From Mya arenaria (taxonomy: Eukaryota; Mollusca; Bivalvia; Myida; Myidae), in contig NC_069128.1 of NCBI RefSeq assembly GCF_026914265.1, forward strand, positions 34,512,498-34,576,497: a stretch of 64,000 nucleotides of DNA, read 5' to 3'. Below the pieces are notes generated by a model. The model had not been told where the DNA came from. It saw nothing but the letters and a program-made list of their open reading frames with translations, and made no database searches. Below, one piece after another: positions 1-64,000 of the stretch (its first letter is position 1; each line of letters begins with the position of its first letter). The translations under genes were made by a program, and so were the position numbers.

Positions 1-542
1 ATTTTGTCCTTTGGGACCATCTCTGGGTACACATATGGTGTATTGTTTTTTTCCTTGGGGTCCATCCCTGATGAACATACACATATGGTAGATAGTTCCT
101 TCCTTGGGGACCATCACCGAAGTATGTACACATATGTTGGATAGTTCTTTCCTTGGGGACCATCCCTGAAGTATGTACACATATGGTGGATTGTTCTTTT
201 CTTGGGGACCATGCCTAAAGTACACATATGGTTGTTTTTTTCTTTCCTAGGGTTCCACCCCTCATGTACACATATGGTTGACTGGTTTATCGTTTAGGTC
301 CATCCCTGGTCTATCCTTTAGGTCCATCCCTGGTCGTACGTACACATATGGTGTATAGTTTCTTCCTTGGGGACCATCACCGAAGTACGTACACATATGG
401 TGTATAGTTTCTTCCTTGGGGACCATCCCTGAAGTACACATATGGTTGTTTGTTCTTTCCTAGGGATCCACACCTCATGTACACATATGGCTGACTGGCC
501 TATCGTTTAGGTCCATCCCTGGTCTATCGTTTAGGTCCATCC
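1..542. repeat. 45-bp minisatellite, block 1
   Basis: Degenerate tandem units of about 45 bp built around TACACATATGG, then a T-rich stretch, then CTTGGGGACCATCCCT. The block runs off the left edge of the window. Units vary in length by a few bases, and some have an extra TAGGTCCATCCCTGGTCTATCG stretch near 285-340 and 500-545. It is near-identical to 1,418-1,932. Confidence 0.9.
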
Positions 543-808
543 CATGTCCATTTTTGTAGTCGAATAAAACTAAATGTTAGTTGATGAAAATACATAAACA
601 TAAACAACTTGATTTTTTTATTTAAGTATTGTAGTTGTTCAGGTTTATTGGTTCATTCAGTGGTGGAAACCTGGGAAAGTTTTTTTTGTTTTTTAAAATA
701 AACACAATTATGAAATAAATTACAATTGTATACTATGAAAAAGAAATAAAGAAAACAGAACTTTGTCAATCAGCTTTACCTAGTGAGGCTTTGCAGCTTT
801 CATTATAG
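543..808 (-). repeat. Spacer copy 1 (gene 3'-end-like segment)
   Basis: A non-minisatellite segment beginning with TCCATTTTTGTAGTCGAATA and ending in CAGCTTTCATTATAG. Four more copies lie at 1,933-2,201, 2,434-2,850, 4,280-4,690 and 5,641-5,898. In copies 3 and 4 the segment continues into a minus-strand coding exon, so this part corresponds to its 3' untranslated side. Copy 1 stops before the exon and joins the minisatellite directly. Confidence 0.8.
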
Positions 809-1932
809 TAATGCGTATATGTACACATATGGTTGTTTATTCTTTCCTAGGGGACCATTCCTTAGGTATTCATATAGTGGATTATTTTGTCCTTGGGGAC
901 CATCCCTGTGGTACACATATGGTGGATTTTTCTTTTCTTGGGGACCATCCCTAAAGTACACATATGGTTGTTTGTTCTTTCCTAGGGATCCACCCTTCAT
1001 GTACACATATGGTTGATTGTTCTTTTCTTGGGGCCTTCCCTAAGGTACACATATGGTGGATTGTTTTTCCTTAGGGTCCATCCCTAAGGTACACATATGG
1101 TGGACTGTTTTTCCTCCGGGTCCATCCCTAAGGTACACATATGGTTGATTGTTCTTTCCTTGGGGCATTCCCTAAGGTACACATATGGTGGATTGTTTTT
1201 CCTTGGGGTCCATCCCTAAGGTACACATATGGTGGATTGTTTTTCCTCTGGGTCCAATCCTGGGATACACATATGGTGGATTGTTGTTTCCTTGGGGACC
1301 ATCCCTGAGATACACATATGGTTGACTGTTCTTTTCTTGGAGACCATCCCTGGGATACACATATGGTGGATTGTTCTTTCCTTGGGGTCCATCCCTTAGG
1401 TACACATATGGTGGATTATTTTGTCCTTTGGGACCATCTCTGGGTACACATATGGTGTATTGTTTTTTTCCTTGGGGTCCATCCCTGATGAACATACACA
1501 TATGGTGGATAGTTCCTTCCTTGGGGACCATCACCGAAGTACGTACACATATGTTGGATAGTTCTTTCCTTGGGGACCATCCCTGAAGTATGTACACATA
1601 TGGTGGATTGTTCTTTTCTTGGGGACCATGCCTAAAGTACACATATGGTTGTTTTTTTCTTTCCTAGGGTTCCACCCCTCATGTACACATATGGTTGACT
1701 GGTTTATCGTTTAGGTCCATCCCTGGTCTATCCTTTAGGTCCATCCCTGGTCGTACGTACACATATGGTGTATAGTTTCTTCCTTGGGGACCATCACCGA
1801 AGTACGTACACATATGGTGTATAGTTTCTTCCTTGGGGACCATCCCTGAAGTACACATATGGTTGTTTGTTCTTTCCTAGGGATCCACACCTCATGTACA
1901 CATATGGTTGACTGGTCTATCGTTTAGGTCCA
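809..1932. repeat. 45-bp minisatellite, block 2
   Basis: About 24 units of the TACACATATGG / GGGGACCATCCCT minisatellite. Its second half (from 1,418) repeats the first 540 bases of the window almost exactly, which shows a recent duplication of minisatellite plus spacer rather than independent growth. Confidence 0.9.
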
Positions 1933-2201
1933 TCCCATGTCCATTTTTGTAGTCGAATAAAACTAAATGTTAGTTGATGAAAATACATAAACATAAACAA
2001 CTTGATTTTTTTATTTAAGTATTGTAGTTGTTCAGGTTTATTGGTTCATTCAGTGGTGGAAACCTGGGAAAGTTTTTTTTGTTTTTTAAAATAAACACAA
2101 TTATGAAATAAATTACAATTGTATACTATGAAAAAGAAATAAAGAAAACAGAACTTTGTCAATCAGCTTTACCTAGTGAGGCTTTGCAGCTTTCATTATA
2201 G
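1933..2201 (-). repeat. Spacer copy 2 (gene 3'-end-like segment)
   Basis: Near-identical to 543-808, with the same right junction into the minisatellite (CATTATAG followed by TAATGCG). It contains no coding exon. Confidence 0.8.
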
Positions 2202-2433
2202 TAATGCGTATATGTACACATATGGTTGTTTATTCTTTCCTAGGGGACCATTCCTTAGGTATTCATATAGTGGATTATTTTGTCCTTGGAAACCATCCCT
2301 GTGGTACACATATGGTGGATTTTTCTTTTCTTGGGGACCATCCCTAAAGTACACATATGGTTGTTTGTTCTTTCCTAGGGATCCACCCCTCATGTAAACA
2401 TATGGTTGACTGGTCTATCGTTTAGGTCCATCC
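2202..2433. repeat. 45-bp minisatellite, block 3 (short)
   Basis: About five units, near-identical to 809-1,010 but with several substitutions (for example TTGGAAACC for TTGGGGACC). Confidence 0.85.
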
Positions 2434-2850
2434 CATGTCCATTTTTGTATTCGAATAAAACTAAATGTTAGTTGATGAAAATACATAAACATAAACAACT
2501 TGATTTTTTTATTTAAGTATTGTAGTTGTTCAGGTTTATTGGTTCACTCAGAGGTGGAAACCTTGGAAGATTGTTTTACAAAATAAACACAATTATGAAA
2601 TAAATTACAATTGTATACTATGAAAAGAAATAAAGAAAAAAGTACTATGTCAATCAGCTTCAACAGGCTTTGCAGCTTTCAATATAGAAAGTTTAATAAA
2701 GTCGACTTAAGATGCAGATGGATTGTGGTATTTGTATAACATAAAGTTCCAAACTGTAGCAGGCATATCATCACTTACAGGTTTTTCTCCTTTGCCAAAT
2801 TCCTTATGTGGTTCTTCTACAGTCAATAATTGAACTTAAAATAGTTCTTT
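2434..2850 (-). repeat. Spacer copy 3, carrying a terminal exon
   Basis: Longer version of the spacer. From left to right it holds the 3'-untranslated-like part (2,434-2,706) and a minus-strand coding stretch (2,707-2,830), and then passes into minisatellite. On the minus strand the order is minisatellite, coding exon, untranslated region. Confidence 0.75.
2707..2830 (-). CDS. Terminal coding exon of an unrecognised gene, copy A
   Basis: Read on the minus strand, 2,830 to 2,707 is open and ends in TAA at 2,709-2,707. The C-terminal peptide includes TVEEPHKEFGKGEKP and DDMPATVWNFMLYKYHN, then PSAS. Composition is ordinary for a protein and unlike the minisatellite. A weak acceptor (ATTGACTGTAG or TTTTAAG) lies at its upstream side, where the 45-bp array begins; a good donor-like CCTGTAAGT also lies inside it, so the splicing is uncertain. 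The copy at 4,546-4,669 has one difference in about 36 codons (His to Gln). I do not recognise the family. Either a duplicated 3' exon of a real gene lying beyond the left edge, or a fossil exon carried along by array growth. Confidence 0.45.
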
Positions 2851-4279
2851 CCTTTGGGTACACAAATGGTGCATTCTTTTTTATTTGGGGTCGTACCTAA
2901 AATCACATATGGTGGATTAATCTTTCCTTGGGGACCATCCCTGGGGTACACATATGGTTGTTTGTTCTTTTATTGGGGACCATCCCTTAGGTACACATAT
3001 GGTTGTTTATTCTTTCCTTGGGGACCATCCCTGGGGTACACATATGGTTGTTTGTTCTTTTATTGGGGTCCACCCCTTATGTACACATATGGTTGATTGT
3101 TCTTTCCTTGGGGACCATCCCTTATGTACACAAATGGTTGATTGTTCTTTCCTTGGGGACCATCCCTGGGGTACACATATGGTGGATTGTTTTTCCTTGG
3201 GGACCATCCCTTAGTAACACATATGATGGATTATTCTTTCCTTGAGGACCATCCCTGGGGAACACATATGGTTGTTTGTTCTTTCCTTGGGGACCATCAC
3301 TGGGGTACACATATGGTTGTTTATTCTTTCCTTGGGGACCATCCCTTAGGTACACATATGGTTGTTTATTCTTTCCTTGGGGACCATCCCTTAGGTACAC
3401 ATATGGTTGTTTATTCTTTCCTTGGGGACCATCCCTGGGGTACACATATGGTTGTTTGTTCTTTCCTTGGGGACCATCCCTGGGGTACACATATGGTTGT
3501 TTGTTCTTTCCTTGGGGACCATCCCTTAGGTACACATATGGTTGTGTGATCTTTCCTTGGGGTCCATCCCTTAGGTACACATATGGTGGATAAGTCTTTC
3601 CTTGGGGAGCATCCCTGGGGTACACATATGGTGGATTATTCTTTCCTTGGGGACCATCTCTAAAGTACACATATGGTTGTTTGTTCTTGCCTTGGGGTCC
3701 ATCCCTTATGTACACATATGGTGGATAAGTCTTTCCTTGGGGACCATCCCTGGGGAACACATATGGTTGTTCGTTCTTTCCTTGAGGTCTATCCCTAAGG
3801 TACACATATGGTGGATTATTTTGTCCTTGGGGACCATCCCTGGGAACACATATGGTTGTTAGATCTTTCCTTGGGGTCCATCCCTTAGGTACACATATGG
3901 TGGATTATTTTGTCCTTGGGGACCATACCTGTGGTACACATATGGTGGATTGTTTTTTTCCTTGGGGTCTATTCCTGAAGTAAGTACACATATGGTTGTT
4001 TGTTCCTTCTTTGGGGACCATCACCAAAGTACGTACACATACGGTGGATTGTTAATAATAATAACTTTATTTAAAGAAGGTAACACATTAAGACATAGGC
4101 ATCATATTATAAACAAACATAACACACAACTTATTTACAATGTGGCCTTTTCTTGGTGACCATCTCTGAAGTACACATATGGTTGTTTTTTCTTTCCTAG
4201 GGATCCACACCTCATGTACACATTTGGTTGACTGGTCTATCGTTTAGGTCCATCCCTGGTCTATCGTTTAGGTCCATCC
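2851..4279. repeat. 45-bp minisatellite, block 4
   Basis: About 28 units. The central part (3,000-3,560) is the most regular, with GGTTGTTTGTTCTTTCC alternating with GGTGGATTATTCTTTCC. A short foreign AT-rich stretch interrupts it at about 4,050-4,140. Because 45 is divisible by three and the unit lacks stops in most frames, long open frames occur on both strands; I do not treat these as genes. Confidence 0.9.
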
Positions 4280-4690
4280 CATGTCCATTTTTGTAGTCGA
4301 ATAAAACTAAATGTTAGTTGATGAAAATACATAAACAACTTGATTTTTTTATTTAAGTATTGTAGTTGTTCAGGTTTATTGGTTCACTTAGAGGTGGAAA
4401 CCTTGGAAGCTGGTTTTAAAAAATGAACACAATTATGAAATAAATTACAATTGTATACTATGAAAAACAAATAAAGAAAACCATACTGTCAATCAGCTTC
4501 ACCAGGCTTTGCAGCTTTCATTATAGAAAGTTTGATAAAGTTGACTTAAGATGCAGATGGATTTTGGTATTTGTATAACATAAAGTTCCAAACTGTAGCA
4601 GGCATATCATCACTTACAGGTTTTTCTCCTTTGCCAAATTCCTTATGTGGTTCTTCTACAGTCAATAATTGAACTTAAAATAGTTCTTTC
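4280..4690 (-). repeat. Spacer copy 4, carrying a terminal exon
   Basis: Second full-length spacer: untranslated-like part 4,280-4,545 and coding stretch 4,546-4,669. Outside the coding stretch it differs from copy 3 at more sites than inside it. Confidence 0.75.
4546..4669 (-). CDS. Terminal coding exon of an unrecognised gene, copy B
   Basis: Same peptide as the exon at 2,707-2,830, ending ...MLYKYQNPSAS then TAA (minus strand, 4,548-4,546). A single substitution changes His to Gln. The exon is preceded on the minus strand by 45-bp units, exactly as in copy A. Function unknown. The low divergence may simply reflect a recent duplication. Confidence 0.45.
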
Positions 4691-5375
4691 CTTGGGGTAC
4701 ACAAATGGTGGATTCTTTTTCATTTAGGGTCATACCTAAGGTATACATATGGTGGATAATTTTTTCCTTGGGGACCATCCCTTAGTAACACAAATGATGG
4801 ATTATTATTTCCTTGGGGACCATCCCTGAGTAACACATATGGTGGATTATTCTTTCCTTGTGGACCATCCCTTAGTAACACATATGGTGGATTATTCTTT
4901 CCTTGGGGACCATCCCTTAGTAACACAAATGATGGATTATTCTTTCCTAGGGGACCATCCCTTAGTAACACATATGGTGGATTATTCTTTCCTTGGGGAC
5001 CATCCCTTAGTAACACATATGGTGGATTATTCTTTCCTTGGGGACCATCCCTTAGTAACACATATGGTGGATTATTCTTTCCTTGGGGACCATCCCTTAG
5101 TAACACATATGGTGGATTATTCTTTCCTTGGGGACCATCCCTTAGTAACACATATGGTGGATTATTCTTTCCTTGGGGACCATTGTTTGTTCTTTCCTTG
5201 GGGACCATCCCTAGAGTACACATATGGTTGTTTGTTCTTTCCTTGGGGACCATCCCTAGAGTACACATATGGTTGTTTGTTCTTTCCTTGGGGACCATCC
5301 CTAGAGTACACATATGGTTGTTTGTTCTTTCCTTGGGGACCATTTCTGTGGTACACATATGGTTGTTTACATAAC
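4691..5375. repeat. 45-bp minisatellite, block 5
   Basis: Two homogeneous sub-blocks: about ten units ending CTTAGTAACACATATG (4,740-5,185) and then four units ending CTAGAGTACACATATG (5,186-5,375). The sharp change of variant at 5,185 suggests local expansion of two different founder units. Confidence 0.9.
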
Positions 5376-5640
5376 TCCATTTCAACCCTAAATTATGGCC
5401 CTTGATTTTTTTTTTTTTATTTTGAAAGGCATATTTGTATACTCTTAACCACATTTTCATATTGGGATATCAAGTTCTTTGAATGACTTGCGTCATTGTT
5501 TGGGCCAGCTGGTGGGAGGGCAGCATCAAAGTCACCTTTTGTATCGAATAATTTTAGTTAGGTTTGACATAAAGAGACCAAACTTGGTAATATTACATCG
5601 TTATTGTATTAACTTCTACGTTAAAGTATTTTTCATGTTT
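5376..5640. other. Unique spacer, nothing recognised
   Basis: AT-rich sequence between array block 5 and spacer copy 5, with a T15-type run at about 5,406. No open frame or RNA recognised. Confidence 0.5.
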
Positions 5641-5898
5641 CTTTTTTTTAGTTGAATAAAGCTTAATGTTAGTTGATGATAATACATAAACATCAACACC
5701 CTTTTTGTACTGAAATAGTGTACTTGTTCAGTTGATTGGTTAACTGTGGTGGAAACTTGGCTACATTTTTTTTAATAAACACAATTATGAAATAAATTAC
5801 AATTGTTTACTATGAAAAAGAAAAAATGAAAACAGTACTATGTTAATCAGCTTCACCAGGCTTAATGCAACTTTCATTATAGGAAGTTTAATAAAGAT
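5641..5898 (-). repeat. Spacer copy 5 (diverged, truncated before the exon)
   Basis: Most diverged copy: GTTGAATAAAGCTTAATG against GTCGAATAAAACTAAATG. It stops at AAGTTTAATAAAG, a few bases before the position of the stop codon in copies 3 and 4, and joins the minisatellite there. Confidence 0.7.
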
Positions 5899-7305
5899 TG
5901 TTCTATCCTTCGGGTTCCTCCCTGGGGTACACAAATGGTGGATTGTTCTTTCCTTAGGGACCATCCCTGGGGTACACATATGGTTGATTGTTCTTTCCTT
6001 GGGGACCATCCCTGGGGTACACATATGGTTGATTGTTCTTTCCTTGGGGACCATCCCTGGGGTACACATATGGTGGATTGTTTTTCCTTGGGGACCATCC
6101 CTGGGGTACACAAATGGTTGATTGTTCTTTCTTTGGGGACCATCCCTGGGGTACACATATGGTGGATTGTTTTTCCTTGGGGACCATCCCTGGAGTACAC
6201 ATACGGTTGATTGTTCTTTCCTTCGGGACGATCCCGTGGGTGCACGTATGGTGGACTAATCTTTCCTTTGGGACCATCCCTGGGGTACACATATGATGGA
6301 TTGTTCTTTCCTTGGGGACCATCCCTGGGGTACACATATGGTTGATTGTTCTTTCCTTCGGGACCATCCCTGGGGTACACATATGATGGATTGTTCTTTC
6401 CTTGGGGACCATCCCTTATGTACACATATGGTTGATTATTCTTTCCTTGGGGACCATCCCTGGGGTACACATATGGTGGATTGTTCTTTCCTTGGGGATC
6501 ATCCCTGGGGTACACATATGGTTGATTGTTCTTTCCTTGGGGACCATCCCTGGGGTACACATATGGTTGATTGTTCTTTCCTTGGGGACCATCCCTGGGG
6601 TACACATATGGTTGATTGTTCTTTCCTTGGGGACGATCCCGTGGGTACACATATGATGGACAGTTCTTTCCTTGGGGACCATCCCGTGGGTGCACATATG
6701 GTGGACTAATCTTTCCTTTGGCTCAATCCTTGGGGTACACATATGGTTGATTTTCTTTCCTTTTGGGACCATCCTTGGGGTACACATATGGTTGATGGTT
6801 TATTCCTTGGGGACCATTCCTGGGGTACACATATGGTGGATAGTTCTTTCCTTGGGGACCATTCCTGGGGTACTTATATAGTGGATAGTTCTTTCCTTGG
6901 GGACCATTCCTGGGGTACACATATGGTGGATAGCTCTTACTTTGGGGACCATTCCTGGGGTACTTATATAGTGGATAGTTCTTTCCTTGGGGAACATTCC
7001 TGGGGTACACCTATAGTGGATTGTTTGTTCCTTGGGGAACATTCCTGGGGTACACCTATAGTGGATTGTTTGTTCCTTGGGGAACATTCCTGGGATACAC
7101 CTATAGTGGATTGTTTGTTTCTTGGGGACCATTCCTGTGGTACACATATGGTTGTTTTTTCTTTTTTGGGGGTCCATCCCTTAGGTACACATATGTTGGA
7201 TTATTTTGTCCTTGGAGACCATCTCTTGGGTAAACATATTGTGGATTGTTCTTTCTTTGGGGATCATCCCTGAGGTACACATATGATGGTCTGTTCTTCC
7301 CTAAG
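5899..7305. repeat. 45-bp minisatellite, block 6
   Basis: About 31 units. 5,930-6,720 is very regular (GGTACACATATGG, GATTGTTCTTTCC, TTGGGGACCATCCCTGG); 6,830-7,130 is a variant with ATTCCTGGGGTA. Degenerates to the right. Confidence 0.9.
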
Positions 7306-7540
7306 GGTCCTTTTTTTAATACAAATACCATGGCATTTTTCTTTCCCACAATCTTTTTTTTTTTGTTATTTCTGCAGTGAAATGAAGCTCAATGAAAGTT
7401 AATAAACATATCGAAGGATTATTTCCTATCTATGAAACAGATTTAACTGTGAAATATTCGTATGTGTCTTCATTACAAGTAATTAACTGGGAAACATTCA
7501 TGTGACAAATATATTATCTGGTGGACAATTAGACTTCATA
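7306..7540. other. Array exit, nothing recognised
   Basis: AT-rich sequence with a T run at about 7,350 and weak similarity (GTGAAATGAAGCTCAATGAAAGTT) to the start of the spacer segment. No gene seen. Confidence 0.4.
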
Positions 7541-7551
7541 CAATATGGTTT

Positions 7552-8152
7552 GAGATAGCCCTGTGCCCCTAAACAGGGTTTAAATATAAAATCTCAACAT
7601 CCCTACATCTGTCTATCCGTCCGTCTGTCTGTCGGCCATCTGTGTGTCCAGCTCAATAACTTGTGTCCGGGCTGTAATTTTCTCTTGTATGGACAGACTT
7701 TAAAATAACCTGCCACATGTGATTGACATAACAGAATGATGTCAGGTGCAAGACCTGTGTCCCTACCTATAAGTTCAAGGTAACACTAAGTGTTTATTAA
7801 CCAGGTTATTCCTAAATATAAGGACACAGAGTATAGGTTGTCGTGTCCGGTCTATAACTTTATCTTGAATGGGCAGATTTAACTTGCCACATGCGTTCAA
7901 CATACCAAGACAATGGGTCGTGTGCAAGACCCATGTCTCTACCTCTATGGTGGAAGATACACTTAGTGTTTATTCACAATGGAATGCTTAATATAAGGCC
8001 ATAAGAATGTAGGTTTCCAAGTATGAGTGGTATTTTTTATGTTCTGAGGCAATTCTAAATAACTTGCCATATATATTTGACTCGTAAAGGCAAGATCAAC
8101 TTTTCATGTACTGACCTTGAGGTATTCATCACATACTGTGACAGGTATTGTT
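7552..8152 (+). repeat. Dispersed repeat, 'GCCCC...GGGCAT' family, copy 1
   Basis: Contains CCAGCTCAATAACTTGTGTCC, GGACAGACTTTAAAATAAC, ACACTTAGTGTTTATTCACAA and ends near TCACATACTGTGACAGG. The same modules in the same order occur at 55,038-55,618; shorter copies are at 8,870-9,060 and 17,622-17,876. In the best copy the ends carry a short inverted repeat (TGCCCCCGAAAGTG). Confidence 0.75.
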
Positions 8153-8869
8153 TTTAATTTTCAACATACTGGCAAATATAGTTTGTATAACATTAAAATT
8201 ATTTATTATTGAGAATATTACAAAGTAATTTACACACTAAATCTAGTTGATGGTTGCTTGCAACTTGCAGTTTTGATGCCAATATTGCTGTGCTGAATTA
8301 TTTGTTTTGCGGATTCAGGTAATGCTCTGGTTAATAGCTCAGCAGGGATTGTGGCGCCAGTTAAGTTCCTACACAGTAATACTGTTCTGATAAAACCGTT
8401 CAATGCCAGTGGAAGCTGTTTTCATATAATAAAATAAAGGGGCTGCCAAACTCTGTAATGTACACTTATAACTAACTAAAATTATGGAAATTATTTTTTG
8501 GATAACGCACTTATGACTGGTGTTAGGAGCATTTGGCAACAGTAATTTATAGTGTTATTATGCTTGGCACTGGTAATTTACTTGAAAAAAAATTAACATT
8601 AGGTCACAGTGTTGAATAAAAACATTTTGAATGCAGATAAATCTTGGTCTTAAAACTGGTGAAACCTTTAATGCATTTCTATGTATTTAGCTTTTTAAAA
8701 CCTTACTTGTCTGTCACATTTGCAAGCTAGCATATTCCTTCATAGTCATTACCTTCATTAGTTAGTTTATTGGAGCTTCTTTAAATGCCACAAGTATGAT
8801 CATCATCTTGATGATTGCATATTTAAATTGAATCATGATTGTAATCATAAGAGATCTATTAATATGACA
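8153..8869. other. Intergenic, nothing recognised
   Basis: AT-rich sequence without convincing open frames, RNA genes or repeat structure that I could see. Confidence 0.4.
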
Positions 8870-9060
8870 CAAAAGGTGGGCATATTTAAATCGCACCATC
8901 CATCCGACCTTCCGTCTGTCCATATGTCCGGCTTAATAACTCCTGCCTGGGGTATAAATTTCCCTTGTATGGACAGATTTTAAAATAAATTTCCACTTGT
9001 TTTTTGATATTCCAAGACAACATGTCATCTGCAAGAACTATGTCCCTACCTTAATCATCA
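8870..9060 (+). repeat. Dispersed repeat, 'GGGCAT' family, partial copy 2
   Basis: GGTGGGCATATTTAAATCGCACC, GTCCGGCTTAATAACTCC and GGACAGATTTTAAAATAAAT match the 5' half of the 55,038 copy. The 3' half is missing. Confidence 0.65.
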
Positions 9061-9064
9061 CATA

Positions 9065-9340
9065 TCTATTGGAATCAATACTGACTTTGTAAGAGAGGCA
9101 ATTTTTCACATTTGTCTTGGAATACATTCTGTCTTTGTATAATATATATCACCACACTTTAAGGTCAAATTAAACATATACATTTGTGCATGAGGACGAT
9201 TGGTGATAAGCTTCTAGGCAGGGCAATTCTGGCCTCATTTCTTTGAATGACTGAACAAACTTTCATGAAAACTTTCATAGGTTACTACCTCACCAGTAAA
9301 ACTGACTGACTTTCTACATCTTTTGCATCATATCCTGAGG
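9065..9340 (-). repeat. Left arm of long inverted repeat
   Basis: The reverse complement of this segment aligns with 9,730-9,990 over about 230 bp: TGATGC..AGATGTAGAAAGTCAGT, TTTTACTGG..AGGTAGTAA, GCTTATCACCAATC, GTGTGGTG, and CAGAATGTATT..AAGA. Identity is roughly 70% by eye. The two arms are separated by about 390 bp. Confidence 0.75.
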
Positions 9341-9704
9341 AGGAAGTATGGATATAAGTTTTGTATATCACATTTTAAAACAGTTACATTTAGAAAAAGG
9401 TTTTTAAGTTTTGGTTATTTGTTTCTGATGGGAAATTTGTATGTCATTTATTCAAGCTTTAATTCTCTTTTACATAATGGGTACCCTGAAAATTGTGTTT
9501 GTTTGTGATAAAACTACTATACAATGACATCTGATCCATGTCATTTTATAGTAGATTACTTGGGTACCATAATCATCAACATACACAATTTTTCATTTTG
9601 TAAATGACTGTTTTAGCTCATTATTCTCTGCAAAATTACTCTTTCTGACAAGTACAATCGAACTAAAAAAGCTGTTTTTTCATGTAATTGTGTTAAGGCA
9701 TGAT

Positions 9705-9990
9705 AAACAAGAGACTTGTCCGTACACCCCCTTCAGGATATGATGCTGAAAATGTAGAAAATCAGTAAGTTTTACTGGCAAGGTAGTAAACTCTGAAATT
9801 GTTCAAGAAAGCTTGTCTAAGGAGTTTGAAGAAAGCAGCCAGAAAAGCCCTGCTTAAATGCTTATCACCAATCCCTTTCATGCACTAATTTATATGTTGA
9901 ATTAGATCTAAATGTGTGGTGTCTGAGATATCATGCATAGTCAGATTGTATTTAAAGAGAAATGTAGATAATTATTTACCTATCTTAGTT
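9705..9990 (+). repeat. Right arm of long inverted repeat
   Basis: Partner of 9,065-9,340. It starts near the shared terminal block AAACAAGAG at 9,705 and runs directly into the 50-bp satellite. The last 60 bases of the arm resemble one satellite unit. Confidence 0.75.
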
Positions 9991-12655
9991 ACAGAGTCAA
10001 ATAATTTATTTGAAGAGGAATGTAGAAATTATTTACCCATCTTAGTTACAGAGTCAGATTTGAAGAGAAATGTAGAAATTATTTCCCTATCTTAGTTACA
10101 GAGTCAGATTTGAAGAGAAATGTAGTAATTATTTACCTATCTTAGTAACATAGTCAGATTTGAAGAGAAATGTAGAAATTATTTACCCATCTTAGTTACA
10201 GAGTCAGATTTGAAGAGAAATGTAGAAATTATTTACCTATCTTAGTTACAGAGTCAGATTTGAAGAGAAATGTAGAAATATTTACCCATCTTAGTTACAG
10301 AGTCAGATTTGAAGAGGAATGTAGTAATTATTTACCTATCTTAGTTACAGAGTCAGATTTGAAGAGAAATGTAGTAATTATTTATCTATCTTAGTAACAT
10401 AGTCAGATTTGAAGAGAAATGTAGTAATTATTTACCTATCTTAGTTACAGAGTCAGATTTGAAGAGAAATGTAGTAATTATTTACCTATCTTAGTTACAG
10501 AGTCAGATTTGAAGAGGAATGTAGTAATTATTTACCTATCTTAGTTACAGAGTCAGATTTGAAGAGAAATGTAGTAATTATTTACCTATCTTAGTTACAG
10601 AGTCAGATTTGAAGAGGAATGTAGTAATTATTTACCTATCTTAGTAACATAGTCAGATTTGAAGAGAAATTTAGTAATTATTTACCCATCTTAGTTACAG
10701 AGTCAGATTTGAAGAGAAATGTAGGTAATTATTAACCTATCTTAGTAACATAGTCAGATTTGAAGAGAAATGTAGTAATTATTTACCTATCTTAGTTACA
10801 GAGTCAGATTGTATTTGAAGAGGAATGTAGTAATTATTTACCTATCTTAGTTACAGAGTCTGATTGTATTTGAAGAGGAATGTTGTAATTATTTACCTCA
10901 TAATCTTAGTAACAGAGTCAGATTTTATTTGAAGAGGAATGTTGTAATTATTTACCTCATAATCTTAGTAACAGAGTCAGATTGTATTTGAAGAGGAATG
11001 TAGTAATTATTTATCTATCTTAGTTACAGAGTCAGATTTGAAGAGGAATGTAGTAATTATTTACCTATCTTAGTTACAGAGTCAGATTTGAAGGGGAATG
11101 TAGTAATTATTTACCTATCTTAGTAACAGAGTCAGATTGTATTTGAAGAGGAATGTAGTAATTATTTACCTATCTTAGTAACAGAGTCAGATTGTATTTG
11201 AAGAGGAATGTAGTAATTATTTACCTATCTAAGTTACAAAGTCAGATTTGAAGAGAAATGTAGTAATTATTTACCTATCTAAGTTACAAAGTCAGATTTG
11301 AAGAGAAATGTAGTAATTATTTACCTATCTTAGTAACATAGTCAGATTTGAAGAGAAATGTAGTAATTATTTACCTATCTTAGTAACATAGTCAGATTTG
11401 AAGAGGAATGTAGTAATTATTTACCTATCTTAGTAACATAGTCAGATTTGAAGAGAAATGTAGTAATTATTTATCTATCTTAGTAACATAGTCAGATTTG
11501 AAGAGAAATGTAGTAATTTTTTACCTATCTTAGTTACAGAGTCAGATTTGAAGAGGAATGTAGTAATTATTTACCTATCTTAGTTACAGAGTCTGATTTG
11601 AAGAGAAACTTAGTTACATAGTCAGATTTGAAGAGGAATGTAGTAATTATTTACCTATCTTAGTTACAGAGTCAGATTTGAAGAGAAATGTAGTAATTTT
11701 TTACCTATCTTAGTTACAGAGTCAGATTTGAAAAGGAATGTAGTAATTATTTACCTATCTTAGTTACAGAGTCTGATTTGAAGAGAAACTTAGTTACAGA
11801 GTCAGATTTGAAGAGGAATGTAGTAATTATTTACCTATCTAAGTTACAGAGTCAGATTTGAAGAGAAACTTAGTTACAGAGTCAGATTTGAAGAGGAATG
11901 TAGTAATTATTTACCTATCTTAGTTACAGAGTCAGATTTAAGAGGAATGTAGTAATTATTTACCTATCTTAGTTACAGAGTCAGATTTGAAGAGAAATGT
12001 AGAAATTATTTACCTATCTTAGTTACAGAGTCAGATTTGAAGAGAAATGTAGTAATTATATACCTATCTTAGTTGCAGAGTCAGATTTGAAGAGGAATGT
12101 AGTAATTATTTACCTATCTTAGTTACAGAGTCAGATTTGAAGAGAAACTTAGTTACAGAGTCAGATTTGAAGAGGAATGTAGTAATTATTTACCTATCTT
12201 AGTTACAGAGTCAGATTTGAAGAGAAATGTAGTAATTTTTTACCTATCTTAGTTACAGAGTCAGATTTGAAGAGAAATGTAGTAATTATTTACCTATCTT
12301 AGTTACAGAGTCAGATTTGAAGAGGAATGTAGTAATTATTTACCTATCTTAGTTACAGAGTCAGATTTGAAGAGGAATGTAGTAATTATTTACCTATCTT
12401 AGTTACAGAGTCAGATTTGAAGAGGAATGTAGTAATTATTTACCTAACTTAGTTACAGAGTCAGATTGTATTTGAAGAGAAATATAGTAATTATTTACCT
12501 ATCTTAGTTACAGAGTCAGATTTGAAGAGAAATGTAGTAATTATTTACCTATCTTAGTTACAGAGTCAGATTTGAAGAGGAATACAGTAATTATTTACCT
12601 ATCTTAATTTAAGAATAATTTAATTACATACATAGTCAGATTGTATTTGAAGAGA
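9936..12655. repeat. 50-bp satellite array
   Basis: About 53 head-to-tail units of roughly 50 bp: ATTTGAAGAG, A/GAATGTAGTA, ATTATTTACC, TATCTTAGTT, ACAGAGTCAG. A 54-55 bp variant contains ATTGTATTTGAAGAG (10,808-11,200 and the last units), and a shortened variant with GAGAAACTTAGTTACAGAG occurs near 11,605, 11,785, 11,865 and 12,145. No open frame is maintained. Confidence 0.97.
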
Positions 12656-14440
12656 AATCTTCTATTCCCTATACATGTTTTGTGCTGGCAAAGATTTAAA
12701 ATATTGTTGAGTATTTACTTTACTTTTATGAACAAACATGACATATTGCAATAGGCAAATACTCATTCAAGTTATTTTTTGATGTCTTAACTTTCAATAC
12801 CATAGTTAGGCATTTCCTTTCTCATTGATGTGTCGTCTGCGTAGCATTTGGGTTCTATGTCCAGTAGTGTATTATCAGCATCAAACTTTCAAATCCTGTT
12901 GAATGGTTGTAAGAAGTCCTTTAACATGGTTACAGTGAACATTGGTCATTGTCAGTATATGACTACTAAAAATATTTTGGTCATTTTGGTCAGTCTGCAA
13001 AGCATGGGGATACTTTGGCTAGTGGTATGGTCAACATCACACTTTCATTTCCAATAAATTCCTACTGAACTCAAACTTGGTATGCACATTGGTCATTATG
13101 TAAACATACAACCACCTTAACCAGAACAAATTTGCATATTTCTGGTCCATTTATTTGAAAAGGGGAAGAGTGTATGAACTCAGACAGGACATTGCAATGG
13201 TCAAAAGATGACCGCTGGTCATGGGTTATGATTGCAAAATGTCCAAGGTCAAGGTCATGATGCACTGAACAGAAATATCAGTGGTTGTTTCTGTTATAAG
13301 TAGGTATGAACATGAGTACTCTCATTATGACACCTGTTGATTTTGGGGTCAATGAGTCCAAGGTTAAAGCCATGGTGGGTCTCATTATAGAAAATATGTG
13401 TGCTTCCGACAGGCGACACATTATAGTAGATTTCCATTTTGAAGTGTTTATGTATTATCATTGAAACATGCATTTTACTCATATTTCACACAATTAATTT
13501 ATTGAACTTTGTTACAAACTTGCTTGTTGCTGTTAAGATAAATAAAGAATTCACTTAGCCTTTTTACTTACTTTAGGGCACTTGGAATTTATTTGGCTGG
13601 TTTTTTCTTTGCTCAAGATGGTACCTATATATAACCACTCATTCTCATTCATTGTTCATTAGTTATTTGTTGTCTAATGTATTTGTGTTAGGGAAAATAT
13701 TGTTTAACCACTTATGTAATGCTCATGAATGATCCAAAAATTATGTTTTTATGGAATCGTTGAAGTTTTACTTGTGAATCATTATTGAAATCAAATTGTA
13801 TGAAAAATTAACTGATCTATACGTACTTCTATCTGAAAACATTTAATGATTATTATATATCATCAATTGCAATTAGACTGGAACTATTTGTTATGTCTGC
13901 CCCATTCATGGGGTTAGTCTGTATGTCACACTTAAAAAATACAGAACGCTTGCACCAAGGAATTATATACTTGGAATGCTAGTTGGTCATAGTTGGACGA
14001 GTTTTTATCAGGTTATGATTTATAGTCTATTGGCTTATATAATGCAGTATGTTGTATATATGAAACATGTTTAAGCGATGGTGCTCTGTAGATGATGGTG
14101 ATCTGTAGGCGAAAGTAAATATGTTATTACCTACATTTGTACTTTTGATGCACGATTCTTTAATTTATCAACACTGGTTTTTTGTTTGTATCCCATTGTG
14201 ATGTTTGTTGACATCTTTTGACAAGTTCTTGTCTTTGTTTGGAAATAGTTAACCAATGAGTCATTATTTGCATATTTGTTGACATCTTCAATTCACACTA
14301 AGATGAACATGTTTAATATTGATACTGGTTAATTTTCAATTAGAATGGCAACCTAAAATTTTTAACATGATTCAGGTATTTGAGCACTGAATGTTTCTGG
14401 TGTTGCTATATGTTGTAAATAATTGTGTAATGTGTTTATA
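12656..14440. other. Intergenic, mostly unrecognised
   Basis: No convincing gene. Contains degenerate dispersed-repeat phrases such as AAGGTCAAGGTCATGATGCA at about 13,240. Short open frames here have no exon-like features. Confidence 0.4.
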
Positions 14441-14449
14441 TGTACATAG

Positions 14450-16660
14450 AGGTGGTTGAAGATTAAGCTTAATTTCATAAATGGTCATGCATTCAAATAA
14501 ATTTTAAGCGGGCGTAGACGCAACTAAATTTATACATTTTTTGTATTGATCATGAATGAAATAAAGGTTGTTCTGAATCGACCAAATTTGTAGTCATTTA
14601 GATATGTAAAATATGTTCCTGTGATATGTTTTGTGTACTTGTTGCTGTTATAAATAACAATTTTTCAGAGGTTCATTAAAAATTTAGTTTTTGCTTATAT
14701 TTCCTTTTTTATGTATATTAATGTGCTGGTCAGGTTTAAGTTCAAAATCATTATTTTACAACTGTTAAATAGAAAAAAGTATTTTTATAAGCGAGCGTAG
14801 ACGCAAATAAAAATATATTTATCTATTGATCACAAATGAAATAATATTTGATAATTTTTGTGTTAGAAAAAAATTAGAAGTACATGATTATATTTGATAT
14901 TTATTGATTTTCGTAAAGATTTCTGAGGGACTGACCTGACCTCTTACTTCTGAAAATAATTCATTAATTTCTTCATAACCAAATGTTTCTTGTTTTGGTA
15001 CTTTTGTGAAAATGTCATTTTTTATGTTTATATTTGTATATTATGGTTGTTGTAGTTCAGATTTTATTTCATGAGTGTTCAATAGGGAAATAAAAAAATT
15101 ATAAGCGGGCGTAGACGCATATAAATATTTATTTAATCTATTGATCACAAAAGTGATAATGATTGATTTGAATCCATCAAATCTGTACTCATTAATCATA
15201 TTAAATATATGCTTTGGATTTACTGTGATAAGTTTTGTGTGATTTTCTGTGATAAATAACAATATTTCAGATGTGTACATTTTCAAATTTGGTATCAATT
15301 TTGTTGATTTTCTTTTTCGATTTTTGAGGTACTGACTGCCTCCTTTTTGAACACAATTCAGAGATTCTAGCCATTGAATGTTTTTTGTTTTCATAAAATA
15401 TTTATTTTCTTCTATGTTTGTATTAGAGAAGGTCTTACTTCACAAGTTTTTCAACAGAAAAAAGGGCATGCTTACATGCATATATATGTTAATTTTATAA
15501 ATATGGAAATACATTTCTTTTCTATTGATTATATAATTATGTAATAATTTGTGGATCTAGGAGAATAAAAATGTATGAAAGTGTTCTGTCATAAATAACA
15601 ATTTTTGATATTTCATACATTCATTATCACACCTTCTTTTGTATATTATTTAAAAAAAACTATGTATAATATATTTCCTTTTTTATGTATATTTATGTGC
15701 ATATTTAGGTCAGATTAAAGTTCAAATATTATTTCACTACTGTTTGATAGGAAAATGTATTTTTATAAGTGGGCGTAGACGCAAATAAAAATATATTTAT
15801 CTATTGATCACAAATTGAATAATATTTGATAATTTTTGTGTTAGAAAAAAATTAGAAGTACATGATTATATTTGATATTTATTGATTTTCGTATAGATTT
15901 CTGAGGGACTGACCACCTCCTACTTCTGAAAATAATTCATTAATTTCTTCATAACCAAATGTTTCTTGTTTTGGTACTTTTGTGAAAATGTCATTTTTTA
16001 TGTTTATATTTGTATATTATGGTTGTTGTAGTTCAGATTTTATTTCATGAGTGTTCAATAAGGAAAAAAATATTTATAAGCGGGCGTAGACGCATATAAA
16101 TATTTATTTAATCTATTGATCACAAAGGAAATAATGATTGATCTATATCCACCAGATCTGTACTCATTAATCATATTAAATATATGCTCTGGATTTACTG
16201 TGATAAGTTTTGTTTGCGTTTCTGTGATAAATAAATGACAATATTTCAGATGTGTACATTTTCAAATTTGGTATCAATTTTGTTGATTTTCTTTTTCGAT
16301 TTTTGAGGTACTGACTGCCTCCTTTTTGAACACAATTCAGAGATTCTAGCCATTGAATGTTTCTTGTTTTCATAAAATATTTATTTTTCTTCTATGTTTG
16401 TATTAGAGAAGGTAGAAAGTCTAAGGGGTACTTCAAAAGTTTTTCAACAGAAAAAAGAGCATGCTTACATGCATTTATATGTAAATTTTATAAAATTGAA
16501 TATGGAAATACATTTCTTTTCTATTGATTACATAATTATGTAATAATTTGTGGTTCTAGGAGAAAAAAAATCTAAGAAAGTGTTCTGTCATTAAAAACAA
16601 TTTTTGATATTTCAAGCATTCATTATCACACCTTGTTTTGTATATTATTTAATAAACTAT
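14450..16660. repeat. About 300-bp monomer array with 975-bp higher-order repeat
   Basis: Monomers of about 285-330 bp share TTGCTGTGATAAATAACAA, TATTTATCTATTGATCACAAA and a conserved 17-bp motif AAGCGGGCGTAGACGCA at 14,506, 14,789, 15,103, 15,767 and 16,078. A block of three monomers (about 14,700-15,660) is repeated at about 15,670-16,650, with an offset near 977 bp. The third monomer of each block has lost the 17-bp motif (GCATGCTTACATGCAT there instead). The open frames at 15,041-15,394 and 16,176-16,373 (minus) are copies of each other and a by-product of this duplication. Confidence 0.85.
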
Positions 16661-17350
16661 TATAAACAATGTTTTTCAAATGTTTCTTTTTGAGCAAAAA
16701 AAATAATCTCCAAAGTTAAGGTTTAAGGTTGAAATGATCCTTGTCTTGGCTATATTTTGATCATGCATTATAAGATAAAAAAAATACACTGAAGAGTTCA
16801 CCATTATAAGGCCTATCATGCACAAAACCAAGGTATGCACCTCAAAGGTCAAGGTCACAATCAGAGGTCAATGGTTGAAATTATTCTTATCCGGGCTGTA
16901 TCCATGTATTGTAAGATTTCAAGAAACACTAGCCATAATGGTTCACCATGATGAGGCAGGTGTCCTAGCAAAATCAAGATAAATACCTCAAAGGTCAGGC
17001 TTTGAGGTCAAAGGTTTAAATGTTGCTTTAAAAGGAGAGAGGTTGTTTTTTTTAATCTTTAGATTTATGAGAGATTTTCCCAAGTAATGGTTAGAGGAGG
17101 AGGAAATAAAAACAAAATGCTTTAAAGGTCTTGAAGGAGAAATTAATAAAAACAAAACAGATTTTTCTTCCAATTTTTTTTTTAGTTTTAAAACTATCAT
17201 GAAGACGAGACACACCTGACTTGTGTCTGCCAATTCAAAGGCAGTACTTCGGGTGAGAGATCACCATAAAGTTTCAAAAACTAAAGATCCTTTTTAAAGT
17301 CTGAAAATATTGACCTGAACACAGTTCAACTGCTTATTGAAATAATTTTT
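16661..17350. other. Degenerate dispersed repeat, no gene
   Basis: Phrases CTCAAAGGTCAAGGTCACAA and CCTCAAAGGTCAGGCTTTGAG recur about 130 bp apart (16,840 and 16,990), suggesting an old tandem dispersed repeat. No gene recognised. Confidence 0.4.
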
Positions 17351-17379
17351 TAAAGATATATTTGTTCAAAAGTCCCCCC

Positions 17380-17500
17380 CCCCTTTTCGGTCCAGCCAGA
17401 AAAATCAAAGCTAATTTTCCAGCTATCCCTGGTATACATCCAGACCAGGGGGACCAAGAATACAAGCAAATGGTGCATAAAAGGATACGTTGTTTTTCGC
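17380..17500. repeat. GC-rich dispersed fragment, copy 1
   Basis: Follows a C10 run. CCAGCTATCCCTGGTATACATCC resembles CCGGCTATCCCCGGTATACCCC at 20,230-20,250, and both are followed by a TGGTGCAT phrase, so these are two fragments of one dispersed element. Confidence 0.5.
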
Positions 17501-17621
17501 TTCCTATATGTAATCTTGAAGCAGTACAGTACAATGTTCAATGCTGCTCAGAGTACAGTTTTGACTTTGATGAGCACAATTTTATTTTGCTGTTTGTATT
17601 TAGCAGGAGCTATTCATTTTT

Positions 17622-17876
17622 ATGCCCCTGAATGTGGGCATATTGAAATCGCGGAATCTGTCCGAAATGCTGCAATAATGCACATAGATGTCATAACTGG
17701 GCTGTATTTACAACAAAAACTTGGCACATGTGTTTGGCATATAAAGATTGTGTGTTGTATGCACATGCATACATCAAAGGTCAGTATTTGAACTTTAACT
17801 TTTCATGAACTGACTGTGTTCATAGGTCAATGTCACATTCGTAGGCATTTATCACATACTGTGACAATTCTTGTTT
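17622..17876 (+). repeat. Dispersed repeat, 'GGGCAT' family, short copy 3
   Basis: Begins ATGCCCCTGAATGTGGGCAT and ends TCACATACTGTGACAATTC then TTGTTT. The interior is shortened relative to 55,038-55,618. Both termini are preserved. Confidence 0.75.
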
Positions 17877-17904
17877 GCGCTGTAATCCAGGGTCTCCTTG
17901 AAGA

Positions 17905-18065
17905 ACTAGCTTTTATAGTGATGCCATAGCGTGTGCGCTTGCTGAGCGAAAGGTCAGGGCTTCGAATGCTGACAGGTGCACAAAGCCTCCAGGACCTTGG
18001 AAGGCATTGACCATCGATGATATGAGGCTTACAGCCATATATATCCTTGTCCGACCACAGCATTC
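17905..18065 (+). repeat. tRNA-derived SINE-like fragment
   Basis: GTGATGCCATAGCGTGTGCG, then GCTTGCTGAGCGAAAGGTCA, then GGGCTTCGAATGCTG resembles a tRNA head with an A-box-like region, an anticodon arm ending GAAAGGTC, and a B-box-like GGCTTCGAATGCT. It does not fold as an intact tRNA. A weaker relative is at 18,553-18,612 (CGCAGTAGAGTGTTCACC ... GTGAGAGGTCAAGTGTCGG). Confidence 0.45.
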
Positions 18066-18069
18066 CAAA

Positions 18070-19900
18070 TTCTTACATCATTTGATATAACAAATGCAAA
18101 GTTTTGTTGGTCTTTGCACTTAACTGATCAGTGTATAGAATCCGTGTTTTGTGTTTGAAACTCCATTCGAAATGCACGAGTTTGTGTATATAGTGTCTGG
18201 GACTGTCACTGTGTTTTATTATGTACACATGTTTTGTGTTTCAACGTGGGTACTATCTACCTGGGACTAAACTTCCAAAATCTACTGATTTATCTCCAAG
18301 CATCTAGAGAGACATATCTTACTCCTTAATTCAACCGTCTCATGACAAAAGGATCTTCACCTTACGACTGTGACCATGATACCTGTTGTATTATGGGTTT
18401 GTGACATTTGGCCCCGTAACAAGGGACCTGTGTTGCACGATATACCTCAAGGTCATTGCAAATATTAACCTTTGTCTCTGAAAATCGAGGACAAATTTCA
18501 AAATATTTCAGGTATTTTGTATGTATTTAGCACTGTCTCGCTATTATAAGAGTAGCTTTCATAGCAACGCAGTAGAGTGTTCACCTGTTAAGTGAGAGGT
18601 CAAGTGTCGGAAATAATTATATCTAAATACATCTATTGTAAAAAAAAATGTAGCGTTATGTAGTCATTAAAGGTATTAAATTAAAAGTTGTCCAAAAGTT
18701 CTTACTGAAATATGAAAAAATATTAAATGGAAAGAGTTCAATATGCAACCTTAAGCACCTAGAACTTTTTAGCACTAAGAAATGTTTGTATAACGATGAG
18801 TTCCATCTGATACATCATATTTCTTATATAAATAGTGACAATAGTTATTGTGAGGTATATATTTTTCTAGATGTTTTTCCTTTTTATACACATTTCAACA
18901 TCGCTTTTTTGCGCTCATTTTCTTTTTAAAGTCATTACAGAAACAAGTGCGAATAGGTTCATGCAGAAGTATAGGAGGTCAATTTGTGTGGGTTAATTTC
19001 TTTCATAGTTGAGTTAAAATGCTATTCATGTCTAAAATGTACTTTTTAATACTTATTATCAATTCAGTAATGGCTAATTCATGATTTTGTTGCAATATCT
19101 AATGTAGTCATAAAAAATATTCTTGCATTTTGCATATTATTTTATCATAATGATATTCAACTACTCCTCACAGGACACCTTTTTTATTGATAGCTTTTAA
19201 TTTCCTTCAAATAAATATTTTTTTTCTATAAAAACATTCTGAATTCCTAATTTTGTCATCTTCTCCCTGGATTTTTCATTCCTAATTTGAGGATTTTTTA
19301 ATTAATTGTCACAAAGAACCCAACTCTTATTGAAACCGATAAAATTCCTAATCTGCACACCACCACACTGATGACTGGGTTATGGACCTGGAATAATTGA
19401 TCAAGCAGTTCATTTATGTTTATGATGTCATACTGATGGTGTCATAATAATTAATAATAAAAGGTCACACTTACTTAAGGTGTAAGTAAATGGAGCGAGT
19501 GCAATGATATTACAGGCTTAAAAAGCAAGCACTATTTACTGTAGATAGCCAAGAGAACTCAAACTTTTTTGGTGTTCACGTTAAGTTGACCCACTAGCTC
19601 CACCCTTTGTGTAGTGACATGGCATTTTGGTTCATAAGTTAAATCGCCCAGGCGTTAGTTTCATTGAATAAGTGTCGAGTGCTGGACAATTGACGCAAAA
19701 TTGTGAAAATGTTTGTACAAAAATGAAAAGGCACCAAAACATGAAATTTATTATGCTAGTTGTTAAATAATCAACAACTTTTTGATATTTAAATTATTTG
19801 AATTATCTAGGTATGTTTGCATTAAGTACAAAACTTTACAAGGATTACCTTGTGAGAATAATATTTATAACCATCAACAAAAGATTGCACATTTTGGTAC
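18070..19900. other. Intergenic, nothing recognised
   Basis: AT-rich. Apart from the weak tRNA-like stretch at 18,553-18,612 I see no gene, array or clear element. Confidence 0.4.
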
Positions 19901-19906
19901 TGAATC

Positions 19907-20159
19907 AGGCCACAATTTCTCGAAACTTCTTCAGTCCCTTATAATAGGATTAAGCTAATCTCACTATTTTTGTTGTTTTATAAAATGTGTTATATTTACT
20001 TCTTCAAGCATTTTTAGAAATTGTGTAGGAATCATCTGTATGATTATCAGAATAAACCATTTTTCATTTATCAAAATCCATTTTCAGTATGTATTTTGGC
20101 TAATTGAAATAAGCAACTTAAGCCTGTTAAGCTTAAGAAGTTGCGAGAAATTGAGGCCT
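19907..20159. mobile_element. 253-bp MITE with imperfect TIRs
   Basis: Left end AGGCCACAATTTCTCGAAAC, then TTCTT. The right end read in reverse is AGGCCTCAATTTCTCGCAAC, then TTCTT: 23 of 25 positions match. No coding capacity. No clear target duplication, so the superfamily is unassigned. Confidence 0.75.
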
Positions 20160-20227
20160 TTTCTGTTTAATTGGTGGTATAATATTAAGAGCATCTTAAA
20201 GAAAGAAACATAAATGAGATTTAGAAT

Positions 20228-20300
20228 TTCCCCGGCTATCCCCGGTATACCCCCGGACCTGGGCGGAGGGGGGGCGTGGTTAAAATTGACTGGTGCATTG
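20228..20300. repeat. GC-rich dispersed fragment, copy 2
   Basis: CCCCGGCTATCCCCGGTATA and a following GACTGGTGCAT match the fragment at 17,380-17,500. Confidence 0.5.
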
Positions 20301-20369
20301 AAGCTTCAAATGGATCGGAAAAATGGAGGGCGTGGAAACAAAACATCACGATAGGTTTATGTTTTATCT

Positions 20370-20742
20370 TTAAAGCTGCACTCTCACAGATTAAACATTT
20401 TGACAACTTTTTTTTATTTTTTTTGTCTTTGAACAAGCCATGCAATTTTTGCGGAAATCCATGTTAATCAGTTATTGAGACTGCTGAGAAAAATTAGATT
20501 GCAGACTTCTATATTTAAGTTCAAAAATTGATGTTTATCGGATTTTTCTTAAACCGTAAGAACAGTTAAATCCATTAAAAACATTAATTTTCGAACAGAA
20601 ATTTTAAAACCTGTGATCTGATTATTTGTAAGCAATCATTTATCATTGGTTTGCAGATATTTACGCAAAAATTTGCTCTTTCCAAGACAAAAAAATTAAA
20701 AAAAGTTGTAAAAATGGCATATCTCTGAGAGTGCAGCTTTAA
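20370..20742. mobile_element. 373-bp MITE with TTAA ends
   Basis: Left TIR TTAAAGCTGCACTCTCACAG; the right end in reverse complement is TTAAAGCTGCACTCTCAGAG (19 of 20). The TTAA at both boundaries (20,370-20,373 and 20,739-20,742) fits the TTAA target of piggyBac/Kolobok-like elements. Non-coding. An orphan left end of the same family (TTAAAGCTGCACTCCCACAG) is at 21,330-21,350. Confidence 0.85.
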
Positions 20743-20871
20743 CATTCTACCTGTTTTGAAAACCCTAATAATTTATTAAATTACAGTAGGGCTATCTTTC
20801 GAAAAACTTTCGTGCGGGTGTACATACCCCATTTCCTTGGACAACGGATGTACTTATTCTCCAAAATGTAA

Positions 20872-21145
20872 GTTAAAATTCCTATTCATAATCCAAAATA
20901 ATTTCAAAAACAAACAAGAGCTGTCACAGTACATAAATAAATTTAATGTAGCAAGCTTTGACTCTTTCCACATCTTATATTAGTCAAAATTTGAAGTCAT
21001 ACCCCACGGCCTCTAAACGCAAGCTCCACCACTTTACGGTGATGCAAAGAAAAAGAGCTGTCAACACTTCCGTGGTAGAGCTGTGTCCTATGTTTACATG
21101 TCGAGTAATGGTGGTGCTATCGAGTATGTTTTGCGCTTGAAGTAA
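20872..21145. repeat. Dispersed repeat beginning CAAACAAGAGCTGTCACAG
   Basis: The block GTTAAAATTCCTATTCATAA at 20,871 recurs at 21,358 with CAAACAAGAG following in both (20,911 and 21,398). CAAACAAGAGCTGTCACAGT is the reverse complement of the terminus at 55,600-55,619, although the interiors differ. Confidence 0.6.
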
Positions 21146-22067
21146 TATATATAAATTAATGCTTTTGACATGAATACAAAAGTTGCAATGTTTATCATTC
21201 GTTGAACATTATGCTGGTTATGCATACTTCTTGCGGTAACAAAACTCTTCGCGAACTACCTTAACCTTACTGAGTCATCATAATTCATAAAATTGAAAAA
21301 ATCTAAATTTTATCGCATTTTCAGGCTTTAAAGCTGCACTCCCACAGATTGAATTTTAGTTAAAATTCCTATTCATAATCTAAATTAATTTTAAAAGCAA
21401 ACAAGAGGCATCACAGGAGCAGCATGATCCACTTTTTCGTTGTTTTAAGCATTAAGGATTTCAGCACTTGCGGGGCAATGGGGGAGCCCACACCCAACCC
21501 CATAACGTCCTTGTTTACTTTCTATTTCAATGGCACTGGTACACAAATAAACAATCAGGGATATTTTTTCTGACCACCAAAGTATCACTGAAAAGCACCA
21601 ACTAAGACAAAATAAAATCATGATGTTTGCCACTTATGCTAAATCTTGGAGTTGCCTTGAAAATGAAGCTGCATGCTGGAAATGAATGGTCAAAGAGAGG
21701 CAACTTGAGTATATATCATTCTGGTAAGCTTACGCGGTAACTGCCCTTTTCAATTGCTAACATGTTCTCAAACAATAATTTTGGATATGATGGATGCAAT
21801 TTTTTTAAGAAAGTCCCAACAGAGCAAGCATGCATGTGCATAGAGGTACATGTTCATAATTATTATATTGACCTTGTGCACTGCATAACGAATTTACAAT
21901 ACAATGTCATTTATTATTATTATAACAAGGAAAGTAATAAAATTGTAAATATTGTTTCTATTTATTAATATAATACAGACTTTCAGTCCAAAACAGTATA
22001 GATCAGTATAGACATATACTTTTAATTAAAATATATTTCCATTATCATATTAATTCTATGATTCTCA
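21146..22067. other. Intergenic with repeat fragments
   Basis: Holds the orphan TTAA MITE end (21,330) and a second CAAACAAGAG terminus (21,398). No gene recognised. Confidence 0.4.
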
Positions 22068-25000
22068 GTATATGTTTCCATCTAGTACTATACCTACACT
22101 GCTGTACTGCCAGACTGCCAGACTGCTAGCTTCACATCCATATGTTTCCATCTAGTACTTTACCTACACTGCTGTACTGCCAGACTGCTAGCTTCACATC
22201 CATATGTTTCCATCTAGTACTATACCTACACTACTGTACTGCCAGACTGCCAGACTGCCAGACTGCCAGACTGCTAGCTTCACATCCATATGTTTCCATC
22301 TAGTACTTTACCTACACTACTGTACTGCCAGACTGCTAGCTTCACATCCATATGTTTCCATCTAGTACTATACCTACACTACTGTACTGCCAGACTGCTA
22401 GCTTCACATCCATATGTTTCCATCTAGTACTATACCTACACTGCTGTACTGCCAGACTGCCAGACTGCTAGCTTCACATCCATATGTTTCCATCTAGTAC
22501 TATACCTACACTACTGTACTGCCAGACTGCTAGCTTCACATCCATATGTTTCCATCTAGTACTTTACCTACACTGCTGTACTGCCAGACTGCCAGACTGC
22601 TAGCTTCACATCCATATGTTTCCATCTAGTACTATATCTACACTGCTGTACTGCCAGACTGCTAGCTTCACATCCATATGTTTCCATCTAGTACTTTACC
22701 TACACTGCTGTACTGCCAGACTGCTAGCTTCACATTCATATGTTTCCATCTAGTACTATATCTACACTGCTGTACTGCCAGACTGCCAGACTGCTAGCTT
22801 CACATCCATATGTTTCCATCTAGTACTATATCTACACTGCTGTACTGCCAGACTGCCAGACTGCTAGCTTCACATCCATATGTTTCCATCTAGTACTATA
22901 CCTACACTACTGTACTGCCAGACTGCCAGACTGCTAGCTTCACATCCATATGTTTCCATCTAGTACTATACCTACACTGCTGTACTGCCAGACTGCCAGA
23001 CTGCTAGCTTCACATCCATATGTTTCCATCTAGTACTATATCTACACTGCTGTACTGCCAGACTGCCAGACTGCCAGCTTCACATCCATATGTTTCCATC
23101 TAGTACTATATCTACACTGCTGTACTGCCAGACTGCCAGGCTGCTAGCTTCACATCCATATGTTACCATCTAGTACTATACCTACACTGCTGTACTGCCA
23201 GACTGCTAGCTTCACATCCATATGTTTCCATCTAGTACTATACCTACACTGCTGTACTGCCAGACTGCTAGACTGCTAGCTTCACATCCATATGTTTCCA
23301 TCTAGTACTTTACCTACACTGCTGTACTGCCAGACTGCTAGCTTCACATCCATATGTTTCCATCTAGTACTATACCTACACTGCTGTACTGCCAGACTGC
23401 TAGACTGCTAGCTTCACATCCATATGTTTCCATCTAGTACTATACCTACACTACTGTACTGCCAGACTGCCAGACTGCTAGCTTCACATCCATATGTTTC
23501 CATCTAGTACTATACCTACACTGCTGTACTGCCAGACTGCTAGACTGCTAGCTTCACATCCATATGTTTCCATCTAGTACTATACCTACACTGCTGTACT
23601 GCCAGACTGCCAGACTGCTATGTGAAGCAGACTGCCAGACTGCTAGCTTCACATCCATATGTTTCCATCTAGTACTTTACCTACACTGCTGTACTGCCAG
23701 ACTGCCAGACTGCTAGCTTCACATCCATGTTACCATCTAGTACTATACCTACACTGCTGTACTGCCAGACTGCTAGACTGCTAGCTTCACATCCATATGT
23801 TTCCATCTAGTACTATATCTACACTGCTGTACTGCCAGACTGCTAGCTTCACATCCATATGTTTCCATCTAGTACTATATCTACACTACTGTACTGCCAG
23901 ACTGCCAGACTGCTAGCTTCACATCCATGTTACCATCTAGTACTATACCTACACTACTGTACTGCCAGACTGCTAGCTTCACATCCATATGTTTCCATCT
24001 AGTACTATATCTACACTACTGTACTGCCAGACTGCCAGATTGCTAGCTTCACATCCATGTTACCATCTAGTACTATACCTACACTACTGTACTGCCAGAC
24101 TGCTAGCTTCACATCCATATGTTTCCATCTAGTACTATACCTACACTACTGTACTGCCAGACTGCTAGCTTCACATCCATATGTTTCCATCTAGTACTAT
24201 ACCTACACTACTGTACTGCCAGACTGCCAGGCTGCTAGCTTCACATCCATATGTTACCATCTAGTACTATACCTACACTACTGTACTGCCAGACTGCTAG
24301 CTTCACATCCATATGTTTCCATCTAGTACTATACCTACACTGCTGTACTGCCAGACTGCTAGCTTCACATCCATATGTTTCCATCTAGTACTATACCTAC
24401 ACTGCTGTACTGCCAGACTGCTAGCTTCACATCCATATGTTTCCATCTAGTACTATACCTACACTGCTGTACTGCCAGACTGCTAGACTGCTAGCTTCAC
24501 ATCCATATGTTTCCATCTAGTACTATACCTACACTACTGTACTGCCAGACTGCTAGCTTCACATCCATATGTTTCCATCTAGTACTATACCTACACTGCT
24601 TTACTGCCAGACTGCTAGCTTCACATCCATATGTTTCCATCTAGTACTATACCTACACTGCTGTACTGCCAGACTGCCAGGCTGCTAGCTTCACATCCAT
24701 ATGTTTCCATCTAGTACTATATCTACACTGCTGTACTGCCAGACTGCCAGGCTGCTAGCTTCACATCCATATGTTTCCATCTAGTACTATACCTACACTG
24801 CTGTACTGCCAGACTGCCAGGCTGCTAGCTTCACATCCATATGTTTCCATCTAGTACTATATCTACACTGCTGTACTGCCAGACTGCCAGGCTGCTAGCT
24901 TCACATCCATATGTTTCCATCTAGTACTATACCTACACTGCTGTACTGCCAGACTGCCAGGCTGCTAGCTTCACATCCATATGTTTCCATCTAGTACTAT

Positions 25001-25908
25001 ACCTACACTGCTGTACTGGCAGACTGCCAGACTACTAGCTTCACATCCATATGTTTCCATCTAGTACTATACCTACACTGCTGTACTGGCAGACTGCCAG
25101 GCTGCTAGCTTCACATCCATATGTTTCCATCTAGTACTATATCTACACTGCTGTACTGCCAGACTGCTAGCTTCACATCCATATGTTTCCATCTAGTACT
25201 ATATCTACACTGCTGTACTGCCAGACTGCTAGCTTCACATCCATATGTTTCCATCTAGTACTATATCTACACTACTGTACTGCCAGACTGCTAGCTTCAC
25301 ATCCATATGTTTCCATCTAGTACTATACCTACACTGCTGTACTGCCAGACTGCCAGACTGCTAGCTTCACATCCATATGTTTCCATCTAGTACTATACCT
25401 ACACTACTGTACTGCCAGACTACTAGCTTCACATCCATATGTTTCCATCTAGTACTATACCTACACTACTGCACTACTGTACTGCCAGACTGCTGGCTTC
25501 ACATCCATATGTTTCCATCTAGTACTGTACCTACACTACTGTACTGCCAGACTGCTAGCTTCACATCCATATGTTTCCATCTAGTACTATACCTACACTA
25601 CTGTACTGCCAGACTACTAGCTTCACATCCATATGTTTCCATCTAGTACTGTACCTACACTACTGTACTGCCAGACTGCCAGACTGCTGGCTTCACATCC
25701 ATATGTTTCCATCTAGTACTATACCTACACTGCTGTACTGCCAGACTGCCAGACTACTAGCTTCACATCCATATGTTTCCATCTAGTACTATACCTACAC
25801 TGCTGTACTGCCAGACTGCCAGACTACTAGCTTCACAGTCATATGTTTCCATCTAGTACTATACCTACACTGCTGTACTGCCAGACTACTAGCTTCACAT
25901 CCATATGA
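22068..25908. repeat. 62-bp satellite with internal 8-bp VNTR
   Basis: About 57 units: CATATGTTTCCATCTAGTAC, TATACCTACACTGCTGTACT, GCCAGACTGCTAGCTTCACA, TC. The GCCAGACTG module is present in one to four copies per unit (four at about 22,240-22,272), giving 62, 70 and longer units. One unit at 23,620 holds a rearranged TATGTGAAGCAGACTGCC. Runs of three to five consecutive units share the same variant (GGCTGC at 24,660-24,970), a sign of local homogenisation. Confidence 0.97.
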
Positions 25909-27800
25909 GTTACACAACGTTTTATGGGGAAAAATATAGTGGTGTGTTTAAGCACCCAAGCAGAAAAACACACTGTGAATTCAATGAGATGTCTAGGCAC
26001 ATTGGACAGTTAGATACAAATTGCTTGCTAGAAATTCTCGCTCCAACTCCCTACTAAGAGCATTTTTTTAAAATTCACGAAAAATGGCATGTGAATTGGA
26101 TGTCATGCGTCGAAAAAACATTGAATTTAGACCGCAGTTATAAACATAATTCCACCTTTATCAGCAATATCAGAAACAAATGGTGCCAAGGAACGGACAA
26201 ATGCATACATTGCTATATAGGCTTAAACATAAAGTCACACCACGAATATACGTGAACTATTTTGCAATGAAAGCACTCCTAATATTATGCTACACATACT
26301 TTCGTTTTGCATTTAGGATGAATACCTCCGTGAAGACAGCTCTAAATTACTCATGTAATTGTGAAAACATTTATAATAAGTTTTAAGTTGATGCTTGCTG
26401 CTAAATTAGTATAAACGCGTACATTATTTGCTAGAATATATTTACATGCACAATCTTATAAACTATATATATAGATTAAAACATTCAAATAAAATGTACA
26501 AATTGTTTCCTTAATGTCTGAAAATAAGCATATATATTCAATTCACTGAAGATGAAAAGACCAATTTTGCGTCAATGTCTTTATAAAGGGAGGTAAATAT
26601 TGTTTACAAATAGTGCAGTTAACAACGCAGTTATCTGACCAGAGTGAATACAGGAACAGCGGTAGTCATTTTATTGAACAAGCTGTTTGTAGTATTAATG
26701 AACATATCAGATATATATAATTGTTCAAAATCTTGTATTTACAGCGTCAATCATACGTACAATGGATAAGGCTCAGGAAACGAACATCACATCTAAAGAT
26801 TTACCATGGTTGTGAGGTCATATGACATTTTAATACATTTTGACATATATGCTGTAGTTTATGATCTAAACATTCAACGAAAGCGTCATATCTGAAATAC
26901 ACACGTAAAAGACATTTGATATTCTGACAGTGTTAGTGCCAGTGCGTTGTATGTTGTAAGATAAACATGAATTTTCACATTTTGTATCAGCATTAATACC
27001 AATGGACACAACGTTCCAAATCATTTTCTTACTTTAAGAAACATATTTTCGGCTACGTGTCTCAACGTTCACACTACTATCTGGTGATGACGGACGTTGT
27101 CGTCCTACGTACACGCCATGGATGTAAATAATGAAATCCTGTCTTTCTTAACAGTCTTGATCATTATTGTGTTAGTGTTGTCTTCAACTCATTTAGGGAA
27201 ATCATTGTCGTCAATAGCTCGATTTACGCGTACTTTGAGTATAATATAAATAAAGAAATGTCTTGTTGTGACATTTCATGCCATGGTGTTTAATTACGAC
27301 TTAATACAACGTCACTTACGATTATGCAACGATCATTGCATGCATTATTTAAAAAAACAAACACTCGATATCGGGAGTAAATAAGTACTGATATTCTTGA
27401 TTGCCTTTAACATTTTATTATCACAAATTGTGTAATACATGTACGTACTTCTGAGCAAAGACAACACAAGTTATGTTTGTAGAGCGAATGTATCACATCG
27501 CTTACGACGCATGTAACTTTCCAAGTGTTTGCGTATTTTCCAATCCGAAATAACCTTGGTTTGTCTTCCACGTCAATCCGAGATAATCGTATTGTCAACA
27601 ATTCTAACAATGATGTTGACAGCATAGATAATAACATATTAAATTCCAAAATTGGAGCCTATGAAATAAAAGAGGTAGTTAATGTTGTTTAATAAGGCTT
27701 CAACAGGTGAGCTATAAGCGGGTCATTTTCAATATGGTTTTAATTATTTATTTCCATATATGATTAAAATTTTTAATCGTATATTTATGTTCGGGACTAT
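25909..27800. other. Intergenic, nothing firm
   Basis: No repeat array or recognisable gene. Two short open frames with start context, MDKAQETNITSKDLPWL (26,763) and a 43-codon hydrophobic frame at 27,118, lack supporting splice signals or family resemblance. Confidence 0.4.
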
Positions 27801-27810
27801 TTTCAAGAAG

Positions 27811-27907
27811 CTGGATTCTGTCTATCATTGTACCAGTACATAAGAAGGGAAATTATGATAATCCTGATAATTATAGAGGCATATAGCCCTTGTAGAAGTG
27901 TTTAGCA
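27811..27907 (+). mobile_element. LINE reverse transcriptase fragment
   Basis: One frame reads SIIVPVHKKGNYDNPDNYRG, which is the conserved motif (xPIxKKGDxxxPxNYRPI) at the start of the non-LTR retrotransposon RT domain. After RGI the frame meets stops (I*PL*KCLA). About 30 codons remain; the fragment is cut off at a TA-repeat. Degenerate. Confidence 0.7.
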
Positions 27908-27981
27908 ATATATATATATATATATATAACGGGGTTCGACTGGATATATATATATATATAAATATCCAGTCGAACCCCGTT
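27908..27981. repeat. Cruciform-forming inverted repeat around TA repeats
   Basis: AACGGGGTTCGACTGGATAT at 27,928 is followed, after a TA run, by ATATCCAGTCGAACCCCGTT at 27,962: a near-perfect palindrome with an AT-rich centre. Its left half is an extra copy of the right end of the element at 27,967-28,141. Confidence 0.85.
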
Positions 27982-28141
27982 GACTCGAACTCTAAGGGAC
28001 CGGCGAAAATACCTCGAGCCTCGGGGAGTTCGAGCCAAGCGGGAATTTAAACAATTAGTATTAAGAAATTGGTCATTAAGATTCAGTTCGAGCCTACGAT
28101 GAAATCGAGCCAAGCGAGTTTGAGCCAACGGGGTTCGACTG
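27967..28141. mobile_element. 175-bp Tigger/pogo-like MITE
   Basis: Left end CAGTCGAACCCCGTTG; the right end in reverse complement is CAGTCGAACCCCGTTG, a perfect 16 of 16 match. The right flank is TA. The interior has further CTCGAAC/GTTCGAG repeats. CAGT-started TIRs with a TA target are typical of pogo/Tigger (Tc1/mariner superfamily). No coding capacity. Confidence 0.8.
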
Positions 28142-28180
28142 TATAAGTATTCTGTATAGAAGACGGTTTAAGGGGCTGAG

Positions 28181-28214
<34 letters not shown>
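28181..28214. repeat. Run of 34 C
   Basis: Uninterrupted C34 directly after AAGGGGCTGAG and before GAAAAAAAAA. Such long C runs are rare in AT-rich genomes and could form G-quadruplex or i-motif structures. The exact length may be an assembly estimate. Confidence 0.9.
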
Positions 28215-28224
<10 letters not shown>

Positions 28225-28786
28225 TATCCAAAAATACTACACAACAACAACAACAAAAAACAAAAACTGCAAGTAGTTTTTAACACATTTTGGAACAAGA
28301 TCAATATTTTTAAATGCAAACAATGTTAAATGAAGTTATATAAGCTGACTCCTGTCAGCCAAAACTGAATTTCCTGTCGATTTCCGAATTAGTACTGTCT
28401 TTTAAAGATTCGATCCTTTGAGTTCGTTATTTTTTTATTAATTTCATTAAAATTTGAGAGATAAAGCCTTTACTCCTTACGATTTTAAGCCTTAAGAAGC
28501 TATTTCAAGCATGCAAATAAGAAGTAATAGGAATGTGTCTAAAAGAAATAGTTTTCAGTGGATTTCTGTTTCGTCACGCACCGACGACGTCAAAGTTCAC
28601 ATTCGGAGTCTAAATGCATTATTGTCAAAAAATGTTATTTTCGCCAAACTTACCACATTTTCGGATTTTTTTCAAAATTTTACTTCCGCAAAATAACCTT
28701 ATTTTCATAAAAAATAACCTTATTTTCGTCTTTTAGTCAAAAATGCTATTTTCGCGAAAATAACCCTTTTTCGTATTTTAGTCAAA

Positions 28787-28847
28787 TCGTTCGGAGCTCC
28801 TCGGCCATTTTTGAGAAAAAAACAAAAATAGCTGAGGAGTTCCGAAT
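28787..28847. repeat. Hairpin within a TTTTCG-rich repeat
   Basis: TTCGGAGCTCCTCGGCC is complementary to AGCTGAGGAGTTCCGAA about 27 bases further on. It lies in a stretch (28,600-28,770) with several degenerate TTATTTTCG copies. Possibly a foldback MITE core. Confidence 0.5.
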
Positions 28848-30570
28848 GCAAGGCTAAGCACATTTTCAGAAAAAAATGACCGGCAACTGCTGGCCGCCTA
28901 CATTCGCTGAAAATTCGAATCGAATTTCTTGAGTTTGACAATGAGATGTAAGTTTGTTCAGAACTGTTCTGCTGTATTAACTTTTCTCCATATACTGGTA
29001 CTGCTCGCGCATTATAAGTTCGTCTGCATTAACTTTTTTAGTCCATATAAACAGCCGCTTCAGAGTCTTTGATAATTTTTGTGTTGGCGACTATGTTATA
29101 GGGAACACAATAAATATCCAAATGTTAAAAAACGTTCCCTAAACGCGCATTATTGTGGCTATAACTTTTTATGTTTGAATTTTGTTTCGTCATTTGTTTT
29201 CGCGACTTTATATTAATATTCTTACTTTCTTTTTCACTTTCCGAATATGTTATGGCTTGTGTTTTTAGCATTTACTCATTGAATAGTCTATTGACAAGGG
29301 ATTGAAAATTTGCTTACATCTCAAAAGAATGAAATTCAGGTACAGTATAGAAATAAAGTGAATGTGGGAGGAGAAATGTGCCCAGTGCGGAACTCGAGCC
29401 CACAAATGCCAGAACACTAGCATCAGCTGCATGTGAAGTTGTGAAGCTCTAATCTATGACTTCCACTGTTAAACTTGCATTCTGCTCTAGCCAATTGAGG
29501 TAACTGGGCTGCTAATTCGTAAACCATTGTAACGAACGCTAATGAACTTCAGCGATAGTTGTTTCTCTTGGGCACACGTGTTGAATTGATATTGCAATGG
29601 CGGGATAATGCATTTTAGTCTGGAAAATTTCGGTGAAGTTAGCGGGTAGTTGGTTCGTCGAGTAACATGTTTTAGGAAATTCGGGTTTGAAATTGCATTT
29701 GTTATCGTTAAACTGTACATTTTCTTAAAGATTGACACTAACTCTACAAGGAAAGTCCAAAAATGTAGAGTTTGGTTAAGATTTGATAAAGTTATGGCTT
29801 CTTAAACAGGGTCATGTCGGCAAATATATGGAAATTAAGGGTCAAGTCGTCGCCCTTTACCAAGATTATTACAAAGATAATAGAATAAAAGATAATAAAA
29901 TAAAAATTTAATTTTTTTTTTTGCCAAATTTCACAAGTTACAGTTACCACATCATATTTTTACTAAAAAATAATAAAAAAAAATTGATAAAAAAAACGAC
30001 GGGGGCGTGGTGTGTCAAAACAGCGCAACCTGCCCCTGTGCATTGTACAGACAAAATAACTGTATCCTCAGGTAAATGAAGTAAAATGTAGTTCACAAAC
30101 ACATTTTCAAAACCAAAAAACGCTTTAAAGATAGTTGATTTAGCATTTTAATAAATCCTATTACAAGCATTCCTTAACTAGGTCATAGTTGTGTTCAAAT
30201 TTAATCATGTGACACCAAGATTTTCAGAAAGTACCCATGTAACCTACATTTGACCTCACAAATGTAGTGTTTATTTTGCTGTTATTTTTTCTATTTCGAA
30301 TAATGAGTAAATAACTAAAAACAAATCTGCAATAAATAAATTGTTTTTACTTATCAAAATGTATTTTCAGCCTTACTGAAATTGGATTCAACTAAATGAA
30401 CAATGTGAATCCGATTCTATAAATAGAATCCATCGATATCATCATGGTCATGTGATTGCATTGCATCATCACACTCAATTGATTCTGGTTGACTTTAATA
30501 TGGGGGTAACGCCACTTTAATGTGTTGTAAACATCAAAAAAATGAATATCAAAATTAAAGTTATGGAAGC
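28848..30570. other. Intergenic, nothing firm
   Basis: No gene recognised. 29,385-29,460 (GCGGAACTCGAGCCCACAAA) is weakly tRNA-like on the minus strand but lacks a second convincing box. Confidence 0.35.
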
Positions 30571-30767
30571 CAGAACTACGATCGGCCTGTGTCCGTTGTC
30601 AACAATTTGACTTTTTACACTCTAAAGGTCACAATTTAAACACAATCTTAATGAAACTTGCTCAGAATGTAACCCTCAACAAGATCTTGGATGAGATCGA
30701 TATCCGGTCATCTGGGGTTAAAAACTAGGTCACCAGGCCTAATTAAAGGAAAAGCTTGTTAACACTA

Positions 30768-31537
30768 CAGGGATACTTCTATGTCAGATTTTCAATGAGA
30801 GAATTGCTGCCATTTGTCCAAAATTGGTGAGAGAATTTTTATTTTAGTGAGAGTTTTATAAAACATTGATAATGCGGTGATAAAACAATGCATAACAATA
30901 TATGCATGAATATCAATATATTTACAAATTGACAATATATAGATAAATAGATATAATATAAACACTTGTTTGAAGGGAACACTTGTTAACAGTTCAGACA
31001 ACATGAACATTCATAATCATCATACTACAAAAAAATAGGATTTAACCATTTTTGCTGAAAGGTGCTTGACTTTTTTGTGGGAGATGAAGGCTTTCCAATG
31101 TTGTTTTCATCTGAACTTGTTAAATTATTTTCAGAGGCTTTACTTCAAGGAATGCAAACAGCGTTTTCTGATTTAACATTTTGACGCTTCCGATATTGTA
31201 GACGCCTTTAAAATGCAGTGGTAACCCGCATAAACAAAATTATTCCGGGTCGCAAAAATGCTTGAAAACAAGTGCGTGGAGGATATCGATTAAAACATTC
31301 GATAAGACAAATGCATTCAAAGTAGGGGAGACCATTCATCAGTAATTCAAAGAATATGAACGAGAAACCATGGGCGACTACGATGCTTTTTTTTGTTAAA
31401 CAACAAAAGATGAAAAAGACACAAAATACACGAACTGCGATAAAGTGCGAGAATATCTCGCAATTAAGCGATTTGGATGCGATTTCAGCGATTTTTATGC
31501 GAGAAATCGCAGAAATCGCTTACTAGAATTATCCCTG
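30768..31537. mobile_element. 770-bp TIR element (CAGGGATA ends), 5-bp duplication
   Basis: Starts CAGGGATA, ends TATCCCTG, flanked on both sides by CACTA (30,763-30,767 and 31,538-31,542). Removing element plus one duplication restores GTTAACACTATAGAAGTCAC, the expected host repeat. No intact transposase. CAG-start TIRs suggest hAT, but the duplication is 5 rather than 8 bp. Confidence 0.85.
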
Positions 31538-31657
31538 CACTATAGAAGTCACATTTATGACTGTATCTTCAGGAAAATTGGTCAGAATGTTAATATTAAT
31601 AATCTCTAGGTCAAGAATGAATCTGGGTCATTTGCGGTCAAAAACTAGGTCACCAGG

Positions 31658-32991
31658 CAGTGTACGAAATTCGGCTTTGAATCCACTAGCCCATTCGGGC
31701 TACCAGATAGGAAATTTTACTAGCCCGAAACCAATTTCACTAGCCCAAACATAAACACTTAAAAATTTCACTCGTTCGGAATAATTTTTGGAAGTTTAAT
31801 TACGATTCCGCAACGAGTCCGATCATCTAATCTAGCACGCTCATACAGTTTCAATAAATGCTCCCCAATCTGAACAATGTGTCAATAATAAATTATAGTC
31901 ATACTTATATTAGTGTAGTCATCTAAAGTTCATTAACTAATAAAGTTTTCAAAAAGGTATTACGAGAAAAAGAGAAAAATATTTTCTGAACATATCATTT
32001 ATTTAATGGAAAGAGTTCTGCATGTACTGTAAGTTCTGTTATCCAATGCATCTTTGTCAAATCCGATATGCACCAGCGATTGTGCAATGACATTTTTCTC
32101 TTTTCAACTTTCAGTTTCACTTTCAAGTTTCAGAAATATCAACAAAAATATATGGATGTTCATATTGCCAATATTCCTATAATTGTTCTTTAAAAATTAA
32201 TGGCAAAGCTATTCAAAGGTATAAAATACAACACGTAGAACCCTACTGTACTGTACACAGACAACGAGTTAACTATATCCGACAGTTCTCCTTTCACTTT
32301 GATTGAATTTGTCAGGAAGTAAGCGCGCACCTGTTTCCTCCGCATTTCAGACAACTTTTGTAGAATGATTATGTTCTGTTCGCATTAAAAACTTCAATAT
32401 CTTTCTTTTTATTCTAGCTAATAAATAAAATATATTTAAATGAAATAAACAAAATATCAATGTTGATATTGCTATTTTTGCATTGTTGATTTTCATAGCC
32501 ATCGTTGTTGTCAAAAACTGCCGACTTTATCCGTTAATTTACATAATGGGCGGAGTTTAAATGACGTCATAGAGTTTGACTGCTGCTATAAGACGCAGTT
32601 ACTGGTTAGAAACTGATCGATAATTACTTGTCACTTTGGGCGTTAATTTATTTTGACATGTGCTTATATTCATTGATTAAATAAACAAACATTGAGCACA
32701 TGGCTTGAGCCCTGAATAGCAGAGCAATTAGCTTTTTTATCATCATAAATTTCGGCGAATCCGACTACGTCATTGTCACTCCAGTCGCCTTGAAGGACGC
32801 ATTCTTGAATAATAAGGCTTTGCGTATAAAAAACGAAACACGATGCGTAGCACGTTTAATTGGCAGTTTTTTTTTTAAAATCACAAGGAAAAAACGGTAG
32901 CCCGGTCGGGCTAGTTTCTGTGGAAAATCGGTAGCCCCAGCTGAAATTTGGTAGCCTCGGGCTATCAGGCCACCGCGAATTTCGAACACTG
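31658..32991. mobile_element. 1,334-bp TIR element (CAGTGTNCGAAATTCG ends), 6-bp duplication
   Basis: Left end CAGTGTACGAAATTCGGC; right end in reverse complement CAGTGTTCGAAATTCGCG. The duplication ACCAGG lies at 31,652-31,657 and 32,992-32,997, and removal restores GGTCACCAGGTTAAATTG. Subterminal inverted copies of GGGCTAC/GTAGCCC occur at both ends. Interior includes CRE-like TGACGTCA (32,562) with TATAAG 25 bases downstream, perhaps an old promoter. No intact transposase frame seen. hAT-like, non-autonomous. Confidence 0.85.
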
Positions 32992-33170
32992 ACCAGGTTA
33001 AATTGAAGGAAAAGCATGTTAACACTCTAGATGTCTCATTTATGACTGTATCTTCATGAAAGCTGGTCAAAATGATTTTATCAATAATCTTTTAATCAAG
33101 TTTAAATCTGGGTCATGTGAAGTCAAAAACTAGGTCACAAGGTCAAATCACAGGAAAAGCATGTTAGCAC

Positions 33171-33558
33171 TAGTGATGTTCCGATGATCGATTATAATCG
33201 AAAATCGATTGGTTGTGCCTGAAATCGGCGACAATCGATTGTATTTGGTTAAAATCGATCATCGAACAAAAAAATGAAAAAAATATAAGTAAGTGTTCAG
33301 ACGTAATCTTTAACAAAATGGCAGATGAAAGCCACAATGAGCAAGTAAAAATGAACTGTTTTTGATATAACACTTAATTACTTCAATCATTGACATAACG
33401 TATATGCATATAATGATTAAGAGTTTAATAATGTGCATGAATAAAACTTCACTTTAGGTTTTATCTAGTATTTTAAAAAAACGATTGTACTAACGATAAT
33501 CGGTTACTTGAGTGGAACAGATTATCGATTGTAAAATTGGAACCGATTCCCAACACTA
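33171..33558. mobile_element. 388-bp hAT MITE with 8-bp duplication
   Basis: Left end TAGTGATGTTCCGATGATCG, right end in reverse complement TAGTGTTGGGAATCGGTTCC. Flanked by a perfect 8-bp duplication GTTAGCAC (33,163-33,170 and 33,559-33,566), diagnostic of hAT. The interior is rich in ATCGATTATAATCGA-type palindromes. Non-coding. Confidence 0.9.
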
Positions 33559-34543
33559 GTTAGCACACTAGAGGTCACATTTATGACTGTATGTTCATGA
33601 AACTTGGTAAGAATGTAAATATTAATGATCTCTAGGTCATGTTCGAATCTAGGTCATGTGCAGTCAGAAACTAGGTCACCAGGTGAAATAAAAGGAAAAG
33701 CTTGATGAAACTTGGTCAGAATGTTACCCTCAATAAAATCTTGGAAGAGTTTGATATTGAATCATCTGGGGTTAAAAACTAGGTTACAAGGTAAAATTAA
33801 AGGAAAAGCTTGTTTATAACACTATAGAGGGCACATTTATGACTAAGTTCATGAAACTTGGTCAGAATGTATATGTGGATGGGAACGTGATTTTGATCAT
33901 TGTGGCGCTTACGTGAATAACGAGAAAAGGTGAGAATAAAATCGCGCATTCCTGTTCCCTTAAACTTATTTATTTGTTGTCAACATAAAAGACACGTCAA
34001 TTTCGGCAATAAACCCTCTGCAACACTATTCGTTGACGTTTAGTTGATCATAAACTTTTAACTTGTGTTTAATTAACAGAAAGAGTTGGTCAGCTGTTCG
34101 GCTTTTGGACTTTGGTAACTACGTTTGTATGACGGTAAGGTGCAAACATTTCTGGCTGATGATGTGAGGCGTTTTTGAAATAAAAACAGTATTTTTTTTT
34201 TTTTGAAACGAAAGGACATTGATCAGAATATGCTTGATCGTGAAATGGTTGTTTATAACCGATATTTGTTCACATTCTGACGAACAGCGCAATAACAGAG
34301 ACACCGTTTCCCGGTTTATCACGAGAAACATCCGGTGTTAAACTTTAACGTTTCTGGGTTCAAATTGTGGAATTACAAGTGGTAAGTGCAAATAAAATGT
34401 TATTTAATCATTAAATGATTATGTTTAATCAGTATAACTTGATAATGCAATTGGACAGTACTTTCACATGGCAATCAAAGTAATTGACAAAACCCGGAAG
34501 TGCATTCTGCGACACCTATTGGAAAATATTTTGTTGTTTTTAG

Positions 34544-37500
34544 CAACGATAATGACCGCCAAGGTAATATGTTAAATAAACTATGAGTCAGTTCACATTG
34601 TCACAGGCCTCGACGGTACCTTATGAAATATAATAATATACAGGTGGGTTTTTTTTGGCAATATTTATAGCCGGTATTCGGTCATAATCCCAATGGCAAA
34701 AAGTATCTTTTTTTCCCAATTTCCCAATAAAAATTCCCAATCTGGAGCTCAAAAGCTTCAAAAGAAAATAAGAAAAAAAGACGATGAAAATAAAAACAAA
34801 ACAGTTACTTCCCCTACATGCAAGTGTCTATTCACAGAAACAAATAATGATGTAATATCCGCGTCATGGTGAAAGGTGGATTTTCATTGGTTGAACTATA
34901 TTTTTTATCCAATCAAATTAAGAGTTAAAACATTGTGTTGAAAACATGTATCATTGTCAACAAAAGGATTAATAATTTAAAGTTGACACTAAATTATTTG
35001 GTGCAGAAGGGGATTAGAATAATTTATAGACAATGCTGTTCTTTGTCATGCCTCACCAACATGTTTACATACATGACATTGACCTTCATTGCCAATATCG
35101 GAAAATGACAGAACTGAGAAGTGAAACTGAAACTTAAGACAACAGGGTGAAATGACCAAGTATTTATTTATTATAATGATGGTGTATTTACTTTTTGATG
35201 AATGTCAAAGGAATCATGTTGATGAAATTTTACAAAATGGATTCATTTGTTTTTTTGTTCAATTGAAAACAAGTCTGACTATTTGAAAATTGGAATCAAT
35301 TAAAAATAGTAATATATTCATTCCATTCTCTCCATGAGTCTGAAAGTCATAATTTTTAATAGGCAGCAGATTTTGTATCCAATTTAATAGGAAAAATGAA
35401 GATAAGCCCATTAAATTGTCTCTGAATTTTTTAAGAACTTGTTAATCAAACAATTGACTATTTCAAAGAGTTAAAACAAGGGATTAAAAATTTAAGGTGT
35501 TAACGGAGTCAGTGCATATTATGTTAAAAATACCAGTGTTATTCATTACAGTATTATATAAATTATATCCTTTGTAATTATTTATGAAGAATTTCCCAAT
35601 TTTGCCAAAATTGACGCGAAAATTCCCAATCTCATAGGTATAGGTCATATTACCAAATTACCGAAAAAAACAACACCTAAATATATTCAAAATGATGATC
35701 CAGATTTTGCAAATGAACTCCTCAAACTTTAACATTTTCTGATACAGTTTATATTACTATCATTTGAATGTTACTGAATAATGGTTCAGATCACCTGTTT
35801 TCATAAAATAGAATACTATTTTATTTTTTAAATGCTATCATTATTGTCTTTGAAGGTGCTGAACCATGTTGCCAAGATGTGCACTACCACTACCCATGGG
35901 ATTTTGCCCAGCAAGTCCATTATCAACATCATGCGCAACAAGTCGGGCCGATATATTTCGCCAGGCCATAAAAGTGTCAAGTGTTTGGCATGTGTACCGA
36001 AGGTTCAGGTATATTTTTTATGGTTATATGTCACTCTGAATAAAACAAGTAGTAACAGAATAAGACAGATCTTATACCATATATATGTACCTTTAAAAAT
36101 TGTATTTTCAAGTCAGAATTAAATTTGTAGCTTGGATTTTTTTATGTTGTCAGCTTTCCATTCTTTTTCAAAAACTTTTAATTTGGCCAAACTTAGAAAT
36201 CCTTTCAAAATATTTAACTTAAACAAGTAAAACATTCTTGATCTTAGCTTTAATTATAAAAATGAATTGTTATTAAAAATATAGATCTGTAAAAGTTATA
36301 CAGCCATCTGTTAGTGTCATTTTGGGATATCTACTTTATCTTCTTGCTGACTATTTCAGTAAAATTTTATTATTATTTGTGAAATCATTTAAAGGGGCTA
36401 TACAATAACTTTGATGAAATAGCTAAAAAAAAGAAGAAAATTGTTGAAAACTGACAAAAACTTGGTATTGATGTGTACAATGCATTGAAACTAACTAACC
36501 GAAGTACCACATAGTTTACAATTTATTTATTTTTCAGTTTTTTCGTATTTTACCATTAAAAAAGATTTCTAGGTTTGTATACCTAGTAGAATTCATTTTT
36601 ATGCGTGAATGGCTTGTCGATGTTATCACGTGATATTACCAAATTAGGTATATAGCTTAAATATTCCAAAGGTTTAGAGTAAGCTTTCGTTGCACAGTGG
36701 ATACAACACTGGACTGCAATTTTGGCGACTCCAGATCAAACATTTATATTTTGGTATTGTTTTACAATTATGATATCAAAAAGTTAAACATTTTATTAAA
36801 TAATTGTCCTGAGATTCATTACAGAAAAAAAACATTTTTTGGTGCCAATCTGGTGTATAGTCCCTTTAACAATAGTTAACATTATTTATACAGGAAAGCA
36901 GACATTTTATCTGGTGGACGAGGCCGAATTGCCGGGGAAAGGAAGTGACAGTGTCGTGAGCCTGGCCCACCACTACTTTCAGCACTATGGTGACGGTGAA
37001 AAACATGCTGAGGTATTTAGTGCTTTAAAACGATAACCCATTAAAATTATCTATAGAATATTTAATGGATTGAGGGTTCTAATAGCCTATGCAAACTTCA
37101 TCCTTATTGCTGAGAAGAGATTATGAGAATCAAATAATTGGATTTAGTTGTAGTTTGCGTTTTTTCTATGCTTCCAGTGTTGTAATCATTAGAATGACAA
37201 CATTGATGGAATTTTATATGTGTATAATAATAGTTTTTAAAAATACAGGAACTAGTTATTTTTTATAAAATTTGGTCAATTTTGTTTGACATTTGATGAA
37301 CATTTTTACCGTGGGTTCAGAAAACTGATATTGCCTCCTTCAGCACTTTGGACTTTTGGTCGCTTCAGACAATTTATCTTTATAGAAAGGTATATTTCCC
37401 AACGTCCATTTGCCAAATAAGCATTTGGAAGAGTTGAAAACGTATAAATCCCGATTTAATCTGAAGAAAACATGACGTAACATTTCGTGTCAAATATGTT

Positions 37501-40500
37501 ACATCTTGAATCGCTTGGTTTTTTGACAACAACAGACATGTATAATTCACTTTAGTGACCTGTTTTTAATTTTACCGAGGTCAGGTGTTCATTTGATGAA
37601 AACAATAGTTCCCATAAATACATACAAAACGTGTATTGATCGACCGAAATATTTCGCCTAAAGTCTTGTCTCAAATGTTACGTCACAAATTATTCAGATT
37701 TTGTTCATGTACACAGCCCTTTGTGTATTTCGACAAACTTTAACTGTGTGGCATATAGCTAATACCGCAACAGAAAAGTAGCACCGAACGCGTGCATTGA
37801 TACTGTGTAGTATATCCGATTTACAGTCAAAACGTCCCCAGGTCAAAACGTCCTATGGTCAAAACGTCCCCATTTTGGTCAAAACATCCCCAGTGCCTAG
37901 TCAAAACATCCCCAAGAACGTCATTGTTGGTTTGGACAGCTTGTCCGAAGACGCACCACTCCAAGATGGCGGAACAAGCAAAGCATGGGTAAGTGTTGTC
38001 GTGGAAGTTAAGTCCTAACAGATTCGAGGTGGGCTTATTTTATTCAGTTTCATGACATTAATTGATGCATCTTGTATATTTCGCCTGTACGGGTGCACAA
38101 ACTAATAATTTGTCTCAATTGCCTTGAGGTTTAAAACATTCAAATTCACGCGCGTTCAGTTCAGATGTGTTGTAAAGATCGATCTGAAGCTGGTATTTTG
38201 GTGTCTTATGTACGTCTACGAAGTATTTTGGTGTCTTATGTTACGTCTATAAAGTCATTGTGTTTACATCGGTACACGCTGTATTTTAAGCAGTCATAAT
38301 TCGCAATTTTGCATTTATAAACTGAGTAAATTTTAATTAGATAATTGGGAATTTCTTAAAAAATGCCTGTTGTCACACAGCTCTTATTACAAGAATACGT
38401 AACGGCGACACCATTCATTACCGGTTTTGACATTTGCGTAAAAGAGTCCCATGTTACTTCCAAATAATTTTGAAAAGCATTTTAAGTCTCTAGTGCTAGT
38501 AAGAAAGAATGTATAAACATGTTATGTACCTGTGTTACGCAATAATCAAGAGGTTTCCGGACAATTCGGCACCAAACGAATTCGGCATACATACCTTTTC
38601 GGCACTAAGTTAATTCGGCACCGCCAATTCGGCACCATCCGACCGGATAATTCGGCACCGTTTTATTTTATTTTTTGCTCATGTATTTAAGCAATAAGGG
38701 TTGACAGGTTTTTTCAAAAAAAAAATATTCCCCGAAATATTTTTAGAGCTACTTTATTTTTTAGTTTGTTTTCAATTCTTATATCTGTATTCATTGTCAT
38801 AGATATACCGTACCGTATTCTAAATTTTAAGTCCTTGTACACATATTTTAAAAGCATTTGAATTTTTGTAAATATACTGAATTCAAAAGGAATGAACGAG
38901 ATAATAAACAATATATGTGACATAAAAAAATGTTAACATTAAAACTTTATGCTGAAACTTTCATTGTTAAAAAAAACAATAATAAGAAACATATGAAAGT
39001 ATTTTGCAAAAATAAAATAAAGATGCTATGGTATAATACCCAATTTAATGTGATTCTTATAAAAATGAACTCGTAAAAGTTGATTTTAAACATAAATTAA
39101 TTTACACGGAAAGGAATATAATTAGTATTTAAACTTAAATCATTTTATTGGAAAATTGCTTTCTTATTCCGTATGCATAAAATACTTAAATCGAATATCT
39201 TCATAAACTACTAAAACATAATGAAAATAAACAGACGACTTTAAATTTATTACAGAGTAATTTGTTGTGTGATGAGATTATTATCTGTAGAAACACATGT
39301 CACAGTGTGTCGGCATGTGTCTCGTTAATCAACCCTATCCGTTCAACCCCTGGTGTGAAAATTAATAATAATCTTTAACGTACCATTGTTTATTGATAAC
39401 CATATGGTTTAATTGAGTACACGGGGGTCGCGTGGCAACTTTCTGAATAATATTTGTGCGCGTATATATTCAGTCAGACTGATTTTCAGATATAGTTGTA
39501 GAATTTTTCTATTTAACTGTTAAACGTTCCGATTAGCTGTTGGAAAACTGTATTGGATTAAACAATGATCGACGATTTGTGCATAAAGTGTCGCCGTCTT
39601 GTGAGGCCTAGGCAAAAGGGAAGGACATGTATATCATGTGAAAAAAACAACATGAACAGTGCCTTGAAGGTAAAATCTTTCTTTTTATATGTAAAATGAA
39701 AGTTATTTGTTTTTAATTATTATATTGTTGCATAAAAACTTCTAATGGGTAATTTGTTAGTATAATAAGTGATTGTTTAGTTAACGTACTTGTTATTCAT
39801 GTGTTTTCTTTTCTGCATACACATATGTTATACTATAAAGAAATACATAAAATAATGTTTTATCTGCCTTAAACTACAGATGAAGCTGAGACATGTTCTT
39901 TTGTGTGCGGGTCATGCGTAGAAAATATTCCGGAAAGGGGATCGTGTATTAATGCCGACGATATCATTGACGAACCGCCTCTTTTGGAAATTAGTGTAAG
40001 TTTAAGTTGTCTTCTTTTTCATTTTTTTCTTTTAATAATTGTTTCGGTTCCTGGAATTACAGAATTTCCTACAATTATAATGATACTATCAACCTAAATC
40101 ATGTTGATAAATTATCATTATTGTTATCGTTCTTATATTCACTTGATGTCATGTTTGAGTTTTAATTCAATTACAAAAATAACTCAATAAATCAGTCTGT
40201 TTTTAATCTTTGTATAGGCTCCAGTTGAACAACTGTCATCAGTCGATGAAGAAATCTTCAATGAACCACCAGTTTTAGAACGAAGCGTTCCGGTAAGTTG
40301 AATATCTCAAAAACATGTAAAAGAATATTAGTTTGCTACTCACAATAGAGGTTTCAGGAATAATTATGTATGTTCTTTTACCAAATAATGTTAATTATAT
40401 TGTGCTCAATGTTTGCAAAGTATATTTGTTTTTTAAATACAATTATTTTTCTACTCCAGCTTTCCATATATGGTGCCGAGACTATGGTCGACTATTTGAG

Positions 40501-43500
40501 TGAAAGCGGACAGAATCAAGCTGGGGATTTTAGCTTAAATATTTCCGGGTTAACTTCAGCAGAAACGAGCGTTCTTCATTCAACTATAACAGAGGTGATT
40601 TATATTGTGTTCAATGATTTTTGTATCCGACAGTTTATGAATTGCGTTTATTTTAACGTTCATATATCATAAGTAATTTGATGTCATGTAAAATGCGTTT
40701 CAAAATACTTACTAGTAAATGATTTTCAGTTGAGTGACGCAGATGCAGCGAGAGTCACTTTCAATCTTGGCACCAATTTCGGAATGGAGAGAGAAACAAG
40801 AGAAAGTAACGAAGTATGTATAGTATTTGAAATAGTACCAAGTTTTGAACAGACTAATATGAATCGAAACCTTTTAAAGCTTGTTTATCGATTCAAACCA
40901 AGGGTTTTACGTAAAGACTATTACTCTTCCATTTCAGTCTACCTCCTCTATACAAAGTCAGACCCACCAACACCAACTAAGTGTTAATATGTCAAGGGTA
41001 AGTATTTCAGGTGTGGCTGACCAGAACTGGACCTTTGACGTTACCAGAGATGAACAACTGTTGGATGCAACAGTTATATTTGAAAGGTAACGCTTTTTTA
41101 GATGATGAATATACAAAGGAATAACATATTTTAACAATAAGAAGATACATATTAAAATTAAAGAAAATGGTACTCATCGCTGATTGTTTATAGAAACAAT
41201 CGCAACACTTAACGCAACGTGACAGTATATATAATTGAATAAAATGTATGTATTATAATATACGTGACATTTTTATTATACAATTTACATGGTAGGTCTC
41301 TGGATGGAAGTGCCATAACCGACACAGTCCTTCAAGATCCAATGGAGGTTCGGTTCGAAGTCTTGGAGAACGGCACAGAGCGGGGAGGAAAAAAATTCGT
41401 GTCTTCAGACAGTTTCTCCTACACTCAGAAGGTAAAACAATGTACACTAATTAATTAGCTGATGATACTTGATATATTATTCAAAAGGGATCAAGACAAA
41501 TCGGCCCCTTACCAAATCGGCCTACTACCAAATCGGCCCCTAAGACGTTTCGGCCCTGCCATTTCGTCCCCTTAATTAAAATGACTCGAGACGTTTCGGC
41601 CCCTTAGTGATTTTCAACAGAGACATTTCAGCCCCTTAATTTTATTTTTTATCTTGAGTATAAAGTAAAACATTGTAGGTCTTCTTATAAATGTAAATGA
41701 GATCTGTAAATAAGTTGTAAATAACATATTTAAATTTACAAATAGACAAATATGCATGAAAAACAATGATATGACTGATTTAAAAAATACCCTGATTTTT
41801 AATATAAAATATTAGAAAATCTAAGAAATTTTATTTGTTTTAACTGTTAATTATTAATTGATCATTAAAGACTTCAAAGAAAAATTGTCTTTGAACCATG
41901 CGTTCTTTGCAAGGCAAACTGTGGGTGTGAAAAAGACATTCAAAAACGTGTGAATGAATAATTGTCTTTAATTTGTTAATGTTATTTACAGTTGATTGGT
42001 ATTATTCTGTAAGTGTGAGAATTAGCTGTTGGGAAAGTCGGAACAATCCTTGTAGACGTATTTATAAGCTTGTAAACACAAAGTGTCACAATACCAACGC
42101 CTGATACCTCTGTGGAATGACAATTTGCCATAAGACCGTCTGTCTAAAAACACCTTTTAAGCCAGTATGGTTTTGCATACGTATTCAATATAAGATTAAT
42201 AATAGTTTTTTTCATCCATACCTGATTTGAATATAAATTACTGAATTTCATAAAATGTATAACTTTCTTTCCATGTGTTTGTTTTTTATTATTAAATTGT
42301 AGTTAATAAGAAGATCTATGTACTGTATAATAGTTCTTATAAAATATATGTTCTCTTCTGTTCATAAATCATTATCCATCAATATCCATCTTAAAAGGCA
42401 TCTGGTGTTTGGTCAAGACTGATGTTAGACAATGGACATGCCATTATACATATTATTAGCAACATAGTTGTGTATAATATTTAAAGATTATTTAAAAAAA
42501 AAAAAGTTTAAACATTTCTTCTTCAACTCTATTTCGTTTTATAAAAATATCTCGTGAAGAAATCTTTACATGTTTTCAAGTGTACAGATATTTTCTTTAA
42601 ATCTATTTTTATCTATACCTTTGTATGCATGTATACAGTATAGCTTTGTCTATTAAAATAAAAAAAATGAAATTACATGTTTTTTTCTTATATTTAGAAA
42701 TAAAAAAAATAAAATAAAAATAAGGGCCGAAACGTCTCGGTAATCAGGGGCCGAAACGTCTACGTGATGGGGACGATTTGGTAAGGGGCCGAAAAGTTAA
42801 CCGTTTGAACTAGGGGCCGATTTGGTAAGGGGCCGATTTGTCTGGTAGCCATTCAAAATTGCATATTCTCATGAGGTCTTTGTAATTAAAATATAATTTA
42901 TGTAGAGGGCGAACTAGAACATACTGCTGTATGTTACAGTCACGGATGCGAGTTATTGGATGGACCCGGCAATGGCGCTGCAGCGTCCGGGGCAAGACAC
43001 CATGCACGGCCACGGTGAATAAGAAGGAGGGTATCTTTAAACGCGGGATCAACGACCACAACCACGCTTCTGATGGTAACATAGGCAAAAAGCTTAAAGT
43101 TAAAGCTGAGGTAATCACGATGCAATATACTATAAGGGATATTATTTGCTTTACACTTACTTGTATTGTCAATTGTATATGATAGTATTCGATCTTTATT
43201 CTAAATGAATATATTAGTACTGCATCTTGGATTGTTTACTCAAGGTTAAACAGGCAGCTCTACAAGACATACACCGTCCGGCATCTACTATTGTCGACCA
43301 GAAGATGTCTGAGCAATTTAACATACGGGATTTCAACTTACCTAACATGGAGAATTTACTGCGGATGGCGAATCGGGCACGAGCGGATCAAAGACCACGA
43401 GAACCGACTACGCAGACTTCGAGGTAAAAATGTACTTATTAAAACGAATAGATTCATCTATTCAGCATGTAGACGTTTTGTGAAGAAATTGAATAACATT

Positions 43501-46500
43501 ACAAGTGTTGAAATATCAATTGCAGATAAACAAAGAGTTCATTGACGAGAGCTTCCTAGGGGACATTAGCCACGACGGCCAGCGGCACCTGCTTTTTGCT
43601 GCACGTGACCAACACGGTGTTCTTAGGCGTGCACGACGCTGGTACTTGGATGGGACTTTTAAAGTGAGGAAGGAACCCTTTCAGCAGTTGTTTGCCGTTC
43701 ATGCGTTCGTGAGGTCCGGAGTTAACAAAAAGCAGGTGCCTCTCGTGTTCGTGTTGATGACAAGAAGACGCAAAGAAGACTATATTGCGGTACAAACTAT
43801 AATTAATTGTAAATAAATTCATAGCATAAATGGCGTCGCCATCATCAATTACATTAAATGACGTTATTTTATATTTCAATAAATACTGGAGTAATGACTT
43901 TATGTGCACAGTAACGGCACGAATATATAAATAAAAACATAATTAAGGCTGACCATTTTCTAAATTATGTTGTAGGTGTTGGAGAAGTTACTTGGAAGTA
44001 ATCGACTACCAAGTAGATGTAGAGGGATGCATGATGGACTTTGAAGTTGGTACGCAATGGTATTCGCTTAGTATAAGCCGCTTTTTGTTAAAACAAATAC
44101 TGATGAACAAATGTATAACATACTTCCATGCGGTATTAAATTATTATCAAAAGGAACACTTCAATCTGAACCCATCATTGTCAAGTTTGAAAATAATTGT
44201 CTGTTTTAGGACTTTGGGCAGCACTCCGCCATGTATTCCCGCGGGCCTCAATGAAGGGTTGTACATTTCACTGGACACAAGCTGTGTTCAGGAAATTGAC
44301 GAGTCTTGGCCTGAAGACAACGTACGAACAGCGGCAAGGGATGTACTGGCTGGTAAGGAGCCTCCTTGCCCTTCCCTTTCTGCCACCGCAACACATAGAG
44401 AGCGCGTTCCGTCGTCTTCAAGAAAAGGCAACTACCACCAAACTTGAGATTCTCTGTGAATACATAGACGACCAGTGGATGTCCAACTCCTGCTGGACGG
44501 TGCGCGAATGGTCTTGCTATCTTCAGTCTGTCAGGACAAACAATGACTGCGAAGGTAAGCAAAAATCTAAATCCCAACTTGTTAAATAAAGCATTATATT
44601 CTAGTAGCATTCTCGTTCAGCTGCACGGACTTAACATTAGGTGCAATTATAATGAACAATTAATGTAGTGCCATAACATAACATTAAAGTTAAAGATTAA
44701 ACAAACTACCGATCGCGTGCCATAAATTTTGATTAATAGTTTTATACCAATATATACGATTTAAGGATGGCATAGACGGATCAACAGTAAAGCGGGTCGC
44801 AGCAACTTGCAGTTTTACGTTCTTGTGCCATTGCTGCAGCGTGAGGCCGAGACTGTTGGACGACAAATACAGCTTGTGTTCGAGCACATCTTGTCCCGCC
44901 ATAACCGGACAGTGTACAGGGAATTAGACGTGAAACTGCAAGACCTATGGACTTCTTTTGACGACGGGGAAATTAGCGCGTCAGCCTTTTAAAGTCAATT
45001 GGGCAATGTATCGACCCATTTGAAAATGCACAGCGGAGTATCATTCTTTATATACTAACAAAAAGCAAAGTACATTATTATTGTCAAAAAAACAAACAAG
45101 TGAACTTTAAGTAATAAGTGTAATTTAAGTGTAATTTTATCTCTGTTTTTTCTAAGACAAATACTATATATTAAATAATTTGTTTTAAAATAAGAATATA
45201 TGCATTCATTTTGAATACTACAAAATAGCATTTCAATTTACATCCTAGGTTTTAAACAGCCAAATAATCGCTTACATCTGTTCTAATTCTCTAAAAGTCC
45301 AAACCAATGTAAGATATCGTAATGGAGAAAATAGGTTTAACATTGTTTCATATTTTTACCCATTCATTTCAGATCCATTTGGTGTAACGTTTCAGCTACA
45401 CGAAGAAACTAACGCCTCGAGGGAAGATCAGCTCAAGATCCAATTTTGGCAAACTTTCATGTATATTCAATTATTAACTAAACATTGTATTTGCAAATGA
45501 CTATTTATGATAATTTATGAATTGCCTTTCAATTTTGAATTAAATTTTTGACAATGAACGTGTCTTGTAATCATTACTTACCCACAGCGCACGCGTTTTA
45601 CTGATGTTAATTATAGTTACAAAAATAAGAAGCAAAATATCCCCCCAATGAACAAATTTATGCGTATGCTATTAAAATAAGAATGTTCATAATCTTGGGC
45701 CATCTGTTATTACTGAAAAAAACGATACATGATACTCACATTGGATGATCGAATGTTTTTTGAAAGGTAGATTAAATCATTAATTGAAATAAACGAACCA
45801 TATAACGAATGCAAGTGAGAACAGTTGAGTTAAAGATAATTTGAATTTTGTGCCGAATTGACTCTGCTTTATGGTGCCGAGTTGACGGGGTGCCGAATGT
45901 GTTGGTGCCGAATTGACTAGGCCGAATTCGTTTGGTGCCGAATTGTCCAGTTACCAATCAAAAGACATATACAAGAAATAAGCCTCAAATAGCTCATATT
46001 ACTGCCACAAAAGTATATAACTTTACTCTTTGATGTGCGCCTTTGTGTCCAGTTACATCTGGATGTAAAGTCCTAAAACCGATTGTATGCTTCAAAACTT
46101 GGCATGGTTTGCTTTGTTTTTCTGCATAAAAAACAACTATTTATGTGACAAAGCATTACAAATTATAATAAAGCAAATGTTTACAACAAGAAAGGGTTCC
46201 ATTTATAGTGGAATGTCATCGTTACATCACCAATTTTTTAAATAAATTGAAGGCTCATTACTTTTTTTTGTGTGAAGTGCTTTATTTAAATCTTCTAAGG
46301 TATTTTAGAAGTGACAAAAACAAATGCAGTTAGCATGTAAAAGAACTTACTAAACTATTGATCAAAAAAAAAATTATGCGGACACCAAGCAATTTGTGAT
46401 GTAACAAATCAAGCTGGACAGTGAATTCTTCCTCATATAGCTTAAAAAAGAAAAAAAGAATGTATTAAATTTTCCAGGTTTATTTCGATAATGCTGTCTG

Positions 46501-47443
46501 CCAAAACAAGAACAATGCTGTGCTTTGGTATGCCATGTGGCGTGTAATGACAGGTCAGTTTTCTAATCTGTTAATAATTGTTTGTCTGGTTTTTTAGGAC
46601 AAATGCATTGAGCTGCTTTTGAAGTCAATCACATCATTGATACCTGCGATTTGTGCTCTAATTTAATAGGATGCAGAACTGGATAAAGTTAAAGCGTAGT
46701 TGGCAGTCATTTGATATAAGGAATATGTTAATCAAATAAACATATAAGTAAACACTCCATTATTGTAAGATTTATATGTATTGAATTTTTTATTATACCC
46801 TAGTTAAAATCATTTGCTAAGTTTATCTTTTGTGAATATAGATAAGTTTTATTTACACTAAATCTTCCAACAATTTCCAGGACTGCATGAGAGTGTAACG
46901 CTAAACACTATGTTGGTTGGGCACACCAAATTTGCTCCTGACTGTCACTTCGGTATCTTGCGATGCTGTAATGCCGAGAATCTTCAAGAAATTTCCCACA
47001 CTGTATCCGCCTCTTCAAAGTCCAGCCACAACATCCCACAGTTGATTAATGACCCTCAGCAACCAGTCACATTTCACAGTCGGAAATCATTCCTAGATAC
47101 ATATTTCAAAACTCTTAAGAATATTACCAAATACCACCATTTCTATGGATCAAAACATAAACCAGCAGTTGTAGTATGCAAAGAGTTTGTAGATTCCTCA
47201 GAAAATTGAAGCTAACCTTTTGAGGATGAGTCCAGAGTGTGGTGTTTTGCCTGAACTAAAGCGCACACCATGCCTAGATGCTGCACGTCAATGGTACCTT
47301 CATGATTCTATTGGTCCATTCTTTAGATCTGAGTCATCAAGATCTGCAGTATGCCCTAAACCAACTCTGTGTAAAGTCAAAGTTGATATTGACAAAAATA
47401 ACACACAGAAAGGCAGTAAACGCAAACATAGCCTTCTGTGTTA
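34544..47443 (+). CDS. QNKNN-type (DUF7869-like) protein gene, broken
   Basis: Exons in order: 34,544-34,563 (start MTAK, acceptor TTGTTTTTAG, donor AAGgtaata); 35,856-36,002 or 36,008 (VLNHVAKMCTTTT, GRYISPGHKSVKCLACVPK); 36,894-37,012 (GKQTFYLVDEAELPGKG, SLAHHYFQHYGDGEKHAE); 46,478-46,553 (VYFDNAVCQNKNN, LWYAMWRVMT); 46,881-47,209 (GLHESVTLN, MLVGHTKFAPD, SFLDTYFKTLKNITKYHHF). The order YLVDEA, DNxVxQNKNN, GHTKFAPD is that of a widespread uncharacterised invertebrate family I know as DUF7869. The last three exons join in phase; exon 2 to 3 is out of phase by one base, so an exon is missing or lost. After the stop at 47,207 a shifted frame (to 47,443) continues with LDAARQWYLHDSIGPF, the usual C-terminal motif, so the reading frame is broken there. 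The spaced Asp residues suggest an RNase H-like transposase (inference). Confidence 0.65.
34642..35678. mobile_element. 1.04-kb TIR element in intron 1
   Basis: Left end AGGTGGGTTTTTTTTGGCAA; right end in reverse complement AGGTGTTGTTTTTTTCGGTA. Inner copies of TTCCCAAT occur near both ends (34,718-34,740 and 35,592-35,625) in inverted arrangement with ATTGGGA. Flanks share 6 of 8 bases (TAATATAC, AAATATAT). Non-coding. Confidence 0.6.
36389..36869. mobile_element. 481-bp TTAA MITE ending 24 bp before an exon
   Basis: Left end TTAAAGGGGCTATACA, right end in reverse complement TTAAAGGGACTATACA (15 of 16), TTAA at both boundaries. Holds a degenerate tRNA-like stretch (CGTTGCACAGTGGATACAAC, 36,689). 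Its right edge is only 24 bases from the splice acceptor at 36,893. Confidence 0.8.
37825..37988 (+). mobile_element. Orphan 5' end of a MULE-like element
   Basis: Five tandem copies of TCAAAACRTCCCC (37,826-37,914) followed 50 bases later by a start codon in good context (CCAAGATGGCGGAA, ATG at 37,966) and a donor (CATGG then GTAAGT at 37,989), reading MAEQAKH. Tandem CG-containing motifs are how the TIRs of the two MULE-type elements downstream are built. No right-hand partner was found, so it seems truncated. Confidence 0.45.
38552..38662 (+). repeat. Left TIR of the MULE
   Basis: Six to seven copies of TTCGGCACC-type motif, likely transposase binding sites (inference from other MULEs with subrepeated TIRs). 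Confidence 0.85.
39565..44992 (+). CDS. FLYWCH / MULE-domain transposase gene, 13 exons
   Basis: Exons: 39,565-39,669; 39,880-39,995; 40,218-40,292; 40,460-40,594; 40,730-40,813; 40,938-41,086; 41,296-41,431; 42,940-43,110; 43,245-43,423; 43,526-43,789; 43,976-44,049; 44,210-44,554; 44,766-44,992; about 690 codons, all with AG/GT borders. Exons 1-2 carry Cys pairs (CIKC...CISC; CSFVCGSC). Exons 7-8 form a FLYWCH finger (W-x-R-Q-W-R-C, TPCTATV, NDHNH). Exons 10-13 are the MULE transposase: first Asp in RRWYLDGTFKV (43,649), second in CMMDFEVGLWAAL (44,037), Glu in RTNNDCEGWHRRIN (44,551), plus CTFHWTQAVFRKL. Exons 2 and 3 encode similar acidic modules (DEPPLLEIS, NEPPVLERS). Breaks: exon 1 to 2 and 9 to 10 are out of phase, and exon 11 changes frame between VLEKLLG and the CMMDFE part. 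Probably no longer functional. Confidence 0.85.
41487..42850. mobile_element. 1,364-bp non-autonomous element nested in the MULE
   Basis: Left end GGGATCAAGACAAATCGGCC, right end in reverse complement GGCTACCAGACAAATCGGCC, both continuing CCTTACCAAATCGGCC. Perfect 8-bp duplication ATTCAAAA at 41,479-41,486 and 42,851-42,858. TIRs are made of repeated AATCGGCCCC and ACGTTTCGGCCCC motifs over 130-160 bp. Interior is AT-rich and non-coding. It sits in the intron that separates the two halves of the FLYWCH finger. Confidence 0.9.
45846..45955 (-). repeat. Right TIR of the MULE
   Basis: Inverted counterpart of 38,552-38,662: GGTGCCGAA repeated at 45,850, 45,872, 45,889, 45,904 and 45,934. Confidence 0.85.
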
Positions 47444-48179
47444 ATTCAATGTGGACTGGTTAAATCTAGTGCTGCACAGATCTGTTTGTCAAACCAGTCT
47501 GGAAGTATACTTATGTCATAAATGGCATTTTAAGCAAGTGTAATAAATCGTAATATGACATCATAATAATGAATGGTGTTGAAAATGTGAACGCTTTTTA
47601 GTATCGATTAATGTGTTTAGCGCTGTAAATACTCACATTAGTAGGATTGATATGAATATTATATCACAGGAGAGAAAATGCAAAATAACTTATTGGAATT
47701 GTTTACTTAGATTGTTATAGGCTTGCCAAGTCCCTTTATATTAGTTGGACAGAAAACACTTGTTTAATCAACTTTGTATTGAACAACTTGAGTAATATCC
47801 TCTACATCTATAGACTAACACAATTAAGATCTATGTATCTCTGTCATCTGAAACATGAGAAAGAATATTTGCTTTTTTGTGTATTACTTATATTATTGAT
47901 TGGTTGCATTGCATTGTGCAAGTGTTTTTTATTACCAAATCATTGCAAACTACAACTCTTTTTTTAGCAAATGAAAGAGACCGTGCAGATTTTTTCTTAA
48001 TCGCTTGCTAGGCCTTTAGCATTACCAAAATGTGACTTGACAATTTAAGAACATGCATTTTTTTATAATTATGACTTCAGTTGAAAATGACATCTCAATG
48101 AATTAACTATTGTCATTTACTCATTTGTTGGTGAAATGTTGATTGTAGATCAAATGTTTGTGGAAAATTTGAAAAAAAT
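47444..48179. other. 3' flank of the QNKNN gene, nothing recognised
   Basis: AT-rich, no further exon seen. A 62-codon hydrophobic frame at 47,779 has no support. Confidence 0.4.
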
Positions 48180-49470
48180 GAGTAAAAATGGCAATATTAC
48201 ATGTAACCATAGCAACAGACTGTTGTTTCTGTAGTTTTTTTATGTCATTTTGTACATATAATGAGCAATGTGTACTCGTTGTTTCTATAAGTTCATGTAT
48301 AAGCTATAACAGACAGTTAAGTTAGTATCTCGACATGGATACTGTATTCAAAAAATAAGAACATTTTTAGTGGACATTGTTTTCAAACTGGTTTACCAAT
48401 GTGTAACATAATGATCCATATCTTCTGATTTCTTTGTTCAAAATTGACTTCAAACTTAAGTTTTTATATCTTAGATACTTGGTATCGTTTACATGCCAAT
48501 AACTTGAAACGTATTGTATATTGAGAACACATTTTTTGTTGCAGACTTCAAAAATGATTGGAAATAGCATTTTCATTTAAGTAACCATAAGAACCGATTT
48601 TTGCTTTGACCTTTGTGGCCAACTTATATGTCATTATTGACATAAGCAATGTAATTCTAGTAAAGATAAGTCAAATATTTAAATATCTTGACATGGATAT
48701 TGTATTCAAAATTAAAACAGTTTTTAAAACTTCATATTTAATTTCTGAAAATACTTATATCATAAAGATGTCAATAACTTTTTAAATAATTTAAATAATT
48801 TTATTAAGGTAATTCTTTTTTATGCAGACTGTCTAAAATGATTGGTAATAGCATTTTCTTAAGTAACCATAGCAACTGAATTTTGCTTTGACTTTTGTTG
48901 TAAGTTTCTTTATCATTATGGACATTAGCGATGTATACTTGTTATTTTCCTTTTGTAGTTTATGTGATACTAGTAAAGATAGTTTTATATTTTAATATTT
49001 TGTCTTGTATACTTCATTCAAAATAAGAACAGATTTAGCGAACATTTAGTTCAAATTGTGTTAAAGCCCTCTGTTACAAAATGTTCCATATTCACAAAAC
49101 GTAAAAAAATATAGTATCCATTGTTTTGTTTTTTAATTTGACTTGCAACTTCAAATTTTATTTCTGCAATTGCTTGGTATCATAAAAATGTCAATAACTT
49201 AAAACACAACTTTATGAATAACATTATTTTTTGAGAAAATGAGTAAAAATGGCATTATCAATAGTTACCATAGCAACCAAATGCAGTTATGAACTTTTCG
49301 TTAACTTTTATAATCAAACGATGAGTGCTAAAACTTAAATGTTACATGTAAATAGTCCTTGACATGATACTAATCTGACATGGATATTTCATTCTAAATA
49401 AACACATAAGACCACACATTTTGTTCATTTCTACACATGTGTTACGAAAAGTACTAAATTTGGTAACTTT
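48180..49470. repeat. Diverged tandem repeat, four units
   Basis: Units of about 285-400 bp recognised by AAGTAACCATAGCAAC (48,207; 48,583; 48,864; 49,267), GACATGGATAYTGTATTCAAA, and CTTGGTATCATAAAAATGTC. The last of these is met again at 51,467-51,490 just before the right TIR of the giant element, implying that 49,480-51,440 was inserted into this series. Confidence 0.7.
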
Positions 49471-49482
49471 TTGTGAATTTTG

Positions 49483-49505
49483 ACTCAACTCAACTCAACT
49501 CAACT
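49483..49505. repeat. Short (CAACT)n repeat
   Basis: ACTCAACTCAACTCAACTCA followed by ACT: four to five copies of a pentamer at the right edge of the diverged tandem series. Confidence 0.85.
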
Positions 49506-49695
49506 TTATTTCCACCATTAAAGGTGATATTCATATTATGTACAAATAGTTACTATGAAGGCATTATATCTATATACATGATATATGTACATACACAAAA
49601 ATTAGCATATTATATCAACATGCATATTGAGATTGTGTTTGTATCCTTTGCATCGAACACAAACTTTGGATTTTTATGAAATAGGGAGGGGGATA

Positions 49696-50652
49696 CAGGG
49701 TTCTCAATAGGGACCGGCCGACGGCTTAAAAGGCCGCTTCAAAATGAATTTGGGCCGGTTCAAATCGGCAATTTCTTAAAAATGATATCGAAGAAATTTT
49801 GTAAACATCCTGCCAGAAACCGGAAATCTAAATTATGTGATCTGCGCATCTAAGCTCTTAGAACTGCACGCGCACCGAGCCGTTAATTCTCATTGGCTGG
49901 CTTATTATAGATATTATCGGAATTTCCAGAATTGCTATTTTTGAGCCCCACGTCGCAAAAAAAGATGGTGAGTTTAAAAATCGAAAAAAGTTTGTTTGTA
50001 CATCGCCGTGAACAGCCAGTGGTAAAAAAAAGAAAATATGTTTTATCTATTGTACAAATTAACGACATAAAAACTCTTTGTGTACAGTAACATTCCAATG
50101 TTTACCGGCACTTCGAAAAGGATCTCTTGTTACGTTTTACATGATAATCGAAAGTGGTCAGTATTAATTAACTTACCATGATTAACAAATTACGTGGTGT
50201 TGTGTCTGCGATACCTATTGTTTATATTAACTTAGCGCGTGCATTTTATCTCGCTCGGCATTCCGATGATTCCGAAACAAAATGGAGGCAAAAAAGAGGA
50301 ATTTTTTTATTGAAATCATTGTAGGAATTGGAGCATTTTCTCTAAAAGGCGCTTGTGTGGAGAAAAGGTCTAAAGTTGTCCAAAATTTACATTTTTAATA
50401 TTTAACAAAAAAATTGGATTCTTTTTTTTTCAATAAAGCAATTCATTTTAAATCAAAATTGTGTTATATTGTCTTCAAAAATAACTACCCTTATCATGGT
50501 CAAAATAGCCCAGAATGCACGATTTCACACCTAGAAATCAAAAAAATTCTGGGAGGGGGGGGTCATGCAGGCGAGCGTCTGCGACGCTCGGATGTTTGGG
50601 CCTCTTCAAAGTATTTGAAAGCCTCTTACAACAATTCTTATTGAGAACCCTG
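49696..50652. mobile_element. 957-bp TIR element (CAGGGTTCTCAATA ends), 6-bp duplication
   Basis: Left end CAGGGTTCTCAATAG; right end in reverse complement CAGGGTTCTCAATAA. Flanked by GGGATA on both sides (49,690-49,695 and 50,653-50,658), the restored site being GGGGATATTGAAATGG. Interior non-coding. hAT-like termini. An 8-bp reading with one mismatch (GGGGATAC/GGGGATAT) is possible if the first C is outside the element. Confidence 0.8.
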
Positions 50653-50659
50653 GGGATAT

Positions 50660-51450
50660 TGAAATGGTGTTGTCCGTCCGTCCTTCCCTCCGTCCGTCCT
50701 TCCTTCTGTCCGTCCGTCCGCCACCTGCGTTTTCTCAGTAACTAGCCGGTAGAATTTCATGAAACTTTAAATAAATATGAACCACTATACTGGAATGATG
50801 CCCGTCCAAAAAAAATTTGATTGGTCAATTGTCCTTGGAGTTATTGCCCTTGATTTTTTGAAATATGCACATTCACAGCCATTTCTCAGTCACTAGCTAT
50901 CATTTCATGAAACTTAAAATAAATCTGAATTACTATACTGGGATGATGCGTGTTCATTTTTTTTGGATTGGTCAATTGTACTTGGAGTTATTGCCCTTGA
51001 TTTTTTGAAAAACTCATTTACAGCCATTTCTCAGTAACTAGTTGGTAGAAATTCTTGAAACTTGAAATAAATATGAACCAACATACTGTGATGATGCCTG
51101 TTTATTTATATTTTGGATTGTGTAATTTCTATATGAGTTATTTGCCCTTGATTTATTAAAATATCCATGTTTGCAGCCTTTTCTATGCAACTAGCTGGTA
51201 GAATTTCATGACACTTGGAATAAATAAGAACCAACATACTGTGCTGATGCCTGTCTATTTTTCTTTTGGATTTTGAATTTTCCTTAGAGTTATTGCCCTT
51301 GATTTATTAAAAAATCATTGTTTGCAGCCGTTTCTCAGTAACTAGCTGCTAGAATTTAATGAAACTTGAATGTTATATGAACCTTCAAGCACAAACAAGC
51401 CATCAAGCACAAACAAGCCATCGTTGGCGGGGGATATCTTTTCACTGAAA
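50660..51450. repeat. Tandem dispersed repeat with TCCGTCCG start
   Basis: After a CCGTCCGTCCTTCC stretch (50,682-50,725) there are about five units of 130-180 bp with TTCTCAGTAACTAGCTGGTAGAA, TTCATGAAACTT and GAGTTATTGCCCTTGATTTT. Ends with a duplicated CAAGCACAAACAAGCCAT at 51,389-51,421. Confidence 0.8.
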
Positions 51451-51549
51451 ATGCTTGTTGTTCTAGAAATACTTGGCATCATAAAGGTTACAATATCTCA
51501 AAATGTCATTTTTGGGCCAGAATGATCATATTCCCATTCCCATCCACAT

Positions 51550-52717
51550 AATAAATTATATTGGTTAGCTCTAGGTTAAGTTTGAATCTGGGTAATGTGT
51601 GATCAAAAACTAGGTCACCAGGTCAAATTGAAGGAAAAGCTTGTTTACACTCTAGAGGTCACATTTATGACTGTATCTTCATTAAGATTAGTCAGACTGT
51701 TTATATTAATAATTTCTAAGTCAAGTTTGAATCCTAGTCATGTGTGGTCAAAAACTAGGTCATTAGGTCAAATCATAGGAAAAGCTTGTTAGCACTCTAG
51801 AGGTCACATTTATGACTGTATGTTCATGAAACTTAGTCAGAATGTTTATATTGATTAGCTTGAGGCCAAGTTCGAATCTAGGTCATGTGTGGACAAAAAC
51901 TAGGTCACCAGGTCAAATAAAAGGAAAATCATGTTAACACTCTTGAGGCCACATTTATGACCATATGTTCATGGAACTTGATCAGAATGTTATTCTTGAT
52001 GATTTTTAGGTAGAGTTTGAAATTGGGTAATCAGAGGTCAAAAACCAGACCACTAAATCACACAAATCCTAGAAAAACTTGTAAACACTGTAGAGGTAAC
52101 ATTCTCTCTTTGATCACCATGAAACTATGTCAGAATGTTTGTGTTTATGAAGTCTATGTCAAATTTGAAACTGGGTTACCTGAGTTCAAAAACTAGGTCA
52201 AGAAGTCAAATCATAGAAAATATTGTTAAAACACTGTTGAGCCCATATTTTCTACTTTATCTATATGAAACCTTGTCAGAATGTACTTATTACAGCAAGG
52301 TAAGGTTTGTTACTGGGTCATCCGTGATATTGAATTAAAAAAACATCCATGATGGTGACAACTTGGTCACTAGGAAGGATCTAAGTAATACATTTTTTAA
52401 TTCTCGCAGGTAAAAATGTTTTAATTCCATACCTCATGATTATATTGGGATGTGAATGAGATGTGAAACCCAAATGTTTAGTCCTGTTTGGCACCATATA
52501 ATCTTAATTAGTATGCGGTAAAGCCCATATAACCAAATCACCATCTTACTTTAACTTCAATAATCTAAAGTAGCTGAAATGAAGATGATCCTTTAAAATT
52601 GTGGTCTAAGGCTGATAGAGAAGAGTTTTGTCACAATTGCCCTCACCCTGAAAACACTTATTTCACACTTGAATTGGATCAGGTGAGCGATACAGGGCCT
52701 TCTGGGCCCTCTTGTTT
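51550..52717 (+). repeat. Right half of the split tandem dispersed repeat
   Basis: Continues the AAAACTAGGTCACCAGGTCA series of 30,575-33,872 and degenerates to the right. Terminates with a hairpin AGGGCCTTCTGGGCCCT followed by CTTGTTT (52,693-52,717), preceded by GGTGAGCGATAC. Confidence 0.85.
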
Positions 52718-52890
52718 GTCATAGTTATACCAAATCAAATTTGGAAATATGAAGATAAAATTGTATAGATATTAGAGTAAATCTTCTATTTAAATTTCAT
52801 ATAAAATTAATAAAAATCATTTGTTTTGTTGTTTGTTTCGAGACTGAAAGCAAAATTATGAACAAATCTGTCAGAAATAATATGTCTTTG

Positions 52891-53384
52891 CCAACAACAT
52901 TTGGCCCATACAATATTCTGGTTATCAGCCAACAACATTTGGCCCATACAATATTTTGGTTATCAGCCAACAACATTTGGCCCATACAATATTCTGGTTA
53001 TCAGCCAACAACATTTGGCCCATACAATATTCTGGTTATCAGCCAACAACATTTGGCCCATACAATATTCTGGTTATCAGCCAACAACATTTGGCCCATA
53101 CAATATTCTGGTTATCAGCCAACAACATTTGGCCCATACAATATTCTGGTTATCAGCCAACAACATTTGGCCCATACAATATTCTGGTTATCAGCCAACA
53201 ACATTTGGCCCATACAATATTCTGGTTATCAGCCAACAACATTTGGCCCATACAATATTCTGGTTATCAGCCAACAACATTTGGCCCATACAATATTCTG
53301 GTTATCAGCCAACAACATTTGGCCCATACAATATTCTGGTTATCAGCCAACAACATTTGGCCCATACAATATTCTGGTTATCCG
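52891..53384. repeat. 38-bp tandem array, 13 near-identical copies
   Basis: Unit CCAACAACATTTGGCCCATA followed by CAATATTCTGGTTATCAG, starting at 52,891 and every 38 bases to 53,347. I see one substitution in unit 2 (TATTTTGG) and one near the end of unit 13 (TATCCG). As 38 is not a multiple of three and the unit has no plus-strand stops, all three plus frames stay open for about 175 codons; these are not genes. Confidence 0.98.
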
Positions 53385-54304
53385 CCAAATACGAGGAGCT
53401 TTTTCAAATTCTGTGTAAAAAATAGCTGGCCTGAAGATGAAGGGCAAAACAAAATATCGAGTTTGCTACAAAACATGTTCCATTGACCTTACTTTTAACC
53501 ATTAAAACAGAATGCATTTGATTAAGGTACAGAGGCTTTATTCACCAACAAATATTCCGTGGTGCTTACCATGATGAAAATTCAAAAACATTTGTATCTT
53601 GTTAAATGTAATTTATTAAGTGGATGTTCAATATTGATTTTGCATACAAGTAATATTTTTGTATGTATACCTTTTAGAGTTCAATGGGGAAGGTTATTGC
53701 TAAAAAAATGTTAAGCTTAGTTACAAAAGTGACTCTCAATTTGAATTTAAATGGTCCATATCCAAACTAGATCCATAATCAATAAATGAGCATGTAGTAT
53801 TTCAAGACATAAACACCATTTGAAGTCGAAAAAAATAACTCCTCAATCGCAATAAAAAATAAAATAGCTCTGTAAAGAAACGGATCTGAAAACGCTGTTA
53901 ATGCAAACATTTAGCCAAACCATACATAGAATGAAACACTTGAAAATATTTGCTTTCTATCTTAATTGTTGTTTTCTTGGAATGGGTTACTTGACAAATC
54001 AAGACTTCCAAGACATAGCATTCAAATTAAAGTATGAGTCTTGAAATAAAGAGAATAACTCGTATCAAGGAATAAATGTGCTGATATTTGAGGCAACAAA
54101 CATGTTACATACAAGTCATCTTGTCTGTATAAGGTCTTAAATTTTATGAAGTCTTGAACAGTTAATAAAATTACTTCAATGCTACAAAATGTAAATATAC
54201 CCCTGGAGATTTTTCAAGAGGTCAACATCTTTAATTGCAAGTTTGAATGTCTTGTACAATATATTAAAAGTAATCATACAGTTTCATATGATATTTCTTT
54301 CCAG
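53385..54304. other. Upstream of the OB-fold gene, nothing firm
   Basis: AT-rich. The first recognised exon at 54,305 has a good acceptor, so earlier exons or a 5' UTR exon may lie here, but I could not identify them. Confidence 0.4.
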
Positions 54305-57300
54305 ATGACATCAATCCACGAAGCCTTCTCAAAGAAAGGAAATGGGCCCTATTGCACCTTAAAAGTCAAGGTGGTGTCACATGGGGAGGTGGTTACATAC
54401 GGGCCAGAACAGAGAGGACAGAAAGTCTCTGGTGGTGGCATTCAGTGATGGCATTGACTGCATCTTGGCCTAGGTCAAGACGTCAGTAAATTTCCTAAGT
54501 GCGAGTGGGGGGCTTCATTGGCGTTGCGGGACATCATAAGGAAAGCTGATGATGCTCGTCACTTGGTCATCACCAAGAACAGGAAGGCGTTCGTGACTGC
54601 AGGAATTAAAGTGCCACCCCTGGAATCACACAGCCATTGGGGATGCACTTGTGAATCCACAAGCTGTTGCAGCAGTGCCTTTGGACAAGGCACTTCAATC
54701 ACCCCAAAAGACCAGGGCCTCCGTGTCTGGGAAGATTGTTCAGGTATAGTGTTTGGAATCAGACAGAAAATTACTATCAATAATTGGTTTATGAAACTGA
54801 TCAATGATCGATTATTTATCGATTTAATCAGTATTTAGATATCTTTGATCATCATATTTAAGACATACAGATACAGTACATGCACAAGCTTAAGCACCAA
54901 TGTTACCTTACATGGCTTACACTATTATTTAAACATTTTTTGTATAACTTACATTATTTATTCAGAACGCAACTTAGTCTTAAACCTTTAGTGTTTACAA
55001 GTAATTATTACAGAACATGAGACCACAGGCTCTATTTTGATGCCCCCGAAAGTGGGCATATTAAAATCGCACCGTGTGTCCGGCTCAATAACTCGTGTCC
55101 GGGCTGTAACTTCCCCTTGTATAGACAGATTTTAAAATAACTTGCTACATGTGTTCCACATACCAAGAAGACATGTGGCGTGCAAGAAACGTGTCCCTAC
55201 CTCTAAGTTCAAGGTCACACTTAGTGTTTATTCACAATGGAATGCTGCTAATAAGGACACAGAGTATAGTTTGGTGTGTCCGGGCTGTAACTTTCTCTTG
55301 TATGGACAGATTTTAAAATAAATAAATTGCCACATTTGTTTGACATACCAAGACGAGGTGTCGTGTACAAGACCCATGTCTCTACCTCTAAGAAAAGATA
55401 CACTTAGTGTTCATTCACAATGGAATGCTGAATATAAGGACATAACAGTGTAGATTGTCAAGTATGGGTGGTATTTTTTTATGTTCAGAGGCAATTTAAA
55501 ATAACTTGCCGTATGTATTTGACACGTAAAGGCAAGATCAACTTTTCATGTATTGACATTGTCCTAGGTCAATGTCACTTTCGGGGGCATTCGTCACATA
55601 CTGTGACAGCTCTTGTTTGTCTTACATTTAGTTATGTATGCATGTACATGTGTAAAGTAAACACAATGAAAGATATCAATTTCTTTTTAATAATCAGTCA
55701 GTAACATGTACTACAAGAAGTTGAATATTCTATATGTTTCAAAAAACAAACATTTTCTTTCAGAAAACTTAGAAAACTAAATTTTTACATGGTTAGAAGT
55801 AAACGGTAACATGTTTTAAAAGTCACTGTAAAACCACAAACCTGAGAAGATGAGAACCAATATTCTAGCAGTTAAATTACAAAGAAAATTTGTAATAATG
55901 TTTATGTAGTGACGTAATGACTTAATAAGAACAAGAATAGATAATTTAACATACAAACACCTTAACATTTCAACATAAACTAGCATTAGCAGACACAAAG
56001 TATATTTAAATGATGAGCATATTTTTTACTGGTAGTCGGTAGCGGTAACGTTCCATGTTTCTAAAATCGATTATTCAAATTTCACTACTGATTATTGCCG
56101 ACGTAGGCCTTTCCGATCAATTGTCGATTATAATCACCACATTGTTTTTGTGTACCATTAAGGCCCTCTGAAAATATGCGCCTTAATCTCAAAATCTAAT
56201 GTGCTCTTTGATTACAAGGACATGAACCTAAGGCAATGGGTATTTTGTTTAATTAAGCTACTTAATTGTATTTAGACAAACTACTGCTGGCGCCCCCTTT
56301 TTCATACCTTCTGGTCATGTGACCTCTAATGGGTTTTTCTGGGAGCCAATTTCTCACTTCATGCTAGTTATTACATGCACGCTTATCAGACTGGACGCTT
56401 GCCATATGTTTAAATTAACCTTGTTTTCCACATTATGGAAGCAAGTAGAAATGTGCATCTTTAAGTTTATAAATGCAGACAACCGTGTTGCACAATGACA
56501 TGAAATCACAATGTCAAAAAATTGAATTGTTTGGAACGTTGGAAATTTGGTAAGATTATAGGAACATCATGAGCAGTTTCAGCAAAGTTAAAAAATGACC
56601 ATATTTTAAATGGTCATACTTTCAGCCATAGTGAATGTATGAAAAAAATCAAATAAATTCAACAATTTTTAGAATCATTTGAGATACTACCAATCATGAA
56701 ACTATGTAATGCACTTGCACTCTGTTATAGTTGTAAAGTCTGAAAAAAAATCGTATTTCCTTAACATTGCAGGAGGTGGCTGTCTGCACTGTTAAAGTGT
56801 GCGATGAAGATGTGGCTATAAAGTTCATCACTCTGGAAGCGGATTCTCAGAGGGCCAAGGTGACTCTATGGAGAGAGTCAGAAACATCAGATGTGAGGCC
56901 GGGTGACTTCATGACGATCACGGATGTGGTGACTTTAAACCACTATACGGGGAAACCATCCCTTTCCACCACAAACAGATCAACACTGAAGGTAATTTTC
57001 GTCAACCATCTTACGATATGCATTTCTGCTGGCTTAAAGGGTGTGAATTGCATGTTTGGGTTTCGATTACCAAAATTTTACATATCTGCCATTAAATGTC
57101 ATAAAAAGGCATACATATAATTTGTTGCAAATGAGCAGGATTAAATATATGCAAACCAATGAGATAGCTGGCAAAAAAATCAGGTCGTAGATTTTACTAT
57201 TTCTGTTTGAAAAATTAATGTTTTATGGCTTCAACCATAACTTAACGGTTTAAGAAAAATGTATAAAACATAATGTTTGAACTTAGATATAAAAACCTGC

Positions 57301-59001
57301 TGACAGAAGATGAGATGAGCAAAAGAGTACGGGAATCACGCGCTTCTTAGCTAGGTACAAAAAGGAAGGAAAATCTTGAGAAGATAGTCACTTGTGGTGA
57401 ATTCTCAGACTGTTTTATTACGACTCTGAGAAAAAACAGCAAAGCAGTCAATTGAAGACAACATGTTCCCCACATTCAAAGGAGTGCGGCACGATCATCC
57501 TGCTCAATAGGAAAGCAAATGTTCATTGTCTTCTTTGATGTGCCCGGTGTTATTCTACTCCATGCCTCTCCGCATCTGTGACTGGTGCTTACAATTCAAA
57601 TGTAAAGTGATATATATAACAAAATTCATTTTTATCAATATTTAGTCTTGGTTAAATCTGCATAAAACAATGTTTAAAAAAGTTTATGATTAAAGAAATG
57701 GGATTGAATAAGTGTTTAATTATGATATTTGGTGAAGTACGCAAAACGCGACAAATGCATTATGTTATAAGCCTCAGTTATGTTCTCCATTTAAGGTTTT
57801 GTGGCGTGACTTGTACAGGGTGATGGCATTAAAGAGACCAAAGGCGTTGCATGATAGGTGGATTCTCTACCAGGATAATGCACCAGCACATAGATCATAA
57901 GAGGCCCAGACTACCGCGACAATCAACTTGAAGCGGAGATCCTTCCCCGTCCCCTTATTCGCTGGACCTAGCACCATGCGATTTTGCCCTATTTATGAAA
58001 CTTAAATGCGAACTAAGGTAAACACTTTAATGACTTTCAGGAACTACAGAGTGACGCTCAGACACACCTGTATTCTTACTAGTCCCAGTGGTTCAGTGAC
58101 ATTTACCGGCATATTGTATGTATCATGTCATTTAAAGCTGAAATAGATATTATAGCTAGCTGATGTTTTGTTGAAATATGTTTAAATGTGTTCATTTTAT
58201 TAAGCAATTCCACAAACTTCTGGCTATACCCTGGTACAACTTTGTGAACATGTAGCTTGTCACTGGCAGTTAATAATGGAGATGTGTAGCAAGTTCCTTA
58301 TTTTTGTTTAATTATTTTCATACATTAAATCATATAAACAAACAAATGTTGGCATTCACCTCATATTTAATTTTTATCTCAGATGGAGGAAGTCAAATGC
58401 AGAGACAATTGGAGAAGTAGCTGCGACTGTGACCAGGTGATCACGGACTGTGGTCATAACATTCCTCAACTTGTAGGTGATCCTGAGAAACCTTTTGAAT
58501 TGTTCTGTATCTACAACAGTTTTTCAAATAAATGAAGAACATCTTGCAGTACCATCATTTTGCACTTGATGGTATGGTAACATGAAATATGTCATAAATA
58601 TCTATCATTCAGCTAATCTTTATTATCATTCAATATCTTTTTTAAATTTCAAACAATGTTTCAAAGAATATACTCTGTTACATTTTGTCATTCAAATACA
58701 CTGAGTCAAGAATTTCCCCACGTGTTAAATACCCTTGGGTAAACTTTTGTTTCAATACCCTTGCATAAACTTTTGTTTCGTAAATTAATTGAAGGTGTGT
58801 TTTTTTTCAATGTTAAAAAAAATCTTTCAAATTGTACATGATTTCAATCAAATTATACTTTCAGCAAACAGGCCAGGCCTTGTGCAGTGTAGAGAGTTTG
58901 CTGCATCAGATGGTGTAGAGTTTGCATTGCTGAAAAATAATGCAGTTCTCGTACCTGGACTCCCATCGAAGGTCTGCATCAAGGGCATGGTTGTTGAATG
59001 A
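54305..59001 (+). CDS. OB-fold (RPA-like) protein gene, apparently frame-broken
   Basis: Exons: 54,305-54,743 (acceptor TTCTTTCCAG); 56,773-56,991; about 58,393-58,436; 58,872-59,001, ending TGA. Recognisable parts: MTSIHEAFSKKGNGPYCTLK, SLVVAFSDGIDCILA, LALRDIIRKADDARHLVITK, SPQKTRASVSGKIVQ, then in exon 2 AVCTVKVCDEDVAIKF, AKVTLWRESETSDVRPGDF, VTLNHYTGKPSLSTTNRST, and in the last exon VQCREFAASDGVEFALL ending GMVVE. 'VTLWRE...GDxxxITxVV...STTxxT' is the strand pattern of RPA-type OB folds, so single-stranded nucleic acid binding is likely. Exon 1 needs three frame changes in 440 bases to give the whole domain, while exons 2 to 4 join in phase (using a weak acceptor GGAAG at 58,392). Pseudogene, or sequence errors in exon 1. 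First intron holds a dispersed repeat, second a mariner remnant. Confidence 0.6.
54844..55037. other. Intron 1 of the OB-fold gene, left part
   Basis: AT-rich intronic sequence; nothing recognised. Confidence 0.4.
55038..55618 (+). repeat. Dispersed repeat, 'GGGCAT' family, best copy
   Basis: Starts GATGCCCCCGAAAGTGGGCA and ends CACTTTCGGGGGCATTCGTC, then ACATACTGTGACAGC, TCTTGTTT. TGCCCCCGAAAGTG is inverted near the right end, and the TCACATACTGTGA palindrome caps it. Two internal half-repeats each contain CACTTAGTGTTYATTCACAA. MITE-like or Helitron-like; superfamily not assignable by eye. Confidence 0.8.
55619..56772. other. Intron 1 of the OB-fold gene, right part
   Basis: AT-rich, no gene or element recognised. 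Confidence 0.4.
57300..58130 (+). mobile_element. Mariner-family transposase remnant
   Basis: Degenerate pieces in order: FLARYKKEGK (57,339), RRIVTCGEF, MFIVFFDVPGVIL (57,513, first Asp), RWILYQDNAPAHR (57,857, second Asp at 57,874) and PYSLDLAPCDFALFMKLKCEL (57,952, third Asp). The FFD, QDNAPAH, SPDLAPCDF order identifies mariner (D34D). Several stops and frame changes, so inactive. TIRs were not found. Lies in the intron between exons 56,773 and 58,393. Confidence 0.8.
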
Positions 59002-59119
59002 CAAACGTACCCGTACGAAATTACGTAATTTAACTATAAGTTCCGGGTGGAGATATTTTCCAGGTGTAGCTTGAATAATATAATGTTTAGTGTTAGAGGT
59101 GAAATATGTAAATGAGGTG

Positions 59120-59285
59120 AGACGGAATTCCGGGCGGAATTTCAGGTTTCGGGCAGATTTTCAGATTTAGCTTGACTTTTAGTTACGGGCGGAATTTCAG
59201 ATTACGGGCGGAAATTCAGAATGAGGCGGAAATGCGGTTGTGGGCAGAATATTAGATTACCTGTGGAATTTCAGATTCAGTTTAC
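59120..59285. repeat. Degenerate tandem of GGGCGGAATTTCAGATTAC
   Basis: Six or seven imperfect units of 19-30 bp (CGGGCGGAATTTCAGATTAC, CGGGCGGAAATTCAGAATG, TGGGCAGAATATTAGATTAC). It sits just downstream of the OB-fold gene stop. Confidence 0.7.
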
Positions 59286-59491
59286 ATGCGAAAACTATGA
59301 AAAATTAACGGACTGAAAAACAAAGTCAATAACCATACTAAAGCAATTTATTCTGAATTTCAAATATAAATACGCAGAATAATAAAAGCTAAATTATCAT
59401 ATTGGCTATAAAATATAATTCGAGTCACTAGTACACTTCACAATAGAATGAGTACTTCCTTATTGTTCATTAATCTAGTATTTGTCAACTG

Positions 59492-62400
59492 TTATCGCGC
59501 ATACATGTTCCTCCTAGTGGTGGCCAGATTTAAATCTACTTCAGAGAACGTCATGGCAGCATTTTCTGTCATATCACATACTCTGAAAATAAGACATTAT
59601 ATTCTTTTATTAAACCGAAAGTATAAACTTTCTTATCATAAGAGAAACGAAAGCTTTTTTTACTCAAAACAACAACAACACACTTATAAAAGTAATATAA
59701 GACGAGTGCTATATTGCTTAACTCTGTGTATGGCTACCTAAGTCTTCTGTATATAATTTTGCACAATTATTTGTTAAAGGGTAACCATGAGCCTTTACTT
59801 CAGCCTTATGTTTATATTTTAGGCAGTCTACTTGTAATACAGTATCTACCTTCCAGTATTGCCAGTGGACAAGCATATGCTTTCTTGCCTTACCAGGGCG
59901 AGGTTTCCCAATACCAGTTCCCCATGGAGTTCGCCAGTTTGGTAATGGTGAACACCTTGTCAATGAGGTCATACATCAAGTTGTCTCCTTTTGCCCCCTT
60001 TCGGATAGCAGTGGTACATGTTTCGTTCTATAAACCTCACTGTGAGGTAATAGCCTCACCTGTAAATAAATTGAAACTTTGAAAGTTTTCTTATACTGTA
60101 TCTTGTAAATAAGGTTTTAATGATTTCCATCTATTGAAATTGTATATTTCAGGTTTATTTGATAGTATTGTATAATTTACACCCCTGAATTGAAACTTGA
60201 TCTATGGATAACCCTGTAACACATGTCAACAATTACAGAAATAAAGTCATACGTAGCATGCCATTTAAGTTGCATGCCATAGTACAAGGCTGATTGAATT
60301 GTATTTCAAATAAATGGTTATTAAAGTCAGTTTAGTTAAGAAAATGTTATTTATCTTTTACAATAGTCATAAACTTCTGAGCATAAGGTTTTATTTGCCA
60401 TTATAATATCATAACATTATGATTAAACAAACAGGTATAACTAAATTTGGAGTGTTTCTTGCAGCACACTCATTAAGGTAGCAACGACTCTTGAAATAAT
60501 CGTTTGATTAACGTTCTGATATTTGTATGAACAAAATAAGTAGAGAACATGATTATGTTTTGGGAGGCCAGAAGACATGATGACTGAGCAATATTGAAAT
60601 GTATTCTTACCACACCAGCGTTGCCTGGGGTTACAGGAGTGGAGATGGTTGGCATGAGTTTTCTTGCGAAGTTGACCTAAGTTGCTCCGATAACTGTAAA
60701 AGTTGTTTGATTAATTGCAGCAATCACCTTATAACAATTAAATGATGAGTTATTTTAGCTGTTTACACAATCCATATTTTTTTAGCTCACCTGTCACTTT
60801 GTGACAAGGTGAGCTTTTGTGATCGCCTTTTGTCCGGCTTCTGTCGTGCGTAGTGCGTCATGCGTCGTCCGTCAACAATTTACTTAAAAGACATCTCCTC
60901 CTTAACCGCTGGGCCAATATTAATAAAACTTCATAGGGATATTCCTTGGGTGGTCTTCTATCAAAGTTGTTCAAAGAATTCAATTCCATGCAGAACTCTG
61001 GTTGCCATGGCAACCACAAGGAAAAACTTTAAATTTTTTAATCTTCTTCTCCCAAACCACAAGGCTTAGGCCTTTGATATATGGTAGGTAGGATCACCAA
61101 ATGGTCCTCTACCAAGATTGTTCAAATTATGGCCCTTGGGTCAAAATTGGCCCCGCCCCGGGAGGTCATGGGTTTTATCTATATGTTTATAGTGAAAACT
61201 TAAAAAATCTTCTCCTCTGAACTTACTTGGCCTAGAGCTTAGATATTTGGCATGATTCATCGTCTAGTGGACCTCTACAAAGTTTGTTCAAATAATGGCC
61301 CTGTGGTCAAAATTGGCCCTGCCCTGGGGGGTCATGGGTTTTCTCTATATGTTTATAGTTAAAACTTAAAAAATCTTCTCCTCTGAACTTACTTGGCCTA
61401 GAGCTTAGATATTTGGCATGCTTCATCGTCTAGTCTTGGCCTAGAGCTTAGATATTTGGCATGCTTCATCGTCTAGTGGACCTCTACAAAGATTGTTCAA
61501 ATTATGGCCTTGTGTTCAAAATTGGCCCCACCCCGGGGGGTCATGGGTTTTCTCTATATGTTTATAGTGAAAACTTAAAAAATCTTCTCCTCTGAACTTA
61601 CTTGGCCTAGAGCTTAGATATTTGGCATGATTCATCGTCTAGTGGACCTCTACAAAGTTTGTTCAAATTATTGCCCTTGGGTCAAAATTGGCCCCGCCCC
61701 GGGGGGTTAGGGTATTCTCTATATGTTTATAGTTAAAACTTCAAAAATCGTCTTCTCTGAACTTACTTGGCCTAGAGCTTAGATATTTGGCATGATTCAT
61801 CGTCTAGTGGACCTTTACAAAGTGTGTTCAAATTATGGCCCTCGGGTCAAAATTGGCCCCGCCCCGGGGGGTCATGGGTTTTCATTATATGTTTATAGTT
61901 AAAACTTCAAAAATCTTCTCCTCTGAACTTACTTGGACTAGAGCTTATATATTTGGCATGCTTCATCGTCTAGTGGACCTTTACAAAGTTTGTTCAAATT
62001 ATGGCCTTGGGGTCAAAATTGGCCCCGCCCCGGGGGGTCATGGGTTTTCTCTATATGTTTATAGTGAAAACTTCAAAAATCTTCTCCTTTGAACTTACTT
62101 GGACTAGAGCTTAGATATTTGGCATGATTCATCGTCTAGTGGACCTTTACAAAGATTGTTCAAATTATGGCCTTGGGGTCAAAATTTGCCCCGCCCCGGG
62201 GGGTCATGGGTTTTCTCTATATGTTTATAGTGAAAACTTAAGAAATCTTCTCCTCTGAACTTACTTGGCCTAGAGCTTAGATATTTGGCATGATTCATCG
62301 TCTAGTGGACCTCTACAAAATTTGTTCAAATAATGGCCCTGGGGTCATATTGGCCACACCCCGGGGCTGATGGGTTTTCTCTATATGTGTTAAAAATCTT

Positions 62401-63737
62401 CTCCGAACTCACAAAGACAAGTAACGTCTTAATTTAAACTGGATAACATTTTTAGTACACATACCAATTTTCAATATGGGCACATACAACAATTAATAAA
62501 AAATATACATATATAGATACACACGTAAAATCAAGTAGTGACAAGAGCTTAGATATTTGGCATGATATATCATCTAGTTGACTTGTACCAATATTGTTCA
62601 ATCTTTGGCCCTGGGGTCAAAAAATGGCCCCACCCGGGCGGTCATGGGTTTCCTTATATATGTATATGATGAAAACTTAAAAAATCTTCTTCTCCGAAAC
62701 CAAAAGGCGAAGGCCTTAGATATTTGGTATGAAGCATCGTTTATTGGACCACTATTAAGATTGTTCAAACTTTAGCCCTGGGGTCAAAATTGGCCATGCC
62801 CCGTGTTCATAGGCTTAGATTTTCAATATTTGTATATAATAGAAGCATGAAAAAAAATTCTCTCCGAAAAAACAAGGACTAGAGCTATTTGGCATAATAC
62901 ATCATTAAGTGGACCTCTACCTTTATTGTCCAAACTTTGGCATTGGGGTTAAAAAATGACCCAGACTTCTAAAAAACCTTAACTACTTTGAACCATCCAG
63001 ATTTCTTATCAAACCAATGTGCAATATATGACAGGTGAGCGATTCAGGGCCATTTGGCCCTCTTGTTAATATAACTGCTCTCATTTATAACCTTATTTTA
63101 ACATGAATTACATCTTTATGAAACATATATGGTACATTAATTAATTAAGCACTTTAGAGGTTTAATCGAGAAAGCCATTACCTTTGCTGTGAAATTTGTT
63201 GATGGAGATGCAGTCGAATTCTGCGTGTGAAAGTGGCTGCTGAAATATCAAGAAGAACACATGTGTAATGCAGTTATTTCTGTTTAATAAATATATTAAT
63301 TTAAAGATTGTTTTTAAAATTAAGACTAAAACCGTTATTCCAGCATAATGCAGAACTTCATTAACATTTTGTTGTTTAAACGAACATATTAAAATTAATA
63401 TATGTGAACTCGGTAGATTCTGGTAAGCTTCATTACGATAACATAATGCTGATATCTTTTTTTCGTTGCACAAATGAACTTCTTTGTGAAGTTTAATGAT
63501 TGCAAGAATGCTTTTCGGGTGAAAATTATGTAACAAGGCAAATAATAAGGTAATATGGTTGTAATAAACATAGTATTGATACCCAACAAAATATTTTGTA
63601 AAGCATAAACTAAGCATTCTTAATAGCATCGAACTTACTCGATGTAAATAAAACAAAATAGTAGTAAAAGTGAGAACAGAGAAAAACAATTTCAAAACCA
63701 GTACTGGTAAAACGAGAAATAGAAAAGTTACCTCCAT
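59492..63737 (-). CDS. Split gene of unknown function
   Basis: Minus-strand exons: 63,737-63,732 (ATG GAG, donor GTAAC); 63,239-63,182 (QPLSHAEFDCISINKFHSK, acceptor TGATATTTCAG, donor AAAGgtaatg); 60,676-60,611 (VNFARKLMPTISTPVTPGNA, donor GTGgtaaga); 60,027-59,894 (NETCTTAIRKGAKGDN, LMYDLIDKVFTITKLANSMG, NWYWETSP, donor CTGgtaagg); 59,582-59,492 (VCDMTENAAMTFSEVDLN, ending TAA). Exons 3 and 4 join in phase. Exon 2 leaves phase 1 while exon 3 enters in phase 0, so an exon is missing, possibly displaced by the 2.3-kb repeat in that intron. The exon 4-5 junction creates TGA, so either the protein ends there or a boundary is misplaced. I do not recognise the family. Confidence is best for exons 3 and 4. 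Confidence 0.45.
60783..63067 (+). repeat. Dispersed element of 166-bp tandem units with palindromic ends
   Basis: Opens with the palindrome AGCTCACCTGTCAC / GTGACAAGGTGAGCT (60,784-60,815), followed by TTTGTGATCGCCTTTTGTCC. From about 61,095 to 62,400 it has about eight tandem units of 166 bp (spacing of GTCTAGTGGACCT: 61,471, 61,637, 61,802, 61,968, 62,134). One junction near 61,430 duplicates a 50-bp piece. It closes with GACAGGTGAGCGATTCAGGG, CCATTTGGCCCTCTTGTT. A common bivalve repeat type; here it fills an intron of the minus-strand gene. Confidence 0.85.
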
Positions 63738-64000
63738 CTTGATGATTATCCGCCAGTCTCACACAGCATATATATGTATATTATTTCGCGATTCAAAATT
63801 TGTAAGACACCTCAAGTCCGAGTTATTCTTATCAATCACGGCTAATGTTCCATCTGTTGGTCAATACACACAGCCATACGTTTTAAATATAACGTTACTC
63901 ACGCAAGTTCAAATGTTTTTTTGGTAAAAGTCTAGTTATCCATTATTCGAAAGCGCGGTACATGTATGTATCAGTAATGGTTTCCGTGTGGGCATCTTGT
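63738..64000. promoter_or_regulatory. Probable upstream region of the minus-strand gene
   Basis: Lies just upstream of the ATG at 63,737 (minus). No clear TATA box. No other gene recognised to the window end. Promoter status is inferred from position only. Confidence 0.25.

Follow-up and report, generated by a model that had tools for sequence, protein, structure and literature searches.

The interval 33,875–51,547 of the window, i.e., of the whole 64,000-nt stretch of Mya arenaria DNA analyzed here (C7:34512498–34576497), is a decayed member of a multi-copy family of cut-and-paste DNA transposons and has grown from approximately 5–6 kb to ~17.7 kb by insertions, among them that of a second transposon. 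In its fullest form, to which we assign a probability of roughly 0.8, our reading is that this copy is a dead and enlarged member of a multi-copy Sola2-type cut-and-paste family that moves by the mechanism proposed below. The region is a worked case of how nested insertions together with satellite duplication conceal a 5–6-kb transposon in a 17.7-kb interval. Furthermore, DUF7869, a domain of unknown function encoded by the element, gains a likely function in animals and bacteria alike, that of a DDD transposase.

The 35-bp inverted ends with about 30 matches described in an earlier note on this DNA were recovered by an inverted-repeat scan of the window, with 30 of 35 nucleotides matching between 33872–33906 and 51516–51550; the element itself begins with GTGG and finishes with CCAC. 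No other pair of ends separated by 15 kb or more within 33,000–52,500 reached 30/35, and scans of 52,200–64,000 and 26,000–33,900 found no partner ends resembling those of the element. Both flanks consisted of units of a single ~145-bp tandem repeat. Unit phase was 132 where the left flank stopped and 129 where the right flank restarted, a difference of 3 nt, and the alignment ran across the junction with 7 extra nt when the flanks were joined, in agreement with the claim that one repeat had been split in mid-unit. By our own arithmetic, chance alone would bring the phases of a 145-nt unit this close, to within 3 nt, in ~1/20 of cases, and thus the agreement supports an insertion without proving it; the proof was provided by the genome copies with the same paired ends. 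The region is AT-rich and repeat-dense, and phase agreement alone is weak evidence within a tandem array, circumstances that would favor a chance pair of inverted ends between unrelated satellite fragments. Nevertheless, such a coincidence deserves practically no credence, because the best pair in each of 20 randomised sequences matched at 24–27 of 35 positions, with 30/35 reached in none, and the same ends recurred as pairs with exact duplications elsewhere in the genome, by which this reading was refuted.

Table 1. Positions of the transposon copy, its flanks, its gene remnants and the later changes in the window.
Feature	Positions	Strand	Basis
Left part of interrupted tandem array	33556..33870	+	Repeat analysis, flank phase
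Left target-site duplication, ATAT	33871..33874	.	Sequence; exact duplications in genome copies
Left terminal inverted repeat, starts GTGGATGGGAAC	33875..33907	+	End scan, genome matches
Stretch unlike L157, in place of L157 804–2036 (most of exon 1)	34636..35729	.	blastn against L157
Remnant of exon 2 with a single in-frame stop, retaining the first candidate catalytic Asp	35855..36013	+	Limits read from translation
DUF7869 transposase exon 3 (putative function)	36896..37012	+	Limits read from translation
9.3-kb stretch holding the nested MULE; ~180 nt in L144, ~160 nt in L157	37134..46433	.	Copy alignment, blastn
Left 9-bp target duplication of nested MULE (AATCAAGAG)	38544..38552	.	Empty site in L143, L146
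Nested 7,403-bp MULE	38553..45955	+	Ends, domain matches, empty site
1.35-kb stretch inside MULE, 29-nt perfect inverted ends	41494..42843	.	Inverted-repeat scan
Right 9-bp target duplication of nested MULE (AATCAAAAG)	45956..45964	.	Sequence comparison with left copy
DUF7869 transposase exon 4 (putative function), second candidate catalytic Asp	46478..46555	+	Limits read from translation
Exon 5, with a frame break at ~47.2 kb and the third candidate catalytic Asp	46880..47441	+	Limits read from translation
Stretch present in L154 and L157, missing from 5.1-kb copies	47385..48115	.	Copy alignment, blastn
Insertion with 151-bp tandem array (50731–51370)	49486..51454	.	Copy alignment, blastn
Right terminal inverted repeat	51515..51547	-	End scan, genome copies
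Right target-site duplication, ATAA, 3/4 identical to left copy	51548..51551	.	Sequence
Right part of interrupted 145-bp tandem array	51556..52229	+	Repeat analysis, flank phase

When the 1.216-Gb, 18-contig M. arenaria assembly was searched, the left end was matched at least 40 times (with 40 of the 111 first-look candidates scored) and the right end at least 41 times (40 of 461 candidates scored). Twenty left-end copies were taken with ~10 kb each, the window's own copy and the lower-scoring rest being excluded. The short imperfect terminal inverted repeats of the window were found again in 14 of these 20, with the matching right end 2.3–9.6 kb from the left one, and a fifteenth copy (L142 with L164) had its right end at ~17.8 kb, so that the ends do recur as pairs elsewhere, as the note had claimed. 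In the remaining five (L145, L147, L150, L153, and L156) a right end was not seen within the ~10 kb taken. All 11 paired copies with mutually unlike flanks carried exact 4-bp target duplications around the element (GTGG to CCAC), which read ATAT in nine cases and AAAT in two. The target sequence is AWWT, duplicated over 4 bp, and this length led us to reject the TA-like target suggested previously. A Tc1/mariner element was discarded on the same ground, and no mariner-type transposase domain was found in the 35 element ORFs scanned.

The copies nearest to the window form a group of their own. L143 and L144 had satellite flanks and the duplication ATAT/ATAA in common with the window, L146 had the left flank in common with it and the duplication TTAT/ATAT, and the first 700 nt of these three copies and of the window were 97–98% alike. 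The ends of L142 were 98 and 99% like those of the window, and its flanks were the same tandem repeat. Judging from these likenesses, the window, L142, L143, L144, and L146 appear to derive from a single insertion by segmental duplication. The four copies, located in C7:33.06–35.25 Mb, are satellite-array duplicates in which this transposon is embedded; they differ in later insertions and deletions, which makes the region a small chronology of the nesting.

The enlargement by nested insertions, already proposed from the window alone, was confirmed by the genome copies and by the empty site of the nested MULE, which also helps to order the events. L143 and L146 lacked exactly this MULE and carried a single AATCAAGAG at that place; in the window the two flanking 9-mers are 8/9 identical, a 9-bp duplication. 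L142/L164 had the left MULE junction in common with the window, with 99% identity over 38013–42449, and lacked window positions 42449–48232. Since the MULE is present in the window and in L142 and absent from L143 and L146, it was inserted after the split from L143/L146 and before the split from L142. The stretch at 47385–48115 is better explained by a deletion in the 5.1-kb copies than by an insertion in the window, because L154 and L157 possess it. L144 and L164 also contain the insertion that starts at 49486, which was missing in L143, L146, and the aligned distant copies.

The nested element was classified as a MULE by its 9-bp duplication, MULE target duplications being 8–11 bp (PMC6446971), and by a MULE transposase match. 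It resembles MULE/Phantom-like elements in both respects and in a FLYWCH match, the two domain matches (42.9–44.6 kb) being below the Pfam cut-offs (MULE, E = 0.0037), and differs from them in having terminal repeats composed of 15–16-bp tandem units. The 1.35-kb stretch inside it is read as a further insertion; its ends are built of the 16-bp tandem unit CAAATCGGCCCCTTAC, unlike the MULE's own unit, and no target duplication was seen at its borders. A RAG1 match in the frame 40682–40984, also inside the MULE, was taken as noise (E = 0.04, 12.5 vs 25 bits), and so were matches to SWIB, PfEMP1, Cag12, Cullin, IL17, and similar Pfam families, each below its cut-off.

The element's own gene has five exons and encodes a ~700-aa product with the Pfam domain DUF7869, in which D156, D235, and D277 (numbering of P0006) are the candidate catalytic aspartates. 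The conserved multi-exon gene announced in the earlier note is therefore present, although what had been taken for one gene proved to be two, the second being the FLYWCH/MULE gene of the nested element. At least one exon of the DUF7869 gene was detected in all 14 paired copies, and stops within the matched exons were found in 12 of them. The fullest copy, L157 (6,411 bp), has imperfect inverted ends (GTGGATGGGAAC.../...ATTCCCATCCAC), open first and last exons (395 codons to the stop and 205 codons, respectively), no stop in the matched exons, and GT-AG introns. Its joined 700-aa product was identical over the full length to M. arenaria LOC128209636; L157 is located on C14 and LOC128209636 is assigned to C11. 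In a genome search with the LOC128209636 protein (64 of 1301 candidates scored), at least eight loci, that of L157 included, matched exon 1 over at least 375 aa at 96–98% identity, together with many further degraded or partial matches.

The window copy retains all three candidate catalytic aspartates. Nevertheless, it is not the self-contained mobile unit that had been supposed: L157 positions 804–2036 were absent from it in a blastn comparison, and since the 5.1-kb copy L161 lacked L157 positions 1106–2053, most of exon 1 has been lost in both. The window gene is also broken by the in-frame stop in exon 2 and the frame break in exon 5, and the window DUF7869 exon alone gave a Pfam match of 18.9 bits, below the cut-off of 26. 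Separately, exon fragments resembling a second DUF7869 gene by eye were noticed at window 58371–58998, with no matching ends nearby and no DUF7869 match by Pfam.

In an alignment of 240 relatives, the ungapped rows retained D156 in 231/232 cases, D235 in 235/236, and D277 in 236/236. The DUF7869 protein probably catalyzes transposition as a DDD transposase. A PDB sequence search with the DUF7869 profile returned a single match, a chorismate mutase (E = 0.089). DUF7869 relatives were not found in the viral contigs, plasmids or phages scanned; a 14-mer of the element end occurred in at least 120 stretches of viral contigs, and was set aside as too short for specificity.

Additionally, a profile scan of prokaryote species genomes identified, from 44 pattern matches, 13 bacterial loci encoding DUF7869 relatives. 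Long inverted ends around the gene were observed in seven of the 13 in the first scan (L121–L125, L129, and L132; Desulfocicer, Thiomargarita, Legionellales and others), delimiting elements of 2,046–2,719 bp whose ends mostly begin with GGGG. The two elements with ORFs listed, L122 and L129, contained one ORF each, of 657 and 655 aa. The flanking four bases fitted AWWT at 7/7 left and 6/7 right ends, and were identical on both sides in three of the seven elements (23/28 positions; as good in 336/5040 re-pairings). With an exact duplication in only 3/7, a 4-bp duplication is suggested rather than proven for the bacterial elements, whereas their AWWT flanks are clear. No convincing left-right end pair was found at the other six loci (L126, L127, L128, L130, L131, and L133); at three of these, a right end was seen without a left one, and AWWT was present each time. 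The two bacterial proteins scanned were recognized as DUF7869 by Pfam and by no NCBIfam model, and these two members deserve an insertion-sequence family entry.

The ends might instead belong to another transposon, such as Ginger, with the DUF7869 gene as a passenger. Ginger ends begin with TGTNR, and these elements have 4-bp duplications and a retroviral-type integrase core; extended by one base, the ends of the Mya element read TGTGG. Such an arrangement is nonetheless very improbable. DUF7869 exons occurred in every one of the paired copies, the fullest included, and a Pfam scan of 35 of the 105 ORFs of at least 50 aa listed around the element revealed no integrase and no further transposase apart from that of the MULE, an element with separate ends and a separate duplication. 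Moreover, AWWT is also the target of the bacterial DUF7869 elements.

The transposases of the Sola superfamily are DDD enzymes that occur in bacteria, protists, plants, and animals. The Mya family resembles Sola2, for which 4-bp AWWT duplications and short inverted ends have been described (PMC3627910), in these two characters and in the three candidate catalytic aspartates. The AT-rich AWWT duplication was found in the 11 copies mentioned above and in imperfect form in the window and its satellite relatives (ATAT/ATAA and TTAT/ATAT); the three conserved aspartates are present, with a predicted catalytic role and fold; and the bacterial relatives, with inverted ends at seven of 13 loci, would themselves be Sola elements. 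On the basis of the AWWT duplications, the DDD signature and the bacterial members, the Mya element was filed as Sola2-type. The element fits the known superfamily Sola and is probably not a new kind of element, contrary to the initial impression that no named superfamily had this combination, for Sola2 is a named counterpart by its 4-bp AWWT duplications (PMC3627910). The 17.7 kb of the window copy set it apart from Sola2 only through later changes, mostly nested insertions. In bivalves, 14 Sola2 elements have been curated (PMC10294476); M. arenaria appears in the main text of that work only in the reference list, so the family described here may be absent from the set curated there. KolobokP, described from bivalves (PMC9587614), is likewise a bivalve-rich DDD/E transposon, and the Kolobok duplication is also 4 bp long. 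Nevertheless, the sequence duplicated by Kolobok is TTAA, in contrast to ATAT or AAAT in the Mya copies, and KolobokP is furnished with long terminal direct repeats (PMC9587614).

The likeness to Sola2 was drawn from the duplications, the three aspartates and the general Sola traits. This leaves some room for the DUF7869 elements to be a superfamily of their own, common to bacteria and animals and Sola2-like only in the 4-bp AWWT duplication; neither DUF7869 nor PF25273 was found named in the literature searched, and the lack of an NCBIfam model for the two bacterial relatives points the same way. DUF7869 would then mark an unrecognised non-Sola superfamily comprising single-ORF bacterial insertion sequences of ~2.0–2.7 kb and multi-exon animal transposons, all with AWWT, and with a recently active member in Mya. 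We regard this as possible but unlikely, since the DDD triad and bacterial members are Sola traits, and 4-bp AWWT duplications are described for Sola2 in the literature (PMC3627910).

Under the preferred Sola2-type reading, the DUF7869 transposase would bind the element ends and excise the element, which would then be integrated at an A(A/T)(A/T)T target through joining staggered by 4 bp, the fill-in giving rise to the 4-bp duplication. The window copy was inserted into the 145-bp satellite array and apparently duplicated along with it, and other elements, including the 7.4-kb MULE, were inserted afterwards. The paired ends, the duplications, the gene and the copies were observed directly, and the catalysis by the DUF7869 protein is our deduction. 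Against this explanation stand the 3/4 duplication of the window, that of L146, the five of 20 copies without a right end in the ~10 kb taken, the Pfam match of the window exon below the cut-off, and the exact duplication in only 3/7 bacterial elements.

Three further features were observed in the window. The Shieldin SHLD2 OB fold was matched below threshold by an open frame at 56737–57117 (E = 2.4e-5). A 3.8-kb array of 62/70-bp units with a strong GC skew of approximately -0.37 extends over 22070–25907. Finally, 52890–53388 contains 13 nearly perfect 38-bp tandem repeats, throughout which all three forward frames are open.
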